From contig OX638316.1 of assembly GCA_951812525.1 (NCBI GenBank), forward strand, positions 4,520,506 to 4,584,505: a stretch of DNA of 64,000 nt, written 5' to 3'. Below are positions 1 through 64,000 of the stretch, one piece after another. The notes under the pieces are model-generated. The model saw only the letters and a program-made list of their open reading frames with translations. It made no database searches and had not been told where the DNA came from. Each line of letters starts with the position of its first letter. The first letter of the stretch is position 1. The DNA comes from an uncultured Poribacteria bacterium. GTDB taxonomy: Bacteria; Poribacteria; WGA-4E; WGA-3G. Both the position numbers and the translations under genes were made by a program.

Positions 1-885
1 ATCTACCGACTTCTCAACAAATCCGCTTTCGACCTGCGCGATAAACGGGTTATCGATTTTCAACGTACCGCCACAAACCGCTTTTCTATTTCAATAAGAG
101 GGCAAGAAGAGGTTGTCTGCACAAAGGGGTACGATAATATATGGGAGTTGCAAACGCCAACAGGAAAAATAAAGACAGATGCGAAAGCGGTGGACGACTT
201 GCTTTTTGGTGTAGACTCACTTGAAGCCGTCGTATTTGTTGAATCTCCTGTCGGAAACTTGACATCATACGGGTTAGCAGCACCTTCAATGAAGGTTGCC
301 TTCACACAAAAAGGTGAAGACAAACCAGTGATTCTGCTTATCGGAGATTCGGCGGAAGATGAAACCGTCTATGTTAAATCTGAATATTCACCGCAAGTTG
401 CCCGTGTTGAACGTGCTCTCATTGACAAGATTGCCTTAGGTGCAGGATGGTTGCGAGATAAACAGGTTCTCAATTTTCATATTGATGACGCAATTCGGCT
501 CACTTTACGCGGTGAGGATGTAGATTCTCTTACATGCCAACGCCTTGGGACGAATTGGCGACTCACTGCTCCGGTGAAAGAGGAGGCAAACAACGCAGAA
601 GTAAACGCTATTATCTATGAACTCGATAACCTAACAGCGGACATATTTGTGGGGAACACCTCTGCCCTTACGGATAGTATTACGGGTTTTAATAATCCGG
701 ATGTGCTGCTTACCGTCGAACTACGTGATCAGAAAGTATATACCCTGCAAGTTGGCAAAAAAGAAGCATCTGGACGTTTTTATGCAAGACTTCAGCACGA
801 ACCAGATTCAATTTTTCTGCTTAATGCAGAACTCGTTCCAAAACTGAAAACAACACTCACACTGTTTCGGACACCGAAACAGTAA
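1..885 (+). CDS. DUF4340-type protein, 5' end outside window
   Basis: The frame is open from the first base, so the gene starts upstream of the window; about 294 residues are visible. The opening residues (FDLRDKRVIDF) and the repeated blocks of short beta-strands (for example WELQTPTGKIKTDAKAVDDLL) fit the DUF4340 family, whose members often sit beside gliding/ABC-type auxiliary transport genes. An internal TTG at 148 could be mistaken for a start, but the similarity to the family begins before it. No signal peptide can be judged because the N-terminus is missing. Function is unknown. The next gene is 110 bp downstream, past a dispersed intergenic repeat, so co-transcription is uncertain. 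Confidence 0.7.
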   Translation: MYRLLNKSAFDLRDKRVIDFQRTATNRFSISIRGQEEVVCTKGYDNIWELQTPTGKIKTDAKAVDDLLFGVDSLEAVVFVESPVGNLTSYGLAAPSMKVAFTQKGEDKPVILLIGDSAEDETVYVKSEYSPQVARVERALIDKIALGAGWLRDKQVLNFHIDDAIRLTLRGEDVDSLTCQRLGTNWRLTAPVKEEANNAEVNAIIYELDNLTADIFVGNTSALTDSITGFNNPDVLLTVELRDQKVYTLQVGKKEASGRFYARLQHEPDSIFLLNAELVPKLKTTLTLFRTPKQ

Positions 886-890
886 GTAGT

Positions 891-931
891 GGCTGTCAAC
901 TATCGGCTATCAGTATTCAGTCAAGAGATTG
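891..931. repeat. dispersed intergenic repeat, copy 1
   Basis: The sequence GGCTGTCAACTATCGGCTATCAG followed by TATTCAGTCAAG resembles stretches at about 4070-4105, 12148-12180 and 16484-16510, all between genes. It has no coding frame of note. The function is unknown; it may be a small repetitive element spread through the genome. Confidence 0.5.
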
Positions 932-995
932 CTTTGTTAGAGATGGCATGTTGGTGATTGCCGACCACTGATGTCTATCCGAGTGATTTAATGTT

Positions 996-2237
996 ATGCA
1001 GACGTACATTATCGCAACTGCTTATTTCCTTTTTTTCCTTGAACTCCTAATCATTAGCCGATCCTTTTGGTACGCGCGGCGCGAACGCAATACGCAGAGA
1101 CCGGCTTACACCCCAAAGGTGGCGGTTATCGCACCTCATTATGGTTGGGATGCTGACACAGTGGAACATGTCAAAGGGCTGTTGCATCAAGACTATGCGG
1201 GTGTGTACGAAGTGTTCTTTGTGACCCACCAAAATGCGGATTCAGGGCATGATGTTTCTTATCCACACCTATGCGAAATTGCGGAACCGCATCCGAATGT
1301 CCATGTTCTATTAGCACCGAACATCATTGAAAACGAGCTTCCACGTTCGCAAAAAGTGCAGAACTTGCTGACGGTGATAGAACAACTGCAAGGCGATATT
1401 GAAGTTATTGCGTTTGTGGATGCGGATGTTGCTATCCAAGACGATTGGTTAACGTTGCTTGTCAACCCACTCCAAGAACCAGATATAGGAACGACAGTCG
1501 GTGGACGGTTCTATTTTCCTCAGACCTGGAATATCGCATCTCTTGTGGAATCGATATGGGTAAACTTTCAGATGAGTGCCCAAGGTGATCACCCACACAC
1601 GATGGTGTGGGGCGGTTCTAATGCATTTCGACGTGAGATGCTCGAAAAAGCCCAAATCCTTGAACGTTGGGAAGAGGCGACAATTGAAGACCTCAACACA
1701 ACGCTTGCGATGCGGGACGTTAAACAGAAAATTCATTTTGTTCCAGACTGTGTAGCTATTACGCGGACGGCTAATCGGACCTGGCGCCAGATCGTGGAAT
1801 TTACAAACCGTCAGATGATTATGACCTTTCACATGGGACTCTGGCGGCAATGGTTAGCGATTCTGATAGTGTTTTTACCGAAAGGTATCTGCGTGTTTGG
1901 ATCGATTCCGTTTCTATTTTATAGGAGAGAGTTGCTACCGATTGTCTTTATTCCGTTTTTGGAGGCATTCAGCTATCGGCTCTACTCGAAAAACTTACCG
2001 CGCTGGCTCCGAGAGATACCTAAGGTCCAGCAGTCGATTAGTTTAACCTCCTACGTCACTTCAGTCTCACTATTCCTGGCGGGTCTCAACGCCGTGTATG
2101 CTGTATTCCAACGTAAAATCACCTGGGGCGGGGTGCGATATGAGATTTTGTCTGCGACAAAATGTAGAGTTTTAGGTAGAATCAAGCCAAAACGGAAAAA
2201 TGGTGGCGAAGAGACGACTGCAGATAAGGATTCATAA
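996..2237 (+). CDS. GT2-type glycosyltransferase, ceramide-glucosyltransferase-like
   Basis: The product (413 aa) is a probable membrane-bound processive-type glycosyltransferase. An N-terminal hydrophobic helix (about residues 3-22) is followed by a GT-A fold beginning VAVIAPHYG. The metal-binding motif DADV is near residue 142, an EDLNTT segment matches the third conserved acidic site, and an RQM motif after it replaces the usual Q/RxxRW. Two or three hydrophobic segments near the C-terminus (about 285-315 and 345-370) would anchor it. This order is that of the GT21/HpnI-like branch, which transfers a sugar to a lipid, but the acceptor cannot be read from the sequence. The start ATG has only a weak ribosome site, and an out-of-frame ATG lies 5 bp upstream. 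Confidence 0.75.
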   Translation: MQTYIIATAYFLFFLELLIISRSFWYARRERNTQRPAYTPKVAVIAPHYGWDADTVEHVKGLLHQDYAGVYEVFFVTHQNADSGHDVSYPHLCEIAEPHPNVHVLLAPNIIENELPRSQKVQNLLTVIEQLQGDIEVIAFVDADVAIQDDWLTLLVNPLQEPDIGTTVGGRFYFPQTWNIASLVESIWVNFQMSAQGDHPHTMVWGGSNAFRREMLEKAQILERWEEATIEDLNTTLAMRDVKQKIHFVPDCVAITRTANRTWRQIVEFTNRQMIMTFHMGLWRQWLAILIVFLPKGICVFGSIPFLFYRRELLPIVFIPFLEAFSYRLYSKNLPRWLREIPKVQQSISLTSYVTSVSLFLAGLNAVYAVFQRKITWGGVRYEILSATKCRVLGRIKPKRKNGGEETTADKDS

Positions 2238-2355
2238 CTGACAAACGTGATCTCGCTGCTGTTAGACGCACACTGTGAAAACGCTTGTTTTTTTTTTGAA
2301 AATGTGGCATAGTATTTTTCAAGAAAACCCGTTATATTTATAAGAGGAGCAAAAA

Positions 2356-2769
2356 ATGGGTTCAGAAAAAATTAACAAACCAGAAAAAGAATGGAAAGAA
2401 CAACTTACACCGGAAGAATATCAGGTGACCCGGAAGAAAGGGACGGAACGCGCCTTTACGGGGAAATACCACGATTGCAAAGAGGAAGGAACCTATCACT
2501 GTATCTGCTGCGGAAGCCCACTCTTTAGTTCTGACACGAAATATGACTCTGGAACAGGGTGGCCGAGCTTTTGGGAATCTCTCTCGTCCGACTCGGTTGA
2601 GACGAAATCAGATTTCAGCATATTTTTCATGCCGCGCACCGAAGTGGTCTGTAGCCGATGCGATGCACATCTTGGTCACGTCTTCAACGACGGACCGGCA
2701 CCGACCGGTAAGCGTTATTGCCTGAATTCCGCGGCACTCACACTGGTAAAACCAGAAGATGAATCCTAA
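2356..2769 (+). CDS. msrB: peptide-methionine (R)-S-oxide reductase
   Basis: MsrB repairs oxidised methionine (R-sulfoxide) in proteins using thioredoxin. The 137-aa length is standard. Two Cys pairs for structural zinc are present (YHCICCG and [12 protein letters not shown]). The substrate-site motif GTGWPSF and the catalytic Cys in RYCLNSAAL are also present. The start ATG is preceded by GAGGAG at good spacing. The protein has no signal peptide, so it should be cytosolic. It stands alone between a glycosyltransferase and a radical SAM gene, with a repeat-bearing gap on its 3' side. Confidence 0.95.
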
Positions 2770-2829
2770 AACGGCAGTCAGCCGTCAGCAATTAGCCAGA
2801 GGAATCTGAAAACTGACAGCCAATAGTCA
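2770..2829. repeat. intergenic repeat with CAGTCAGCCGTCAGCAATTAG
   Basis: This gap carries two arms, a GTCAGCCGTCAGC block and further on AAACTGACAGCCAATAGTC, which is roughly the reverse complement of the first. It is related to the dispersed repeat seen at 891 and 12148. The arms could pair in RNA and act as a weak transcript end. Confidence 0.4.
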
Positions 2830-2847
2830 CAATATAAAGGAGAATTG

Positions 2848-4068
2848 ATGGCACTACGTAGTAGAATTTCACCACGATTTTTTGTCAACGAACTTGCCAG
2901 TGCTATGTCGGAAGATTGGGATACTTCCAGCAAGTTCGTGCGTTACCAACTCGCTAAGGAAAGTTTCAACTTACGACACCCGCTCGGTGCAAAACACGGC
3001 AAAGGCGATGCCATCCAACTGGTCAGCCTCCGTATTACCGATATGTGTAACCTCCGTTGCCACTCGTGTGGACAATGGGGTGATAACGGTTACCTGCTCG
3101 GTAAATCTATGAAAGAACTCAAACAGCGCGAGGTTCCAGTTGAAGTCTATAAAGACCTTGTGGATCAGGTTGTAGATGCAGGCTGGTCCCCGGTGTGGTA
3201 CATTTGGGGCGGCGAACCGATGCTTTATCCCCACATCATCGAATTGATGCACTACATCAAAGACCGTGGAATGCCGATATCACTGGTTAGTAACGCGACA
3301 CATATTGCCAGACGCGCCGACGACATTTTGGAAACATGCAAAATTGTCTACTTGAGTGTTGATGGACCGAATGAGGAAATTCACAACACACAACGTCCCG
3401 GTTTAACCGCAAACTACGACAATTTCAAAGATGTCAAGGCTGCGTTAGAAATACTCAGTGCAGAAAAAGAGAAACGGAACACAAAGTTTCCCTACATTAT
3501 TCCACTGAGCTGCGTTACGATGTATAATATTGATGTTGTTGTTGATCTCTATAAGTTCACGAGTCAATACGCTGACGCGCAGATTTTCTACCTGACATGG
3601 TGGATAGACTCCGAATCGGCACAGGAACATACAGAAGATTTTGAGAGCCGTTTCGGTTTCAAGCCACAAACACATTACGGGTGGATAGGAACATGGAAGG
3701 ACTTCGACCACGGCACCATTTTGGATCGCTTTGAAGAGATGGAGAATCTTTCCAACAAAGCACAGCGCTGCCCACCTATTATGATGCCAAGATTAAACAC
3801 GCGTGGCGAAATTCAAAGTTATTATACGGATCATCAGCAGACCTTCGGATATAACCAGTGTGTCAGCATCTTTATGACGATGGAAATTGATAGCAACGGT
3901 GACGTTAGCCTCTGCCGCGACTATCACGACTACATCATCGGCAACATCAAAACGGACAAGGTTGTCGATATGTGGAACAACCAGAAAGCGATGAAGTTCC
4001 GGAAGTCTGTGAGTGATGATGGACCTATGCCTGTGTGCCGCCGATGTTGCGGATTGATGGGATATTAG
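2848..4068 (+). CDS. radical SAM protein with SPASM domain
   Basis: The 406-aa protein has the radical SAM CxxxCxxC motif in CNLRCHSCGQWG (near residue 63), which binds the 4Fe-4S cluster that cleaves S-adenosylmethionine. A GGEPML segment follows. The C-terminus is a SPASM region with cysteines in NQCVSIF, VSLCRDY and PVCRRCCG that would hold auxiliary clusters. Such enzymes modify peptides or install formylglycine, but the motif spacing here is not that of a classic anaerobic sulfatase maturase. The start was set at ATG 2848 because AAAGGAGA sits just upstream; a TTG directly before it is less likely. No precursor peptide gene was seen next to it, so the substrate is unknown. Confidence 0.85.
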   Translation: MALRSRISPRFFVNELASAMSEDWDTSSKFVRYQLAKESFNLRHPLGAKHGKGDAIQLVSLRITDMCNLRCHSCGQWGDNGYLLGKSMKELKQREVPVEVYKDLVDQVVDAGWSPVWYIWGGEPMLYPHIIELMHYIKDRGMPISLVSNATHIARRADDILETCKIVYLSVDGPNEEIHNTQRPGLTANYDNFKDVKAALEILSAEKEKRNTKFPYIIPLSCVTMYNIDVVVDLYKFTSQYADAQIFYLTWWIDSESAQEHTEDFESRFGFKPQTHYGWIGTWKDFDHGTILDRFEEMENLSNKAQRCPPIMMPRLNTRGEIQSYYTDHQQTFGYNQCVSIFMTMEIDSNGDVSLCRDYHDYIIGNIKTDKVVDMWNNQKAMKFRKSVSDDGPMPVCRRCCGLMGY

Positions 4069-4297
4069 TGGTTGTCGGTTGTCAACTTTCAGTTTTCAGT
4101 TAAGAAAGGTACTACAACATCTACCCGTACTTGCTGTCCGCTGGCGGAGATATTTTTCAGAAACATCTTTATTGATAATAGATAATATTAGACTTACGCA
4201 AAATTGGAATGTCCACTGATGAAAGGGTGACAAGGTTAGGAAACCTGGTTAGCAAGGTCTGGGGCGGCGTAGGTCCTGAATATATTGGAGAAACTCT
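4069..4297. other. intergenic, dispersed repeat then unassigned
   Basis: The first 40 bases (GGTTGTCGGTTGTCAAC then TTTCAGTTTTCAGTTAAG) belong to the same loose repeat family as 891-931. No other feature was recognised before the ribosome site of the next gene. Confidence 0.4.
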
Positions 4298-5161
4298 ATG
4301 AAAATAGGATTACGTATTCCCGGTACAGCCCGTCAACTGTCTTTTGCAGATTTCTGTAAATGGTGTGCAGATAATGGGTTTGAAGCCGTTGATATCGGAG
4401 AAACCACCCCGGAAATTGTCCAAACCGCCAGAGATGCAGGTCTCGTCATTGGCACTGCGGATCTCCCCGGTGTCAGCGACCTCCTGAGTCCTAAAAAATC
4501 CAAGCAGAAATCTGGTGCCGCAGCAGCAAAAGCGGCTATAGAAGCCGCCGCTGACAACGACGTTCATATCATGTTCTGCGTCTTTGTGCCGGGAGATGCG
4601 AGCCTCGGTCGTGCAAAAAACTTTGAGATTTGGAAAGATACCATCCCACCGATCGCTGAGTTTGCCGCGTCCAAAGGCGTGACTATTGCCGTTGAGGGTT
4701 GGCCCGGTCCCGGACCTGCGTATCCCGCTCTCGGTTGCACTCCTGAGATGTGGCGTGCGATGTTCGAGGCGTGCCCCTCACCGGGTTTAGGACTTAACTA
4801 CGACCCATCACATCTCGTCAGAATCGGTATTGACTATCTTCGGGCTCTCAACGAATTCGCACCGTATGTTAAACACGTACATGGAAAAGACACGGACTTC
4901 GATGAAGAGGCACTCTATTTGCACGGGAATTTGGGACCGAGCTTCGGTGATGCTCGCGGCTTTGGTGAAGATTGGTGGCGGTACACCATTCCGGGTGATG
5001 GTATTGTGGACTGGCTGAAAGTGGTACAACGCTTAGAGGACGAAAATTTCGACGGCATTGTGAGTGTGGAACTTGAAGATTATCGTTATTGGCAAACATG
5101 GGAATCAGAATCTGAAGGTTTGCGCCGCTCACGCGAATTTCTCGCACAGCATGTGCGGTAA
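4298..5161 (+). CDS. sugar phosphate isomerase/epimerase, TIM barrel
   Basis: The 287-aa product belongs to the xylose-isomerase-like TIM-barrel family (AP endonuclease 2 superfamily). Visible marks are the N-terminal strand ending FEAVDIGE, the central VEGWPGP strand, the LNYDPSHLV strand with its metal-binding Asp/His, the KHVHGKDTD strand, and a C-terminal VSVELEDY strand with the last conserved Glu. Metal-binding Glu, Asp and His residues are therefore present. Members act on sugars, inositols or related acids; the exact substrate cannot be told. GGAGAA precedes the ATG. The PhyH gene 69 bp downstream on the same strand may be co-transcribed, a pairing that suggests a catabolic role. Confidence 0.85.
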   Translation: MKIGLRIPGTARQLSFADFCKWCADNGFEAVDIGETTPEIVQTARDAGLVIGTADLPGVSDLLSPKKSKQKSGAAAAKAAIEAAADNDVHIMFCVFVPGDASLGRAKNFEIWKDTIPPIAEFAASKGVTIAVEGWPGPGPAYPALGCTPEMWRAMFEACPSPGLGLNYDPSHLVRIGIDYLRALNEFAPYVKHVHGKDTDFDEEALYLHGNLGPSFGDARGFGEDWWRYTIPGDGIVDWLKVVQRLEDENFDGIVSVELEDYRYWQTWESESEGLRRSREFLAQHVR

Positions 5162-5230
5162 CGATTCAGCGTTTGTGTAGGCGCGTCCGACTATCAAAAA
5201 AAGACAACTGCGCAACTAAGGAGGATTACC

Positions 5231-6160
5231 ATGAAGGAACTTCTTAATATGGGCATGACATCTTCACCTGAGAAGTACCTTGCCCACCTCATTACAGAAG
5301 AGGAACGCACGTTTTTTGAAGAGCAAGGTTATCTGTACATTCCGAACGCACTCTCTACAGAGATGCGCGAACAACTGGTAAATGTTGTAGACACCTTACA
5401 CAACAAAGCCCTCGCTAGTGGCAGAGCGAAGCCCGATTCGCAGTGGGGTTGGTCAGATTTCTTAGGCGCTGATGATGCGCTCTTAAATCTCGTCGATCTG
5501 CCGACGACGTTGCCGAAAGTGTGGGGCATCCTAGGATGGAATATCTATCTATACCACGCGCACATGCACGTAAAACCGCCAGCACCGGCGGAAGCCGAAG
5601 AAGGCGAAGGTTGGCTGGAGTGGCACCAAGACAGTGGGCGCGTTAACATTGAATTGGAAACTGATCCACGTCCGCGTTTGTCGCTGAAAGTGGCGTATTT
5701 TTTGACAGATGTCTCTGAACCTGGACGTGGAAACTTCTACATCCGCCCGGGCAGCCATATCAAGTCAGATATGTCCGTCCCATTAGCCGAAATTGCCCGA
5801 GATCCGCGTGAAGCGACTGCGGACGATGTCCCTGACGATGCTATGCCGGTCTGCGTAGAGCCTGGAACGGCTGTTCTGTTCGATAGACGGCTCTGGCACT
5901 CCCGGAGTCCGAACCACTCTCAAATGACTCGGAAGGCACTCTTCTACGGTTACGGCTATCGCTGGATTCGTCCTAAAGACGAAATGTCGGTTGAACCTCT
6001 CTACGAACGCTGCGATCCGATTCGTCGGCAGTTGCTGGGGGCAGCCACCAGAAATAATGGACGCTACGTTCCGTCCGAAGAAGACGTACCGCTCCGTGGG
6101 TGGCTCATTGACAATCTCGGTGACAACCCGGCTTATGCAATGGGACCGCGACACGCTTAG
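5231..6160 (+). CDS. phytanoyl-CoA dioxygenase (PhyH) family protein
   Basis: This is a 309-aa Fe(II)/2-oxoglutarate dioxygenase of the PhyH family. It has the iron-binding HxD in EWHQDSGR (near residue 133), the distal His in RRLWHSRSPN (near residue 222), and nearby Arg residues suited to hold 2-oxoglutarate. It would hydroxylate an unknown small molecule or side chain in the cytosol. A strong AAGGAGG site precedes the ATG. A clear terminator follows, so the transcript that may begin at the isomerase gene ends here. A second, more divergent PhyH protein is on the other strand at 11348-12070. Confidence 0.88.
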   Translation: MKELLNMGMTSSPEKYLAHLITEEERTFFEEQGYLYIPNALSTEMREQLVNVVDTLHNKALASGRAKPDSQWGWSDFLGADDALLNLVDLPTTLPKVWGILGWNIYLYHAHMHVKPPAPAEAEEGEGWLEWHQDSGRVNIELETDPRPRLSLKVAYFLTDVSEPGRGNFYIRPGSHIKSDMSVPLAEIARDPREATADDVPDDAMPVCVEPGTAVLFDRRLWHSRSPNHSQMTRKALFYGYGYRWIRPKDEMSVEPLYERCDPIRRQLLGAATRNNGRYVPSEEDVPLRGWLIDNLGDNPAYAMGPRHA

Positions 6161-6173
6161 TCTCTGAGTTCTC

Positions 6174-6205
6174 AAGGCGAGGTCGAGTACCTCGCCTTTT
6201 TCTTT
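6174..6205 (+). terminator. rho-independent terminator
   Basis: A 9-bp perfect stem AAGGCGAGG / CCTCGCCTT with a 7-base loop is followed directly by a T-rich run. It lies 14 bases after the PhyH stop codon. Confidence 0.9.
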
Positions 6206-6306
6206 TCAAGATGTGAGGCTCGACTTGATTATTTCTGAATTTCTGGGTATAATTAATATAGATATTTTAAGGATAAAAATTGCACGTTTTCACAATGGAG
6301 GAAGAA

Positions 6307-7233
6307 GTGGCTAGAAAAAAAATCAGTGTTATCGGTGCAGGGAACGTCGGTGCAACAGCGGCGTTTCTGATTGCACAAAAACAACTTGGAGATGTCGTCC
6401 TAATAGACATCGTTGATGGTGTTCCGCAAGGCAAGGCATTGGACATGGCACAAATGGGTCCGGTAGAATTGTTTGATGCCGCGGTTGATGGAGACCTAGA
6501 TTACGGTGCAACGGCAGGCTCCGATTTAGTAATTATTACATCAGGATCCCCACGTAAACCGGGGATGACGCGCGAAGATCTGTTGCATACGAATGCTAAT
6601 ATTGTCGGCAGTGTCACAGAAAACGTCGTGAAACAGTCGCCAGATTGTATTATCATGATGCTCACGAATCCGTTGGACATCATGACATATCATGCGTGGA
6701 AGGTCTCAGGGTTTCCTTCACACCGCGTTGTGGGACAGGCGGGGGTGTTGGACTCGGCAAGATTCCGCTATTTCATATCTCTTGAACTCGGCGTATCTGT
6801 AGAGGATATTCATGCCCTCGTCCTCGGTGGGCATGGCGATACGATGGTTCCACTCCCACGTTATACGACTGTCAACGGTATCCCGATTCCACAACTCATA
6901 CCGGAAGATCGCATTGAAGCGATGGCACAGCGCACTCGCGATGGCGGTGCTGAGATCGTTAACCTTCTCAAAACGAGTGGCTATTATGCTGCGGGTGCCT
7001 CATTAGCACAGATGGCAGAGGCTATCATCCTTGACAAGAAACGTCTGCTGCCCTGCTCGGCACACCTCACCGGTCAATACGGCATTGATGATCTTTATAC
7101 CGGGGTTCCCATCAAACTCGGCGGAAACGGTGTTGAAGAGATTATCGAAATTGAATTAACTGAGGACGAACTCGGTTTCTTACAGCATTCGGCACAAACT
7201 TATCGGGAAGGCATTGCGTTGTTAGGATATTAG
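6307..7233 (+). CDS. mdh: malate dehydrogenase
   Basis: This NAD-dependent enzyme interconverts malate and oxaloacetate. The protein (308 aa from this start) opens with the Rossmann motif ISVIGAGNVGATAA. SPRKPGMTREDLL carries the Arg residues that select malate over lactate, and the TNPLD strand and the catalytic His in LGGHGDTMVPL are present. It belongs to the LDH-like MDH type. The GTG start was chosen because GGAGG sits 5 bases before it and the family usually begins a few residues before ISVIGAG. An ATG at 6295 and a TTG at 6280 (behind AAGGA) are possible alternatives that add 4 or 9 residues. The gene follows a terminator, so it has its own promoter. Confidence 0.93.
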   Translation: MARKKISVIGAGNVGATAAFLIAQKQLGDVVLIDIVDGVPQGKALDMAQMGPVELFDAAVDGDLDYGATAGSDLVIITSGSPRKPGMTREDLLHTNANIVGSVTENVVKQSPDCIIMMLTNPLDIMTYHAWKVSGFPSHRVVGQAGVLDSARFRYFISLELGVSVEDIHALVLGGHGDTMVPLPRYTTVNGIPIPQLIPEDRIEAMAQRTRDGGAEIVNLLKTSGYYAAGASLAQMAEAIILDKKRLLPCSAHLTGQYGIDDLYTGVPIKLGGNGVEEIIEIELTEDELGFLQHSAQTYREGIALLGY

Positions 7234-7346
7234 GCAGCACCACAAACTTGTCTTCGTGTCGAGATCATATTATTCAAGCTGCTACCTGATAACAGAGTAG
7301 GGGTAGGTTACCGTACTTGCCCCTCTACTCCCTCAAAAGTGCTTTA

Positions 7347-8819
7347 ATGTTAAGCTATCTTACAATCGCAAAGTACTTGAACGGAATTCGCTGTTTCAAA
7401 CGACTTTGGTATGAAGAACACAATCCAGAAACAGCAGCACCTGCCTCTCTGTACCAACAACGACTTTTCGATCAACGTGCAGAAGTAAAAAATCACGCCT
7501 ACCACCAGTTTCCAGATGGTATACATATCGATACTGATAATCCTGAGCTTGCAGTGCAAGAAACGGAAAACGCTATACGTCGTGGCGAACCGTGTCTGTT
7601 TGAAGCGGCTTTTCGCCTGAACGATATTTTTGTTCGCTGTGATATTATTCAGAAGGACAAAGACGGATGGCGAATTATTGAGGTCCGCGTATCAAAAAGA
7701 GTGAAAAAAGAATACTACCTTAGTTTAGCTTTACTAAAGTATGTATTAGATGAACAAGGCATACCTGTCTCTGCTACCCAATTGCTGCTTCTAAACGGTG
7801 AATGTGTTTACCCAGACCTATCTAATCTGTTCGTTATTGAAGACGTAACGGATACGGTCAGTCTGATACAGAAGAATGTCCGATACGATTTGCAGTCATT
7901 TGAAATGATCCTCAATAGAGAAATGGCTCCAAATATCCTAATCGGAAAAAATCTATGCAACCAGCCTCATGTATGCCCCTTTAAAGCACGTTGTTGGGAA
8001 GCCATCCCCAAAAATTCAGTTTTTACTATTCCGAGAATTCGAGACCCTGAAGCGACTGCCCTTGCAGAAAACGGCATTTTTCACCTACCCGACCTCCCAA
8101 ATGATTTTCCGTTGACCCCAACGCAAAATATTTACGTTAGCAGCGTCCTCACCAACAAACCGACAATTGACAAAGCAGCAATCCGGCAGGAATTGGCAAA
8201 TCTGCAATATCCAATTCACTTTCTCGACTTTGAAGCCGACAGGCCGGCAATTCCGAGGTTCAAGGGTTTCACACCATACCAAGAATTTCCGTTCCAGTAT
8301 AGTTGTCACGTACTCCACTCAGACGGCGAGCTTACGCATCACGAATACTTGCATACCGATCCAACCGATCCGAGGCAACCACTTGCGAAATCTCTGCTCA
8401 ATCATATTTTTGACCGTGGTTCTGTAGTCGTTTACAACGCCACTTTAGAACGCATGATACTTAAGAAATTAGCCGAATTTTTTCCCGAATATAACCGGGC
8501 ACTGCAATTAATTGGTAACAGGCTGTGGGATCAGATGGTGTTACTCAGAAAATATTACGAACATCCGGATTTTTGTGGTTCCAGATCTCTGAAGGTGGTG
8601 TTTCCGGTTTTGGTGCCTCAGCTTTCCTATAAAGATTTAGATATCCAAGAGGGTGCGGACGCACCAGCAGCGTGGAATATGATGCTAAATACCGATAACG
8701 AATCAGAGAAACAGATGTGGATTAAACATTTGCAAGCATACTGTAAAATGGATACACTTGCTATGGTTGAGATTCATAGGGTATTGCAAAAGCAAAGCAC
8801 CCATTACGCTGTAGAATAG
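7347..8819 (+). CDS. TM0106/DUF2779-like RecB-family nuclease
   Basis: The 490-aa protein has the layout of the TM0106 RecB-like nucleases. The N-terminus IAKYLNGIRCFKRLW carries the first cluster Cys. A PD-(D/E)xK core lies around VRCDII and IIEVRVSKRVKK. Three further cysteines in CNQPHVCPFKARCW would complete a 4Fe-4S cluster. The second half (from about residue 290, HFLDFEAD, to VVYNATLERMIL) looks like an RNase H-fold 3'-5' exonuclease domain of the DUF2779 type. The usual catalytic Lys of the ExK motif appears as Arg (EVR), although a Lys follows three residues later. No Shine-Dalgarno is evident; the start was set by family similarity. A nucleic-acid processing role is likely. Confidence 0.75.
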   Translation: MLSYLTIAKYLNGIRCFKRLWYEEHNPETAAPASLYQQRLFDQRAEVKNHAYHQFPDGIHIDTDNPELAVQETENAIRRGEPCLFEAAFRLNDIFVRCDIIQKDKDGWRIIEVRVSKRVKKEYYLSLALLKYVLDEQGIPVSATQLLLLNGECVYPDLSNLFVIEDVTDTVSLIQKNVRYDLQSFEMILNREMAPNILIGKNLCNQPHVCPFKARCWEAIPKNSVFTIPRIRDPEATALAENGIFHLPDLPNDFPLTPTQNIYVSSVLTNKPTIDKAAIRQELANLQYPIHFLDFEADRPAIPRFKGFTPYQEFPFQYSCHVLHSDGELTHHEYLHTDPTDPRQPLAKSLLNHIFDRGSVVVYNATLERMILKKLAEFFPEYNRALQLIGNRLWDQMVLLRKYYEHPDFCGSRSLKVVFPVLVPQLSYKDLDIQEGADAPAAWNMMLNTDNESEKQMWIKHLQAYCKMDTLAMVEIHRVLQKQSTHYAVE

Positions 8820-8861
8820 CGCGATGCGTGCTTTGTTAAGGTTCGCATGAGCATAGGTCAG

Positions 8862-8886
8862 GATCCAGAGATCCCTCCTACAGGAA
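8862..8886. repeat. short repeat, GAGATCCCTCCTACA type
   Basis: The 13-base core GATCCCTCCTACA recurs at 16531-16543 in another gap (AGATCCCTCCTACAAGAAG). A related stretch is found inside coding DNA at 29967 and 41785. It could be a small mobile or structural repeat. Confidence 0.4.
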
Positions 8887-8917
8887 AAGGAAACATTCAG
8901 ATTGTCAGTTTATTTTC

Positions 8918-10849
8918 CTAATTTTTATCCTTCTTTTCATCCTCGTTAACGACTTCATATTCAGCGTCAACGACATCGCTATCTGCCGATGCAGCATCAC
9001 CGGGGTCGCCAGATGGTGCCTCAGCGGAAGCAGCACCAGCGTCCGCGGCTTGTTGATATATCTGTGCAGAAACTTCATGCCAGACCTGTGTCAATTCGTC
9101 GGTTGAGGATTGGATTTCTGCCTGGTTGTTTGCCTCCAACGCTTGCTTGACTTTAGCAACGGCAGCGTTTACCTTCTCTTTGGAAGCATCGTCTATCTTG
9201 TCGCTCAATTCGCCTATGTTTTTCTCTGTTTCATAAACAAGAGAATCGGCACGATTGCGGGTCTCGACTTCCTCTCGTTTCTGCTTATCCTCTTCGGCGT
9301 GGGTTTCAGCATCTTTTACCATCTGATCGATCTCGGCATCGCTAAGACCAGAGGATGCAGTGATGGTAATTTTTTGTTCTTTGCCAGTTGCGGTATCTTT
9401 GGCAGACACGTTAAGTATGCCGTTTGCATCAATATCAAAGGTTACCTCAATCTGCGGCACGCCTCTCGGTGCAGGTGGCAATTCACCGAGACGGAAGCGT
9501 CCGATGGTTTTGTTGTAAACCGCCTGTTCACGTTCGCCTTGGAGGACATGTACATCAACTGCTGTCTGATTATTCTCAGCCGTTGTGAAGACGTTCGATT
9601 TCTTGGTAGGAATCGTTGTGTTCCGGTCGATTAAACGTGTGAACATTCCACCGAGAGTCTCAATACCGAGTGAGAGTGGCGTAACATCCAGCAAGAGGAT
9701 GTCTTTGACCTCTTCATCACCGGCGAGTACACCGCCCTGAATTGCGGCACCGATTGCGACGACTTCATCGGGATTGACACCTTTGTGGGGCTCTTTGCCG
9801 AAGAGTTGCTCTACAGCCTCTTGGACTTTAGGCATACGGGTCTGTCCGCCGACGAGGATAACTTCGTCAATCTCGTTGGGTTGCATTTCAGCATCGGCGA
9901 GCGCCTGCCGGCACGGTTCGAGCGAACGCTGGACGAGATTATCTGTAATCTGTTCGAGTTTAGCGCGGGTGAGCGTCAAGTTAAGGTGTTTCGGACCGCT
10001 GGCATCAACAGTGATAAACGGCAAGTTGATGTCTGTTTGTAGCGTACTGGAGAGTTCACATTTTGCGGTTTCTGCCGCCTCTTTTAAGCGTTGCAGTGCC
10101 ATCTGATCATTGCGTAGATCGATTCCTTGGCTACCAAGGAATTCTTGCGCCATCCAATCAATAACCGCTTGGTCAAAATCGTCACCGCCGAGGTGTGTAT
10201 CACCATTTGTGCTTTTCACCTCGAAGACACCATCTCCGATTTCGAGAATAGAGATGTCAAATGTTCCACCACCGAGGTCATAGACGGCAATCTTCTTATC
10301 GCCTTCACTTTGAAGTCCGTAAGCGAGGGATGCAGCGGTCGGTTCGTTGATGATCCGCTCAACTTCCAATCCGGCGATCTTGCCAGCATCTGCTGTTGCC
10401 TGACGCTGTGAATCGTTAAAGTAGGCAGGCACAGTGATCACGGCTTTTGTGACTTCCTCTCCGAGATATGTCTCAGCGGTCTCCTTCATCTTCCGCAAGA
10501 CCATGGCGGAGATTTCAGGCGGTGAGTAATCTTTGCCATCAATATTTACAGCGACATCACCATCTTTATCGGATTTTAATTCATAAGGAACGCGGGAAGA
10601 ATCATTACCTATCTCGTTATATTTCCGCCCCATGAACCTTTTAATCGAAAAAATTGTATTTTGAGGGTTCGTGATCGCTTGCCTTTTAGCAACGAGTCCG
10701 ACGGGACGTTCACCTTCTTTGGTAAAACCGACGACTGAGGGGGTAGTTCGATTTCCTTCGGCGTTTTCGATTACCTTGGCATCACCACTTTCTAAGACTG
10801 CCACACATGAATTTGTTGTACCTAAATCAATTCCAATAACTTTGCTCAT
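8918..10849 (-). CDS. dnaK: chaperone Hsp70
   Basis: This ATP-driven chaperone (643 aa, full length) has the actin-fold phosphate loops [13 protein letters not shown] and [14 protein letters not shown], the interdomain linker [13 protein letters not shown], a beta-sandwich substrate domain, and a helical lid ending in an acidic tail (NEDEKKDKN). It acts in the cytosol with DnaJ and GrpE, neither of which is next to it. GGGAG precedes the ATG. I saw no CIRCE-type inverted repeat in the upstream gap, so regulation cannot be stated. The gene is the outermost of a minus-strand block and converges with the nuclease gene. Confidence 0.98.
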
Positions 10850-11295
10850 TTTTGAATGCTCCCTTGTATAAATACACTAAACGTTGGACAATTTTTTCAG
10901 GTTCCAGTGTGGGAAGACTTTTTTATCCAGATGCCGCTCCTCTGGGCTTTACCCTTGAGGAACACACTTTCTATCCACATATCGCCCCTCTGGGGCTTCA
11001 CGTTGGTATTCTGAAAACGTATTTTCTGCAATTGTCCTCTGAAAATAAAATCGCAGGCTATTAAACAGGTTTTCACGAAGATCAGACAGTACATCTTGAT
11101 AAGCCTGCAGGCATATTATTCAAATCGCACAAACTTTCTTAATGAATAGTAGCAATATCTATGCCAATATTAATTGCTTGAAACAGCTAAATTCCTGCTG
11201 AATGTCTGCCAAATTGGCACAATCTTAAATGGGTAACGATCTCAGCAGTCAATTTGACTTACTGCGAACACCATCGTACGGGATTAAATAGCAAC
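10850..11295. other. intergenic, dnaK upstream region
   Basis: There is no credible gene here. The region must hold the dnaK promoter, but no box is convincing. A GCCCC-TCT-GGGGC palindrome at 10984-10996 has an imperfect partner near 10926-10942 (CCGCTCCTCTGGGC), again a repeat-like pattern. Confidence 0.4.
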
Positions 11296-11324
11296 AGGGG
11301 CGGATGTTGATTACATCCGCCCCT
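11296..11324 (-). terminator. strong hairpin after PhyH gene
   Basis: A perfect 12-bp stem AGGGGCGGATGT / ACATCCGCCCCT with a 5-base loop lies 23 bases downstream of the minus-strand PhyH stop. The following T-tract is poor, so it may stabilise or end the transcript, in either direction. Confidence 0.65.
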
Positions 11325-11347
11325 AATAAACAGTGCTATATTTCTAA

Positions 11348-12070
11348 TTAAGCAAACGGGAATGTGCCTTGATACCCACGCGGTCGAGAGACGTGCCAAA
11401 CGCCTTCATACATCGGGGTTACCTGATAATGGCACACGACATTGCTGCGTTCCATATCGTCGCGTTCTTTTGCGCCTTGGTGGGGAATATGGTTGATGAA
11501 GACGACACAATCACCGGCTTTCGGATACAGGATAACGTGTTCTTGTGCATCACACCACGCTTCAAACTTGGGACGATCCAGCGGATAGAGGTGCGGCGGC
11601 TCTGACAGATGTCCGCCTTTGATAAACTTGAGGTGTCCCTCACCCGGGTCGTTGTCCTGAAAATAGAAGGTTGTGTTGATTCCTACGGGTGCCATGGCAA
11701 ACGGATGTTCTTGGACGTACCGCTTTTCCTGCCAATAGCCGTAGAAATCCATGTGCCACTCTTGGAGATAGGGTCCTGGATTGATGTGTGCGCGGAGGCT
11801 GCGTAGTTGACACTGCTTACCCATCAAACCTTCGAGATAAGGACGGACACTTGAGTGTCCGACAAGGGGCTGGTAGGTATCGGGTTCCCGATCAAGGAGG
11901 CTATCAAACCACATATTGCCGACTGCGTTTAAGCCTTCTTCCCAACCCTTTTCGCGTGCGTAATTAATGCGCTGACGGACATTTTCCGTCTCCTCTGGAG
12001 ACAACGCCCCTTCTATTAAAATGAACCCATCCTGCTGCAGTTGCGCGAGTTTATCTTTAGTGTCTGCCAT
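11348..12070 (-). CDS. phytanoyl-CoA dioxygenase (PhyH) family protein
   Basis: This is a 240-aa Fe(II)/2-oxoglutarate dioxygenase. It opens with the family-typical LQQDGFILIEGALSPEE. It has the HxD motif in EWHMDFYGY and the distal His followed by a basic region in HIPHQGAKERDD. It is shorter than the other PhyH protein of the window (309 aa) and shares little beyond the fold marks, so the two are not recent duplicates. A strong AGAAGGAGAT site precedes the ATG. It is last in a possible minus-strand run ThuA, Nramp-like, PhyH. The substrate is unknown. Confidence 0.85.
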   Translation of the reverse strand: MADTKDKLAQLQQDGFILIEGALSPEETENVRQRINYAREKGWEEGLNAVGNMWFDSLLDREPDTYQPLVGHSSVRPYLEGLMGKQCQLRSLRAHINPGPYLQEWHMDFYGYWQEKRYVQEHPFAMAPVGINTTFYFQDNDPGEGHLKFIKGGHLSEPPHLYPLDRPKFEAWCDAQEHVILYPKAGDCVVFINHIPHQGAKERDDMERSNVVCHYQVTPMYEGVWHVSRPRGYQGTFPFA

Positions 12071-12147
12071 CGTTGCATCTCCTTCTGAAGATTCAGAATT
12101 GTTGACAGTATTCTATACCTTTAGGGTCAAGGTGTCAATCTTAATTG

Positions 12148-12180
12148 CCTGGCTGTCAGCAGTCGGCTATCAGTTGCCTG
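12148..12180. repeat. dispersed intergenic repeat, copy in minus-strand block
   Basis: The stretch with GTCAGCAGTCGGCTATCAG closely matches the repeat at 891-914. It sits between the Nramp-like and PhyH genes. Confidence 0.5.
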
Positions 12181-12184
12181 AATC

Positions 12185-13678
12185 TTAAGTGCCAGCGAAA
12201 AGTTTGACGAGTTTGGCATACAAACCCCATCCACTAATTCCAGCAAACACAATAAGCACTGCTGCAGAAATAAGCGCACCGACGAACATAAATGGACGTG
12301 TTCTATAAGCAGCGGGCAGTTTAGCGTTTAGATACAGCGCGGCAAGCATCATTAAGGCGATTGAAAAATTCGCGAGAATAAAACCAGCGACCTGCGTTAA
12401 GATGTCAAACGGGATGTTCAACCAGATCAGGACCATTGTTGTGATGAAGATATAGAGACAGACCCACCTGCGGAGCGTATCGTAGTTCCATTCGTGCTGG
12501 GGCCAGATAGCTTGAAAAAACTCCTGCATCACCCGTGCATAGATTTCGGGTAGTGCTTGGAGCGTTCCCCATAATGCGACGATGATACAGATATAGTATA
12601 CCCAGACGAGTGAACCGTGGATATTTTGCCAGACGCTCGCTTGATCGGTCAGTAGGCTCCAGCCTTCAAAGGTGCTTTGCATGCCATACAGGACCGCAGC
12701 ACCAGAGATCATGAACGCGCCTGTCACAATGAATAGGACGATCGCGCCCATGCCGATATCCCATCGTAGCGGAGCAAGGATTTGACGGAGTTGGCTCACC
12801 TGCCCAGGTTGTTCGGGAAGATAATCAACGCTATGGCTGCTAGCGGCGCGTTGGCGGATAGCGTCAATGTTCTGATGTGATGTCATACCCCAGCGGTGCA
12901 TACTCACCCAATTTGCGTAGACAACATACCCCATCACAGAACCACCGACATAACCAAACGCTGTCGCCATCGTCAATAACGGATTTTCAACTGCATCTTT
13001 GGGTGCCCATTCAGGAAATTCAGGTAGATAGCCGAAACGGAGACTCCCGACCAGCGCCTTACCGAAGTCAGGACGCACCATCAAAGTCCCGATAATAGTT
13101 CCGACTACGAGGATAGCACAGATAATGAGTTGCTGTTTTTCGAGCCTTTCAAAGGAGATACGTAAGCCGAAAAGGAGAGCGAAAGTAATGAAGCAGGAGG
13201 TGATTAGGTTTTCCCAGACAGGTTGTGCGAGCATTGAAGGTAAAGCGTCTCTGAATAAATGATGGAGTAGTGCGCCACACGGTTTACCAATCGGCACCCA
13301 TGCCAAAGGCGCACCTATCATTTCAAAAATGACTATTGCGATGAGGAGCCATCCTCGCGGTCCAGGCAGTTTCGCAAGCCGACTCCCAATATATTCGCCA
13401 CTGACGGCTGTATAGCGCCCCAGTAGGTAAGTTACAAAAACGCCTTTCACGACGCAGCTGAGCAGCACAAGCCAGAGCAAGTTATATCCTGCCCATGCCC
13501 CTGCACGGACGACGACAATCGTCTCGCCCGCACCAATGCTCACGGAAGCAACGATTGCAGCGGGTCCAAACACGGCGGCGAGGGCAATAATCTTTTTCAT
13601 CGACCACGGTTCAGCATAAGGACCGGTGACAGGTGGAATGTCAACAGGCTCAATCTTTTGGTTTTCTTCTGACTGCAT
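12185..13678 (-). CDS. Nramp-superfamily transporter without the DPGN motif
   Basis: The 497-aa membrane protein has about eleven hydrophobic segments starting near residue 30 and belongs to the Nramp (divalent metal transporter) superfamily. The first membrane helix reads GPAAIVASVSIGAGETI, where classic Mn/Fe transporters have a DPGN metal-binding turn, and the helix-6 MPH motif is also not evident. Such proteins form a divergent branch whose substrate is unsettled. The ATG is preceded by AGGAAA. A terminator-like hairpin lies between this gene and the upstream ThuA gene, so it may have its own promoter. Confidence 0.75.
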   Translation of the reverse strand: MQSEENQKIEPVDIPPVTGPYAEPWSMKKIIALAAVFGPAAIVASVSIGAGETIVVVRAGAWAGYNLLWLVLLSCVVKGVFVTYLLGRYTAVSGEYIGSRLAKLPGPRGWLLIAIVIFEMIGAPLAWVPIGKPCGALLHHLFRDALPSMLAQPVWENLITSCFITFALLFGLRISFERLEKQQLIICAILVVGTIIGTLMVRPDFGKALVGSLRFGYLPEFPEWAPKDAVENPLLTMATAFGYVGGSVMGYVVYANWVSMHRWGMTSHQNIDAIRQRAASSHSVDYLPEQPGQVSQLRQILAPLRWDIGMGAIVLFIVTGAFMISGAAVLYGMQSTFEGWSLLTDQASVWQNIHGSLVWVYYICIIVALWGTLQALPEIYARVMQEFFQAIWPQHEWNYDTLRRWVCLYIFITTMVLIWLNIPFDILTQVAGFILANFSIALMMLAALYLNAKLPAAYRTRPFMFVGALISAAVLIVFAGISGWGLYAKLVKLFAGT

Positions 13679-13700
13679 AGCGGGTTTCCTAAGGAAAATA

Positions 13701-13722
13701 AGCGGGTTCAGGAGAACCCGCT
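13701..13722 (-). terminator. hairpin between ThuA and Nramp-like genes
   Basis: The 9-bp perfect stem AGCGGGTTC / GAACCCGCT has a 4-base loop. Read on the minus strand, it is followed by TATTTTCC. It lies 14 bases after the ThuA stop. Confidence 0.7.
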
Positions 13723-13736
13723 CACTCTCATACGCC

Positions 13737-14465
13737 CTATTCTAAGGGTTCTAATGGCTGGGCGTTTCCAAAGACCGGCGTTGGGGCGTTACCGGGTGCT
13801 GCCCACCGTGCAGCGTTTGCGATAACATGTCGAACGTTTTCGTCGTAAAAGATCGGGTACGTTTCATGACCCGGACGGAAATAGAAGATTTTGCCTCTCC
13901 CGCGATAATAACAGCATCCGCTCCGGAAGACTTCACCACCGGGGAACCAGCTAACAAAAATGAGTGTGTCGGGTTCGGGAATATCAAAGGGTTCGCCATA
14001 CATTTCGGCGTGTTCAATTTCAAAGTATTCGCCCAACCCTTCGACGATTGGGTGCCCGTGCTCAATGACCCAGACGCGTTCTTTTTCACCGGCTTCACGC
14101 CATTTAAGGCTACAGGAGGTACCCATCAAACCGGTGAAGGGTTTAGAATAGTGTGCAGAGTGCAGGACGATAAGGCCCATGCCGTCCAATACACGTGCGC
14201 GAACCTTAGCGGCAACTGCATCGTCAACTGCGGCGTGTGCGGCATGTCCCCACCAGATTAAGACATCGGTGTTTGCAAGCACATCGTCGGTTAAACCGTG
14301 TTCGGGTTCATCCAAAGTTGCGCTCCGGACTTTAAAACCGCCCGATTTGTCGAGACCATCAGCAATCGCAGCATGAATCCCATTCGGATAGATGCCGCGG
14401 ATGAACTCGTTCGTTTTTTCGTGTCTAAATTCATTCCAGACTGTAACCTGAATTGGTTGTGCCAT
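13737..14465 (-). CDS. ThuA-domain protein
   Basis: The 242-aa product is of the ThuA (trehalose utilisation) family with a class I glutamine-amidotransferase-like fold. Marks are [11 protein letters not shown] at the N-terminus, [11 protein letters not shown] near residue 75, [14 protein letters not shown] near 105, and the C-terminal [12 protein letters not shown]. The start was placed at ATG 14465 because AAGGAG lies at ideal spacing; an upstream ATG would add 13 residues. The family is linked to sugar metabolism, but the reaction is not well established. The gene lies 139 bp downstream of fabV on the same strand. Confidence 0.85.
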
Positions 14466-14604
14466 AAGTTTCTCCTTAAAATTGTAATAGATTTTCGTTT
14501 TCAACTATACTGTAGAAAACATGATTAGGATTTCCGCAATTTGTTAGTGAAACTACTCTGATAGGACCCTGAACAAATTGCTCACACTAACAGACTCTGA
14601 TGAT

Positions 14605-15813
14605 TTATCGGACAGCAACAACGTATTCTGTTTCCGTCTCGATGGCTTCATCATAGTCTACACCCTCAACTTCAAACCCGAAGAGGTTTCGGAAGCGGTG
14701 TCTGAAACCTGCGTAATCGGAGAGTTCATGGAAATTATCGGTATCGATTTGTTCCCACCGCTCGGCTACTACGTCGGCTACTTCAGGTTGCAACTCGCGG
14801 TCATCAAGTCGTATATAGCGTTCGTTATCGAGTTGTGGCTGCAGGTCGGGTCCGAGATGCTCAGAGAAAAGCCGTCTCATCTGTCCAATGGGTGCCTCAT
14901 TGATGCCCTTGGCGTTCATAATGTCATAGAGGATACTGACATAGAGTGGAACAACAGGGATCGCCGCGGAGGCTTGTGTAACAACGGCTTTGTTTACCGA
15001 AATATAGGCGTTGCCACCGAGTTGGTTTGCGAGGCGTTCGTCAAGTGCGTCCACACGCGTCTTCAAATCGTCTTTTGCTTTACCGATGGTCCCATCTCGA
15101 TAAATGGGCCAAGTCATGGAACCTCCGATATAGGTATAGGCGACAACGGTCACCTCTGAAGCGAGCAAATCGGCATCTGCTAACGCGTCAATCCACATCT
15201 CCAAGTCTTCACCACCCATCACGGCGATCGTATCGGTGATCTCTTGTTCACTCGCCGGATCAATCGTTACAGGTGTGATGACTTCTCGATTAAGATCGAT
15301 TGTCTTTCCTGTATAGGTTTCGCCGATTGGTTTGAGGACGGATTGATGCGTTGCCCCGGTATTGGGATGGACTCGACGCGGTGCGGCGATACTGTAGACG
15401 AGGATATTTATTTTCCCAAAGTCTGCTTTGAGTCGGTTAATCGCTTCCGTTTTCATCTCATTGGAAAATGCATCTCCGTTGAGACTATCGGCATAATACC
15501 CGTCCGCTGCTGCCTGTTGATGAAAAGCAACAGTGTTATAGTAGCCTCCTGTTGCGGTGCGTCTGCTATCAGCTGGACGCTCGTAGAGAAGCCCAAGCGT
15601 TTTGGCACCGTAAGCCCATGTCAAAGCGATGCGAGAGGCGAGCCCATATCCCGTCGATGCGCCGATGACAAGAGCATTCATATCTGTTTTTTTGTGCGGA
15701 ATCCCTTGTTTAATCTCATCTATCTGGTTTCGCACATTCGTCTGGCATCCGATGGGATGGGCGTTGGTACAGATAAACCCGCGTATCCGGGGTTTAACAA
15801 TTTGAACTGCCAT
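14605..15813 (-). CDS. fabV: trans-2-enoyl-[ACP]/CoA reductase
   Basis: FabV carries out the last reductive step of fatty-acid elongation using NADH. The 402-aa length is standard. Visible marks are the N-terminal VKPRIRGFICTNAHP, the cofactor loop VIGASTGYGLASRI, SIAAPRRVHP, and the active-site Tyr-x8-Lys in PIYRDGTIGKAK. AAGGATACA precedes the ATG. It lies 23 bp after a RidA-like gene on the same strand, so the two are probably one operon. No other fatty-acid genes are nearby. Confidence 0.95.
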   Translation of the reverse strand: MAVQIVKPRIRGFICTNAHPIGCQTNVRNQIDEIKQGIPHKKTDMNALVIGASTGYGLASRIALTWAYGAKTLGLLYERPADSRRTATGGYYNTVAFHQQAAADGYYADSLNGDAFSNEMKTEAINRLKADFGKINILVYSIAAPRRVHPNTGATHQSVLKPIGETYTGKTIDLNREVITPVTIDPASEQEITDTIAVMGGEDLEMWIDALADADLLASEVTVVAYTYIGGSMTWPIYRDGTIGKAKDDLKTRVDALDERLANQLGGNAYISVNKAVVTQASAAIPVVPLYVSILYDIMNAKGINEAPIGQMRRLFSEHLGPDLQPQLDNERYIRLDDRELQPEVADVVAERWEQIDTDNFHELSDYAGFRHRFRNLFGFEVEGVDYDEAIETETEYVVAVR

Positions 15814-15836
15814 TGTATCCTTCTTTTTTAAAGCGG

Positions 15837-16298
15837 TTAGTCTTCAATTTCGACGACCATTTCAACTTCAACCGGAATCCCACCGGGCAGTTGCACCATA
15901 CCGACTGCGGAACGTGCGTGTTTGCCCTTATCGCCGAATACCTCGACGAAAAAATCGGACGCACCGTTGACGACGGCAGGCTGATCGATGAAGTCGGGTG
16001 CCGAGTTGACGAACCCAACCACTTTGACAACACGCTTGACTCGGTCGAGATCACCGAGTGCATGTTTAAGGGTACTCAACAAACCCATCGCAACCTGACG
16101 TGCCGATGCGTAGCCTTCTTCGATAGTAGCATCGGTGCCGAGCTGGCTTTTATAGATTGCACCTTCGCCTGTTCCGGGTCCATGCCCCGACGTAAATATG
16201 AGATTGCCGGTCTGTACAGTTGTGACGTAATTCGCTACAGGAACGGCTGGCTCTGGTAGTTCTATACCTAATTCTTCAAGTCTTTGTTCTATTTTCAT
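15837..16298 (-). CDS. RidA/YjgF-like protein
   Basis: The 153-aa protein belongs to the RidA/YjgF/UK114 superfamily, many of whose members hydrolyse reactive enamines and imines. The N-terminal NLIFTSGHGPG and the C-terminal ARSAVGMVQLPGGIPVEVE, which carries the conserved Arg, are clear. The longer form (about 150 aa against about 130 for classic RidA) matches a RidA-like subgroup of unknown exact substrate. AGAAGGATA precedes the ATG. It is the first gene of a likely two-gene operon with fabV. Confidence 0.88.
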   Translation of the reverse strand: MKIEQRLEELGIELPEPAVPVANYVTTVQTGNLIFTSGHGPGTGEGAIYKSQLGTDATIEEGYASARQVAMGLLSTLKHALGDLDRVKRVVKVVGFVNSAPDFIDQPAVVNGASDFFVEVFGDKGKHARSAVGMVQLPGGIPVEVEMVVEIED

Positions 16299-16667
16299 CT
16301 GATTATCCTTCTGGAAATGAATTAAATTCTAATATGCCGTAAACACGGCTCTTGTGGCGTTCTTTGAAATATGGGCTTGCAAGCTGCACCCTAAAGCAAG
16401 CAGAAGCTTACTGTGATTGTTCGGATGTACCTCTATTATTAAACAGATTTTTGGCAATTTTGTCAAGTAAGTTTTTGGCGAATGGCTATTAGCAGTCAGC
16501 GGTCAGGATCAGTAAGAGTCGGGATCGGGAGATCCCTCCTACAAGAAGATTGAATTCGTCTGACTATGAAAATCTTACAATTTGCCTTATAGAGTGGCTT
16601 ATGCTAAAATGGCGGAAGGTTTAACCGAAATATCCCTATATTTTTATTACAAACACGAGGAGCAACT
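16299..16667. other. divergent intergenic with repeats
   Basis: This gap holds the promoters of the RidA-like gene and the alcohol dehydrogenase. It also contains a diverged copy of the dispersed repeat at 16484-16510 (GCTATTAGCAGTCAGCGGTC) and the GAGATCCCTCCTACAAGAAG element at 16529-16548. No gene was seen. Confidence 0.5.
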
Positions 16668-17690
16668 ATGAAAGTAGCAGCAATATTAGGTGAACGGCAG
16701 GCAGGACTTGTTGACGTGCCAGATCCGACTCCGAAAGAGGATTGGGTGGTCGTAAAAATTCATGCGTCACCGATGTGTAATGAATATCACGCTTTTGAAC
16801 ATGGACACAAAACCGACGGGCTTGGGCACGAAGCGGCAGGCGAGGTGGTGGACGTTGCGCAACCGGGAAAAGTGGAAGTCGGTGACCGAGTGGTTGTGAT
16901 GCCGCAATATCCGTGCGGGAAATGTGTGCTTTGTACCGATGGGGATTACATCCACTGCGAAAACAACTATAATTTTGAGGAATTCACCGGATCGCGTCAC
17001 GGCAATGCGACGATGGCACAGTATATCGTCAAGCCGTCTTGGTTGCTTCCGAAGATTCCAGATAACGTGTCTTACGAACACGCATCGCTTGCTTGTTGTG
17101 CATTGGGTCCTTCATACCGTGCCTTCGACGAGATGGGTGTCAACGCGACGCACACTGTGCTAATCACGGGAATAGGTCCGGTCGGTTTCGGTGCGATTAC
17201 TAACGCCCGATTCCGTGGTGCGAAAGTTATTGCAGCGGAATTGATTCCGTGGCGTGTTGAACGCGCAAAACAGATGGGTGTCGAAGCGGTCATCAATCCA
17301 ACGGATGAAGATGCTGTTGATCAGATTCGCGATCTCACAACAGACGGGCGCGGTGTCGATTTTGCACTTGATTGTTCTGGAAACGTCCAAGCACACCGCC
17401 TGTGCATTGATGCAACCCGTAGACGTGGGACTATCGCCTTCGTCGGACAAAGCGGTAGCAACGATACCGTTCTCCACATCAGTCCGGATCTCATCGGCAA
17501 AGGGTTACGTCTCGCGGGTGCGTGGCACTATAACCTGAATCAGTTCCCCGGATTGATGAAGGTCATTGAAGGTTCATCGCTCCTCGATCTTCTCATCAGC
17601 AATGTTTTTCCAATGAGCGAGATCCAATCGGCATTTGATACCTCGGCGTCTCACGAAAGCTCTAAGATTATCCTCAAGCCTTGGGAATAA
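16668..17690 (+). CDS. zinc-dependent alcohol dehydrogenase family protein
   Basis: This 340-aa medium-chain dehydrogenase has catalytic-zinc residues Cys in SPMCNEYHAF and His-Glu in GLGHEAAGEV. The structural-zinc cysteines are in CGKCVLCTDGDYIHC. The Rossmann motif GIGPVGFGAITNARFRGAK is at about residue 165. It would oxidise or reduce a sugar or alcohol with NAD(P). CGAGGAGC precedes the ATG. Only 3 bases separate its stop from the sulfatase start, so the two are probably translated from one message and may act on the same sulfated polyol or sugar. Confidence 0.9.
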   Translation: MKVAAILGERQAGLVDVPDPTPKEDWVVVKIHASPMCNEYHAFEHGHKTDGLGHEAAGEVVDVAQPGKVEVGDRVVVMPQYPCGKCVLCTDGDYIHCENNYNFEEFTGSRHGNATMAQYIVKPSWLLPKIPDNVSYEHASLACCALGPSYRAFDEMGVNATHTVLITGIGPVGFGAITNARFRGAKVIAAELIPWRVERAKQMGVEAVINPTDEDAVDQIRDLTTDGRGVDFALDCSGNVQAHRLCIDATRRRGTIAFVGQSGSNDTVLHISPDLIGKGLRLAGAWHYNLNQFPGLMKVIEGSSLLDLLISNVFPMSEIQSAFDTSASHESSKIILKPWE

Positions 17691-17693
17691 GCT

Positions 17694-19088
17694 ATGTCAA
17701 CAACGCACAAGCCAAATATACTTCTTATCGTGTCCGATGACCATGCGGCACCCGCAATTAGCTGCTACGGCAGCGAGATAAATCGCACTCCTAATATTGA
17801 CCGAATCGGTGATGGTGGAATGCGATTCAACAACTGTTTCTGTACGAACGCTATCTGTACACCGGCGCGCGGTTCTATCCTGACGGGAAAATATAGCCAT
17901 AAGACGGGTATCAAAACCCTGTCAGATACGATTGATCACACACAAGAACAGACGGTCGCGCAAATGCTGCATGGAGACGGATACCAGACAGCAATTGTCG
18001 GGAAATGGCACCTCGGACACGGTGGTGTCAGCGATCCGCACGGATTCGATTATTGGAACGTCTTTCCTGTCCAAGGTGCGCACATCAATCCTGAGATGAT
18101 TGAGATGGGAGAACGGAAAAAATTCGACGGGTATTCGGCAGACATCGTGACGGACAGTTCACTGAACTGGCTACAAAACCGTGAGTCGGATCAGCCGTTC
18201 TTCCTGATGACAACCTATAAAGCGACGCACGACCCGTTTTTTCCGAATCCGAAGCACCTACATCTCTATACGGATGAAATCCCTGAACCACCGACCTTCA
18301 ACGATGACTATGAAAATCGAGCGGCAGGTGCTGCAATGAACACAGCGAAAGTAAGCATCATGCAGCGGAAAAACCATCTGCCTGAACCTACGCCTGAAGG
18401 TCTGGAAGGCGATGATTTGAAGCGGTGGAACTATCAGTGTTATATGCAGAATTATCTGCGTTGCGCCCACGCTATTGACGAGAACGTAGGACGGCTACTG
18501 GATTATCTGGATGCAGAAGATTTAGCAGAAAATACGATTGTTATCTACTCAGCAGATCACGGATTCTTCTTGGGCGATCACGGTTGGTACGATAAACGGT
18601 TTATGTATGAGGAATCGATGCGGATTCCGTTGCTTGTCCGATATCCACGCGAGATTCAAGCAGAGGGTGTCAGTGAACAGATTACGCTAAACGTCGATTT
18701 CGCGCCGACGTTACTCGATTACGCAGGGGCGGCAATTCCAGATGATATGCAAGGACACAGTCTCCGAACTTCATTGCACGGTGAAACGCCAGTGGATTGG
18801 CGGACATCCATGTATTACCGGTATTGGATGCACCTAGCGCATTTTAACATCCCAGCGCATTATGGCGTGCGGACGGAACACTATAAACTCATCTACTATT
18901 ATGGTGATGCTTTGGGGTCGGGTGGCGCGATTGATCGTTCTACACCGCCGGAATGGGAACTGTTTGATTTGGAGAAGGATCCGCATGAGATGCATAATGT
19001 TTACGAAGATTCGAGGTATGCGGGAGTTGTTGCCGAACTGAAGGCGGAACTGCAAAGGCTGCGGGATGAATTGGGGGATTATGAGTAG
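17694..19088 (+). CDS. type I sulfatase, arylsulfatase-like
   Basis: The 464-aa protein hydrolyses sulfate esters. The C-x-P-x-R signature (CTPARGSILTGKY, near residue 55), whose Cys must be turned into formylglycine, is intact. The metal-binding IVSDDHAAP and the SADHGFFLGDHGWYDK segment are also present. I see no signal peptide, which is unusual for this family and suggests a cytosolic enzyme or another export route. It is coupled to the dehydrogenase upstream. The only formylglycine-generating enzyme of the window (46853) is truncated, so maturation must depend on a gene elsewhere. Confidence 0.93.
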   Translation: MSTTHKPNILLIVSDDHAAPAISCYGSEINRTPNIDRIGDGGMRFNNCFCTNAICTPARGSILTGKYSHKTGIKTLSDTIDHTQEQTVAQMLHGDGYQTAIVGKWHLGHGGVSDPHGFDYWNVFPVQGAHINPEMIEMGERKKFDGYSADIVTDSSLNWLQNRESDQPFFLMTTYKATHDPFFPNPKHLHLYTDEIPEPPTFNDDYENRAAGAAMNTAKVSIMQRKNHLPEPTPEGLEGDDLKRWNYQCYMQNYLRCAHAIDENVGRLLDYLDAEDLAENTIVIYSADHGFFLGDHGWYDKRFMYEESMRIPLLVRYPREIQAEGVSEQITLNVDFAPTLLDYAGAAIPDDMQGHSLRTSLHGETPVDWRTSMYYRYWMHLAHFNIPAHYGVRTEHYKLIYYYGDALGSGGAIDRSTPPEWELFDLEKDPHEMHNVYEDSRYAGVVAELKAELQRLRDELGDYE

Positions 19089-19224
19089 TATTGGGCTGCT
19101 TCAACGCCAATATCCATAATTACGGTTTATCTATCAGCATTTCAAGACTTCACGTATTCAATCTATTTCTCATGTGTCGGCAGTTTTCCGTCCGGCAAGA
19201 ACATAAAGTTTATGCGAATTATAT

Positions 19225-19366
19225 TCAGGATTTGACTCGGACTTTGAATCTTGCGATGGCACCGCGTTCAACGAGTTCAGCTTTGGCATAGTGTGCGGGC
19301 ATTTGAGAGGATTTCCATCTGCCTGCGACTTGCATATCGACGACGGATGACCGATGGTGTGAGGGG
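19225..19366 (-). pseudogene. C-terminal relic of a tyrosine recombinase
   Basis: On the minus strand an open stretch ending at a TGA (19227-19225) reads VVDMQVAGRWKSSQMPAHYA then KAELVERGAIARFK. This matches the C-terminal end of phage-type integrases (the GHxxxR...AGRWxSxxMPxxY region with the catalytic Tyr). The preceding residues fade out within about 15 codons and no N-terminal part is found. The position, between the sulfatase and the large primase/helicase-like gene, marks a plausible old element border. Confidence 0.7.
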
Positions 19367-19424
19367 ACGACAGACGACTAATTATTGTATTGCTGAATGT
19401 AACGTAAAACGACTTTTGTCGGGT

Positions 19425-21764
19425 TTATCTTTCACAGTCATTGTCTCTTTTCTTTGGCAGTGCATACACACCCCTCCGGACTTTCACTACCTCACCAATA
19501 TCCACGAGACGCTTGAGTTCATTTCCTACAGACTGCGGACTACTCCCAATAGCTGCAGTGATTTCTGATTTTCTTTTTTCGCCATCAGATAGAAGCGCGA
19601 GGATCTGCTCTTGGAAACTGACGCGTGGAATGTTGCCGCCCCTAAGCCTTTGTAGTACATAGTTTGCCATCCTCGCCGAGCATCCCAAAACTCGCTCTAT
19701 CTCCTGTCTGCTGGATTCAGGGGTTAGATTGTCACGTTCTCTTTCAAAACGTTCACGCCTCGTTATTACTTCAGAAAGCTTGTCCAATCCGCCAGCGATC
19801 TCGAAATCTTCCCAGTCAAAAAGGAGGGTCTCAGGTCTATTGGTAATGCCGGGCAATGGCATCCCCGTGAGCAAGGCAACTGTCTTGTTCGACGATCGGT
19901 TTAACCCTGTTCGACCTAAAATCTGTGTAAGGAGGCCAACAACATTCTGTTCATATAGCCCTTGGATTCGTTTGTCTGTATAACAGTAAGGATTAAATTC
20001 TACATCATAACACAGGGGTTCTTCATCGTCTCCAAACAAAATCCGTGCTTGCTTCCACATGAGATGCGGGGGCCAGTGCGGTGCGCCGATGATCCAAATT
20101 ACATCTGCCAGTTCAAACGCACTCCGCCATCCTTCTACATGGATTGCTCTTTTGATATAGCTCAGGGTCCGGACGTTTTCCATTAATGTAAGATCTGCCA
20201 CTTCTGCAGCAGCATCCTGATTACAAATGAGGAGGTGTTGAACATTTGGATCTCTCCCAATTTCTGTGTGGATACCCGAAAAAAAGCGGTGCCCGATTTC
20301 AGAGAGCCCGAAATCATCCCAACTGTTCTCGTAGTTTAAAATATCATGCGAAGAATAAATACCCGTGCGAATCTGAAAAACTCGGTTTCCTGATAGCCCA
20401 GGTTCCAATTCACCGATTTTCACCTTATCTGGCACTGTGTTTTCGCCATTTGGGACTACTGGCACCCAGAACCGCAGCACGCCTTGGTCCCATACCATCG
20501 GCGCATCGGCATCCCGCTGGTAATGCTGAAAAAAATGCTGCAGTTGGTGCCACAATGTCCGATTTGGATTATCTTCGCGCATCTGCTGGATAAGCGTTTC
20601 CGCCTGTACCTCAAATGCCTGCATTGTCATGCGGACACGTCTAACAGGATTCTCATAAAGTTCGCTTTTGCTCTCTAAAGCGTTCAATAAGACTTTCGCA
20701 AAGCTCCGTAAAGCACCCTCTTGCTCGTTGGCACTCCATGCATCTAATACATCTTTCGATATACCGATTTCGGCAAAGAGTAGAGGGACATCTGTTTCGT
20801 CGACGGCATACAGCCATCCCGTTTTTTCGTCGTGTTCGAGAACCTGCAAAGTAGAATCCCTTCGCACCGTACCATCATGTTCCAACTTGGATAACACCGG
20901 ACTTGGACGTTTTATCGCCAACGGACTGAGTTTGCCTTCTCTTATCGCAATCACCTTCTCATCTACAGGTGCTGCCACTGGTGGCACAGTAGGCGTTTCT
21001 TGAACAACGGGTTCCGAATTAGCTCCCGCTGGTGGTGCAGGTTCGTGTAGTGTATCCCGAAGCGCGTCAATCGGAATAAAGAGGATTTCTTTAGTCATGA
21101 TAGGTGGGTCTAACAGATTACCAAGGAGAATCTCATAACGCGTGTCCCAGCGGCTATGTCCTCTTTCTCCAAGGATTTTGAGATATACGTCACGGTGATA
21201 CGGATTATCCGCGGTCGGTATGTGTTTGTGGATATATTCCTCTGCTGGCTCGGTATTCGGATGAAGGTAATCTAAGACTCTGCAAGAAAAGCGGAGTCCA
21301 CCAGAATTTGTCAACGTCAATAGTGGATTCGTGACAGCGTTAACGAGCATCTCAATACAGGCAAGAACAGCATCGGGGGCGGCAGAAATCGCATCATACT
21401 TGAAATCGAGGTCGTGCCATTGCGCACCATCGCGTCCCGAAGGCGTGCCGGTATAAATCTGGATGCCCCACGATGCGAACCATCGTCTGGGTCTCCAGTC
21501 TCGCGTGCCTTGTCGTTTTAGGAAGCGTTCACCGCCAAAATCTTTGGGGGGATGCTCTGCCTCGGGCGCGTGTCCTATTGGCATAAAGGAAATATTTGCC
21601 TGCTCGAGGTCATAGAGTCTCACCGGACACCCTCGCGCGCAACGAACGATGAAGTGATAAGGATAGTCCCTGTGGAGTACGGGTGTTACGACTGTTCTTC
21701 GCTGCCGAAGTAACGCATTGTGCTGTTTGTGACAACGTTGAATGATATTTCGTAAAGCCTTCAT
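19425..21764 (-). CDS. primase/helicase-like protein, short form
   Basis: The product (779 aa) is not assignable to a named family with certainty. Residues 1-240 (opening KALRNIIQRC) include WGIQIYTGTPS, WHDLDFKYDAI and SGGLRFSCRV, a spacing that recalls archaeo-eukaryotic primase/prim-pol cores. After a linker (SPLAIKRPSPVL), the C-terminal half has VIWIIGAPHWPP, YTDKRIQGLYEQNV and ILGRTGLNR, resembling the second half of DinG/XPD-type helicases including motif VI. The last 90 residues are two winged-helix units ending KVRRGVYALP. No Walker A motif was found. It lacks about 300 internal residues present in the paralogue at 50735. The start was set by alignment with that paralogue; a further 40 in-frame codons exist upstream. 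Confidence 0.6.
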   Translation of the reverse strand: MKALRNIIQRCHKQHNALLRQRRTVVTPVLHRDYPYHFIVRCARGCPVRLYDLEQANISFMPIGHAPEAEHPPKDFGGERFLKRQGTRDWRPRRWFASWGIQIYTGTPSGRDGAQWHDLDFKYDAISAAPDAVLACIEMLVNAVTNPLLTLTNSGGLRFSCRVLDYLHPNTEPAEEYIHKHIPTADNPYHRDVYLKILGERGHSRWDTRYEILLGNLLDPPIMTKEILFIPIDALRDTLHEPAPPAGANSEPVVQETPTVPPVAAPVDEKVIAIREGKLSPLAIKRPSPVLSKLEHDGTVRRDSTLQVLEHDEKTGWLYAVDETDVPLLFAEIGISKDVLDAWSANEQEGALRSFAKVLLNALESKSELYENPVRRVRMTMQAFEVQAETLIQQMREDNPNRTLWHQLQHFFQHYQRDADAPMVWDQGVLRFWVPVVPNGENTVPDKVKIGELEPGLSGNRVFQIRTGIYSSHDILNYENSWDDFGLSEIGHRFFSGIHTEIGRDPNVQHLLICNQDAAAEVADLTLMENVRTLSYIKRAIHVEGWRSAFELADVIWIIGAPHWPPHLMWKQARILFGDDEEPLCYDVEFNPYCYTDKRIQGLYEQNVVGLLTQILGRTGLNRSSNKTVALLTGMPLPGITNRPETLLFDWEDFEIAGGLDKLSEVITRRERFERERDNLTPESSRQEIERVLGCSARMANYVLQRLRGGNIPRVSFQEQILALLSDGEKRKSEITAAIGSSPQSVGNELKRLVDIGEVVKVRRGVYALPKKRDNDCER

Positions 21765-22122
21765 AGTGAATAAAGATTTGTCGAAACCGCTGTTTTCGCA
21801 CGAGTTATGTGATTCCCAGGTTGCTTTCCTCTTAGGTCGCAACTCAGATAACAGTAGTATAGCATAATTGACACAAGAAGTCAATGAAATCGAGAACGTA
21901 TCCCGATTTGGTGGGTTTGTAGACGATAGGAACGATGTCCGTTAATATTCCAGATCAACATCGCATGCTTTTTTTTTTGAATTATGTCTTAAAAACTGCT
22001 ATAATAATACATATTAAGAAATAAAAAATAATTTTATAGTATTTTTTTTAACTTCTTGATATGTTTAATATATCCTATCCGAGTTTTTGCTGAAAATGGA
22101 ATAAATATGAAAGGTAAATCCA
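21765..22122. other. AT-rich divergent control region
   Basis: This is the gap between the divergent primase/helicase-like gene and the 90-aa gene. Bases 21965-22085 are strongly AT-rich with long T and A runs. The matching gap before the paralogue (50365-50734) is also AT-rich. Promoters for both directions are expected; no box is certain and no iterons were seen. Confidence 0.4.
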
Positions 22123-22395
22123 ATGCCAAGCGGTATTATTATTACAAATAAAGAATATACATTCCAAGAAGCTGCGCGTCTCCTCGCGCGGGCACTCGCA
22201 TCAATCGTTGACATAAATAATGAGACAACCTTCTCAATGGCAGACATATTATGTATGCTCCGTAGTGTGAATGAGCGTGTTTCAGGTGAGTTTGAAATTC
22301 AACGAACTCATTCTCATCACTATCAGGTTGTTTACAGACCTAAAGAGGAGGTGGTTGAGAGTTTCAAGGAAAGATGGGAAGGTTTCATTGAATGA
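22123..22395 (+). CDS. small protein of duplicated cassette, copy A
   Basis: A 90-aa soluble protein of unknown function. It has a helical N-terminal half (YTFQEAARLLARALASI) and a GEFEIQRTHSHHYQVVY segment near residue 55. It is nearly identical in layout to the 90-aa protein at 63302 and shares the same domain with the first 90 residues of the next gene (GEFEVRQTPSRYIHIVY). Its stop overlaps the next start by 4 bases (ATGA), so the two are translationally coupled. GAAAGG lies before the ATG. Confidence 0.75.
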   Translation: MPSGIIITNKEYTFQEAARLLARALASIVDINNETTFSMADILCMLRSVNERVSGEFEIQRTHSHHYQVVYRPKEEVVESFKERWEGFIE

Positions 22396-23021
22396 AAAGC
22401 AAGATCTTTATAGAAGCTGGTAAGCAGTTGACCTTGACAGAATACATCTCTATTGCTTCAAGGACAATGTCGCTAATCGGTGAGGCTGCAAAAGACATCA
22501 AGGAGATAGACGCAACTTTCTCAGTAAACGACCTCGTCGTGCTACTCAACAAAATATGTGTGCACATGGCAGGTGAGTTTGAAGTTCGCCAAACCCCTTC
22601 TCGCTATATTCATATTGTTTATGCACCAGATGTTCTTGATGAAGTAGGGTTTGACGAAGGATTCATGGTCAGTAACTTTGTAGACGCGCAGGATCGGGGT
22701 CAGAACCCTCTCTGGATTAATGAAAAAGTTGTTTTTGCCTTCATAGATCGAAAACTCTATGGAGTCGCCACTATGATCTATTTTTATCTCGGCTACCTAA
22801 TGACGCAGGATGAAACGTTTGGATTATCACATAATATCTCTTTTGAAAAGATTCTGGAGGGTTGCAGTCAGCTTCCAAAAGATTTCCCTGTGAAGCATCC
22901 GACGACCCTTATGCGTGCGCTTGCAGATCTTCAGGATGCTGGGCTCATTAGGTGGAATGCAAAATCACACACTTTTGAGTTACTTCACATAACGCCGTAT
23001 GACCCCAATAAAAAGGTTTAA
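22392..23021 (+). CDS. winged-helix-like protein of duplicated cassette, copy A
   Basis: The product (209 aa) begins with the same domain as the upstream 90-aa protein. It then adds about 110 residues (VVFAFIDRKLYGVATMIYFYLGYL ... TTLMRALADLQDAGLIRW). That extension has the helix pattern and the turn-to-wing GLIRW of a winged-helix DNA-binding fold, as in plasmid or phage replication initiators. A second, truncated copy is at 63571 and an internally deleted relic is at 32563. No family name can be given; a DNA-binding regulator or replication protein is the best inference. Confidence 0.7.
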   Translation: MKSKIFIEAGKQLTLTEYISIASRTMSLIGEAAKDIKEIDATFSVNDLVVLLNKICVHMAGEFEVRQTPSRYIHIVYAPDVLDEVGFDEGFMVSNFVDAQDRGQNPLWINEKVVFAFIDRKLYGVATMIYFYLGYLMTQDETFGLSHNISFEKILEGCSQLPKDFPVKHPTTLMRALADLQDAGLIRWNAKSHTFELLHITPYDPNKKV

Positions 23022-23034
23022 CAAAGTATCTATC

Positions 23035-23244
23035 ATGCAACAACTGGCATCCTTCATTCAATTACCATCGGCACCAATGCAGGTGATTTACAACACAATC
23101 CAGCAGGTTGGAAGATCAAACATACCGTTCTTCATTACTGGCGAAACCGGTGTCGGTAAGGAAGGCGTCGCAAGATACATTCATGAAATGGGTATTGTAA
23201 ATATTTTAAAGTGTAGCACCGAGTTGTTGAGAGTCCACAGATAA
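23035..23244 (+). pseudogene. truncated sigma-54 activator ATPase
   Basis: The reading frame from ATG 23035 gives MQQLASFIQL, then a Walker A motif in FFITGETGVGKEGVARYIHE. This is the opening of an AAA+ sigma-54 interaction domain as in NtrC-type activators. After about 53 residues the similarity stops, the frame closes at 23244, and no Walker B or DNA-binding domain follows. It sits 13 bases after the cassette and may be what is left of a third cassette gene. Confidence 0.7.
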
Positions 23245-23257
23245 CTGTCGAGAAACC
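23214..23257. repeat. 44-bp repeat shared with 30400-30443
   Basis: TAGCACCGAGTTGTTGAGAG continuing through CCACAGATAACTGTCGAG is found at 30400-30443 with about one difference. Both copies read through as ESPQITVE in one frame, so it may be the shared remnant of one decayed coding sequence. Confidence 0.6.
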
Positions 23258-23298
23258 TGCTGAGTGCTTGGTTTCCGCGTGTGTTTCTGTAAAAGCAA

Positions 23299-23562
23299 AT
23301 GAGATCCAAAGACATGTACGAAGATCCTAAAACAGTCGCAGCGTTAGGTATCGCTTATCTTGAATCGGCGATTCTTGAAGTCATGAGGGATCAACCCCTA
23401 CGCCCCATCGAGATTTCCCAACGTCTCGGGATTACCAGTTATCCGTTTGACGATGGGAAAAATGGGTTTGCGATGATTCACGGATTGCTACGAAAACTCG
23501 CCAGTGAAGGACGCGTCGAACGGTATCACAACGGAGTGCGCTGGAAACGTACCGACGGCTGA
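23299..23562 (+). CDS. small winged-helix protein
   Basis: An 87-aa basic protein with helices at ESAILEVMRD, PIEISQRLGI and MIHGLLRKLASEGRVERY, ending in a wing with GVRWKR. This is a typical winged-helix DNA-binding layout, as in small regulators or HTH parts of larger enzymes. The first ATG was used; ATG 23314 would remove 5 residues. It follows the truncated activator and precedes relic DNA, so it could be a leftover, but the frame is intact. Confidence 0.55.
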   Translation: MRSKDMYEDPKTVAALGIAYLESAILEVMRDQPLRPIEISQRLGITSYPFDDGKNGFAMIHGLLRKLASEGRVERYHNGVRWKRTDG

Positions 23563-23599
23563 TGACTGGCTGACAGTGGATCGTTAATGAACGCCTTAT

Positions 23600-23629
23600 G
23601 GGAACAGATTTGATACCCTATCTGTTCCC
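23600..23629. repeat. 30-bp hairpin repeat, copy 1
   Basis: The left arm GGGAACAGAT, loop TTGATACCCT and right arm ATCTGTTCCC form a perfect 10-bp stem. An almost identical copy with the same loop is at 32320-32349, and the bases CTTAT also precede both. Conserved stem and loop in unrelated positions suggest a repeat family rather than a terminator. Confidence 0.7.
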
Positions 23630-23652
23630 GCCTCGCACTTAAGGAGAACCTA

Positions 23653-23746
23653 ATGAAACATTCGCATACATTTTGATTTTGATAAGCCTATTTTACATGC
23701 TTCTGTCACAGACGGATGCCAGCATTTCGGTGTGATCGCTATTTTT
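23653..23746 (+). pseudogene. internally deleted relic of the 121-aa membrane protein
   Basis: After AAGGAG an ATG begins MKHSHTF, then a frameshift, then LILISLFYMLLSQTDASIS, like the signal peptide of the protein at 32966 (ending TQASIS). The next bases jump straight to TTCGGTGTGATCGCTATTTTT, which matches the end of that gene (FGALVIF) and the relic at 30680. The whole middle has been lost. Confidence 0.6.
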
Positions 23747-24091
23747 AATCCGCTAAATCCCCGTGATCAGGGGGACTTTAATGGGAAACTCCTATATGGA
23801 ACTATCAAGAATGAAATAATTACTGCAGATGGATTGTTCGATTCTTATGAAGCAAAGTATCCTGCCTTCCCCAACCGTTCATATCTCGCATTTGCGGTGC
23901 CGTATCAGTTACCTGACGCACAATTTAAACTTTACTTGGCGTTGGATACCAGCGAAACGAGGGGTGAAACGAGAATCAACGACGATTTGGCACTCGGTGC
24001 TTTCGCTTTGAATTTTTCGCGACAGCGCGCTTTGTCACGCGTCGATGGCCACTTGTCTTGTTGCATCTCTGTTTTGCCTTGTGTTTTGTAA
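23732..24091 (+). CDS. hypothetical open frame, doubtful
   Basis: A 119-codon frame that begins inside relic DNA. The middle (SYLAFAVPYQLPDAQFKLYLALDTSE) looks protein-like, while the last 25 residues do not. No ribosome site is seen. It may be the 3' part of a decayed gene. No family recognised. Confidence 0.25.
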   Translation: MIAIFNPLNPRDQGDFNGKLLYGTIKNEIITADGLFDSYEAKYPAFPNRSYLAFAVPYQLPDAQFKLYLALDTSETRGETRINDDLALGAFALNFSRQRALSRVDGHLSCCISVLPCVL

Positions 24092-24199
24092 TTCCTATAA
24101 ACTCATGAGATATTCCTAGTCCGTGATATTTCTCTACTTATTACGAAAGGAGTTCTCTCGAGAAAATCACGAACCTTATATCAAACTCAGGTTAATAAT

Positions 24200-24841
24200 A
24201 TGAAAAAATTACTCTTTCTACTTTTGGTTTCAATAGGTGTCTGCCTTTTTTCCGTAACACAGAGTTCTGCACAGCAGAACACAAACCCATTAGACGATCT
24301 ATTCGATAACCGGTGGCGCGGTTTGTTCTTAGGTGGAGCGGTCAGATACGGAATAACTCAATCAGGATTGTCTGTTTTGGCAGATCGGTTTAATGAAGAC
24401 GATAAGTTTGACAATTCAAATAGCCGTAGTATGTCGGGAGGCATACAGTGGCGGCTCGGATACGCGGTTTCAGAAGATATGGGATTCTATATCACATCGC
24501 CGTTCCTATCGGTGCAACCAGCATTCGGTGTGCTATTATTTAGCCAAAAATATTCAAACACTTACTACACCGTGCAGCTCGGATACACAAGAATGGCTGC
24601 TTCTTCAAGAATTACAGCCGCAAATTTCGACCAATATATTCTCACAGCAAGTAACACGCCGGCTGACGCTTGGACCTTTAACTTAGGGATCGGTAACGAA
24701 TTTCGACGACGCTACGCGTTTGAACTCACAGCCGGGTTCAGTCGAATAACGATTCCTAATGCGTATTGGGATTCGGGTTTTCGCAATTTGCATCTAAACG
24801 AACTATCCCTCTTTGCTTCGTTTAATTATTGGCTCTACTAA
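24200..24841 (+). CDS. secreted outer-membrane-like protein
   Basis: The product (213 aa) has a clear signal peptide (MKKLLFLLLVSIGVCLFSVT, cleaved near SSAQQ). Alternating polar/hydrophobic strands with aromatic ends follow (GIQWRLGYAVSEDMGFYI, YYTVQLGYTRM, LSLFASFNYWLY), ending in an aromatic residue. This pattern is that of a small beta-barrel outer-membrane protein. No family could be named. It precedes the MORN-repeat lipoprotein by 29 bp on the same strand, so the two are probably co-expressed. Confidence 0.65.
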   Translation: MKKLLFLLLVSIGVCLFSVTQSSAQQNTNPLDDLFDNRWRGLFLGGAVRYGITQSGLSVLADRFNEDDKFDNSNSRSMSGGIQWRLGYAVSEDMGFYITSPFLSVQPAFGVLLFSQKYSNTYYTVQLGYTRMAASSRITAANFDQYILTASNTPADAWTFNLGIGNEFRRRYAFELTAGFSRITIPNAYWDSGFRNLHLNELSLFASFNYWLY

Positions 24842-24870
24842 AAACATTTGATTTACACATACGGAGGTAT

Positions 24871-25845
24871 ATGAAACAGATGAAATTGAGGTTACGAAAC
24901 TTTATACTACCGCTTACGCTACTCTACGTATTGTGCTTGTGTTTCTTAGGATGTTCTGCTGATGAGGAAGCGAGCCCATCGGACACGTTGCTCCCTACTG
25001 GCGCAGATCTGGAACAATTAATTGCTCAAGCATTAGACGCGGATAAGTTGCAGACTCGCGGTCCATCGGGCGAAAAACTTTTTTACCAACCGAATCAGGA
25101 AACACCTTATACAGGATGGGTTAAAGACTACCACGACAGTGAAGATGAAGATCTCTGGTCACTCGTCCAGGTGCGCAACGGTAAACTTCATGGTCCAGCG
25201 ACATATTGGTATGAAAACGGGCAGAAAGATGAAGAAGGCACATATACAGACGGTCAACGCGATGGTGCCTGGACATTCTGGTATAGAAACGGGCAGAAAG
25301 ATGAAGAAGGCACATACAAAGACGATGAACGCAATGGTGCCTGGACATTCTGGTATGAAAACGGTCAGAAGGCAAGAGAAGGCACATACAAAGACGATGA
25401 ACGCAATGGTGCCTGGACATTCTGGTATGAAAACGGTCAGAAGGCAGGAGAAGGCACATACAAAGACGATGAACGCAATGGTGCCTGGACATTCTGGCAT
25501 GATAATGGGCAGAAAAGTAGAGAGGGCGCATACAAAGACGATGAACGAAATGGTGCTTGGACATTCTGGTATGAAGAAAACGGACAGAAAATGGCAGAAG
25601 GCACATACAAAGACGGTCAACGCGATGGTGCCTGGACATTCTGGCATGATAATGGGCAGAAAATGGCAGAAGGCACATACAAAGACGGTCAACGCGATGG
25701 TGCCTGGACATTCTGGCATGATAATGGGCAGAAGCGCGCAGAGGGCGCATACAAAGACGGTAGACGGGTTGGTACGTGGAGTGTCTGGACGGAAAATGGT
25801 CAGAGGGATTGGTGGATACAGGACAGCCTGCCAGACCTGCCATGA
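24871..25845 (+). CDS. lipoprotein with MORN_2/YwqK-type repeats
   Basis: The 324-aa protein has a lipoprotein signal (LCLCFLGCS, Cys near residue 27). From about residue 103 it carries nine consecutive 24-residue repeats built on GAWTFWYENGQK..EGTYKD, the MORN_2 pattern that is found in YwqK-like proteins. Lipidation would place it at the cell surface or periplasm. The start was put at ATG 24871 because GGAGGT precedes it and the signal peptide begins there. The repeats are nearly identical in DNA (72-bp unit), so copy number may vary between strains. Confidence 0.8.
   Translation: MKQMKLRLRNFILPLTLLYVLCLCFLGCSADEEASPSDTLLPTGADLEQLIAQALDADKLQTRGPSGEKLFYQPNQETPYTGWVKDYHDSEDEDLWSLVQVRNGKLHGPATYWYENGQKDEEGTYTDGQRDGAWTFWYRNGQKDEEGTYKDDERNGAWTFWYENGQKAREGTYKDDERNGAWTFWYENGQKAGEGTYKDDERNGAWTFWHDNGQKSREGAYKDDERNGAWTFWYEENGQKMAEGTYKDGQRDGAWTFWHDNGQKMAEGTYKDGQRDGAWTFWHDNGQKRAEGAYKDGRRVGTWSVWTENGQRDWWIQDSLPDLP
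25177..25809 (+). repeat. 72-bp tandem coding repeat
   Basis: Nine units of a 72-base period encode the MORN_2 repeats. The central units differ by only a few bases, and one contains an extra codon (YEENGQK). The outermost units are diverged. Confidence 0.85.
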
Positions 25846-26191
25846 GGCGGAGCGTTGTGGTTTCGCGGTTTCCCTCTGATGGATTGGGGGCTGATATTAG
25901 CTAGGTCCGGCTCAAAAGACACGCGTCTATGTCGCACAGCTTTCCATAAACGACATCAACAACACGCGCTGATCGGAGGCTAGGGCTTGTCTACGGTTTA
26001 TCCCCTTCACAAGTCCCTCAATAGCAGCCGTGCTATGTGTTCTGGCGGGCAGGCAATGAACTAGACGCACGGCACGGAGCAGCAGTTGCAAGCGTCAATC
26101 AGGATGCTCTTTTTCCATACTGATGATTAAATATGATTAATGTGATAATCCTTAGTAACCTGAAAATTGAATCCAAAAAGAGGAGTTTGCT
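25846..26191. other. intergenic, nothing recognised
   Basis: There is no plausible gene, hairpin or repeat in this gap apart from the GAGGAG ribosome site at its end. Confidence 0.5.
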
Positions 26192-28696
26192 ATGAAAACA
26201 ACCTTAACGTTACTTATTTTTTTTACCATCTTTTCCATAAACACTTTTGCTCAAAATCCTCCGGACGCTGTCCTTGAAGGGCATACGGATATAATTGATC
26301 GCATAAAATTCAGCTCGGACGGGCGCACTCTCGCAACTGGTAGTAGAGATGGTACTATCCGCTTGTGGGATATAAAAGCTAGCAGACACTTACATACACT
26401 CGAAGGACATGAGAGCAGTATTAGGAGCATAGAATTCAGTCCAGATGGAAACACCTTCGCAAGTAGCGGTAGCAAAACCATCATCTTGTGGGATGTAGAT
26501 ACCGGCAGACACTTACGCACTCTTGAAGGACATACGGATAGTGTCAATGTCGTAGCATTTGGTCTAGAAGGTCGCACTCTCGCAAGTACCAGTAATGACG
26601 ACACTATCCGCTTGTGGAGTGTAGATACCGGTAGACATTTACATACGCTCATACCTGATACTCCTGTCAGGCGCATAGCGATCAGTCCGGATGGGCGTAT
26701 CCTTGTAGGTTGGGGTTGGAACAGATTCCGTGGGGGCGGGATACATTTGTGGAATACAGAAACAGGCAAACACCTAAACTACATCGTCCCTCGTGAAATT
26801 AATAGTGTAGTGTTCAGTCCAGATGGGAAAATTCTCGCAAGCGCAAGCGCTGGTGAAACCATCATCTTGTCGGATATAGAAACCGGCAGACACTTACACA
26901 CGCTCAAAGGGCATTTGAACGAAATCAGTGGTATGATGTTCAGTCCGGATGGTCGCACTCTCGCAAGTATCAGTAGAGACGACACTACCCGCTTGTGGGA
27001 TGTAGATACCGGCAGACACTTACATACGCTCGAACATACACTCGAAGGAGGTTTCATCCCGAGCAGTAACATAATATTCAGTCCGGATGGAAACACCCTC
27101 ATAAGTAAGAGTGGGATTGCTCCCTTCCACCTGTGGGATGTAGAAATGGGAGAACTTCGAGGGACCCTCAAAGGGTATCCAAGGGGTGTTCTCAGTCCAG
27201 ATGGAAGTACTTTCGTAAATTATTTTGGAGGAGATATTCGACTGTGGAAGTTACCCGATACCCATGTTGGGATCACACCCGATATTGTGGTGTCTCCTAT
27301 TATTGGTGAACAACTCTCTATCAACGTGAGTATCTTTGGGGGCGAAAACATTGCGGCGTATGAGGTTAACGTGTTGTATGATGCCACTGCCCTTCGCTAC
27401 GTTTCAAGCATCAACGGCGATTATCTGCCCTCTGGTGCGTTTTTTGTACCCCCTGTTGTATCAAAGTATGTAGGACATAATAATAACAATGCAGTAAAAC
27501 TTGGCGCAACTTCTCTTACCGGGGTGAGTAATGGGGATGGTACGCTTGCGACTGTAACGTTTGAGGTGGTCAATGTCAAAGAATCCGTTATTAATACATT
27601 TGATGTAATCCTTACGGACAGCACAGGTGCAGTTTTACCACACTGGATTAATTACCAGACAAAAGTTACTGAACCGTCTCAGTTAACCTCTCCTGCGGTT
27701 GTCAACCTGACCCCCGCCTCGGTGATGTCATCGGCGATCGGTGAAAAAATGGATTTCAAGATTAATATCACGGAAGGTCAAAGCATAACGGACTATCAAA
27801 TGACCTTGCAATACGATAGAAAAGCACTTCAATTTTCCCTTGTAACTTGGAGTGATTATTTTAACGGCTATTATTCCCAGTATAGTTTTGATGCGAGTGG
27901 ATTGACGCTCCATACCACTTCTCGTGGTGGAGCTGTCAATGGTGCCGGTACACTTGCGACTGTAACGTTTGAAGTCATCGCTGTCAAGCCCTCAACCATC
28001 AGCATTTCTGGACACCTCGTTGCTCCGAACGGGGTTCGTTATATTCCTACCTTTGAAAATGCTAAGGTGATTCTGCCGACTCTCGGAGATGTCAACAGAG
28101 ATGGAACTGTCAATATCTTGGATTTAGTGTTGGTAGGCTCAAGTTTCGGGAGACGGGTACGAAATGATGGTAATCCAGCGGATGTGAATGAGGATGGGCT
28201 TGTCAACGTCGTGGACTTAGTTATAGTTGCTGGGGCGATTGGGGGCACGGCTGCACCTTCTTTACATCCACAGGTGCTGGCCGCGTTCACTACCTCTGAC
28301 GTACAACAGTGGCTCTCTCAAGCACAGCATGCGGAATTGAATGATGCAATCTCGCAAAGGGGTATCCGCTTCTTAGAACAACTCCTTGATGCATTGATTC
28401 CCAAAGAAACGGCACTGCTGGCAAACTATCCGAACCCGTTTAATCCAGAGACATGGATCCCATATCAACTTGCCAAAGATGCAGATGTGACACTGACCAT
28501 CTACGCCGTGAACGGACATGTTGTCCGGCGATTGGCACTTGGACATCAACCGGCGGGTATGTATCAGAACCGAAGCCGTGCAGCGTATTGGGATGGCAGA
28601 AACGCATTTGGTGAGACTGTGGCAAGTGGTGCGTATTTCTATACCCTTACCGCAGGTGATTTCACCGCTACACGAAAGATGATTATTGTGAAATAG
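26192..28696 (+). CDS. secreted WD40-cohesin-cohesin-dockerin protein
   Basis: The 834-aa protein has a signal peptide (ends NTFAQ). About eight WD40 blades follow (residues 25-355). Two cohesin-like domains come next (about 362-490 and 502-628; each has the GTLATVTFEV strand), then a dockerin with two calcium loops (VNRDGTVNILDL and VNEDGLVNVVDL, about 630-690). A short helical linker and a C-terminal FlgD/sorting-like module (NYPNPFNPETWIPYQL to the end) complete it. Having both cohesin and dockerin on one chain suggests assembly with itself or with the other dockerin proteins of this window. GAGGAG precedes the ATG. Export probably depends on the tail. Confidence 0.88.
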   Translation: MKTTLTLLIFFTIFSINTFAQNPPDAVLEGHTDIIDRIKFSSDGRTLATGSRDGTIRLWDIKASRHLHTLEGHESSIRSIEFSPDGNTFASSGSKTIILWDVDTGRHLRTLEGHTDSVNVVAFGLEGRTLASTSNDDTIRLWSVDTGRHLHTLIPDTPVRRIAISPDGRILVGWGWNRFRGGGIHLWNTETGKHLNYIVPREINSVVFSPDGKILASASAGETIILSDIETGRHLHTLKGHLNEISGMMFSPDGRTLASISRDDTTRLWDVDTGRHLHTLEHTLEGGFIPSSNIIFSPDGNTLISKSGIAPFHLWDVEMGELRGTLKGYPRGVLSPDGSTFVNYFGGDIRLWKLPDTHVGITPDIVVSPIIGEQLSINVSIFGGENIAAYEVNVLYDATALRYVSSINGDYLPSGAFFVPPVVSKYVGHNNNNAVKLGATSLTGVSNGDGTLATVTFEVVNVKESVINTFDVILTDSTGAVLPHWINYQTKVTEPSQLTSPAVVNLTPASVMSSAIGEKMDFKINITEGQSITDYQMTLQYDRKALQFSLVTWSDYFNGYYSQYSFDASGLTLHTTSRGGAVNGAGTLATVTFEVIAVKPSTISISGHLVAPNGVRYIPTFENAKVILPTLGDVNRDGTVNILDLVLVGSSFGRRVRNDGNPADVNEDGLVNVVDLVIVAGAIGGTAAPSLHPQVLAAFTTSDVQQWLSQAQHAELNDAISQRGIRFLEQLLDALIPKETALLANYPNPFNPETWIPYQLAKDADVTLTIYAVNGHVVRRLALGHQPAGMYQNRSRAAYWDGRNAFGETVASGAYFYTLTAGDFTATRKMIIVK

Positions 28697-28766
28697 GTAT
28701 AGTGTATAGGTAGAAATGGGGTCAATTGATGCCATAATTCATAATTTATTGAAAAGGAGATACAAA

Positions 28767-29735
28767 TTGAAACGTATACTACTTTTTATCGCATGTGTTA
28801 GCACAATCCTTCTCACAGGATGCAGCGAGACAGAAGAAACAACAATGTTAGGATCAGTGGATAGTAGCGCACTCAACACGGTCGGAAAAATGAAAAAACC
28901 TGAGCATATAGACGCTCCAGCGGCACCACAGATGCCAGGCGTAGGGACACCAAGCGTCACAGGAGTCAGCTACTACAGCGATGCGAGACTCACCAAACCG
29001 CTTAGCGGCACAATAAAGCAAGGGAAAACTATCTACACCAAGGTAGTGTTCTCAGAACCCATGAAGCACACCGCATCGGATGAGAAAAACGCCCGACCGA
29101 TACTCAGTTTCCTGATAGACGGTAAGGCAACTCGATACCGCATCAAGCCACACAGGACTTCAGGTAAGAACTTCCAAAGTGGCGATTGCAAACCTTTAGG
29201 GAACGGCACTGACGATTACATCTGCAAGTACACCGTACAGGCAGATGATGCAGGTATGTTCAGCTTAAAAGTCGGTAAGTTCAGCATGGACTCAAACGGC
29301 AATACGCTTGCTAACACTTATACACATGAGACAACGCTGCAACTCGGACAGCAGACAGCACCGACTGTTGACTACTACAAGATAGTTGATGCCGGATTGG
29401 AAAGAGCCCATAAAGAGTTGGTCAAGTTCCGAGTGAAATACGACACACCCCTAGAATTCCTTGAAGCCGAGGCAGAATTTCTTGGTGCAGATATCTTTGA
29501 AAAAGATTACAGGCATTGGGTGATAGAGCAAGAATTCGACATAACATGGAACTGGGAACTTGATTCTAAAACCGCAGGAATCTATCGTAGAGCCAAGGGA
29601 CTGAATGAGGATGCCGCGGTATATCCTGAAATGACTACAAGGGAGTACATAAAACTCCGCCTTGAGTTTCCAGAAGAAACTGATGAAGAAATCCTGGAAC
29701 GTTACAAAACCCTGGCGGAAGAGGGTGTAATTTAG
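28767..29735 (+). CDS. lipoprotein with Ig-like N-terminal part
   Basis: The 322-aa protein has a lipoprotein signal (STILLTGCS). The first half is rich in short strands (VTGVSYYSDARLTKPLSGTI, YTKVVFSEPMKH), resembling bacterial Ig-like surface domains. The second half is charged and helical (EFLEAEAEFLGADIFEKDY). TTG 28767 was chosen as the start because AAAGGAG lies upstream and the signal peptide begins there. Function unknown. It follows the cohesin protein by 70 bp. Confidence 0.7.
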   Translation: MKRILLFIACVSTILLTGCSETEETTMLGSVDSSALNTVGKMKKPEHIDAPAAPQMPGVGTPSVTGVSYYSDARLTKPLSGTIKQGKTIYTKVVFSEPMKHTASDEKNARPILSFLIDGKATRYRIKPHRTSGKNFQSGDCKPLGNGTDDYICKYTVQADDAGMFSLKVGKFSMDSNGNTLANTYTHETTLQLGQQTAPTVDYYKIVDAGLERAHKELVKFRVKYDTPLEFLEAEAEFLGADIFEKDYRHWVIEQEFDITWNWELDSKTAGIYRRAKGLNEDAAVYPEMTTREYIKLRLEFPEETDEEILERYKTLAEEGVI

Positions 29736-29865
29736 AGCCTCCACAATTAATAGTAAAGAGACTTCTCCAAATCCATTGACTGGCATGATGGTTTTACAAG
29801 ACTTGATTACACTGTCATTTCCTGATTTTGTAATGTATGTTGCCGAGAAGATTAAAGTATCACTC

Positions 29866-30297
29866 CATGCGGCGGATGTCAACGGTGATGGTGTGGTGAA
29901 TATCGTGGATTTGACGTTGGTTGCGGGAGCGATCAGTAATGCCGCAGCCGCGCCATCAGTCTGGGGTCACGATTTGGAAATCGCTCCTACAAGAAAGCAA
30001 GTAGAGCAGTGGCTGCGTGAGGCACAGCAAGTCAATCTGACAGATGCGAGGTTTCAGCGTGGGATTCTGATATTAGAGCAACTTCTCGCCTCCTTGACTC
30101 CAAAAGAGACAGCACTCTTGCCGAACTATCCGAATCTGTTCAACCCAGAGACCTGGATCCTGTATCAGTTGTCAGAGCCCGTCGATGTGACGCTGAGATC
30201 TATTGTATAGACGGGAGAGTCGTGCGACATGGTCTACTTTTATACACTCACCGCAGGAGAATTCACTGCTACTCGGAAAATGTTGATAACGAAGTAA
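29866..30297 (+). pseudogene. relic of dockerin plus C-terminal module
   Basis: The frame reads AADVNGDGVVNIVDLTLVAG, then the linker and the tail motif (NYPNLFNPETWILYQL). It stops early after SEPVDVTLRSIV at a TAG (30208-30210). Past a deletion the end of the module (YFYTLTAGEFTATRKMLITK) resumes in another frame and closes at 30297. DNA identity with 41690-42206 is very high in the shared part. All upstream domains are missing. Confidence 0.85.
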
Positions 30298-30399
30298 TTT
30301 GGAAAATGCTCATACTAAACGAGGTTCCTAGCGTTTTTACCCGATCACTGTCTCGAATCTATGCATTCTATCGCGACTACCCGTCTCTGAATCGTGTGA

Positions 30400-30443
30400 T
30401 AGCACCGAGTTATTGAGAGTCCACAGATAACTGTCGAGGAACT
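30400..30443. repeat. 44-bp repeat shared with 23214-23257
   Basis: This is the second copy of the TAGCACCGAGTT...CAGATAACTGTCGAG stretch. In one frame it continues as ESPQITVEELAGNMQQTP. Confidence 0.6.
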
Positions 30444-30560
30444 CGCCGGGAACATGCAACAAACACCGATGACATCCTTGAGTAGATCTTTGTTAATATC
30501 CGAGCGAGGTGAGAAAAAACAATGATCATGTCTCGAACATGGAGGATTAAAGATTGACTT

Positions 30561-30730
30561 ATTGAGGCTGTTCGGCAGATTTATGGGGAAACCGCCAGAG
30601 TAGGTCTTTTTCTTATTCAAGAATATCAGCGAATGTCAAAGAAGTTCCAATCCTATTATACGTTTTGGAGGTCGCTGACAGTTTTCGGTGTGATCGCTAT
30701 TTTTTATCTGTTTAGATCCGCAAGCCAATA
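30561..30730 (+). pseudogene. 3' relic of the 121-aa membrane protein gene
   Basis: The DNA from TTTATGGGGAAACCGCCAGAG to the bases after GATCCGCAAGCC aligns base by base with 33180-33335, with several frame-breaking changes. The 5' half of the gene is absent. Confidence 0.75.
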
Positions 30731-30741
30731 AGGAAAATCCT

Positions 30742-31064
30742 ATGAAAGGTCATACATTGTTTTTTATTTTCGTTTCAGCAATTTTAGTGTTATTCGGTTG
30801 TGGTGTAGAAGTGCCAAGCGAATCCGGTGAAGAAGTGGTCTCGGACAAATGGATCGACCCGAAAGATATTGGAAAAGAATACCGAGTTAAAATTGAAGAT
30901 ATTAAGGCTAGTGACACTGTTTTCTTTCTGATGGAGAAAGACATACGGTAAGAAATGGGAATCTTATTGAATCCAAAGACGATGGCACTGTTGTTCTTCA
31001 TATTCTTGAGTCAATACCTGATCCAAATAGACCTAATGTTTTTTCTGACTGTATAGTCTTTTGA
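30742..31064 (+). pseudogene. small lipoprotein gene broken by a frameshift
   Basis: From ATG 30742 the frame gives a lipoprotein signal (SAILVLFGCG) and 69 residues ending at TAA 30949-30951. Shifting frame near 30930 restores sense (HTVRNGNLIESKDDGTVVLH ... PNVFSDCIVF) to a TGA at 31062. The original product was probably about 105 aa. The signal peptide closely resembles that of the minus-strand relic at 48342. Confidence 0.65.
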
Positions 31065-31219
31065 CTCTCACCAGTTGTTCGGATACACCGTATACGGGTT
31101 CAATGTTCAGTCCTACGGATGTAGACAGATATATCGTTAAGTCTAATGAATATTCAAAGAAAAGGAGCAGACATTTCACCCTTACTTTTTGTAGGGACCT
31201 ATGTCCGAAAAGTAATCCT

Positions 31220-31720
31220 ATGAAACTTCGAAGGTCAGAGCCACTTGTGCGGGGTTGGCAGAAAAAAGGCGTTGAAATCCGATTCTTTACGATGCTATTG
31301 TGCGGGGTGGTGGCGTTTTTCGGGTGTGCCGATGGGAGAAAAAAGACGACGACTGCTGAAATCTCAGCACGCTTCAAAAACTATGCGAAGTTAAAACAGA
31401 ACGATCCAGTGGGTGCCCGCGGTGAACTCTATGCTGCGGCATATCTACTCCACAAGGGACACCCGAAGTCTAAACTTTGGGCAGAAAAAGTCTACGAGAT
31501 GGATAGCACGGGGAAGGTGAGTTTCTCGGAGTTGCTTGCCTATGAGGTACTGCTATTCGAAATTGCCACCGACAACGGTGCGCCCAAAGAAGTCTTAAAG
31601 AAACACCAAGAGGTCATCAAAGCGACACGACAGCAGATTGAAACTCTCAAAGCCGAAGGTAAAGACCCCGAAGCAGTCTGGACCCAAGCGTATTCATTTG
31701 ATTTTTCTCCAGATCTCTAA
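31220..31720 (+). CDS. putative lipoprotein, helical
   Basis: A 166-aa protein with a long basic N-terminus and a hydrophobic stretch ending MLLCGVVAFFGCADG, a plausible lipobox. The rest is helical and charged (ISARFKNYAKLKQNDPVGAR, KEVLKKHQEVIKATRQQ). ATG 31220 was taken as start; ATG 31292 is possible and gives a shorter signal peptide. The open frame extends further upstream to 31061 without a convincing start. No family recognised. Confidence 0.5.
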   Translation: MKLRRSEPLVRGWQKKGVEIRFFTMLLCGVVAFFGCADGRKKTTTAEISARFKNYAKLKQNDPVGARGELYAAAYLLHKGHPKSKLWAEKVYEMDSTGKVSFSELLAYEVLLFEIATDNGAPKEVLKKHQEVIKATRQQIETLKAEGKDPEAVWTQAYSFDFSPDL

Positions 31721-31775
31721 CCTTGATGACGATTAATGTTGAGAAGCCGATGAACCAGAATTCAAGAGAATCGTA

Positions 31776-32006
31776 ATGGAATTTAAACGAATGATAATAC
31801 AACGCAAAGCTGAGCTAGGGTCAATCATATTCCGGAGGCGATTTCTGAGGTTAATCGTTTTTATAGCGACTTTGATTCTTGCGTTTGCTAAGACATCGGC
31901 TTGTCGCAATACGGAAGATCCTGAGGAACCTTTATCGATCAAATCGAGCAAGCGCGATTCAATTACTATCACCAGTCGTGGGCATGGATGTGCACAATCT
32001 GAGTGA
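31776..32006 (+). CDS. possible small membrane protein, doubtful
   Basis: A 76-codon frame with one hydrophobic stretch (LRLIVFIATLILAFAKTSAC) preceded by AAGAGA. The C-terminal part shows no protein-like character, and the region downstream (to 32300) looks like decayed DNA, so this may be a broken gene. Confidence 0.25.
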   Translation: MEFKRMIIQRKAELGSIIFRRRFLRLIVFIATLILAFAKTSACRNTEDPEEPLSIKSSKRDSITITSRGHGCAQSE

Positions 32007-32319
32007 TCCGCTCAAGGTTGATGGTTATGTTGTTGATAACTTGGAGTGTCTGTTGAGAAACTCGCTGATCAGCACGCTGTAAACACGGACGAATCTATGT
32101 TTCGATCATGACGAATAGACCCGCACGCTGATTTACGGGCGCGATTTTGCCTTCCGTTCTTTTCTCCAAGTGGTCTGTCGGGAATGTGCATTTAACATTG
32201 TTAGCAGCAATGACTCGCTTTGCAGGTTGTGCGGGCTCCAAAAACAACCTGCATTTACAACTAACTGCAGGTGTAGGATTCATCTCTGAATAATGGTTGC
32301 TGATTGCCAATCATCTTAT
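32007..32319. other. decayed DNA, nothing assignable
   Basis: Short open stretches in several frames (for example VHNLSDPLKVDGYVVDNLEC) suggest former coding sequence, but no family could be recognised. Confidence 0.3.
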
Positions 32320-32349
32320 GGGAACAGATTTGATACCCTGTCTGTTCCC
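32320..32349. repeat. 30-bp hairpin repeat, copy 2
   Basis: GGGAACAGAT, the same TTGATACCCT loop, and GTCTGTTCCC differ from copy 1 at 23600 by one base, which leaves a G-T pair at the loop end. Confidence 0.7.
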
Positions 32350-32356
32350 ACCTTAT

Positions 32357-32388
32357 GGGGGAGTTTTCCCTTTGCCCGGTACTCCCCC
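32357..32388. repeat. second hairpin beside the repeat
   Basis: GGGGGAGT and ACTCCCCC form a perfect 8-bp stem over a 16-base loop, 7 bases after the hairpin repeat. There is no T-tract. Confidence 0.5.
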
Positions 32389-32535
32389 GTCCATCTTCCG
32401 GAAGGTGTGGACAGCTGCTTATTTTATATAGCTCGAACAGAAACCATATAACGAGATCATGCGAAATACACACCGACGCACAGCAGGAAGTTACAGGAAA
32501 ACGTCTTTCAGATACTCGGACAACCAAGTGCACCT

Positions 32536-32712
32536 AATGGGAGAGCTTTATTGAATGAAAAACCAACCCTTTATAAAAGTGGGTCCCCAATTAACGTTCG
32601 ACCCTTATGCGTGCTCTGGCAGATCTCCAGGATTCGGGGCTTGTCAAACGTAAAAACACGCACCTTTGAGTTGCTTCATATAACACCGTATGATCCCAAC
32701 GAAAAGGTGTGA
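32536..32712 (+). pseudogene. internally deleted relic of the 90/209-aa cassette
   Basis: Bases 32540-32565 (GGGAGAGCTTTATTGAATGA) match the end of the 90-aa gene and its ATGA overlap. Then MKNQPFIKVGPQLTF matches the start of the 209-aa protein. The sequence then jumps to a match with its last 40 codons (LMRALADLQDSG ... FELLHITPYDPNEKV) ending at TGA 32710. About 450 bp are missing and the frame is lost. Confidence 0.85.
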
Positions 32713-32815
32713 CTGTGGATAATCGAGGTCGCTATTTCAAACCCGGTATCACGATTTCTAAAATGATACACATCAATAGAAGCAATCCACGTGGGACAAC
32801 AGAAACAATCTTAGT

Positions 32816-32899
32816 GAATCCGTTGCAAGTGGGGTGTATTTCTACACACTCACAGCAGGAGAATTCGCGGCTACACGGAAAATGTTGATACGCAAGTAA
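32816..32899 (+). pseudogene. orphan end of the C-terminal module
   Basis: ESVASGVYFYTLTAGEFAAT followed by RKMLIRK and a stop is the last 27 residues of the sorting-like tail, with no gene body before it. Confidence 0.85.
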
Positions 32900-32965
32900 T
32901 TGTGGGGATACGCCTCGCAACGTTAGAGCTACTGACGATAACAACTCAAAAAAGGAGAAAACCCT

Positions 32966-33331
32966 ATGAAAATACTCGCTTGTCTATTGATTTTGGCAAC
33001 CTTGCTCACCATACTACCCAAACCCACCCAAGCCAGTATCTCTGCCAGAGCGATCCAAGACGCTAGAAATGATGCCGAAAGAGAGATAAACAAAGAACTC
33101 TGGTTTATGGTTGGCTGTTGTCTTAGCGGTCTTGGCTACACGATTGCTTTTCTGACAACACCAGAGTTACCTGTCCAAAGATTTATGGGTCAACCGCCAG
33201 AATACGTCTTTTTCTATATCGGAGAATATGAGCGAAAGGCGAAGAGACTCCGAGCCTATTACACGTTTTGGGGATCGCTGGCAGGTTTCGGAGCACTCGT
33301 TATTTTTTCTCTGTTTAGAGCCGCAAGTTGA
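32966..33331 (+). CDS. small membrane protein, 121 aa
   Basis: It has a signal peptide (MKILACLLILATLLTI, cleavage near TQASIS) and two hydrophobic helices (ELWFMVGCCLSGLGYTIAFL and FWGSLAGFGALVIFSLF) separated by a charged loop. No family recognised. AAAGGAG precedes the ATG. Two decayed copies are at 23653 and 30561, so this is the only intact member of a local family. Confidence 0.65.
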   Translation: MKILACLLILATLLTILPKPTQASISARAIQDARNDAEREINKELWFMVGCCLSGLGYTIAFLTTPELPVQRFMGQPPEYVFFYIGEYERKAKRLRAYYTFWGSLAGFGALVIFSLFRAAS

Positions 33332-33373
33332 TACGGAAAATGTTAATAAGAAAATACAAAGAGAAATTTGTTC

Positions 33374-33690
33374 ATGAGAAACACGTTTTCCCTGATTCTA
33401 ACTGTGCTTTTGGTGATATTTACTTTTCACCAAAAACACTTGTCCAAAATTCACCGCAGTGGCACCTACCGGAAGGGGTGAAAGCCGGTCTTGGTAAAGG
33501 CAGAATTAATGAAATACAGCATTCCCCAGATGGAACACGTATGGCAGTTGCGAGCGGTACAGGTATTTGGCTTTACGACGCATGGACAGGTGAAGAACGC
33601 GATCTACTTATTGGACATACGTCTGTGGTCAGTAGCATATCGTATAGTCCAGATGGTAGGACGCTGGCATGCGGGGTCCGGTTCTCATAA
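33374..33690 (+). pseudogene. head of a WD40 gene, frameshifted and truncated
   Basis: MRNTFSLILTVLLVIFTFHQ from ATG 33374 is the signal peptide of the WD40 proteins at 37668 and 39669. After a frameshift near 33440 the next part (WHLPEGVKAGLGKGRINE, then two blades) continues in another frame. It ends at GRTLACG where unrelated sequence begins. Directly upstream, RKMLIRK in frame from 33334 looks like another tail fragment. Confidence 0.8.
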
Positions 33691-33741
33691 AGCGACACTT
33701 ACCGGAGATAACAATACGGTTGATATCGTTGTTGTTTCTAT

Positions 33742-33867
33742 GCTGGAGATGGATTTGCTGAGGGTGAACTCGCCACCCTTAATACCATTTATGATCGCGC
33801 AAAACGGATGGGACTTGAAACTTGCCCGGTTGAGATTGCCCCGCTGCTTAAAGGAGAAATTAGATGA
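33742..33867 (+). pseudogene. short coding fragment before lipoprotein gene
   Basis: The frame AGDGFAEGELATLNTIYDRA continues KRMGLETCPVEIAPLLKGEI and stops at 33865, overlapping the next start. It looks like the C-terminus of a real protein that I cannot name; no start is attached. Confidence 0.4.
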
Positions 33868-34583
33868 AACTCTTCTTACAATTTTGTACGGCGGCGTTAG
33901 CCTGCATAATGACAGCTGCTTGCGCCGTCCATGTAGAACCTGAATCGCCACGCGCGATTATCACTTTTGACTACTCACCTCCAGAAACTATGCCCGGGTC
34001 AGCCAATCTTACATTCGCTGTTGTTGGCGCAGAGATAGTTGGAGGTAAACGCGGAACACCTATTCCGCTTTTTAAAACCTTTGCAAGCAATATGACGAAA
34101 GACTTTGGAGAGATACTAACTGCCCGTGGCTTTAGTGTCAAAGGTCCTTTTCAAGACTACGACATTATGACTTACACCGATAAAGAGGGAGCCGATCTTA
34201 TCCTCACAGCTGAAGTCGAATTTAGTTCAGATACAACGCAAATCAGACCTTCAAGTATTGGAAGGCTAAATGGATCAATAATAGTGACTTGTCATGTCAA
34301 CCTTGTTGCTTATGAGAGCCTAACGAGGAATCGTCTATGGACAAAGAGTGTAGCGATTACACCGATAACGGTGGAACTCATCTCCAGAAAGACGTATCCA
34401 AATGGTGCGAGTTTGGCGACCCTGCTGGTAAATGAGAACAAATTCCACAATGACGTTGGTCGCGCGCTTGAGGGCCAATATACCGAAGTTTTGAACCGGA
34501 TTTACGGTTACATTGAACCGGAGTCCATGACCATTGTAGGTGAGGCTGCGAAAAAACTGAGGAATCAGAAAATCGCACAATAG
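33864..34583 (+). CDS. lipoprotein, possibly HpaA-like, first of tandem pair
   Basis: A 239-aa protein with a lipoprotein signal (IMTAACAV). The body (ANLTFAVVGAEI, FASNMTKDFGEILTARGFSV, GADLILTAEVEF, and FHNDVGRALEGQYTEVLNRI near the end) has the layout of the HpaA family of surface lipoproteins: an early strand, a helix before GF.V, a strand set, and a C-terminal helix. That assignment is tentative. The next gene encodes a related protein of 291 aa. AAAGGAG precedes the ATG. Confidence 0.6.
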   Translation: MKLFLQFCTAALACIMTAACAVHVEPESPRAIITFDYSPPETMPGSANLTFAVVGAEIVGGKRGTPIPLFKTFASNMTKDFGEILTARGFSVKGPFQDYDIMTYTDKEGADLILTAEVEFSSDTTQIRPSSIGRLNGSIIVTCHVNLVAYESLTRNRLWTKSVAITPITVELISRKTYPNGASLATLLVNENKFHNDVGRALEGQYTEVLNRIYGYIEPESMTIVGEAAKKLRNQKIAQ

Positions 34584-34688
34584 TCTCTGCAAACCGTTCA
34601 TTACGTCGCTAATTTTGGGGAAGATCTTGAAAAATCCAACTTTAGCGAATAGTTTGATTCAATTGAATTATAGAAGGAGATTTTTTAA

Positions 34689-35564
34689 ATGAGATATTTT
34701 TTGCCATTTTTCATCTGTGTTGTTGCTTTTGCAGGTTGTGGAAGTTTACCGGCTATGCCACCGCGAGAACCTATTACGTTCGACTATGCTCCTACAACAG
34801 AAGCTTCCGCAGGTTCTGCCGAGGTCACGTTTGTCATTGTTGGCACCCAATTAGCAAAGCCTGCCCAGCAAAATACTGTACAAACACTTACGAATGTTCA
34901 GGTACCTCTTTTTGATGACTTCGCGAACGCTATGACTAATGACTTTATGGAAGTCCTGAACGCGCGAGGCTATGGTGTAACAGGACCTTACAAAACGTAT
35001 GGTGAAATAATTCATCCAGTTAAGGAAGGAAACGATTTACTTCTCACAGCCGAAGTGAGCTTTATAACGAATAGGCGGGACATACGGCTTGGAAAAAGAA
35101 GCTCTGTTATGAGTAACTGCCTTTCTCCTACAACGACTGTATACTACACACTCGTAGGTTCCGTGAGCGTTATATGCGATGTCAAACTTGTACTGTCTGA
35201 ATGTCTGACGAATGAACCGATGTGGACGAAGAATGTAACCTTAGATCCTTTCGAGGTGCAGATGAATTCCACATACCCCTCCTATACATCATCAGACTTG
35301 ACTTCATTGGCTGTTCAATATGGGAAAATACAGGTGGCAAGACTGACATCAATTTCTGAAGATACGTATAACACACGAGTTTTTCCGAATTGCCCGATAA
35401 GCGTTTTTTTAGAAAAAGATAACGAGTTCCACTCTGACCTCGGTCGCGCTCTTAAAACGCAGTATAAGGAGGTACTCGGTGTTGTCTACACGTATTTAGA
35501 TCCGAGAGAAATGACGATTGTGAAGAATCAAGCCGTGGAACTGCGGAAGAGAAAGGTCTATTAG
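34689..35564 (+). CDS. lipoprotein, possibly HpaA-like, second of tandem pair
   Basis: A 291-aa protein with a lipoprotein signal (VVAFAGCGS). It shares with the previous protein the blocks ITFDYAP, FANAMTNDFMEVLNARGYGV, NDLLLTAEVSF, FHSDLGRALKTQYKEVL and EMTIV near the end, so the two are tandem paralogues. The extra length is an insert in the second half (about residues 205-245). AAGGAG precedes the ATG and a strong terminator follows, closing the pair as a unit. Confidence 0.62.
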   Translation: MRYFLPFFICVVAFAGCGSLPAMPPREPITFDYAPTTEASAGSAEVTFVIVGTQLAKPAQQNTVQTLTNVQVPLFDDFANAMTNDFMEVLNARGYGVTGPYKTYGEIIHPVKEGNDLLLTAEVSFITNRRDIRLGKRSSVMSNCLSPTTTVYYTLVGSVSVICDVKLVLSECLTNEPMWTKNVTLDPFEVQMNSTYPSYTSSDLTSLAVQYGKIQVARLTSISEDTYNTRVFPNCPISVFLEKDNEFHSDLGRALKTQYKEVLGVVYTYLDPREMTIVKNQAVELRKRKVY

Positions 35565-35601
35565 TTAAGCCCAATGCTTTGTTCCGTAACATTAACCTGT
35601 A

Positions 35602-35631
35602 TAGATGCAGGTTAAACCTGCATCTATTTTT
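35602..35631 (+). terminator. rho-independent terminator
   Basis: An 11-bp perfect stem TAGATGCAGGT / ACCTGCATCTA over a 3-base loop is followed by TTTTTC. It lies 37 bases after the second lipoprotein gene. Confidence 0.9.
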
Positions 35632-35707
35632 CTGGTGCCCCTTTCAAAGTGTATTACAAAAGCACTCTCACAGATTTCCACCCTCCTACTTCAATGGGTG
35701 GTTTCAG

Positions 35708-36049
35708 GTGAGGGTTCAAGCGAAACCTGCCCCTGCGGATCAAGATCTAATTGTCCGCGTCCGCCTCTTGTTCACTGAGTTGAATATCAGTGAGGAACAG
35801 GTGAGAGACTTGAAAGATGACGCTTTTAACGAGATTCTCTGGTTCCGAATTCCCAAACTCGAAAAAGCTTCTGAAGCGGTTTGGCTCCGAGCTAAAATTA
35901 CAACTGTACTTCAGGTCGTGAAGCTGCCGCGTAGGCATAAGTTTGAACATGATACTAAAGCAGTTGATGGAAGCACAATTCCTGAGTGGTGGGTCTCCTC
36001 ACCATATCAGGTAGCCAATCCTTCGGTGCTGATCCATCATTACGAATAG
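35708..36049 (+). CDS. hypothetical protein, possibly 5'-truncated
   Basis: About 113 codons from GTG 35708. The body (LLFTELNISEEQVRDLKDDA, WLRAKITTVLQVVKLP, TIPEWWVSSPYQVANP) looks like real protein, but no family was recognised. The frame is open back to 35579, but a terminator lies in that stretch, which argues for a start after it. No good ribosome site, so it may be a gene remnant. Confidence 0.35.
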   Translation: MRVQAKPAPADQDLIVRVRLLFTELNISEEQVRDLKDDAFNEILWFRIPKLEKASEAVWLRAKITTVLQVVKLPRRHKFEHDTKAVDGSTIPEWWVSSPYQVANPSVLIHHYE

Positions 36050-36084
36050 TGCGTAAGTTAAGAACAAAAAGGAGAATTAAGACT

Positions 36085-36588
36085 ATGACTAAGAAGGTGC
36101 TTCTGATATTGATCGCAATTGTTGTTTCTAATCTCTGTTTATCAAATGGCTTCGCGCAAGATTCTACTGTTCACGCATCTATCCTTGAAGGACACACGAA
36201 TAGGGTAACTTCTGTAGCATTCAGTCCTGATGGAAAAACGCTAGCAGGAGGCGGTGGACTCCGCTTTGGAGGGACTAATATTTGGTTGTGGAATCCAAGC
36301 GGGAGAGAACTCAAAACCACGATTAAGGGACACACAAACGATGTCTATTGTATAGCCTTTAGTCCTGATGGAAGCACCCTCGCCAGCGGGAGTGTGGATG
36401 AGACGATTGTCTTGTGGGATACTAACACTGGAAAGGAGAAAATGACTCTCACAGGACATGGAGCAATTATTGCTTCCCTTGTTTTTAGTCCAGATGGACA
36501 GATACTCGCGAGTGGGAGTTATGATAGCACGATTCGGTTGTGGGAGTTACCCTCCTCTCCAGTCAATTCCTCAACTACTGGGAAATAG
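36085..36588 (+). CDS. truncated secreted WD40 protein, three blades
   Basis: A 167-aa product with a signal peptide (ends NGFAQ) and only three WD40 blades, too few for a closed propeller. AAAGGAG precedes the ATG. The frame stops at TAG 36586 after LPSSPVNSSTTGK, and the following 190 bp hold a decayed C-terminal module. It is probably the shortened form of a larger gene and may not give a stable protein. Confidence 0.6.
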   Translation: MTKKVLLILIAIVVSNLCLSNGFAQDSTVHASILEGHTNRVTSVAFSPDGKTLAGGGGLRFGGTNIWLWNPSGRELKTTIKGHTNDVYCIAFSPDGSTLASGSVDETIVLWDTNTGKEKMTLTGHGAIIASLVFSPDGQILASGSYDSTIRLWELPSSPVNSSTTGK

Positions 36589-36779
36589 GGATTTTATTTG
36601 GCGTGAGATTGGTGCGGACGTTGGTATTGGGCATCGGTCTGTGGGGATCTATGAATCCCGGAGTCGTGCGGCATATTGGGATGGGAGGAATGCCCTTGGT
36701 GAACCGGCGCGGGGTCTATTTTTATACATTAGCAACAGGTGATTTTACTGCAACTCGGAAGATGTTAATACGAAAGTAA
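36589..36779 (+). pseudogene. decayed C-terminal module after the WD40 fragment
   Basis: In one frame, GIYESRSRAAYWDGRNALGE; in another, GVYFYTLATGDFTATRKMLI ending RK and TAA at 36777. Two frames are needed to follow the module, so it has at least one indel, and its NYPNPF start is missing. Confidence 0.85.
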
Positions 36780-36834
36780 TCTATTTGTTAACCGTATGAT
36801 AATCATGTTCATTAACTAAATTTAAGGAGATTCA

Positions 36835-37551
36835 ATGAAAGCATATAGTGGTTTAAACACGTTGAAAAACATTGTACTGTTAGTTCCAGTATTCTTGTCT
36901 TTGGGGTGTGCAGGGTTAGTGGAAACACTCTCAGCAAGTGGATCTTACCACTTTCGCAAAGCACGTTGGGGTTACACCCAAGAGATGGTCCTCGCCTCAG
37001 AACAAGGCAAGCGTTTGCATCTCAAAAAAGGCAACACGCTTGTTTATAATCACCGAATTAGCGATATACCTCTCAAAATTGTTTATACTTTCAAAGACAA
37101 TAGACTCCGAGCAGCGGGGTATATCACAGATCAACCTGTAACAGGTGCAGAGAAAATCATCGAACAGAGCGTTCAGGAATTAGGAGAACCCACCAAGGTT
37201 CTCGACGATGGGATGCTCTGGCTTGACGATGAGACGCTCGTCTACTCTAATGCGTATGAGTCTCGGGTCATTGATCGCGGTGCGGAATATAGATTTTCGA
37301 GCGGTGTCCTTGACTTAGAGCGTCGTGAAACACCCGGCGTTCAGAAAAGATGGGATGGTGTGTGGGCATATATCGATCAAGATTTTTACAGAGAGATGCA
37401 CGAAGTGGCAGTCCCTTTAGATGAGATGTCATTTTACGAGAAACTGTTGTTTGGTGTGCTGAAAAGAAGATCTATCTACACCTATTATTCGGGTTCAAGG
37501 AGACTCTCTACTTCATCGGGATCAGGACCGATATCTATTCCAGGAGAGTAG
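36835..37551 (+). CDS. lipoprotein of unknown function
   Basis: The 238-aa protein has a lipoprotein signal (PVFLSLGCAG). ARWGYTQEMVLASEQGKRLH followed by a strand-rich part (LKIVYTFKDNRLRAAGYI) and EKIIEQSVQELGEPTKVLDD resembles the fold of small outer-membrane lipoproteins such as SmpA/BamE, but this is only a shape resemblance. AAGGAG precedes the ATG. The C-terminal 60 residues are Ser/Gly-rich at the end. Confidence 0.55.
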   Translation: MKAYSGLNTLKNIVLLVPVFLSLGCAGLVETLSASGSYHFRKARWGYTQEMVLASEQGKRLHLKKGNTLVYNHRISDIPLKIVYTFKDNRLRAAGYITDQPVTGAEKIIEQSVQELGEPTKVLDDGMLWLDDETLVYSNAYESRVIDRGAEYRFSSGVLDLERRETPGVQKRWDGVWAYIDQDFYREMHEVAVPLDEMSFYEKLLFGVLKRRSIYTYYSGSRRLSTSSGSGPISIPGE

Positions 37552-37667
37552 TTCCTCGGTGTACAATCTGCGGGATGTATCTCGACGATTTACTCCGTGG
37601 GATTAATTGTTGTGTTCATCCCGCTTGTGATCCGTTAAGGATTCACTTGGAAAATAGAGGTAATTTT

Positions 37668-39533
37668 ATGCATATAATACGTTCACTGACTCTTGCTGTC
37701 CTCTTTATGGCACTTGTGTTTGCACCAAAGACCTTTTCCCAAAACTATACACAGTGGAGTTTGCCCGAAGGTGCGAAAGCGCGTCTCGGTAAAGGTCGGA
37801 TCAATGATATAGCGTATTCCCCGGATAGTAAACGTCTCGCGGTTGCCAGTGGTATAGGGGGCACTTGGATATACGATGCCCGCAGCGGTAAAGAACTGAA
37901 TCTGTTTATGGGACATACATCTGGGGTTAATAGTGCTGCCTTCAGTCCGGACGGACGCACCATCGCTAACGGAGGCAACGACGGGAACATTAGCTTATGG
38001 GATGTTGACACAGGTCAACACAAGCATACACTGACAGAAGCCACGGGAAGTGTTAAGAGCGTCGCCTTCAGCCCGGATGGACGCACCATCGCTGGTGGAA
38101 GCACCAGTCGTACTATTGATTTGTGGGACCCAGTTTCAGGTGAGCACAAGGGGACACTCAAGGGACATGCCGGTAGAGTCTATAGTGTATCGTTCAGTCC
38201 GGACGGTAGAACGCTTGCGAGTGGGAGTGAAGATAATACGATCCGTCTGTGGGATATGAGTACTGGACAATACAAACAGACCTTTACAGGACATGTGAAC
38301 ACGGTTAGGAGTGTCGTGTTCAGTCGGGATGGTAGAACACTGGCAAGTGGGAGTTGGGACAAGACTATCTACTTGTGGGATGTAGCAACAGGTGCGCGCA
38401 AAGGGACGTTTAGTGGGCATACGGGTTGGGTGAAAAGCGTCGTGTTCAGTCGGGACGGTAGAACACTGGTTAGTGGAAGTGATGATGGGACTGTTCGTAT
38501 GTGGGACGTGAAAACAGGCAAAAATTTCCGTACGCTCAAGGGACATACGGGTGATATCGTCGGCGTATCGTTCAGTCCGGATGGTAAAATACTCGCGAGT
38601 GGGAGTTGGGACGGCACCATCCGTCTGCGTCATGCGAGAACAGGCAAGCACAAACGGACAATCGAAGGGCACATACATATTGTCTCCAGTGTATCGTTCA
38701 ATCCGGACGGTAAAATACTCGCGAGTGGGAATAGTGACAATAGCATTTGTTTGTGGGATGTGGAGACACATCTGCGCAAGCGGGTACTTATGGGGCATTC
38801 AGATGACGTCTCCAGTGTATCGTTCAGTCGGGATGGCCTCATCTTAGTGAGCAGCAGTGGGTCTTGGGCAACACAGGGTGACAACACTGTCCGTTTGTGG
38901 GATGTAGGAACGGGTAAGCGTAAAGGGACATTCACGGGGCATACCTCCAGTGTTTATAGTGTATCGTTCAGCCCAGATGGTCGGACGTTGGCGAGTGGGA
39001 GTTCTGATAAGACTGTGCGCGTGTGGGATGTAGTGACCCGACAACATGAGATGACCCTAATGGGACATGAGACAGCCGTTAATAGCGTCGCGTTCAGTCC
39101 GGATGCCCTCGTCCTCGCCAGTGGAAGTCAGGACAGTACCATCCGTCTGTGGGATTTGGTGATCAGTGAGCACAAACGGACCCTCAGGGGACATACGGAT
39201 GATGTCAAAAGCGTCGCGTTCAGTCCGGATGGTCGAACGCTGGCGAGTGGGAGTTCCGACCATAGCATTCGTCTGTGGGATCCAGTTTCGGGTGCGCACA
39301 AGCAGACACTCACAGGCCACAGGTTTGAGGTCGAAAGCGTAGCGTTTAGTCCTGATGGCACGATCTTGGTGAGTGGAAGTGGAGACGATACTATCCGTCT
39401 GTGGGATGTAAAAACAGGCGCACATCTCCGCACGCTCAGGGGACATGCGAATGCGGTCTATAGCGTGTCATTTAGTCCTGATGGTCAGACGCTGGTGAGT
39501 GGGAGTGCGGACGGCACGGTGCTCTTGTGGTAG
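37668..39533 (+). CDS. secreted WD40 protein, 14 blades
   Basis: The 621-aa product has a signal peptide (ALVFAPKTFSQ) and a short lead-in (WSLPEGAKARLGKG). Fourteen WD40 blades follow (each with the FSPDGRTLASGS..D.TIRLWD pattern), enough for two seven-blade propellers. It stops right after the last blade (GTVLLW). A decayed C-terminal module lies 44 bp downstream, so a former tail has probably been lost. AGAGG precedes ATG 37668; an upstream in-frame start would spoil the signal peptide. Its first blade and lead-in match the protein at 39669 and the relic at 33374. Confidence 0.85.
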   Translation: MHIIRSLTLAVLFMALVFAPKTFSQNYTQWSLPEGAKARLGKGRINDIAYSPDSKRLAVASGIGGTWIYDARSGKELNLFMGHTSGVNSAAFSPDGRTIANGGNDGNISLWDVDTGQHKHTLTEATGSVKSVAFSPDGRTIAGGSTSRTIDLWDPVSGEHKGTLKGHAGRVYSVSFSPDGRTLASGSEDNTIRLWDMSTGQYKQTFTGHVNTVRSVVFSRDGRTLASGSWDKTIYLWDVATGARKGTFSGHTGWVKSVVFSRDGRTLVSGSDDGTVRMWDVKTGKNFRTLKGHTGDIVGVSFSPDGKILASGSWDGTIRLRHARTGKHKRTIEGHIHIVSSVSFNPDGKILASGNSDNSICLWDVETHLRKRVLMGHSDDVSSVSFSRDGLILVSSSGSWATQGDNTVRLWDVGTGKRKGTFTGHTSSVYSVSFSPDGRTLASGSSDKTVRVWDVVTRQHEMTLMGHETAVNSVAFSPDALVLASGSQDSTIRLWDLVISEHKRTLRGHTDDVKSVAFSPDGRTLASGSSDHSIRLWDPVSGAHKQTLTGHRFEVESVAFSPDGTILVSGSGDDTIRLWDVKTGAHLRTLRGHANAVYSVSFSPDGQTLVSGSADGTVLLW

Positions 39534-39577
39534 TCTGTACTTGTACCCAGTGGCATCGGAAATAGTGATAGCCGATT

Positions 39578-39652
39578 GCAAGTGGAGTGTATTTCTATAC
39601 ACTTTCTGCTGGCGAGTTTACTGCAACAGGAAAGATGTTGGCACGAAAATAA
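39578..39652 (+). pseudogene. orphan end of the C-terminal module
   Basis: ASGVYFYTLSAGEFTATGKM followed by LARK and TAA is the tail end, out of frame with the WD40 gene before it. The TAA lies just before the ribosome site of the next gene. Confidence 0.85.
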
Positions 39653-39668
39653 TAGGAGATCCTTTTTT

Positions 39669-42206
39669 ATGAAAAATACATTTTCTTCGATTGTACTGAT
39701 TGGGTTTGCGATATTTGCTTTTACACCACACACCTTCTCCCAAGACTACACGCAATGGGGGTTACCTGAAGGTGCCAAAGCGCGTTTTGGTAAAGGGACA
39801 ATAGGTAAAACCGCGTATTCCCCGGATGGCATGCGTCTTGCGGTTGCGAGTAATATTGGTATCTGGATTTACGATGCACAGACCGGTAAAGAACTTGACC
39901 TGCTGACGGGGCACACCAGTGATAGCAGATATCTAGTGTTTAGTCCCGATGGACAAACATTCGCAAGTCACAATTGGGAAAGTATCCATCTGTGGGATGT
40001 ACGAACAGGTGAACTTACCCGAACGCTCACGGGGCACACGAATCAGATCAGAACCATAGCATTTAGTCTGGATGGTCAGACCTTGGCAAGTGGGAATTCG
40101 GAGGGTACCATCCAGCTATGGAACACACAAACAGGCAAACATACACGAACCCTCACCGCGCACACGTCCGTCCTTACTATCGTGTTTAGTCCGGATGGAA
40201 ATATGATCGCTAGTGGGAATAGGGACAACTCTATCCGTCTGTGGGATACAAACACAGGCGAATACTTACATAGGCTTATAGGACACACTGACTGGGTAGA
40301 GAGGCTATCATTCAGCCCTGATAGTAGGACGCTCGCAAGTGCAAGTGCAAGTGCAGAGGAAACCATCCGCCTATGGGATGTAGACACAGGAGCATATCTA
40401 CGCACTCTTACAGGACATAGGTGGGTCACTTGTGTAGCATTCAGTCCGGATGGACGGATACTGGTAAGTGTAAGTCCGAGTGATGACGAGAGCATCCGCT
40501 TATGGGATGCAAATACTGGACAATACTTGAATACACTCGGCGGGAATCGTAAATTCTGGGAGGTAGCTTTCAGTCCTGATGGATTGATATTGGCAAGTAT
40601 AAATAGTGAAGAAATTGACCTGTGGGATATGGAAACGCAACAATACCTAAGCCCATTGGTTAGGCATTGGTCGATCACTGACACATCATTCAGCCCAGAT
40701 GGAGAGACACTGGCAGGAGCGAGTAACCACGAAATTCTATTGTGGAACACCAACACGGGAAAACATCTACGCACACTCGCTCGACATCAGTGGATCAAGA
40801 ATGTAACATTCAGTCCCGATGGTTTGACACTCGCAAGTGGCGGATGGCAAGCAATCCGTTTGTGGGATACCAGCACGGGTGAGCTCTTACACACGCTTAT
40901 AGGACACACGCACTGGGTAGATAGCATCTCATTCAGTCCGGATGGCCGGACACTCGCAAGTGCAAGCAGGGATCACTCCATCTGTCTTTGGGACCCAGTC
41001 TCGGGACAACGCAAGCAGAAACTTACGTGGCATACAGAAGCAAGCCGACTGGCACCAAACGAATTGGACCCTGCAATCAACATAGCATTCAGTCCTGATA
41101 GTAAAACGTTGGCAAGTGGCAGTTCAGATCCAGACTCTGGTGAGGGCACCATCCGTTTATGGGAGGTAGCATCGGGCAGAAACATACACACTCTCACGGA
41201 GGTAGAAAAAAGCACACATCCCCGCTGGCGGTACATTACGGAGGTTACCAGCTTAGCATTCAGTCCGGATGGGCGAACGCTGGTGAGTGGGGATCACCAC
41301 ACCATTCATTTTTGGGATGTTCCCACGGGCAAGCACTTGCGCACTCTAGACCGAGACCTAATTGGTACTATTGTAGCATTAAGTCCGGATGGTCAAACCC
41401 TGGCAAATGGAGGGCACCGAATTGGCTTGTGGAATGTCCAAACAGGCATGCATATACGAACTCTCGCTGGGGACAGGACAGGGATCGATAACTTATCGTT
41501 CAGTCCAGATGGTCAGACACTTGCAAGTAACAGTTGGGCAGGCACAGTGCTTCTATGGGAACTCACATCTACTTCACCGGAACCTGAACGCATTACAGAG
41601 GATGTCAATAACGATGATATCGTGAACATTCAAGACTTGGTATTAGTCGCTTCTAACTTCGGAAAGACGGGGCAGAACGCCGCCGATGTCAACAACGATG
41701 GTGTGGTGAATATCGTGGATTTGACGTTGATTGCTGGAGCGATCAGTAATGCCGCAGCCGCGCCATCAGTCTGGGGTCGCGATTTGGAAATCGCTCCTAC
41801 AAGAAAGCAAGTGGAGAAATGGCTGCGTGAGGCACAGCAAGTCAATCTGACAGATGCGAGGTTTCAGCGTGGGATTCTGATATTGGAGCAACTTCTCGCC
41901 TCCTTGACTCCCAAAGAGACAGCACTCTTACCGAACTACCCGAACCCTTTCAATCCGGAAACATGGATACCCTATCAGTTAGCAGAACCTGCAGATGTTA
42001 GCATTTTCATTTATGCTGCAGATGGGACGTTGGTGCGGATGTTGGATTTGGGGCATCAGGCTGTAGGTATCTACGAATCCCGGAGTCGTGCAGCCTATTG
42101 GGATGGTAGAAACGATGTCGGTGAACCTGTGGCGAGTGGGATCTATTTCTACACGCTCACTGCAGGAGAATTTACTACTACACGGAAGATGCTGATACGG
42201 AAGTAG
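39669..42206 (+). CDS. secreted WD40-dockerin protein with C-terminal module
   Basis: The 845-aa protein has a signal peptide (FAFTPHTFSQ), about 14 WD40 blades (residues 45-635), a dockerin with two loops (VNNDDIVNIQDL and VNNDGVVNIVDL, about 644-700), and a linker with DLEIAPTRKQVEKWLREAQQ. The complete tail module runs from about 755 to the end (NYPNPFNPETWIPYQL ... RKMLIRK). AGGAGA precedes the ATG. The dockerin could bind the cohesin domains of the protein at 26192. The same dockerin-linker-tail DNA is found as a relic at 29866. Confidence 0.88.
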   Translation: MKNTFSSIVLIGFAIFAFTPHTFSQDYTQWGLPEGAKARFGKGTIGKTAYSPDGMRLAVASNIGIWIYDAQTGKELDLLTGHTSDSRYLVFSPDGQTFASHNWESIHLWDVRTGELTRTLTGHTNQIRTIAFSLDGQTLASGNSEGTIQLWNTQTGKHTRTLTAHTSVLTIVFSPDGNMIASGNRDNSIRLWDTNTGEYLHRLIGHTDWVERLSFSPDSRTLASASASAEETIRLWDVDTGAYLRTLTGHRWVTCVAFSPDGRILVSVSPSDDESIRLWDANTGQYLNTLGGNRKFWEVAFSPDGLILASINSEEIDLWDMETQQYLSPLVRHWSITDTSFSPDGETLAGASNHEILLWNTNTGKHLRTLARHQWIKNVTFSPDGLTLASGGWQAIRLWDTSTGELLHTLIGHTHWVDSISFSPDGRTLASASRDHSICLWDPVSGQRKQKLTWHTEASRLAPNELDPAINIAFSPDSKTLASGSSDPDSGEGTIRLWEVASGRNIHTLTEVEKSTHPRWRYITEVTSLAFSPDGRTLVSGDHHTIHFWDVPTGKHLRTLDRDLIGTIVALSPDGQTLANGGHRIGLWNVQTGMHIRTLAGDRTGIDNLSFSPDGQTLASNSWAGTVLLWELTSTSPEPERITEDVNNDDIVNIQDLVLVASNFGKTGQNAADVNNDGVVNIVDLTLIAGAISNAAAAPSVWGRDLEIAPTRKQVEKWLREAQQVNLTDARFQRGILILEQLLASLTPKETALLPNYPNPFNPETWIPYQLAEPADVSIFIYAADGTLVRMLDLGHQAVGIYESRSRAAYWDGRNDVGEPVASGIYFYTLTAGEFTTTRKMLIRK

Positions 42207-42274
42207 AGTTCAGATAGTGTTGGACATCATCCTTAAGTAACTAAGCGTAATATCTTTACAAGGAGTATTTTATT

Positions 42275-45200
42275 ATGGATCGTTGTTTTCTGATGCCACA
42301 AGATTGGAAGGTTAATGTCAAAGGTGTTTTGAGTATAATGAGTTTTTTCTTGCTGCTTTTCATTTTTTCTATACCAAGTGAGGCGCGAGATTATCATATT
42401 CAAGCCAAGGGTGGTGAGATATATACTGTTACGCTCGGTGAGAATCCAGATGTGCGTAATTTCTCTGTGCGTAAGTCGGATGGCAAGATGCTATTAGGTA
42501 CTACTGAGAATGAGCGGGTGGTGGCTGCAGATCTCTACTTTGCCGCACGGTTGCTCTGGCATGTGATTCCGCAGTATTCACCTCGGGCAGCAGTTGAAGA
42601 TTGGGAAGAGACAGTTCTAATAATTGCTGAGGATGCGCTGAAGAAACTCAAGCATCGACAAATCGCGACGATTGTGGGTCAGTATTCCACGACGCTGCTT
42701 GGGATAGCACTCGGGGGTAGTATTTCGCTCCCACAAGCGATTCTCTCAGAAGTTAACGGTGCCATAGCGAATGACCTCCAAAAGAGAGTGCTCTTGGATG
42801 CTGCGTTGCTTGCTCAGGCGGCGGCTCGGAAATGGGTGGAACATGAAAACGCTCTTCGCGACTTCTGGTTTTCTTACGAAACTCGAAGCGCCGTCATTCC
42901 AATGGCTGAAATCAGCGATGCCTGGAAAAGCTGGGAGGAGTTGCAGCGATACCAGTCGTTAGCGGCGGAATTGGTGTATAAGTATCTGCAGGTACCTGAT
43001 CTGAAAGAACGCCTTGGGAATTTTTGGCGGAGCATTGTGCCGTTTGCGCAGAAGATAGAAACCCTGAAATCTATCCAGTATAGTGTTAAACATCTCGGAA
43101 TCTTGGGCGATTTACGTAAGGATAGTGTGAATGGAATTCATAGGCAAGCCTATTTCAGGACTAAGTCGGAGAAAAAACGGGCGAGAACCGCACTCGATGA
43201 AGCAGGTTTTTATCAGCCAACGGTTGTAAGATCCCTACAGGATATACAACTATGGGTGGATAGTTCGCAGCGTAGATTGGATGTGCGGGACTATTTCTTA
43301 CCCGATGGTGATAACCTCACTTACATAGCACATTCAGATGATTTGAGTGTCGCCGTAGTGCATCCCGAAAGAACTGGATCTTCGGTGATAATAATCACGC
43401 CTAAAGGTTTAGGGAGTGCGTCTATCAGCGTCGAGTTAACAAATTTCAGAGGTTTGCGCGTAGCGCAAAGTTTCATGGTGACGGTGGAAGCAGTGCCCGA
43501 TCAGAATCGACAACCGACACTTGATGCTAAGATTCCTGATCAGACGCTGAACGTTTGGGACCCGGTGCCGTTGGATTTGTCAAACTACATCCGCGATCCA
43601 GATGGCGATGTCCTTACGTATGGTGCCTGGTCAAATCCAAAAGGTATCGTGAAGGTAGAACGCGAGGGTTCGCAAATAACGATTAAGCCTATAAAACCAG
43701 GCAGCACAAAAGTGGTAGTCAAGGCAACGGATCCTAATAATTTGCGACGTTTCGCTCACATTTCCGTCACCGTCATACCGCCAGGAACTATCGGGAATCC
43801 CCCAGACGCTAACAAGCCATCATATACTAACGTCCCACCAACACCTGACATACCTACTAATCCTGATATACCACAAGCACAGATACCATCCACTCCTGAG
43901 TTACCACAAGCACAGATACCATCCACTCCTGAGTTACCACAAGCACAGATACCATCCACCCCTGAGTTACCACAAGCACAGATACCTACCAATCCTGATA
44001 TACCACAAGCACAGATACCTACCAATCCTGATATACCACAAGCACAAGTGCCTACTAACCCCGACATTCCGCAGGCACAGATACCATCCACCCCTAAGTT
44101 ACCACAAGCACAGATACCTACTAACCCCGACATTCCGCAGGCTCAGATACCTACCAATCCTGATATACCACAAGCACAGATACCTACCAATCCTGATATA
44201 CCACAGGCACAAGTGCCTACTAACCCCGACATTCCGCAGGCACAGATACCATCCACCCCTAAGTTACCACAAGCACAGATACCTACTAACCCTGATATAC
44301 CATCCACTCCTGATATACCATCCACCCCTAAGTTACCATCGGTGACCGTCCCATCGGTCACTGTTCCATCGGTCACCGTCCCAAGTTTTAGTTTCGGTTT
44401 TGGTGGCGGTGGTGGAAGCAGACAGACAGAAAACATCTGTGACCGAACGCAGCAGGTTCTTAATGCGATCTTAGCTGCGATGAACGTTGACGACTGTGCG
44501 GATCTTGAAAGCGAGGACTTGGATTCAATCACTTCGTTGGTGCTGAGTGATGCGGGAATTACTGTCCTGCAAGAGGACGACTTTGAAGGACTTAGCGGAC
44601 TTATCGACTTAGATTTGCATGGTAATTCGTTGAGTTCCTTGTCCGTGGGGGTCTTTGACAGAATGAGTGCTCTGGAAACGCTGGATCTGAAGGCGAATTC
44701 TTTGGGTTCCTTAACAGTTGATGTCTTTGAGGAACTTGATTCATTGAGACGTTTGGATTTGAAGGCTAACGGTTTGCATTCATTGCCTGTGGGTGTATTT
44801 AATGGATTGAGTGCCCTGAAAAATTTGGATTTGCGAAACAATTCGTTGAGTTCCTTGTCCGCGGGTGTCTTTGGTGGTTTAGATGCCTTAGAAAGTCTAA
44901 ATCTGGAGAAGAACTCACTCAGGACACTCCCTAATGGTATTTTCGATGATATCTTGGATACGTTGAAGTCTAATGCTGTAGAATTAGATGATGCTCTGAA
45001 GGCGATCTTAGGTTTTAGTACGACAGTGCAGGATGCAGCAGAAGGTGATGTCGTGCGAGTAGCGGTTACACTGAGTCGCTCGCTTCCAGTCACGCTTCGT
45101 GTGCCCTATACGATCAGCGGCACGGCGACAGGAACTGACTACAGGCATCTGCAGCCCACAACGGAGTTAATTTTCCTTGCGGGTCAGACGCGTAAAGAGA

Positions 45201-46501
45201 TCAACTTGACGTTATTAGAGGATGCTGACACTGGAGCAGAAACCATTTTACTGACGCTCGGTGGAAACGGGGATGTGAAGGTCCGTCAGTCTGACGGGAC
45301 GGGTCAGGATGCGAAACTCTCGGCATCTACATTGTTGACAGCATCAGGGCAGCGAGTTCATACGATTACGGTGACTGCTGATGGTAGAGGTATCTCAAGA
45401 CCTATGTATTGGACGAGTGGCAATCAGAGAATCTACCGGAGTCAACTCGATGGAACGCATGTTCAAGTTTTATTTCAGGGTGGAAAACCTAACGACCTTG
45501 CCCTGGATACATCAGCTGGCAAAATGTACTGGATTGACACGGAGACGAACGTGATTCGGCGTGCTAATTTGGATGGCTCTGAGGTTATGAATTTGGTTAC
45601 TGAGGTCAGACGTCCGCAGGGACTTGCCTTGGATATAACAGGTGGCAAGGTATATTGGACGGATCTACGGACGAATAAGATTCAACGTGCGAATCTCGAT
45701 GGTTCGGGGATAGAGGACTTGGTGAGGGGATTGGATCAGCCGGAGCGTATTGCGCTGGACGTCTCGCGCGGTAAGATGTACTGGACAGATATGGGCACAC
45801 AGAAGATTCAACGTGCGAATCTCAATGGCACGAATGTTCAAGATTTGGTCAGTGGTCTGAGTCGTCCGAAAGGTATTGCGCTGGACGTCTCGCGCGGTAA
45901 GATGTACTGGACGGATACAGGTGCGAATAAGATTCAACGTGCGAGTCTGAATGGTAAACATGTGAGAGACCTGATCACCGATATTGCTATTAGTGCACGT
46001 GGACTTGCCTTGGATGTTTCAGGCAGTAAGATATACTGGGCGGATAGCCAGCAGAATAAGGTGTATCGTGCGAATCTGAGTGGTTCCCGTATTGAAGCGG
46101 TGTACTCGGGTAATCGTCCAATAGGCATTGCGCTTGCTATCGGATCAGGTACTAGTGTGAGTGCTGCGCCTTCGGCAGCGAATACAAACGCGGCACCAAA
46201 CCTTCTCCTTGAAACAACACTCTTGCCGAACTACCCGAACCCTTTCAATCCAGAAACTTGGATACCTTATCAGTTGGCAGCACCCGCCGGGGTCAGCATA
46301 TCTATATATGCTGCAGATGGGAGGTTAGTTCGTACTTTGGACTTAGGACATCGGTCTGTGGGTGTCTATGAATCCCGGAGCCGTGCGGCGTATTGGGATG
46401 GTAGAAACGATGGCGGTGAACCTGTGGCGAGTGGGATCTATTTCTACACACTTACGGCAGGTGAGTTTACTGCCACGCGAAAAATGCTCATTTTGAAATA
46501 G
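42275..46501 (+). CDS. 1408-aa secreted mosaic: Ig-like, LRR, Calx-beta, YWTD propeller
   Basis: After a signal peptide (FSIPSEA) there is a helical region of about 280 residues with no recognised family. Two Ig/cadherin-like domains follow (about 320-415 and 420-502), then a Pro-rich stretch of thirteen 11-residue units (PQAQIPTNPDI type, 533-675), a Gly-rich hinge, and five to six leucine-rich repeats (about 745-890, LDLKANSLGSL pattern). A Calx-beta domain (about 910-1010), an LDL-receptor class B propeller with five or six YWTD repeats (about 1042-1288) and the C-terminal module (from 1316) complete it. LDL-receptor YWTD and Calx-beta domains are typical of eukaryote-like adhesion proteins. 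A surface adhesion role is inferred. AAGGAG precedes the ATG. Confidence 0.85.
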   Translation: MDRCFLMPQDWKVNVKGVLSIMSFFLLLFIFSIPSEARDYHIQAKGGEIYTVTLGENPDVRNFSVRKSDGKMLLGTTENERVVAADLYFAARLLWHVIPQYSPRAAVEDWEETVLIIAEDALKKLKHRQIATIVGQYSTTLLGIALGGSISLPQAILSEVNGAIANDLQKRVLLDAALLAQAAARKWVEHENALRDFWFSYETRSAVIPMAEISDAWKSWEELQRYQSLAAELVYKYLQVPDLKERLGNFWRSIVPFAQKIETLKSIQYSVKHLGILGDLRKDSVNGIHRQAYFRTKSEKKRARTALDEAGFYQPTVVRSLQDIQLWVDSSQRRLDVRDYFLPDGDNLTYIAHSDDLSVAVVHPERTGSSVIIITPKGLGSASISVELTNFRGLRVAQSFMVTVEAVPDQNRQPTLDAKIPDQTLNVWDPVPLDLSNYIRDPDGDVLTYGAWSNPKGIVKVEREGSQITIKPIKPGSTKVVVKATDPNNLRRFAHISVTVIPPGTIGNPPDANKPSYTNVPPTPDIPTNPDIPQAQIPSTPELPQAQIPSTPELPQAQIPSTPELPQAQIPTNPDIPQAQIPTNPDIPQAQVPTNPDIPQAQIPSTPKLPQAQIPTNPDIPQAQIPTNPDIPQAQIPTNPDIPQAQVPTNPDIPQAQIPSTPKLPQAQIPTNPDIPSTPDIPSTPKLPSVTVPSVTVPSVTVPSFSFGFGGGGGSRQTENICDRTQQVLNAILAAMNVDDCADLESEDLDSITSLVLSDAGITVLQEDDFEGLSGLIDLDLHGNSLSSLSVGVFDRMSALETLDLKANSLGSLTVDVFEELDSLRRLDLKANGLHSLPVGVFNGLSALKNLDLRNNSLSSLSAGVFGGLDALESLNLEKNSLRTLPNGIFDDILDTLKSNAVELDDALKAILGFSTTVQDAAEGDVVRVAVTLSRSLPVTLRVPYTISGTATGTDYRHLQPTTELIFLAGQTRKEINLTLLEDADTGAETILLTLGGNGDVKVRQSDGTGQDAKLSASTLLTASGQRVHTITVTADGRGISRPMYWTSGNQRIYRSQLDGTHVQVLFQGGKPNDLALDTSAGKMYWIDTETNVIRRANLDGSEVMNLVTEVRRPQGLALDITGGKVYWTDLRTNKIQRANLDGSGIEDLVRGLDQPERIALDVSRGKMYWTDMGTQKIQRANLNGTNVQDLVSGLSRPKGIALDVSRGKMYWTDTGANKIQRASLNGKHVRDLITDIAISARGLALDVSGSKIYWADSQQNKVYRANLSGSRIEAVYSGNRPIGIALAIGSGTSVSAAPSAANTNAAPNLLLETTLLPNYPNPFNPETWIPYQLAAPAGVSISIYAADGRLVRTLDLGHRSVGVYESRSRAAYWDGRNDGGEPVASGIYFYTLTAGEFTATRKMLILK
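43871..44299 (+). repeat. 33-bp tandem coding repeat, 13 units
   Basis: Thirteen perfect-length 33-base units encode PQAQIPTNPDI or PQAQIPSTPEL/KL. Blocks of units recur in the same order (units 5-7 and 10-12), which shows that multi-unit duplications made the array. Confidence 0.9.
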
Positions 46502-46515
46502 TTAGTAGAAAAATT

Positions 46516-46569
46516 ACGCCTTGTACATGGAGAAGGATACTGCTTGCACCTTCTTCGTCTACAGGGCGT
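46516..46569 (+). terminator. nested hairpin after the mosaic gene
   Basis: ACGCCTTGTA and TACAGGGCGT pair with one wobble, and GAAGG/CCTTC pair inside. It lies 15 bases after the stop; the following T-tract is weak. Confidence 0.55.
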
Positions 46570-46684
46570 ATAATTTTGGTAAAGGGTTGCTAATCGCCGA
46601 ACGAGACGTTTTCTCCAAAAGGAATTGGCGAGTCAAAGAGAGGCACCAAGACATCTCCGCCAGACGTGGCGGAGGTAGGTAGAC

Positions 46685-46852
46685 GTGGCAGATGAACTCT
46701 TGATAGAAGTCCTCGCCGAGGCGACAGAAGACGACTGCGGACACAAACCGAGCAAGAAGCAAGTCTGAGATTTTCTCAAGAAATTAGAGAGTAGAAAAGA
46801 ACATATTGATCGATTCCTAGAACATCTGTGTGCCTCCTATAAGAAATTTTTT
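46685..46852 (+). pseudogene. small open frame split by one TGA
   Basis: From GTG 46685, VADELLIEVLAEATEDDCGH continues KPSKKQV, then TGA (46766). It then goes on in the same frame as DFLKKLESRKEHIDRFLEHL and runs into the next gene. Both parts are helical and look like one former small protein or domain with a nonsense change. The rest of the gap from 46502 holds only the hairpin above. Confidence 0.35.
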
Positions 46853-47704
46853 ATGAAAACCCATATCCATTTTTTCATTTTCACATCCATCTGTTTCTTC
46901 ACCATTCTCCTCAGCGGTATGGAGATCTCCTACCTCACGTGGGCAGATGACGCGCCCGTGCTTACCTATAAGGTTGATGGCACCGATGCTTCTGATATCC
47001 CGTCGCCCCCTAAAGGGATGGTTCTCATCCCCGCAGGCGAGTTTCAGATGGGCAGCACCGATGCTCAAGAGCGCAGAGATGCACAGCCGGTGCGTACCGT
47101 GTATGTTGACGCTTTCTATATGGATGAAACTGAAGTTACCAACACGCAATATAAGGCGTTCTTGCTTGAAAATCCACAGTGGCAAAAAGGTCGCGTTAAT
47201 CCAGAATTTGTTAATGGAAATTACCTCAAACATTGGCATGGAAATAACTATCCAAGTGGGAGAGGCAACCATCCGGTGGTATATGTGAGTTGGTATGCGG
47301 CGATGGCTTATGCCGAGTGGTCGGGGAAGCGTCTACCGACGGAGGCGGAATGGGAATACGCAGCCCGGGGCGGCTTGGCAGGTAAAAAGTATTCCAATGG
47401 GAATACGATCACCGCACGGGATGCGAACTATGGGTGGAATGTTGCGGATACCACGCCGGTGCGTAAATATCCTGCGAATGGCTACCGGTTATATGATATG
47501 ATGGGTAATGTGTCGGAATGGTGTTTGGATGCGTATGTAGCGGATTTCTATTCTACATTTCCGCGAGATAGAGTTGCGCGTAATCCGCTGTCAGGTGCGA
47601 ACAGTGTGGAGGAATTAATGAATAGTTTTACAGAAGTTAATCGGCACGGGGCTAGAGTCTTGCGTGGTGGCACATGGGTCAATCCAGCCTATTTCGTGTT
47701 GTGA
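46853..47704 (+). CDS. formylglycine-generating-enzyme-like protein, C-terminally truncated
   Basis: The 283-aa protein has a signal peptide, then the FGE-sulfatase (SUMF1) domain: GMVLIPAGEFQMGS, EVTNTQYKAF, HPVVYVSWYAAMAYAEW, RLPTEAEWEYAARGG, GNVSEWCLD and finally VLRGGTWVNP. In the family, this last motif leads into the segment with the catalytic Cys pair and the GFR ending. Here the frame stops 10 residues after the motif and runs into a fragment of another gene. The product should therefore be inactive as a sulfatase-activating enzyme, although many homologues have other roles. Confidence 0.8.
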   Translation: MKTHIHFFIFTSICFFTILLSGMEISYLTWADDAPVLTYKVDGTDASDIPSPPKGMVLIPAGEFQMGSTDAQERRDAQPVRTVYVDAFYMDETEVTNTQYKAFLLENPQWQKGRVNPEFVNGNYLKHWHGNNYPSGRGNHPVVYVSWYAAMAYAEWSGKRLPTEAEWEYAARGGLAGKKYSNGNTITARDANYGWNVADTTPVRKYPANGYRLYDMMGNVSEWCLDAYVADFYSTFPRDRVARNPLSGANSVEELMNSFTEVNRHGARVLRGGTWVNPAYFVL

Positions 47705-47901
47705 ATGCTCTCACTGAGAATAATGAACCGTTCAAAGATAAGTATGAGGAACTCATACAGAACAGATCCGGTTTAGTTCCACTCGGCAGACTGGCAACCC
47801 GAACAGACGTTGCGAATACGGTATCTTTTCTGGCATCAGAACAATCAAACTTTCTCACAGGTCTATCTCTACCCGTAGCTGGCGGGTCAATGGTTCATTA
47901 G
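47690..47901 (+). pseudogene. C-terminal fragment of a short-chain dehydrogenase
   Basis: The frame NALTENNEPFKDKYEELIQN continues RSGLVPLGRLATRTDVANTV and SFLASEQSNFLTGLSLPVAG, the classic C-terminus of SDR oxidoreductases (GR...DVA..V.FLAS...ITG..L.VDGG). The Rossmann part and the catalytic Tyr-x3-Lys are missing. The first bases overlap the truncated FGE gene. Confidence 0.8.
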
Positions 47902-48050
47902 AGATAGTAGACGACCAGAGCACAGCGGAAGACTCGGTAGCCGAATTCCATCAACTTATCAATCAAGAGAATGTGTCAATTATCTTGGGTCCTTCTGCCT
48001 CAAGTCAAACCGAGGCGGCTTTTCCAATTGCACAAATGAAGGCAACAAGA
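47901..48050 (+). pseudogene. fragment of a LivK-type substrate-binding protein
   Basis: Directly after the SDR stop, EIVDDQSTAEDSVAEFHQLI continues NQENVSIILGPSASSQTEAA and FPIAQMKAT. This matches the N-terminal lobe of branched-chain-amino-acid-type binding proteins (D.Q......A......LI....V..IIGP..S). About 45 codons are left, with no start or end. Confidence 0.65.
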
Positions 48051-48058
48051 ACTTGTCG

Positions 48059-48342
48059 TCAGGCACTCGTTGATAGCGGGTTCTTCCGTAGGACTGCAGC
48101 GGACAGATTTACTTGATTACCGGAAGTCCTAGCGGTACCATGACTTACCATGAAATCAGCGGGTGCATTGTTGAAGTAAAGCGTAATACTTGCATTAGTG
48201 GCAATTTCTGAACCCCTTACCAGTTTTGCAATTATATAGATAGCAGGTTCCGATTCTGGGTCAATGATCTCCTCGTCGCACCACAGCCAAATAACACTAA
48301 AATTGCTGAGATACATACAAAAAACAAAACTCGGTCTTTCAT
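48059..48342 (-). pseudogene. frameshifted small lipoprotein gene
   Basis: On the minus strand ATG 48342 gives MKDRVLFFVCISAILVLFGC, a lipoprotein signal like that at 30742. A frameshift near the Cys moves the sense frame to CDEEIIDPESEPAIYIIAKL, continuing to the TGA at 48059. It lies 22 bases downstream of the LRR protein gene and was probably co-transcribed with it. Confidence 0.6.
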
Positions 48343-48363
48343 AGATTTTCTTCTTATTGTGAG

Positions 48364-50364
48364 TTATTCAAAAGCGTTAGCGACGACAACGAGATCCAAA
48401 ACATTCACGGTGCCATCACCATTGACATCCGGTGAATCTTTGCCGAAGGCGTTGGCGACAATGACTAAATCTAGTATATTTACACGACCATCCTTGTTAA
48501 GGTCGGTGGGATTGACTTCGTGCGCCTCGGCTACTTCTATAGGTTCAGCTTTCAGGTAAATCTCGCCATCGAGATCGGGTATGGTGTGCCAACGTTTGTT
48601 CTCAATATCACTTGAAAAACCCGATACCTTCTCTGGGAGCTGGATCCTGCGTGCTTTGCCACTTCGGTTATACACCGCGAAGCCGTTAGTAAATTCGCGG
48701 ATAAATAAGCCGTCGATGTTTTGATACGTTTCGGCTTTCGGACCGACAGGTCGTCCGAGCTCGGCATCCCAAAAATCGAACCAATTGTGGGCATGATTCG
48801 GTCCATCGTAGAAAAGCACATACCCATCTGAATGCGTTAGGCTCATGGTTGTAAAGACACGCCGCCATCTACGGTTGATCGCAGACCCTGGGGACTCCGA
48901 GACGACACCCCACCCTTCCAAGCAATTGATCCGGGGTTGACGCAGATTTTCTTCAGCCCACAGAAGTGTGCTTTCAATCTCAATGAGCCCGTCGCGTGTG
49001 TAGCCGTTTTCATTATCCCGGAGTGTCTCCATAAACAAGCCGTTAACATACCGAGCGGCGCGTAGCGGTTTTCTCCTATTGGTATTGACGATGATCAGAA
49101 AATCATCACCGACCGCTTCACGAATCCGCTTGATAATTTCATCGCGTGCGCGTTGCTCGGCTGCATCTCCGATGTAGCTGGGTTTCAAGAAATCATTACG
49201 AAGGACGGGATATTTCTCATTCCACCAATCGAGCATAATGCCGTCAAAGAGTCCACAGCGTTGGGTCTCAATGGCTTGTTGAACAATCAGGTCAATCACC
49301 GCTGGATGCGTGAAATCCATCAAATAGGCAGGGTAGCCAGGCACAGGTACGCGATTGCCTTGAGCATCTTTTATCCAATACTCCCAATCTTTGTGGTAAA
49401 AGTGGCTCTCAAAAGCATCGCGCATGCGGATTTCTGGTAATATAATGAGGTTGGGATTCTCCGCCAACAACGCATCGCGTTCGGCGGGTGCATCTTCGAT
49501 ATTTCCGATCAACTTCACACCTTGATCGGTTTGACGCCAGTGAAGCCCAAACGGATAACAACAAAACCAGTATAAATCATGGAGCCCAATGGCGGCTTCC
49601 TTGGAGAGTGCGGGTCGATTCATAACGCTGTTCCATGCCTGAAAAACCGACGGATACCCTCGATTCGCAATGCGTTGGCGAATGTTTGGGCGCGTCAATC
49701 CCTCTCGAACCTCGCAGACCTCATCACGTGCGAGTTCAATGATAGACAATGCATCTATGGGACGATAATCACTGATTGGGTTATCATCAATGTGCAACAC
49801 CTTGAGATCCGTTAACGCCTGCAGCGGACGAATATCAACGATCTTGTTGCCCCTTAAGCCTAATTCTCTGAGTTGTTTGAGATGAGAAAGGGGTTGGATA
49901 TTTTCAATATTGTTATAATTCAGATAGAGGGTTTGTAATTCTCTGAGATTTCCAAGAGGTGTGATGTCGGAGATGTTGCAGACGGATAAACTGAGAGTTT
50001 CTAATGCTTTAAGGTTGGCAATCGGCGAAATATCAACGAGATTGGCATTTGACCAGCCATACAACGTCTGAAGTTTGCTAAGTCCTGCCAGGGGCGAGAG
50101 ATCGGTTACGTCGTTTTCAGCGAAAGAGAACCAAGTAAGATTTTTCGCATGTTCGAGACCTTTTAGGCTTTTCAGACCCATTTGATAGGGATCGAGTCGA
50201 TGAAGTTTTTCCAGATCCACACGGCTGAAAGGTTGATTTGGGTTTAAATTTAGCCTTTCTCTGACAGCCTCTCGGAGCCCCGGATCCGGCATCCAGGTCT
50301 CTTGGGCGAATGCAATGCCGAAAACAATGAAAAGACACAGGTTCAGGGCGAAGATTCTTTTCAT
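48364..50364 (-). CDS. secreted LRR, TIM-barrel glycosidase-like, dockerin protein
   Basis: The 666-aa protein has a signal peptide (FGIAFAQ). Six or so internalin-like leucine-rich repeats follow (residues 60-215, LSPLAGLSKLQTL and NISDITPLGNLRELQTL pattern). A domain of about 330 residues resembling putative endo-type glycoside hydrolases has FDGIMLDWWNEKY, a strand end with Asp and Glu, and FMETLRDNENG. A dockerin lies at the very end (LNKDGRVNILDL and VNGDGTVNVLDL). Unlike the other dockerin proteins here, it has no C-terminal NYPNPF module. A sugar-degrading role on the surface is inferred. Confidence 0.72.
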   Translation of the reverse strand: MKRIFALNLCLFIVFGIAFAQETWMPDPGLREAVRERLNLNPNQPFSRVDLEKLHRLDPYQMGLKSLKGLEHAKNLTWFSFAENDVTDLSPLAGLSKLQTLYGWSNANLVDISPIANLKALETLSLSVCNISDITPLGNLRELQTLYLNYNNIENIQPLSHLKQLRELGLRGNKIVDIRPLQALTDLKVLHIDDNPISDYRPIDALSIIELARDEVCEVREGLTRPNIRQRIANRGYPSVFQAWNSVMNRPALSKEAAIGLHDLYWFCCYPFGLHWRQTDQGVKLIGNIEDAPAERDALLAENPNLIILPEIRMRDAFESHFYHKDWEYWIKDAQGNRVPVPGYPAYLMDFTHPAVIDLIVQQAIETQRCGLFDGIMLDWWNEKYPVLRNDFLKPSYIGDAAEQRARDEIIKRIREAVGDDFLIIVNTNRRKPLRAARYVNGLFMETLRDNENGYTRDGLIEIESTLLWAEENLRQPRINCLEGWGVVSESPGSAINRRWRRVFTTMSLTHSDGYVLFYDGPNHAHNWFDFWDAELGRPVGPKAETYQNIDGLFIREFTNGFAVYNRSGKARRIQLPEKVSGFSSDIENKRWHTIPDLDGEIYLKAEPIEVAEAHEVNPTDLNKDGRVNILDLVIVANAFGKDSPDVNGDGTVNVLDLVVVANAFE

Positions 50365-50734
50365 AGAAACTCACTCCTTTCATTTACGAAACATTACTAT
50401 TTTGTAGCATTGCCGCGTGGACATTATCGCATCTATGGATTGCATAATTATATTTTAAGACAAATATATAAAAAACAAAGTTAAATTTATTACGTCTTAA
50501 TATATAATTTTACAACATAAGTTATGTCGGAGATGCCACAATATTTGCGGCAAATACAATTTTGGTGTAATCCGGGTGTTTCTGTCTAAGTTTTAAGCAA
50601 GAAACGCTGCGGGCTTGATATAAGATGGCTATGTATGATATTATGTACTCAGCGTCATAAAGAAAAAACATCAATAGACATTAGAGATGCCAGAGTGTTA
50701 CCTCATTGTCAGAATTATAGCGACAACGGGTTGA
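50365..50734. other. AT-rich divergent intergenic region
   Basis: Bases 50440-50520 are strongly AT-rich. The gap should contain promoters for the LRR protein and the large primase/helicase-like gene. No gene, repeat or clear promoter box was identified. Confidence 0.4.
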
Positions 50735-53700
50735 ATGATGAATGCCTTGAAAGATATAATTCAACGCTGCCACCACCGCCACGAGAAGCCGCTTCGACAG
50801 AAAAAGACGGTTGTCACCCCTTCGGCTTACAAGGGGATCCATCACCAGTTCACGGTCTACTGTGCGCAGAGATACCCTGTCAGACTCTATGACTTAGAGG
50901 CGGCAGGGATTTCCTTTATGCCAGTAGGCGGGGGTCCTGAACGCGATAGAGTTCCACGATCTTTTGGTGGTGAACGTTTTTTGAGCCGTCAAAAGATCAT
51001 AGACTGGGAAATCAGACACTGGCATACATCGTGGGGGATCCAGATATATACAGGCATACCTTCCGAACGCCATGGTGCCCGATGGCACGATTTTGAGTTT
51101 ACATACGAAGCGATCTGTGCGGCACCCGAGGCGGTCTTGGCTTGTATTGAGACCCTCGTCAATGTTGTTGGGAATCCGTTGTTGACACTAACGAAGTCGG
51201 GTGGATTGCGCTTTTCTTGCAGGGTCCTAGATTATCTGCATCGGGACACTGAAGAGGCGAGGCTGTATATCTATAAGGATGCCCCGACACCGGAAGATCC
51301 GCACCATCGGGACGTGTATCTTGAAATCCTTGGAGAAGCCGGACACAGCCCTTGGGATGCCCGCTATGAGCTGCTCCTCGGAGACCTATCAAATCCGCCT
51401 ATCATTACCCAAGGCGTGCTCTTTACCGTTATTGATGCGCTCCGATCCGAACTGCATGCACCGCAATCGCTTCGACCAGAAAGACCTGTACCAACCTCGG
51501 AAGCTGTTATCACGCCCGAACCGTCTCTGGGTTCATATAAGTTGGATCTGGCAAAAGAGGCGTTTTTGAATCGTGGTTTTACTTATATCAAATCAGAGCA
51601 GAATTTACACCACTGGACGGTGCGTGATAGTGCGGATAACGCCGTAGATGTCATGTTATGGGAGACGGATGGCAGTGTGTGGATACGCGCAATCACGTCT
51701 GATCTTGGACTCCCGACGGAAAATACACTGATTACCGATGTTTGGGACGATACGGGCATTCTGCCACCGATTACTGCGGACCCTCCTGTTTCTGATACGA
51801 CGATCGCTGTACGAGAAGGAACACTTAGCCCGTTGGCAATTAAACGTCCTTCCTCGGTGCTACAAAAATCGGAAGCTACTGAGAGAGTTTACGAGCCACT
51901 GGAAAAGAATATCGGTCAGATAAAGCGGGTCTTTGAGACCGATAAGCGCATTATTGGACTTGTTGCCGAGACGGACGCAAAGGGCACCTATGAAGTGGAA
52001 TCGCAGCTTCTGAAAAATGGCACAGTCGCTTACAGTTCAGTCTTCTCAATAGTAGAAGAAGCTGCAGCGCACTTCCAAAGACAAAACCTACCATCCATTG
52101 CACGCTGGCGGAATGTGAATTTCTTGTGGAATCAGGTAAAAGAGATACCTGTTGAGGTTCGGATGGCAAATCCATTTGAGCGGGGAAATGTCTGTGAGGA
52201 TCCCGAGCGGTTCTTAGCACTCGTAAGCATGGGCGTGAATGTGAAAGAAACCCTCTGTCCAGAGTGTCCGGTCTATACAGCGTGCCAAGAACGTGGGTAT
52301 TTATCGCAGCCTGCTACATTGCAACGTGCCAAGACACAGATGTTTGGGTTCCACCAAACGTTTTTGAATCCAGATCAATTGGCACTATCAGAAAAAATTC
52401 TTCAACCCCTCAACGACACGGAACGCCTTTGTATTGTCGGTTCAACGAAATCGGACGGTTTTTTTGAGGAGTGTCGTATATCGATGGAGAGATTAGAAGA
52501 ATGGTGTGAAAACTGGCGCGGAGATGCATTAGGGAACTTCGCACAGGCTTTAATGAACACACTCGAAATCGATAGCGAACCTGATGATCCAGTTATTAGA
52601 CGCGTCCGCACAGTCATGTGGGCATTTCAACGGCATGAAGCAGAAATCGTTAGGCAGATGTGTCAAGTGAATGTGAGAGGCAAGGTGGTCGGACGAGAGG
52701 TCGTTGATGACGAGACCGGAACGAAGTTGGCACGGTTTGGGATTGCGTTTGAAAGCGGTGCTTTTGCTTACATTCCTCTCAATAGTAGTACTGCGGATAA
52801 ACTCATGGCGAGGGGGCTACCGGTTTTTGCACTTGAATCCTTTGGAGTTGACAAGGACATGAGAATACCGATGACAATTGAACGCGCCATCGGATTAGGT
52901 ATCTTGGATATAGCAACGGTCGAGAAGATTCAGGAATTTCCGAACGTCTATCAGAATCCCGACTGGACGTTTTGGCATCAACTCAAGCGTTTCTTAGCGC
53001 ATTATACCCGCGATACCGATGCACCGATGATATGGTTTGACAAGGTCCTACAATTCTGGGTGCCACCGGTGCTACATCCGAGTATCAAACGGCTTTTGTT
53101 TATGTCATCAACGTTGTCTCAGCAGGATCTCCGTAAAGCGTTTCCAAGTGAAGCGATAGAATTTATTGATATCAATCCGACCCCGTGGGTCACCGGAAAT
53201 CAAGTTTTCCAGATTCGGTCAGGTGTCTATACACTCAAAACGCTGCTGGACTACAACAGCACCTGGGACGTTATTGGACTGTCTAAAATAGGAGAGCATC
53301 TCCTTCTAGGTATCTGGGCAGAAATTGAGAGAGATCCGAGCGTTAAACATGCCATTATTACCTATCCGGCAATTATCGAACAACTCAGAGACATCGCAGA
53401 TAAAGAGAATGTCTGTTTGCTGAGAGAATTTCAAAATCTGAACAATTCAGAGGCACCTTTTGAAGCATCAGAGGTTGTTTGGATCGTCGGCACACCGTTT
53501 TGGGAACCGGGCGTCACATGGCGGCGAGCGCAAATCTTATATGGTAACGACGGGGAACCGCTCTGTTATGAAGCAGACACAGAATTCCAACACTATAAAG
53601 ATGAACGCGTCCAGCGGATTTACACACAGACCGTTGCAGAGTTAATCACAGACATTGTCGGACGTGCGGGATTAAATCGCTTGAGGGGTAAAAAGGTGGT

Positions 53701-54145
53701 ATTGATTAGTAGCCTTGAAATCCCGGACATTACTGACCAACCTGAGACGCTCCTTTTTGACTGGAAGGATTTTGAAGTCGCCGGCGGACTGGACAAACTT
53801 GCTGAGACAATATTGATACGCCAACGTTTTGAAGCAGAACGCGACCAGATAACTGTTGATACCAGCAGGCAAGAAGTCGAACGGATCTTGGGATGCTCAT
53901 CACGTCAGGCAAACCGGACGTTAAACAAACTGCGGGGTGGCAACATCCGACGTGTAACATTCCGTGAGCAAATTTTTACGCTTTTAGCTGATGGCGAGAA
54001 GCAAGCAGCTGACGTCGTTGCAGCTATTGATGGAAACTCCGCAGCGATATATCATGAACTTAGAAGGCTTGCCAAAATTGGGGAGATTCAAAAGGTTCGC
54101 CGGGGTGTCTACGCACTCCCAGAAACATCTCCGCCCGAAGAGTAA
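50735..54145 (+). CDS. primase/helicase-like protein, long form
   Basis: The 1136-aa protein is a full-length paralogue of the one at 19425. The N-terminal 250 residues (NALKDIIQRC, WGIQIYTGIPS, WHDFEFTYEAI, SGGLRFSCRV) resemble a prim-pol core. A middle part absent from the shorter form carries a cysteine set (CEDPERF, then CPECPVYTACQERGYL, residues about 486-525) that could bind zinc or an Fe-S cluster. Residues 740-1040 look like the second half of a DinG/XPD helicase: LLFMSSTLSQQ near 788, VVWIVGTPFW, YKDERVQRIY, and VGRAGLNR near 975 as motif VI. Two winged helices end the protein (KVRRGVYALP). No Walker A was found. A replication or mobile-element role is inferred only. Confidence 0.6.
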   Translation: MMNALKDIIQRCHHRHEKPLRQKKTVVTPSAYKGIHHQFTVYCAQRYPVRLYDLEAAGISFMPVGGGPERDRVPRSFGGERFLSRQKIIDWEIRHWHTSWGIQIYTGIPSERHGARWHDFEFTYEAICAAPEAVLACIETLVNVVGNPLLTLTKSGGLRFSCRVLDYLHRDTEEARLYIYKDAPTPEDPHHRDVYLEILGEAGHSPWDARYELLLGDLSNPPIITQGVLFTVIDALRSELHAPQSLRPERPVPTSEAVITPEPSLGSYKLDLAKEAFLNRGFTYIKSEQNLHHWTVRDSADNAVDVMLWETDGSVWIRAITSDLGLPTENTLITDVWDDTGILPPITADPPVSDTTIAVREGTLSPLAIKRPSSVLQKSEATERVYEPLEKNIGQIKRVFETDKRIIGLVAETDAKGTYEVESQLLKNGTVAYSSVFSIVEEAAAHFQRQNLPSIARWRNVNFLWNQVKEIPVEVRMANPFERGNVCEDPERFLALVSMGVNVKETLCPECPVYTACQERGYLSQPATLQRAKTQMFGFHQTFLNPDQLALSEKILQPLNDTERLCIVGSTKSDGFFEECRISMERLEEWCENWRGDALGNFAQALMNTLEIDSEPDDPVIRRVRTVMWAFQRHEAEIVRQMCQVNVRGKVVGREVVDDETGTKLARFGIAFESGAFAYIPLNSSTADKLMARGLPVFALESFGVDKDMRIPMTIERAIGLGILDIATVEKIQEFPNVYQNPDWTFWHQLKRFLAHYTRDTDAPMIWFDKVLQFWVPPVLHPSIKRLLFMSSTLSQQDLRKAFPSEAIEFIDINPTPWVTGNQVFQIRSGVYTLKTLLDYNSTWDVIGLSKIGEHLLLGIWAEIERDPSVKHAIITYPAIIEQLRDIADKENVCLLREFQNLNNSEAPFEASEVVWIVGTPFWEPGVTWRRAQILYGNDGEPLCYEADTEFQHYKDERVQRIYTQTVAELITDIVGRAGLNRLRGKKVVLISSLEIPDITDQPETLLFDWKDFEVAGGLDKLAETILIRQRFEAERDQITVDTSRQEVERILGCSSRQANRTLNKLRGGNIRRVTFREQIFTLLADGEKQAADVVAAIDGNSAAIYHELRRLAKIGEIQKVRRGVYALPETSPPEE

Positions 54146-54598
54146 TGTCTATTGCCAATCACACCTATCACCTGCCAAGTTTTAGATTTCTTCCCCTTTG
54201 ATAATATCCTCATTTCGATGGCTGACAAGATTTGAAACCCACCATGCCATCAAATCCCTATTCTAAATTTCTCGTCAATCCCGAAACATAATAGATTTAA
54301 TTTGACTTAGGCATTGAATTTTAGTATATTTTATATGTTAGGTCTAATTTTATAAATTATATATTTAGTAAAAAAATATGTCTCAATAACAGTTATAAAG
54401 GCGAGCATGAAAGATTTACCTGTGCGGCACCAGTAAATCTTCATTCCAAACGCCAGGAGAAGTTTTTCATTGCTGGTCGTTTTCAATAAACTTGACAAAA
54501 GCGGTGTATTGAAGTGGACGTTTGAGCATTTCTGTATGGTTGTCATCCCACATTATCACTGGGTTCACTCGCTAGAGACATCTGTCGTTGCTAACTTA
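54146..54598. other. intergenic, AT-rich, no gene seen
   Basis: The region from 54270 to 54390 is AT-rich. Short minus-strand frames show no protein-like character. The end leads into a tail relic. Confidence 0.4.
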
Positions 54599-54622
54599 CG
54601 GAAGATGTTGATTTGGAAGTAA
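54599..54622 (+). pseudogene. last codons of a lost C-terminal module
   Basis: RKMLIWK and TAA match the end of the sorting-like module. The following 70 bases closely resemble those after the gene ending at 58523, so an earlier copy of the tandem genes once stood here. Confidence 0.7.
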
Positions 54623-54692
54623 CTGTCGCCTTCAACCTTTATTGTAAATGAGGGTTCTATATTCTTCTGCTTATCCGAAAAAAGGAGATTCG

Positions 54693-57600
54693 ATGTTCAA
54701 TTTTATGAAAAAGATACGATTTTTGACCTTCACACTACTATTGGCTTCTATTTTCTTCCTATCCACAGAAGTAGCAACCGCTCAACTCAAAGCAACGCTT
54801 GAAGGACACACAGATAATGTCTGGAGTGTAGCGTTTAGTCCTAACGGTAATATGCTGGCGAGTGCGAGTTGGGATCAAACTGTTCGCCTCTGGAATGTGA
54901 ATACAGGACGTCTCCTGCACACCCTCAGAAGTCACACAGACGCTGTCAACAGCGTTGCGTTCAGTCCGGATGGTAACACGCTTGCGAGCGGAAGCTGGGA
55001 CGGAACGATTCGGTTATGGAATCCACGCAACGGAAACCTGAAAAGAACGCTTACTGGACACAGAGGCGGCGTTGCCTCTGTTGCCTTTAGCCCTGATGGT
55101 AATACGCTTGCCAGTGGAAGTGCCGACGAGACGATCCGCTTGTGGAATGCTAAGACATGGAAGCTTAAAAGCACCCTCGCAGGACATACCCATGTCGTTG
55201 ACAGTGTTGCGTTCAGTCCCGATGGTCGAATGCTTGCGAGTGGGAGTCGCGATCAAACAATCCGGTTATGGAATCCAAACAATGGAAACCTGAAAAGAAC
55301 TCTCAGAGGACATACCGGTGATGTTCTACGCATGGTGTTTAGCCCTGATAGTGGGACCCTCGTGAGTGGAAGCCGAGATCAGACGGTTCGGTTATGGAAT
55401 CCAAACAATGGAAAACACAAAACAACACTCGCTGTGGAAACAGGCTGGGTAAATCCCGTGGCATTTAGCCCTGACGGTGCGACGCTTCTCATTGGGGAGC
55501 GAGGGATTTCGGCGTGGAATACGGAGACCGGTCAATATAAAAGGCCACTCGCTGGAGATATAGGGACTGCCCTATCTGTCGTCTTCAGTCCGGACGGCCA
55601 GATGGTTGCGAGTGGGAGCGAAGATACCAAGGTTCGCCTGTGGGAATACGATGCTTCTGATCCGGAGATACCTACTATCACTATGAACGGTATGGTCCGG
55701 TTGGTTTACTTTCTTCCTAATGACCGACCTATCCGACCGGACAGGATACCGGTACTCCGTCAGTTGATGAAAGATTCACAGCAGTTTTTCGCCGATGAGA
55801 TGGAACGCCATGGACTCGGGAGAAAAACCTTTACCCTTGAAACCGATAAAGATGGCGAACCTGTGGTCCATCGTGTTGATGGAAAGTTCGGAGAGGACTA
55901 TTATTATGAGTCATTAACTGATAGCAAAATCTGGGAGGAAACTTTTGAACATTTTGACGATATTCAACATATCTATTTCATCGCTATAGATTTGAGCCAT
56001 GAAGCCCTTAACGGTGGAAGGTCAGGCGGTTTAGGTGGATTCGGTTTTTTTCCAATGGGTGGGCAATCGGAGTTATTCGCAGGAAAGGTCGCGTTCAGGC
56101 ACAGAGATATAACATCTGGGGAAGAAGCTCTTGGCGGATCTGCCATTATTCCTGCATCTGGTTTTGGGCACGATAGACCGGACCTCCATCCATTGCTCTT
56201 GACGAACCATGAACTCGGACACGCTCTTGGATTAGACCACGATTTCCGAGAAGGTTACGAAGACGCAGTTGTAGGCGGAAGAGGATTTCGCTTATCTAAA
56301 TGTGCTGCCGAGTGGTTGTCTGTCAGCCGCTTCTTTAATACGAAATCAACTTTCCGTAATGAGCCAGCAGAAATTCAGATGCTCTCTATGCGGACTTATA
56401 ACCAAGATTCGATAAGCCTCCGTTTTAAAGTGGCAGATCCCGATGGGCTTCATCAAGCGCAGCTGTTACTGCCAGAAATTACTGGGAATACAGGAGGAGG
56501 ACCCTATAGGTTATTCGACTGTAAACGACTCAACGGCAAAACGAACACAATTGAATCTGCTGTTAGAACAGCGGAACTTGCTGACAGGGTTACACTTCAG
56601 ATTATGGATATGAATGGTAATGTCTCTTGGGCAACGTTTCCTATTGAATTGGATGAAACAGTGTTTGCCCAAAATGCCTTAGATGTTAACGGTGATGGCA
56701 TCATGAACCTCTTGGATTTGACACGCATTGCCTCACGTTTCGGACGACGTGGGCAAAATTCGGCGGATGTCAACGAGGATAAGGTTGTCGATATTACCGA
56801 TGTTCTCTTGGTCGCGGCAGGCATATCTTCTGTATCTCGAAAGGCAGTTGAGAACTTTTCTGCCGCAGATGTTCAGAAATGGCTGACCGATGCCCAGCAG
56901 CTTGAGGTTGAAAATGAATTTCAACAAAAGGGAATCTTCTTTCTTGAACACCTCTTGGCAGAGATAACTCTATCATCAACGCCCAAAGCGATCGTGAAAC
57001 CGCCACTGAAAGCAATCTTTGAGGGACACACCGACTTTGTTTGGACAACAGCGTTTTCTCCCGATGGACAGACGCTTGCGAGTGGGAGTTGGGACGGAAA
57101 GATTCGGTTGTGGAACCCACAGACGCTACGACACGAAACCACCCTCATAGGACATAGCGACGAGATCAGGTCTATCGTCTTCAGTCCCGATGGACAGACG
57201 CTTGCCAGCGGGAGTTGGGATAGAACTGTTAGGTTGTGGGATACAAACACTGGAGAACTGAAAACAACGCTCTCAGGATACAATGTTCATCACATTACAT
57301 CCGTTGCCTTCAGTCCGGACGGACAGACGCTCGCCGGTGGAACTGCGAGTAGTCCGATTCACTTATGGGATACAAGCACTGGAGAACTGAAAACAACGCT
57401 CTCTGGACATACCGAGCGGGTCACGTTTATTGCCTTCAGTCCGGATGGACTAACCTTTGCCAGCGGAAGTGATGACCAGACGATTTGGTTATGGGATACT
57501 ACGACCTGGAAACTGAAAACAACGCTCTCTGGACATACCCAATCCGTTGAATCTATTGCATTTAGCCCCGATGGGCTGACCCTTGCCAGTGGAAGTCGAG

Positions 57601-58523
57601 ATCGTACAATTCGGTTATGGAACCCAATCACTGGAGCACTGAAAACAACGCTTACGGGCTACACAGATTGGGTGAGTCCTTTAGCGTTTTCTCCAGATGG
57701 AGAAATACTTGCTGGTAGTAGTCAGAATCAGAGAATCCGCTTGTGGAATACAAAAACCGGTGAATACAAAAACGCACTTCAAGTAGATGCCGGTCATATT
57801 ATGTCCTTAGCGTTTTCTTCTGACGGAGAAATGTTAGCGAGCGGAACTGAAGACGGAATCGTCCGGCTATGGGATGTCCAAACGCTACTCGGTAAGAGTC
57901 CCGATCCAGTAACGTCTGAAGATGTCAATGGCGATGGGATCGTCAATATCTTGGATCTTGTATTTGTATCTTCAAACTTCGGAAAGACGGGAGAAAATAC
58001 CGCAGATGTCAATGGCGATAGGATCGTCAATATCGTCGATCTCGTCAAAGTCGCTGGTGAGATGGGAACTGGTGCAGCCGCACCTGCAGCACATCCACAA
58101 ATATTGGAAACACTCACCGCCGCGAACGTGCAGCACTGGCTCACACAAGCACAGCATGCAAACCTCGCAGACACCACATCTCAACGAGGTATCCTGGTGC
58201 TTCAGCAGCTTCTCGCCGCACTCATCCCCAAAGAAACATCGCTCTTGGCAAACTATCCCAATCCCTTCAACCCGGAAACATGGATTCCGTACCAGTTGTC
58301 TGAACCCGCAGAGGTGACGGTACACATCTATGCGGTAGACGGCAGATTGATTCGGACTTTGGCGTTAGGACACCAGCCTGCGGGAATATATCAAACCAAA
58401 AACCGCGCGGTGTATTGGGACGGCAAAAATACGCAGGGCGAACGTGTAGCGAGTGGTGTTTATTTCTATACCTTGACAGCAGGCGATTTCACAGCGACTC
58501 GGAAGATGCTGATTAGGAAGTGA
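54693..58523 (+). CDS. secreted WD40-metzincin-dockerin-WD40-dockerin protein, copy 1
   Basis: The 1276-aa protein has a signal peptide (STEVATAQ), then a seven-blade WD40 propeller (about 38-330). A domain of about 300 residues carries the zinc motif HELGHALGLDHD (at 506), which fits HExxHxxGxxH/D metzincin-type peptidases. A dockerin (about 665-725), a second seven-blade propeller (about 770-1068), a second dockerin (about 1076-1130) and the C-terminal module (from 1186) follow. After the zinc site the sequence is EDAVVGGRG, without the Met-turn Met that the next copy has. AAAGGAG precedes ATG 54693; an upstream in-frame start would hide the signal peptide. Confidence 0.88.
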   Translation: MFNFMKKIRFLTFTLLLASIFFLSTEVATAQLKATLEGHTDNVWSVAFSPNGNMLASASWDQTVRLWNVNTGRLLHTLRSHTDAVNSVAFSPDGNTLASGSWDGTIRLWNPRNGNLKRTLTGHRGGVASVAFSPDGNTLASGSADETIRLWNAKTWKLKSTLAGHTHVVDSVAFSPDGRMLASGSRDQTIRLWNPNNGNLKRTLRGHTGDVLRMVFSPDSGTLVSGSRDQTVRLWNPNNGKHKTTLAVETGWVNPVAFSPDGATLLIGERGISAWNTETGQYKRPLAGDIGTALSVVFSPDGQMVASGSEDTKVRLWEYDASDPEIPTITMNGMVRLVYFLPNDRPIRPDRIPVLRQLMKDSQQFFADEMERHGLGRKTFTLETDKDGEPVVHRVDGKFGEDYYYESLTDSKIWEETFEHFDDIQHIYFIAIDLSHEALNGGRSGGLGGFGFFPMGGQSELFAGKVAFRHRDITSGEEALGGSAIIPASGFGHDRPDLHPLLLTNHELGHALGLDHDFREGYEDAVVGGRGFRLSKCAAEWLSVSRFFNTKSTFRNEPAEIQMLSMRTYNQDSISLRFKVADPDGLHQAQLLLPEITGNTGGGPYRLFDCKRLNGKTNTIESAVRTAELADRVTLQIMDMNGNVSWATFPIELDETVFAQNALDVNGDGIMNLLDLTRIASRFGRRGQNSADVNEDKVVDITDVLLVAAGISSVSRKAVENFSAADVQKWLTDAQQLEVENEFQQKGIFFLEHLLAEITLSSTPKAIVKPPLKAIFEGHTDFVWTTAFSPDGQTLASGSWDGKIRLWNPQTLRHETTLIGHSDEIRSIVFSPDGQTLASGSWDRTVRLWDTNTGELKTTLSGYNVHHITSVAFSPDGQTLAGGTASSPIHLWDTSTGELKTTLSGHTERVTFIAFSPDGLTFASGSDDQTIWLWDTTTWKLKTTLSGHTQSVESIAFSPDGLTLASGSRDRTIRLWNPITGALKTTLTGYTDWVSPLAFSPDGEILAGSSQNQRIRLWNTKTGEYKNALQVDAGHIMSLAFSSDGEMLASGTEDGIVRLWDVQTLLGKSPDPVTSEDVNGDGIVNILDLVFVSSNFGKTGENTADVNGDRIVNIVDLVKVAGEMGTGAAAPAAHPQILETLTAANVQHWLTQAQHANLADTTSQRGILVLQQLLAALIPKETSLLANYPNPFNPETWIPYQLSEPAEVTVHIYAVDGRLIRTLALGHQPAGIYQTKNRAVYWDGKNTQGERVASGVYFYTLTAGDFTATRKMLIRK

Positions 58524-58592
58524 CCTTAGCTTCAAACCTCATTGTAAATTAGAATTCTATATCCTTCAGTTTATCGGAAAAAGGAGTTTAAT

Positions 58593-61500
58593 GTGAAAAC
58601 GATACAATTTTTGACTTTTACACTACTAATAACTTCTATGCTATTTCTGCCCACACGAGTCGCAACCGCTCAACTCAAAGCAACGCTTGAAGGACACACG
58701 GATCTCGTCTGGAGTGTGGCATTCAGTCCGAATGGACAAACGCTTGCCAGCGGGAGTCAGGACAGAACCATCCGCTTGTGGAACCCAAACAATGGAAATC
58801 TAAAAAGAACTCTTACTGGACATAGAGATGCTGTCAACAGCGTCGCCTTCAGTCCAGATGGTCGAACGCTTGCCAGTGGGAGCTGGGACGGAACCATCCG
58901 CTTATGGAATCCAAATAACGGAAATCTTAAAAGGACCCTCACAGGACACACCGATGGTATCTCATTCATTGCTTTTAGTCCCGATGGGCAGACGCTTGCG
59001 AGTGCGAGTGGAGACCAAACGATTCGGTTATGGAATCCAAACAACGGAAATCTGAAAAGAACGCTCATAGGACACACAGGTCGAGTGGCATCCATTGCGT
59101 TTTCTCCCGATGGGCAGACTCTTGCGAGTGCGAGTGGGGACCAAACGATTCGATTATGGAATCCAAACAATGGAAATCTCAAAACAGCGTTCCTTGGGCA
59201 TACCGGTGATTTTTCACGCATAATGTTCAGTCCAGATGGTCTTACGCTCGCCAGTGGGAATCAGGAAGGAACCATCCATTTATGGAATCCAAACAATGGA
59301 AATCTCAAAAGGACACTTACAGGAAACGTAGGCGGAGTTGCATCCGTCGCCTTTAGTCCAGATGGTGCGACGCTTCTGATGAGTGGACGCGGGATTTCCA
59401 TTTGGGATATGCAGGCGGGTGAATATAAAAAACCTCTCGTCAGAGATATAACAGAATTTCTTTCTGTCGTTTTCAGCCCAGATGGACAAATGGTTGCCAG
59501 CGGAAGCGTAGACAGCAAGGTGCGTCTATGGGAATATAATGCTTCTGATTACGAGCTTCCTACTATCACCAGAACCCCGATGGTTCGGCTGATTAACTTA
59601 ATTCCCAATGACCGATCTGTCCAACCCGAAAGAGTGTCAGTACTTCGCCAATTCATCAAAGATACGCAGCAGTATTTCGCTGACGAAATGGAACGTCATG
59701 GATTCGGTAGAAAAACCTTCTCTGTTGAAACCGATAAAAACGGAGAACCTGTTGTGCATCGCATTGATGGTAAGTTCCCCGATGACCACTATTCTAGATC
59801 AGGGCTTGGTTGGAAAGTCTGGACAGAAGTTCGTGAATACTTTGACGATAGTGATCTTCAGGACATCCTTTTAGTTATAATAGACGGTAAAGATTTAGGT
59901 GGCGAAGCGACTATCAATTACTACGCTAAAAACATCGGGGTTAACGGACGGGAGTCATACATAACACGAGGCGAAGAAGCGTATGGAGGTTTTGCCATTG
60001 TCGCCGCGTCTGATGATCCCTTTATTGGTGTAACCGCCCACGAACTTGGACATGCGTTTGGCTTGCTTCACGATTATCGGGAAGGGAGCGAAGACACTCT
60101 CATGGGAGGATCACGTCAGCGAATATCAAAATGTGCTGCTGAATGGTTGTCTGTCCATCACTTCTTCAATACCATGCCCATATCCCCAAACATACCAACA
60201 GATATTGAACTTCTCTCTACGCAAGCTTATAGCCAGAACATAGTAAGCCTGCGTTTCAAGGTAACAGACCCCGATGGGCTTCATCATGCTCAGTTGCTGC
60301 TACCGGAACTCAATCCTGATGGTGATGTCTCTGTCCCACGAACTCTGTTTGACTGTAAACAACTCAAAGGCAAAACAAGCACATTTGAATCAACTGTTAG
60401 AAGAGCGGTACTCATTGACAGAGTTACGCTACAAGTTATTGATATCAATGGTAACATTACATGGGCGACATTCCCTATCGAGCTAGACGCAGTCGTATCT
60501 GACCAAAACATTTTAGATATTAACAGCGATGGCATTGTGAATATATCGGATTTGACACGCATTGCCTTACGGTTTGGACAACGCGGGAAAAATCCAGCCG
60601 ACGTTAACGAAGATAGGATCGTTGATACGGCTGACCTGCTTCTGGTTGCTGCAAGTTTATCTTCTGTATCTTTACGGGAAGTTGAGACGCTTGTTGCCGC
60701 AGATGTTCAGAAATGGCTAGCCGATGCCAAGCAACTTCGTATTGAAAATGAATATCAGCAAAAAGGAATTGTTTTTCTTGAATACCTCTTAGCAGAGATA
60801 GCCCTACTGTCTAAACCTACACAGACAGGGACAGCTCCTCTTACAGCAATCTTTGATAAACACGCGGATTTGGTCAATTCCGTAACGTTCAGTCCCGATG
60901 GTCAAACCCTTGCCACTGCGAGTAGTGATAGAACCATTCGGTTGTGGGACACACGTGCCTTAGCACCCAAAACGCTCCTTATAGGTCATACAGATACTGT
61001 CAGTAGTATAACGTTCTCTCCCGATGGACAGACGCTTGCGAGCGCAAGTCCAGATACAACTATACGATTATGGGATACACGCACCGGTGAACACAAAACA
61101 TCGCTCAGGGCACATTCGGGATTCTCATACATACGTTTTTATTCCGTAGCGTTCAGTCCCAATGGTCAAACACTCGCTGCTGGTGGTGATTACCACGATC
61201 CCAATATTCTGTTGTGGGACTTACACAACCAAGAAAACGTAAGGACGCTCACGGGACATCTAAATCGAATCTCGTCAATAGCGTTCAGTCCTGATGATCA
61301 AACCCTTGCGAGCGGGAGTTGGGACAATACCATCAGGACATGGAATCCAAACAACGGGAATCTGAAAAGAACCTTTACCGGACATACAAGAGTTGTTGAG
61401 TCCGTCACATTTAGTCCCGACGGACAGACGTTAGCAAGTGCAAGCAGAGATAGGACTATTCGATTATGGAATCCGCAGACGGGAGACGAAAAGAAAACAC

Positions 61501-62375
61501 TCACAGGTAATACGGATTGGATTGAGCAGATAGCGTTCAGTCCCGACGGGACAATACTGGCAAGTGGGAGTCAGGAGGAGCGTAGAATTCGCTTGTGGGA
61601 CATCCAGACCGGTGAATATACAGATATTCACGAAGACGACGCACGCAGTGTTATGGCAGTAGCGTTCAGTCCCGACGGACAGACGCTCGCCACCAGCAGA
61701 GCGAACGCAACAGTTCAGCTATGGGATGTCCAAACGCTACTCGGTAAGAGTCCCGATCCAGTAACGTCTGTAGATGTCAACATGGATGGTGTCGTAAACA
61801 TCTTAGACTTGGTATCGGTATCATCAAACTTCGGACAGACAGGAGAAAATATCGCAGATGTCAACGGCGATGGGATTGTTAATATCGTCGATCTTGTCAA
61901 AGTCGCTGGTGCAATGGGTGCGGGTGCAGCCGCACCTGCAGCACATCCACAAATATTGGAAACACTCACCGCCGCGAACGTGCAGCACTGGCTCATACAA
62001 GCACAGCATGCAAACCTCGCAGACACCACATCTCAACGAGGTATCCTGGTGCTTCAGCAGCTTCTCGCCGCACTCATTCCCAAAGAAACGTCGCTGCTCG
62101 CCAACTATCCGAATCCCTTCAATCCAGAAACATGGATACCCTATCAGCTCTCCGAACCTGCAGAGGTAACATTACACATCTATGCGGTAAACGGCAGATT
62201 GATTCGGACTTTGGCATTAGAACACCAACTTGCAGGGATGTATCAGAGTAAAAGCCGTGCGGCGTATTGGGATGGAAGAAATGCGGTCGGCGAACCTGTA
62301 GCAAGTGGTGTTTATTTCTATACGCTCACAGCGGGCGAGTTCACCGCAACACGGAAGATGCTCATTTTGAAATAG
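58593..62375 (+). CDS. secreted WD40-metzincin-dockerin-WD40-dockerin protein, copy 2
   Basis: The 1260-aa protein has the same domain order as its upstream neighbour, and the sequence before each gene is also similar, so they are a tandem duplication. The zinc motif is HELGHAFGLLHD (at 483), followed by EDTLMGGSRQRISKCAAEW, which supplies a Met-turn-like Met. The dockerins lie at about 642-700 and 1061-1120, and the tail is complete. The start is GTG behind AAGGAG; the ATG two bases before it is out of frame and closes at once. Copy 2 has the more canonical peptidase site. Confidence 0.88.
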   Translation: MKTIQFLTFTLLITSMLFLPTRVATAQLKATLEGHTDLVWSVAFSPNGQTLASGSQDRTIRLWNPNNGNLKRTLTGHRDAVNSVAFSPDGRTLASGSWDGTIRLWNPNNGNLKRTLTGHTDGISFIAFSPDGQTLASASGDQTIRLWNPNNGNLKRTLIGHTGRVASIAFSPDGQTLASASGDQTIRLWNPNNGNLKTAFLGHTGDFSRIMFSPDGLTLASGNQEGTIHLWNPNNGNLKRTLTGNVGGVASVAFSPDGATLLMSGRGISIWDMQAGEYKKPLVRDITEFLSVVFSPDGQMVASGSVDSKVRLWEYNASDYELPTITRTPMVRLINLIPNDRSVQPERVSVLRQFIKDTQQYFADEMERHGFGRKTFSVETDKNGEPVVHRIDGKFPDDHYSRSGLGWKVWTEVREYFDDSDLQDILLVIIDGKDLGGEATINYYAKNIGVNGRESYITRGEEAYGGFAIVAASDDPFIGVTAHELGHAFGLLHDYREGSEDTLMGGSRQRISKCAAEWLSVHHFFNTMPISPNIPTDIELLSTQAYSQNIVSLRFKVTDPDGLHHAQLLLPELNPDGDVSVPRTLFDCKQLKGKTSTFESTVRRAVLIDRVTLQVIDINGNITWATFPIELDAVVSDQNILDINSDGIVNISDLTRIALRFGQRGKNPADVNEDRIVDTADLLLVAASLSSVSLREVETLVAADVQKWLADAKQLRIENEYQQKGIVFLEYLLAEIALLSKPTQTGTAPLTAIFDKHADLVNSVTFSPDGQTLATASSDRTIRLWDTRALAPKTLLIGHTDTVSSITFSPDGQTLASASPDTTIRLWDTRTGEHKTSLRAHSGFSYIRFYSVAFSPNGQTLAAGGDYHDPNILLWDLHNQENVRTLTGHLNRISSIAFSPDDQTLASGSWDNTIRTWNPNNGNLKRTFTGHTRVVESVTFSPDGQTLASASRDRTIRLWNPQTGDEKKTLTGNTDWIEQIAFSPDGTILASGSQEERRIRLWDIQTGEYTDIHEDDARSVMAVAFSPDGQTLATSRANATVQLWDVQTLLGKSPDPVTSVDVNMDGVVNILDLVSVSSNFGQTGENIADVNGDGIVNIVDLVKVAGAMGAGAAAPAAHPQILETLTAANVQHWLIQAQHANLADTTSQRGILVLQQLLAALIPKETSLLANYPNPFNPETWIPYQLSEPAEVTLHIYAVNGRLIRTLALEHQLAGMYQSKSRAAYWDGRNAVGEPVASGVYFYTLTAGEFTATRKMLILK

Positions 62376-62685
62376 TGCAAGTGTCGGTATGTTTGAAAAA
62401 ATAATCGACTCTTCTGGATATTCTATAAGAATCAAGGAACAAAATATGAAACTATGGAAAGTATCTTTCTGCGAAACCTGCTACGACTTGGGGTGAACTC
62501 AAGCGATGACAGAAAGGTGATTGTCAACACAAGTGACGGAAATGTGAACCTAAAGACTCACGGGTGTTATTCGCAAGGCACCCAGAACGATAATTCTTGG
62601 ACTCGGAACGATTCGAGAGTAAGGAGTAAAGCTCATTGAAAGTTAATTTTTTTGTCTACCCTGAGAAGTATGAAGGAAATAATCG
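62376..62685. other. intergenic, nothing firm
   Basis: A ribosome-site-like AAGGAAC before ATG 62446 leads only to a 16-codon frame (MKLWKVSFCETCYDLG), perhaps the head of a lost gene. No repeat or hairpin was recognised. Confidence 0.35.
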
Positions 62686-62931
62686 GTGAAACTCCTTCTT
62701 GGTAAAGTGCTAATAGAGACGGATCATATTGAGATCGTCGAAAAGATTGCGCCACATACGGTGAAGATTGTCTTTGTGTCTGGCAATACACTGGAAGTGC
62801 ATTGTGGTATAAAATCATCTTCACCTGCCGTTTGGGATCAAGAGGCAGACAGGTTCATCCAAACGATCCAGAATGTCGATGGCGTGCTTGACGAACGAGT
62901 TTGGCAGAGCGCATCACTGATCCGTGAGTAG
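62686..62931 (+). CDS. small hypothetical protein
   Basis: An 81-aa soluble protein from GTG 62686 with AAGGAAA upstream. The strands VLIETDHIEIVEKI and HTVKIVFVSGNTLEVHCG suggest a compact beta fold, then a helix (DQEADRFIQTIQNVDGVL). No family recognised. It is separated from both neighbours by about 300 bp. Confidence 0.5.
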   Translation: MKLLLGKVLIETDHIEIVEKIAPHTVKIVFVSGNTLEVHCGIKSSSPAVWDQEADRFIQTIQNVDGVLDERVWQSASLIRE

Positions 62932-63301
62932 GATATTGTTTGGGAGCGTCGCTGTCGCATGAATGCATACCATTGGGCAGCAGAAATAGCACCCCCTTTC
63001 AGTCAACTGCGTTTTGAGAAAAGCGATGTGATGAACTGGGTATAAATTTCGGACGCGAAATCATACGCAAACGAGAAGTTGATGAGCAATAAAGATTTTC
63101 TACTTGGAAAATAAACTCTCCTGTGGAAACCAGTGCAGATGACGTTACTAACCAAATGACACCGCTGTAATTCAATCTTTTTGTTTTGGAATATGAATTT
63201 AGTAGACTGATTATTTTGACAGGTTAACACATCTTGACAATGTGTAACAAAACACCGTCTGATGCCAACTTGGTCAACCCCCTTTAAGGAGTCTGAATCC
63301 A
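62932..63301. other. intergenic upstream of cassette copy B
   Basis: No gene was recognised. The region ends with AAGGAG before the 90-aa gene and should hold its promoter. Confidence 0.4.
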
Positions 63302-63574
63302 GTGCCAAAAGACCTTTTTATCACTGATGGAAAATATACTTTCCAAGAGTCTTCAGATCTTCTCGCGCGTGCAATTGGATCAATCAATGATGAAGACGAG
63401 GACACAGCTTTCTCAATAACCGACATACTCTGTCTGCTCCGCAGTGTGAACGCGAATGTCCCAGGTGAGTTTGAAATTCAACGAACACATTCTCATCACT
63501 ATCAGATTGTTTACAAATCCGAAGACGAAGTAGTTGAGAGTTTCAAAAAAAGATGGGAGGGCTTTATTGAGTGA
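63302..63574 (+). CDS. small protein of duplicated cassette, copy B
   Basis: A 90-aa product closely similar to that at 22123 throughout, including YTFQESSDLLARAIGSI and PGEFEIQRTHSHHYQIVY. The start is GTG behind AAGGAG. Its stop overlaps the next start by 4 bases (GTGA), keeping the same coupling as in copy A. This conserved arrangement supports both genes being real and acting together. Confidence 0.78.
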   Translation: MPKDLFITDGKYTFQESSDLLARAIGSINDEDEDTAFSITDILCLLRSVNANVPGEFEIQRTHSHHYQIVYKSEDEVVESFKKRWEGFIE

Positions 63575-64000
63575 AAAACGAACTTTTTATAGAAGCTGGT
63601 AAGCAATTGACCTTGACAGAATACATCCCTATTGCTTCAAGGACAATGTCGCTAATCGGTGAAGCTGCAAAAGACGTCAAGGAGATAGACGCAACTTTCT
63701 CAGTAAACGATCTCATCGTGCTACTCAACAAGATATGTGTGCACATGGCAGGTGAGTTTGAAATTCACCAAACCCCTTCTCGCTACATTCAAATTGTTTA
63801 TACACCAAATGTTCTTGATGAAGTAGGATTTGACGAAGGGTACATGGTCAGTGACTTTGTAGACACGCAGGATCGCGAGCGGAATACCCTCTGGATTAGC
63901 GAAAAAGTCGTTATTGCCTTCATAAATCGAAATCTCTATGGTATAGCCTCCATGCTCTATTTTTACCTCGGATACCTTATGACGCAAGACGATGCTTTTG
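63571..64000 (+). CDS. winged-helix-like protein of duplicated cassette, copy B, cut by window end
   Basis: About 143 residues are visible, closely similar to the first two thirds of the 209-aa protein at 22392 (IEAGKQLTLTEYIPIASRTM, AGEFEIHQTPSRYIQIVY, SMLYFYLGYLMTQDD). The start is GTG overlapping the upstream stop. The predicted winged-helix end lies beyond the window, so it is not known whether this copy is complete or what follows it. Confidence 0.78.
   Translation, partial: MKNELFIEAGKQLTLTEYIPIASRTMSLIGEAAKDVKEIDATFSVNDLIVLLNKICVHMAGEFEIHQTPSRYIQIVYTPNVLDEVGFDEGYMVSDFVDTQDRERNTLWISEKVVIAFINRNLYGIASMLYFYLGYLMTQDDAF

Follow-up and report, generated by a model that had tools for sequence, protein, structure and literature searches.

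A short gene of a Candidatus Poribacteria protein family related to mobile-element primase-helicases, and the likely loss of its helicase motor by deletion

Mobile-element primase-helicases combine a primase-like domain, a Zn-type or middle domain, a P-loop ATPase and a winged helix (PMC5862659). The same architecture occurs in an unannotated protein family of Candidatus Poribacteria, whose host is sponge-associated, with the differences that the SF2 Fe-S-type motor is here decayed or excised and that no known AEP family matches the N-terminal domain (N-domain). In one relative (L118), the N-terminal slot before the same helicase is filled by a BT4734-like primase (PF08800), a type that the N-domain of the family does not match (probability 0.2-0.3). 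Full-length relatives share with the XPD/DinG/YoaA Fe-S SF2 helicases the order of Walker A, four Cys, motif II, S[AS]T and GR motif, whereas the copy described here is devoid of Walker A, the Cys cluster and motif III, and the family adds the N-domain and the winged helices. CasDinG of type IV-A CRISPR systems, also a DinG relative with an altered accessory Fe-S module, retained Walker A and lost the Cys ligands (PMC10450177) and represents the mirror case: in most copies of the present family it is Walker A that has gone and the Cys that persist, and a clade of short forms has neither.

The short gene lies in a window of 64,000 nucleotides (the whole stretch of DNA that was analysed), together with a long-form paralogue. 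The main features are the following:

19425..21764, minus strand: short-form gene, 779 aa (P0001), with ATG at 21764, stop codon at 19425-19427 and a family-conserved start
21039..21764, minus strand: N-domain, residues 1-242, the most constrained part, with prim-pol-like motifs (alignments, dN/dS 0.12)
19785..20567, minus strand: RecA2-like region, approximately residues 400-660, collinear with sister proteins that match DinG/YoaA
19449..19787, minus strand: C-terminal pair of winged-helix-like domains, approximately residues 660-772 (AbiEi_4 match, dN/dS 0.14)
50735..54145, plus strand: long-form paralogue, 1136 aa, with a decayed Walker A
19089..64000 within the window, no strand assigned: inserted segment of ~57.8 kb that runs past the window end (three relatives lose synteny at 19088)

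The ATG at 21764 is favoured as the start of the short gene by the family alignment, which conserves M..LK.IIQRCH there, over an upstream TTG start that would give 819 aa. The motifs GIQIYTG, WHDLDF, SGGLRF and GRTGLNR are all found in the 779-aa protein, and a search of it for the pattern [AG]xxxxGK[ST] returned none, as expected from the original prediction, which had described a primase/helicase-like protein devoid of a P-loop. Searches of the protein against Pfam, NCBIfam, PHROGs and PADLOC gave a C-terminal winged helix (AbiEi_4) as the sole match, and PDB sequence searches returned weak matches only, to WhiB, HTH and one helicase-IV. For both window proteins, AlphaFold models made with five alignment rows had a pLDDT of 39 and a pTM of 0.25-0.28, too low for a usable fold.

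The 5.06-Mb genome of the window encodes 12 near-complete copies of the family, three of them short forms, and one winged-helix fragment. The long paralogue of the window is 62% identical to the short protein in the N-terminal domain and 49% identical in the C-terminal part. Of 85 genomes in the phylum, 50 have a family match, almost all within one taxonomic family; the 103 copies studied here sample those of the phylum and are not the full set. Since several genomes of the genus lack the family although they are near-complete (G017, 96% complete, as well as G033 and G035), the role of the family is accessory.

The short gene is the first gene in the inserted segment, which is flanked by a sulfatase gene before and a PhyH-like gene after, is missing between the same flanking genes in three genomes (G028, G010 and G018) and is followed by a return of synteny at G000:C1:4597381. 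An integrase relic adjoining the gene, as originally predicted, was not confirmed: a tyrosine-recombinase-like ORF (L194:8688-9497), read by eye, lies near the far end of the segment, ~50 kb from the short gene. The divergent cassette predicted as a neighbour is present at 22123-23244 and comprises a 90-aa ORF, a 209-aa ORF and a truncated sigma-54 activator domain (E 1.8e-8). The 209-aa protein followed by the truncated activator occurs twice in the segment (22123-23244 and L194:3577-4585), and longer versions of the activator are found near other family copies (e.g., L012:6421-7533). Between 26192 and 62375 of the window, many WD40-type proteins share a sorting-signal-like C-terminal domain (PNPFNPETWIPYQL...TRKM). 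TnpB-like genes were seen at up to ~300 bp from family copies at five loci (L009:5211-6317, L019, L035, L090 and L105), and the genome of the window contains only about five TnpB matches; nearby TnpB as a source of mobility for the family was set aside because the enrichment was weak.

P-loop-bearing long copies carry, in order, a Walker A motif (AETGAGK[ST]), the four-Cys cluster, the DE of motif II, S[AS]T as motif III and GR.GLNR. The four Cys are putative Fe-S or Zn ligands. Alignment of the short and long forms located what remains of these elements in the two window copies:

51965..51988, plus strand: Walker A remnant AETDAKGT of the long copy (AETGAGKS in intact paralogues)
52193..52285, plus strand: intact four-Cys cluster of the long copy (C486, C507, C510 and C516)
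20999..21000, minus strand: deletion junction between residues 255 and 256, long-form residues 256-337 gone
20846..20847, minus strand: deletion junction between residues 306 and 307 (with that between 297 and 298), long-form residues 382-399 and 409-552 gone
20796..20801, minus strand: residual Asp-Glu of SF2 motif II (VDE, residues 322-323), just past the junction
20567..20568, minus strand: deletion junction between residues 399 and 400, long-form residues 646-740 gone
20441..20442, minus strand: deletion junction between residues 441 and 442, long-form residues 783-799 (motif III, S[AS]T) gone
19896..19916, minus strand: motif-VI-like GRTGLNR, residues 617-623 (QAIGRARLVR in sister proteins)

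The loss of long-form residues 382-399 and 409-552 takes out Walker A and the entire four-Cys segment, and the identical gap is present in all six members of the short clade. The DE and GR motifs are kept in the short copy, and motif III is deleted across the clade. Because some long copies carry a standard Walker A at the place where the short clade is deleted, the absence of a P-loop in the short gene is best read as a secondary loss by deletion. The short clade has a single origin (6 rows, SH-aLRT 97, matching deletion junctions), and on this alignment both Walker A and the Cys cluster are shown to have gone from it in one ancestral step. The short copy cannot be a Walker-A-driven helicase.

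The ancestry of the missing motor is visible in the full-length relatives, the helicase half of which matched a DinG/YoaA profile (E. coli DinG and YoaA and 20 DinG-type proteins of the phylum) from the P-loop to motif VI (HHalign probability 91, E 9.1e-7, 529 columns; probability 0.2 for the reversed-sequence control). The RecA2 half alone gave a non-significant result against the same profile (probability ~1), so it is the relatives retaining RecA1 that carry the XPD/DinG assignment; the DinG/XPD-like half predicted for the short protein was thus recovered through its relatives and not in its own remnant. The host genome of the window has one separate canonical DinG-type gene. The family (A1) aligned end-to-end with a bridge set of proteins (L154, L125, L155 and L118) over 943 columns (probability 100, E 1.6e-54). 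In the 993-aa protein L118, a BT4734-like primase domain (Pfam E 6.6e-24) stands in front of a helicase whose Walker A reads GSAAGTGKT and which shares the Cys pattern and has LDEVN; in the other three, this helicase is accompanied by the complete or partial N-domain of the window family, and L155 adjoins a Rep3 initiator gene and L154 a Dam-type methylase. The L118 layout (BT4734-type domain or motifs, Walker A, four Cys, LDEVN) recurs in L173, from an IMG/VR viral contig with phage-like neighbours that include an ORF resembling a tape-measure protein; L173 is the single bridge-set relative in viral contigs, where no member of the family itself was found. Phage and plasmid records searched with L154 gave no match, and with L118 the primase domain alone was matched. 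A closer sister group (L161, L185, L186, L187, L189 and L190) has MSATL and a GKN P-loop, with QAIGR.RLV as motif VI in three members; GKN consistently replaces GK[ST] in Walker A of L161-type proteins, the remaining motifs of which look intact. The nearest relatives with an intact motor are primase-helicase-like proteins. These comparisons show that the family shares with phage and mobile-element replication-type proteins, in the same order, the N-domain, an XPD/DinG-like SF2 helicase with four Cys and C-terminal HTH or winged-helix domains. The evolutionary placement of the short protein, as a retained member without a motor in a Poribacteria family derived from mobile-element-type primase-helicases, is well supported.

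Decay of the motor extends beyond the short clade. In a quick ML tree computed from the N-domain and RecA2 columns of 101 copies, GK[STN] is retained in 29 copies and requires 9 changes, at least 7 of them forced by well-supported branches; judged from these alignments, Walker A has decayed repeatedly in the family. The four Cys behave as all-or-none, being complete in 84 of the 101 copies and missing as a segment in 17, with ~10 changes on the tree, 9 of them forced. Of the 17 copies without the Cys segment, 16 also have a dead P-loop (Fisher p 0.02, uncorrected for relatedness). In P-loop-less copies the residues of motifs II and VI drift and the Cys do not.

Selection on these proteins was estimated by dN/dS (Nei-Gojobori). 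The short clade has a value of 0.19, which is approximate because mean dS is 1.1, near saturation, with 0.12 for the N-domain, 0.23 for RecA2 and 0.14 for the winged helices, so that the N-domain and the winged helices are its most tightly constrained parts. Values were 0.18 for the P-loop-less clade at the argG locus, 0.20 for the clade of the long window copy and 0.21-0.28 for P-loop-bearing groups; the motor-less clades (0.18-0.24) are therefore similar to P-loop-bearing copies and are under purifying selection. With the number of copies in the genome and the homologues across the phylum, the short-clade estimate confirms that the 779-aa ORF is a real gene and not a chance reading frame. 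The dN/dS of the motor-less copies makes it unlikely that they are pseudogenes, and this reading of the short gene was rejected. That the gene is a functionless, decaying remnant of a mobile element is highly improbable: the accessory distribution and the internal stops in some family copies would fit it, but the short ORF is intact, the motor-less clades are constrained, and in seven genomes a P-loop-less clade has stayed next to unchanged neighbours (argininosuccinate synthase). In this clade (L113, L162-L165, L167 and L168), adjoined by argininosuccinate synthase and MoxR-like ATPase genes as read by eye, the decayed P-loop is conserved as STEKK. As selection still preserves its remaining domains, the short protein must be useful without a motor.

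A primase role of the N-terminus was also considered, prim-pol-like motif spacing having been noted there originally. Two of the motifs concerned map as follows:

21402..21419, minus strand: motif-I-like WHDLDF, residues 116-121 (alignment)
21288..21305, minus strand: motif-II-like SGGLRF, residues 154-159, with Arg for the usual AEP His (alignment)

At the level of motifs the N-terminus does resemble prim-pol proteins. The first Asp of motif I is kept in 101 of the 102 copies that have the column; the second position is occupied by D, E, N, H, Q, T, V, Y or A, and its acid is lost in 35 of 103 copies (one without the region), including 4 of the 6 short-clade members. The window copy retains both acids at this place, where the AEP pattern is hhhDhD/E. 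The motif-II Arg is invariant (102 of 102 copies having the column), a departure from the AEP pattern sxH for which there is a precedent in the DR0530-like AEP family, where Arg or Lys is reported in place of the His (PMC5862659). Motif III (hD/E) has two candidates, YLEI, in which most copies have Glu and the window copy Lys, and WDxRY, in which the Asp is conserved. Support ends at the motifs: a Pfam search of the N-domain gave nothing, and comparison with Prim-Pol (PF09250) and BT4734-like primase profiles gave no match (probability 0.2-0.5), a weak negative, since two true primase families also miss each other in this test (probability 4.7). A primase motif pattern found in 56 of 103 family members and in 0 of 5,150 shuffles was rejected as evidence because it was drawn from the family itself and its spacing misfits a PF09250 protein (L217). 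An active primase-polymerase that has dispensed with its helicase would agree with the two acids and the invariant Arg of the window copy, and is nevertheless very unlikely given the unmatched profiles, the Lys in YLEI and the acid lost in most of the short clade; the last of these makes primase activity of the short protein doubtful. Together with the missing Walker A, this leaves the wider suggestion of an unusual replication, repair or defence enzyme unproven.

The two originally predicted winged helices were recovered at the C-terminus as AbiEi_4 at residues 733-770 (29.1 bits, cut-off 25), preceded by a weak CRP/ArsR-like HTH below the cut-off. The likeness to AbiEi antitoxins consists in this AbiEi_4 score, but only ~40 residues are common to both. 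None of four ORFs scanned to one side of the gene is an AbiEii partner, and the adjacent gene in the opposite direction reads as a sulfatase by eye. Judging from the winged-helix predictions, the short protein probably binds DNA through its C-terminal domains. The explanation preferred here, held with about even confidence, is that the short gene encodes a motor-less derivative of a mobile-element-type primase-helicase which acts as an ATP-independent DNA-binding protein. Its winged helices would recognize DNA, perhaps a site related to the replication origin of the ancestral element, the N-domain would bind a nucleotide or a primer-like end and the RecA2 remnant would serve as a scaffold. Such a protein would act by occupying its DNA, as a regulator or a blocker, and not by unwinding.

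In another reading, short and dead forms would be subunits of a heteromer with a P-loop-bearing paralogue. Same-strand arrays of four genes in matching order, with two short copies, one altered-P-loop copy and one P-loop-bearing copy, are found in the genome of the window (L009, G000) and in a second one (L102, G028). XPD/DinG helicases, however, generally act as monomers, and the short copy of the window stands alone. Two draft genomes (G008 and G012) have one family copy apiece, P-loop-less in both, which argues that dead copies can do without an intact paralogue, and the heteromer is accordingly considered improbable.

Domesticated interference is a further reading. Motor-less copies would then be decoys that stop related incoming elements from replicating, by binding their origins or replication complexes in a dominant-negative defence. 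Many diversified copies per genome, with dead motors and conserved DNA-binding-type domains, would suit this role, and relatives that keep the motor (L154, L155, L118 and L161-like) are found in mobile-element-like settings within this bacterial family and genus. Against it, the PADLOC matches are to the AbiEi-type winged helix only, no link to known defence genes emerged and the family is missing from several genomes; such interference is rather unlikely. The broader proposal, in which the lineage has its own arsenal of domesticated replication proteins that lack a motor and block the replication of elements carrying motor-bearing relatives, is improbable.

Within one family, P-loop-bearing, eroded and excised helicase motors form a natural series of proteins that are still under selection. 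This makes three questions testable: which activity an Fe-S-type helicase scaffold has in the absence of ATP, why the four Cys persist or disappear together and how hosts take over the replication proteins of mobile elements.

Follow-up and report, generated by a model that had tools for sequence, protein, structure and literature searches.

A Poribacteria gene pair linked to a sigma-54 activator: candidate front part of a dispersed three-gene operon

Control in trans of sigma-54 activators without a sensor domain is on record for PspF, restrained by PspA, and for HrpS, restrained by HrpV (PMC7057263). The locus described here resembles the PspF-PspA and HrpRS-HrpV systems in that an AAA+ activator (bEBP) without an N-terminal regulatory domain is adjoined by small genes, here called a and b, which by their position are candidates for control in trans. 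As partners that would bind and inhibit the AAA+ domain, a and b are candidates by position only, and PspA and HrpV have no demonstrated homology with them. Moreover, unlike in those systems, the linked activator is often broken here, and its loop reads GAFTSA. Over the AAA+ part of the bEBP the closest PADLOC model is that of the RtcR-type activators (RtcR_PspF2, CARF-AAA-HTH; E 4e-91), but the match starts at model position 170, the CARF domain is absent, and rtcAB neighbours were not recognised.

Poribacteria are uncultured sponge symbionts with little experimental biology. We analysed a window of 64,000 nucleotides, positions 4520506-4584505 of a genome that consists of a single contig of 5,062,467 bases. 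The best explanation of the cassette found there is that it forms the front of a regulatory operon of three genes, a-b-bEBP, which is lineage-specific and dispersed in Candidatus Poribacteria. The anatomy of this cassette is well supported; its function we infer. (Note that the literature on Poribacteria that was searched, covering sigma-54, regulators and paralogues, mobile and repeat DNA, and XdhC, yielded nothing on the cassette, which does not prove that nothing exists.)

Anatomy, copies and origin of the gene pair

The coordinates and lengths that a preliminary description of this DNA had given for a and b, together with their 4-bp overlap (ATGA), proved exact (Table 1). When the 1.2-kb region was shuffled 500 times (first order), no 209-aa ORF arose, which excludes chance for gene b. 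The N-terminal domain said to be common to both proteins was borne out by significant reciprocal matches between a and residues 1-80 of b; in particular, gene a of copy A matches b in all three intact loci (E 2.4e-6 to 9.3e-4), and gene b of copy A matches a in all three (E 5.3e-5 to 4.4e-4). Neither protein has a family at cut-off in Pfam or NCBIfam, or any in PADLOC, and the best PHROGs match had an E-value of 0.13. The earlier label of an undescribed cassette stands. The activator is of a known kind, and the a/b family is absent from the libraries searched and was seen here in Poribacteria only.

Table 1. Features of the window (positions in the window)
Feature	Position	Strand	Remark
Gene X at copy A	19425-21884	-	819-aa ORF; deletion variant of 1130-aa multicopy Poribacteria family
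Sigma-70-like promoter TTGACT-17-TATACT	21856-21884	-	for gene X; consensus match only, 10/12
Sigma-70-like promoter TTGAAT-17-TATAAT, extended -10	21977-22005	+	ahead of gene a; region conserved in G078; consensus match
Gene a, copy A	22123-22395	+	90 aa; single copy of shared domain
Gene b, copy A	22392-23021	+	209 aa; shared domain at about residues 1-80, winged helix at about residues 120-200 (predicted)
Start of third gene, bEBP up to Walker A	23035-23193	+	matches homologue P0001 (367 aa) over residues 1-53; broken afterwards
87-aa small protein, HTH-like text	23299-23562	+	37% identical relative beside G082 b-bEBP remnant; association uncertain
39-nt piece of dispersed repeat of about 200 nt (hairpin GGGAACAGAT...ATCTGTTCCC)	23595-23633		further occurrences at 32315-32353, behind copy D, and in G078
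Fifth, fragmentary copy	32538-32712	+	last six a codons, ATGA (32555-32558), first b codons, deletion, last 36 or so b codons
Small gene s73, ahead of copy B	62686-62886	+	family also between X and bEBP in G082 and G077
Gene a, copy B	63302-63574	+	90 aa
Gene b, copy B	63571-64000	+	GTG start, GTGA overlap; continues beyond window end

Searches of the genome with a and b recovered three intact pairs and a damaged copy, D (locus L019). Copy A lies within the window, copy B at its right end (complete in L018, where gene b occupies 6077-6706 and is followed by a broken bEBP), and copy C in L017. The genes have identical lengths in the three intact pairs, each of which has a 4-bp overlap (ATGA, GTGA and ATGA), and identity between the pairs is 66-69% for a and 60-80% for b. 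In copy D, a and b are fused into a hybrid with its junction inside the shared domain, shortened by deletions, and an intact bEBP stands behind it. The pairing was kept in all three intact copies, and random placement without pairing was not seen. The gene b profile matches two of the 84 genomes of the phylum, so that b is nearly private; one of the two matches is a remnant in another species of the same genus (G082), in which a frame-shifted C-terminal piece of b lies directly upstream of an intact bEBP. The same profile found no match in one scan of genome contigs or in one of viral contigs. Searches for empty sites of copies B and D in three other genomes (G078, G070 and G083) gave matches to repeat families, X ends and bEBPs only. 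About 0.9 kb upstream of a, copy C (L017:4319-6298) and copy B (L018:1099-4881) each have a secreted-looking WD40-repeat protein; the two end in a common C-terminal tail, and their similar register suggests segmental duplication.

At dS values of 0.36-0.86, pairwise dN/dS (Nei-Gojobori, without error bars) was 0.22-0.30 in gene a and 0.28-0.33 in gene b; for the bEBPs it was 0.08-0.19. In a neutral, substitution-only simulation gene b was open in 14, 4 and 0 of 5000 cases at distances of 0.36, 0.6 and 0.85, and the short gene a in 310, 185 and 118 of 5000 at the same distances. Both genes are open and indel-free in three copies; they thus have open frames of identical length and are under purifying selection. 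Gene b of copy A is a mosaic, which up to about codon 100 is like b of copy B (87-97% in 20-codon windows) and from there on mostly like b of copy C (82-95%). The position of this switch marks the domain boundary as a recombination point, and the mosaic b genes point to exchange between copies.

The preliminary description had also ascribed a winged-helix-like end to b, and this is backed by an AlphaFold2 model (24 sequences) and by structural alignment. Whole-model mean pLDDT is 53.5; residues 123-197 are modelled as helix, strand, helix, helix and two wing strands, with block pLDDT values of 69 (residues 151-160), 59 (161-170) and 71-79 (171-200). In VIA-align, residues 120-204 matched many winged helices with Z up to 9.5, which is not family-specific. 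Foldseek returned a best E of 0.11 for b, with none at or below 0.001, and PadR/MarR winged helices appeared there as weak rows only. The C-terminus of b is thus predicted to adopt a winged-helix fold. The model of gene a (22 sequences; mean pLDDT 74.8) has the order helix-helix-strand-strand-helix and found no significant structural match (Foldseek best E 0.28; VIA-align best Z 4.8, to a designed protein).

A 116-aa protein encoded elsewhere in the genome (L020:6815-7165) matches a with E-values of 4e-4 to 3e-8 by copy. This core protein is present in 67 of the 84 phylum genomes and 11 of the 21 genera, nearly always as a single copy, and all 38 loci of the core domain in contigs of named genomes are titled Poribacteria. 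Ten core-family members that were scanned had no Pfam or NCBIfam family at cut-off. The core protein, a and the front of b have the same domain, with the motif D-V/I-x-x-L-L-x-x-V-N-x-x-v-x-G-E-F in common, and comparison of the core-family profile with b gave an E-value of 3.6e-5 (probability 71%). The core protein differs from a and b in being single-copy, in lacking a four-residue deletion that the two have in common, and in ending with a conserved tail, LTGRRPSWG, at its C-terminus. Because of the common deletion, a and b are most simply regarded as sisters: one derived copy of the core protein would have been duplicated, with b then carrying the C-terminal winged helix. These comparisons show that a and b arose by duplication of a small domain from a conserved single-copy Poribacteria protein. 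As to the surroundings of the core-protein gene, an XdhC-like gene precedes it in 14 of 14 contexts of one set and in four of six of another, and a PhyH-like gene often comes after it and its relatives; in some genomes (L119, L122, L125) the core protein has an extra N-terminal domain.

The linked activator and its promoters

The cassette had been described as one of two genes, a count that does not hold, as bEBP sequence comes after b in copies A, B and C and after the a/b hybrid in copy D. In copy A the frame from 23035 reaches the Walker A motif (GETGVGKEG), similarity to the activator ends past residue 53, and the truncated piece is assigned to Pfam PF14532 (E 1.8e-8). The bEBP of copy B has a deletion and is truncated, and that of copy C is a short remnant with 22 residues matched; the linked bEBP is thus broken behind all three intact pairs. 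That of copy D (P0001) is intact at 367 aa and matches PF00158 (Sigma54_activat, 6.5e-61) and AAA_lid_14 (1.7e-21), and its AAA+ match begins at residue 12 of 367, the N-terminal regulatory domain being absent. The order of genes in copies A-D, together with the G082 remnant, argues for an ancestral order a-b-bEBP. The a-b pair stayed under selection as its bEBP partner decayed.

The genome has an rpoN gene (PF04552, E 2.0e-58). The bEBP loop that contacts sigma-54, canonically GAFTGA, is GAFTSA in copy D and its clade. Other variants at the fifth position, GAFTDA and GAFTHA, are listed in PMC4641369 as retaining the ability to activate; the same passage does not mention GAFTSA. Activators matching P0001 at E <= 1e-90 occur in 34 of the 84 phylum genomes, from two genera only, and several genomes have a tandem pair. 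In a tree, the dispersed bEBPs (those of D, F (L030), G082, G077 and G080) cluster with the upstream tandem member, E1. Activators of the same clade exist in other genomes without a or b.

We scanned 42 distinct bEBP genes (46 rows, four being duplicates of the same gene) for the sigma-54 promoter consensus. A perfect TGGCACGAAAYTTGCT lies upstream of one bEBP in 10 genomes, and a version with one mismatch in an eleventh (G080), so that 11 of the 42 genes have it; the perfect match reads TGGCACGAAA(C/T)TTGCT and begins about 50-60 nt before the bEBP gene. No such promoter was found ahead of the second tandem member or at the dispersed bEBPs of D, F, G082 (L143, L185) and G077 (L186). The conserved promoter suggests that the activator gene itself is under sigma-54 control. 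(The perfect conserved promoter at L029:9463-9479 and its orthologues in L070-L072, L077-L081 and L095 stand before the first tandem bEBP or before a single orthologue.) Within 400 nt upstream of a, none of copies A-D has a sigma-54 promoter with three or fewer mismatches. A sigma-54 promoter within the window was considered and rejected, with nine two-mismatch matches against 9.4 expected. The region upstream of a in copy A is AT-rich. Note that the 2-kb region around the sigma-70-like promoters has eight matches to their consensus against 5.0 expected.

Proposed function and competing readings

We read a-b, with a probability of about 0.5, as a regulator pair that most likely controls a headless sigma-54 activator in trans and possibly binds DNA via b; the label of regulator pair, which the preliminary description had offered, is one that we retain. 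In particular, a and b would form a co-translated pair working as a regulator, would control the activator by analogy with PspA-PspF and HrpV-HrpS, and b would contact DNA through its predicted winged helix. The main evidence against a regulator of an activator is the broken linked activator. Since the break is found behind every intact pair, the pair needs no bEBP in cis, which argues that a-b either acts on activators elsewhere or has lost its role; with the linked activator dead, a-b may still act on intact activators elsewhere in the genome. The GAFTSA loop, the bEBPs of the same clade in genomes without a or b, and the lack of a significant structural match for the a model also weigh against this reading. 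Intact relatives of the activator have their own sigma-54 promoter and copy A has a sigma-70-like one, so that the activator gene may have passed from sigma-54 control to control by a-b. If a-b does regulate a headless sigma-54 activator, it would be a new type of trans-acting partner, from a family that is Poribacteria-only as seen here. With the repeated copies, the domain mosaics and the clean contrast between promoters (own sigma-54 as opposed to a-b plus sigma-70-like), the hypothesis can be tested in a laboratory host.

The broken activators would also fit a stand-alone DNA-binding pair that controls its own neighbours, X or other cargo, and is unconnected with sigma-54 activation, the bEBP being a passenger in the course of being lost. 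Purifying selection on a and b, the divergent sigma-70-like promoters at copy A and the predicted winged helix in b are equally consistent with such a pair; however, the b-bEBP order persists in copies A-D and across two species, and the nearest X is about 9-11 kb away at copies B and C, so that X is not a constant neighbour. We regard this as possible, with the odds against it. It is less probable, and in our view unlikely, that the a-b-bEBP block is selfish or dispersed DNA that spread by duplication and is now rotting without present function. Every copy is damaged somewhere, as the fragment at 32538-32712, the hybrid in copy D and the G082 remnant illustrate, and the distribution is patchy (2/84 genomes), but in three copies a and b have remained open without indels, at dS 0.36-0.86 and with dN/dS near 0.3 (a sign of selection that may be past only), b seldom stays open under neutrality, and the mosaics speak for exchange between copies.

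Two further readings are very improbable. A weak Pfam match to MksE (b residues 118-199, E 0.03) and the presence of MukE chains among the VIA-align rows (Z 7.8-9.3, rmsd 2.7-5.8 A) raise the idea that b is a MukE/MksE-like tandem winged-helix (kite) protein with a as its small partner. The MksE score is 15.1 bits against a cut-off of 27, however, and unrelated winged helices score alike (MCM 9.5, Stn1 8.9); no SMC or kleisin gene was recognised beside b, and across the genome the MksE model picks b alone, at 14.9 bits, below cut-off. This makes kinship with MukE very improbable. We give even less credence to the antitoxin and replication-initiator readings of the preliminary description, for which small overlapping genes, an AT-rich upstream region and a winged helix could be cited. 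Both are undercut by the database searches, in which neither gene had a match in Pfam at cut-off or in NCBIfam, PADLOC (no toxin or antitoxin) or PHROGs; a toxin partner is absent, and a and b are paralogues of each other, unlike a toxin and its antitoxin. As for an initiator, no Rep family match was obtained, and 21700-23300 has no iterons, its sole direct repeat being the domain shared by a and b.

Gene X, exchangeable cargo and neighbouring sequences

The divergent placement of the pair beside a large gene, X, at copy A was confirmed, and its earlier label of primase/helicase-like was not: searches of Pfam, NCBIfam, PADLOC, PHROGs and PDB sequences gave X no match with a meaningful E-value and thus no support for that assignment. 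(Its conservation line includes a four-Cys cluster, which we take to be reminiscent of iron-sulphur helicases.) The true start of X at copy A is probably the ATG near 21764. Family X (about 1130 aa) occurs in 48 of the 84 phylum genomes and 2 of the 21 genera, and a single genome can have as many as 15 matches. It is itself a large protein family still without explanation; it had no match in plasmids, and no common terminal motif was seen at X ends. The two genera belong to one Poribacteria family, known domains are absent, and short deletion variants exist. Further members lie at 50738-54124 (+) of the window and in L190-L194, L019 and L030, with three tandem copies at L193.

In this genome X and a bEBP diverge from each other at A, D and F; the same arrangement occurs at two places in G082, one of which has a large gene in between, and at one place in G077. 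Among 30 X loci with flanks of up to 1.5 kb, inspected by eye in ORF lists, bEBP or a/b was present only at copy D of this genome, and the seven X copies in L190-L194 have neither within the flanks fetched. The bEBP-linked X proteins are not one clade, so that co-inheritance of X with a-b-bEBP is without support. A close relative, G078, has neither b nor the bEBP clade of copy D. It does have this X together with the promoter region, matching window 19424-22082 at 92.4% over 2663 nt. Its promoter leads into an unrelated 943-aa gene, and similarity ends 40 nt before the start of a. Past the break, only a 39-nt piece matches again downstream, and the left flank differs too. This contrast argues that the sequence downstream of the promoter was exchanged in one of the two lineages. 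A more far-reaching proposal, which we consider doubtful, is that X and its divergent promoter are a mobile unit with exchangeable cargo (a-b-bEBP here, the 943-aa gene at the related X locus of a sister species, s73-bEBP elsewhere). On this view, headless sigma-54 activators would have in a and b a new class of trans-acting partners that is confined to Poribacteria, and cargo exchange would have spread and recombined them as domain-wise mosaics.

The s73 family (73-80 aa) recurs beside X and bEBP genes, at window 62686-62886, L185:5387-5605, L186:5754-5972 and L063:5761-5997. A 30-nt palindromic string occurs three times in this genome, always close to an a-b relic; G078 and G083 have it once each, so that 3 of 38 genus genomes contain it. 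Its sites are window 23600-23629 and 32320-32349, L196 and L200:5830. We rejected this hairpin as an RNA element, as it lies inside a 114-aa reading frame in G078, and treated it as part of the dispersed repeat; Rfam gave nothing except a chance match. At window 24829-25845 lies a 338-aa protein with many AEGTYKDGQRDGAWTFWHDNGQK-type repeats, which are MORN-like by eye.
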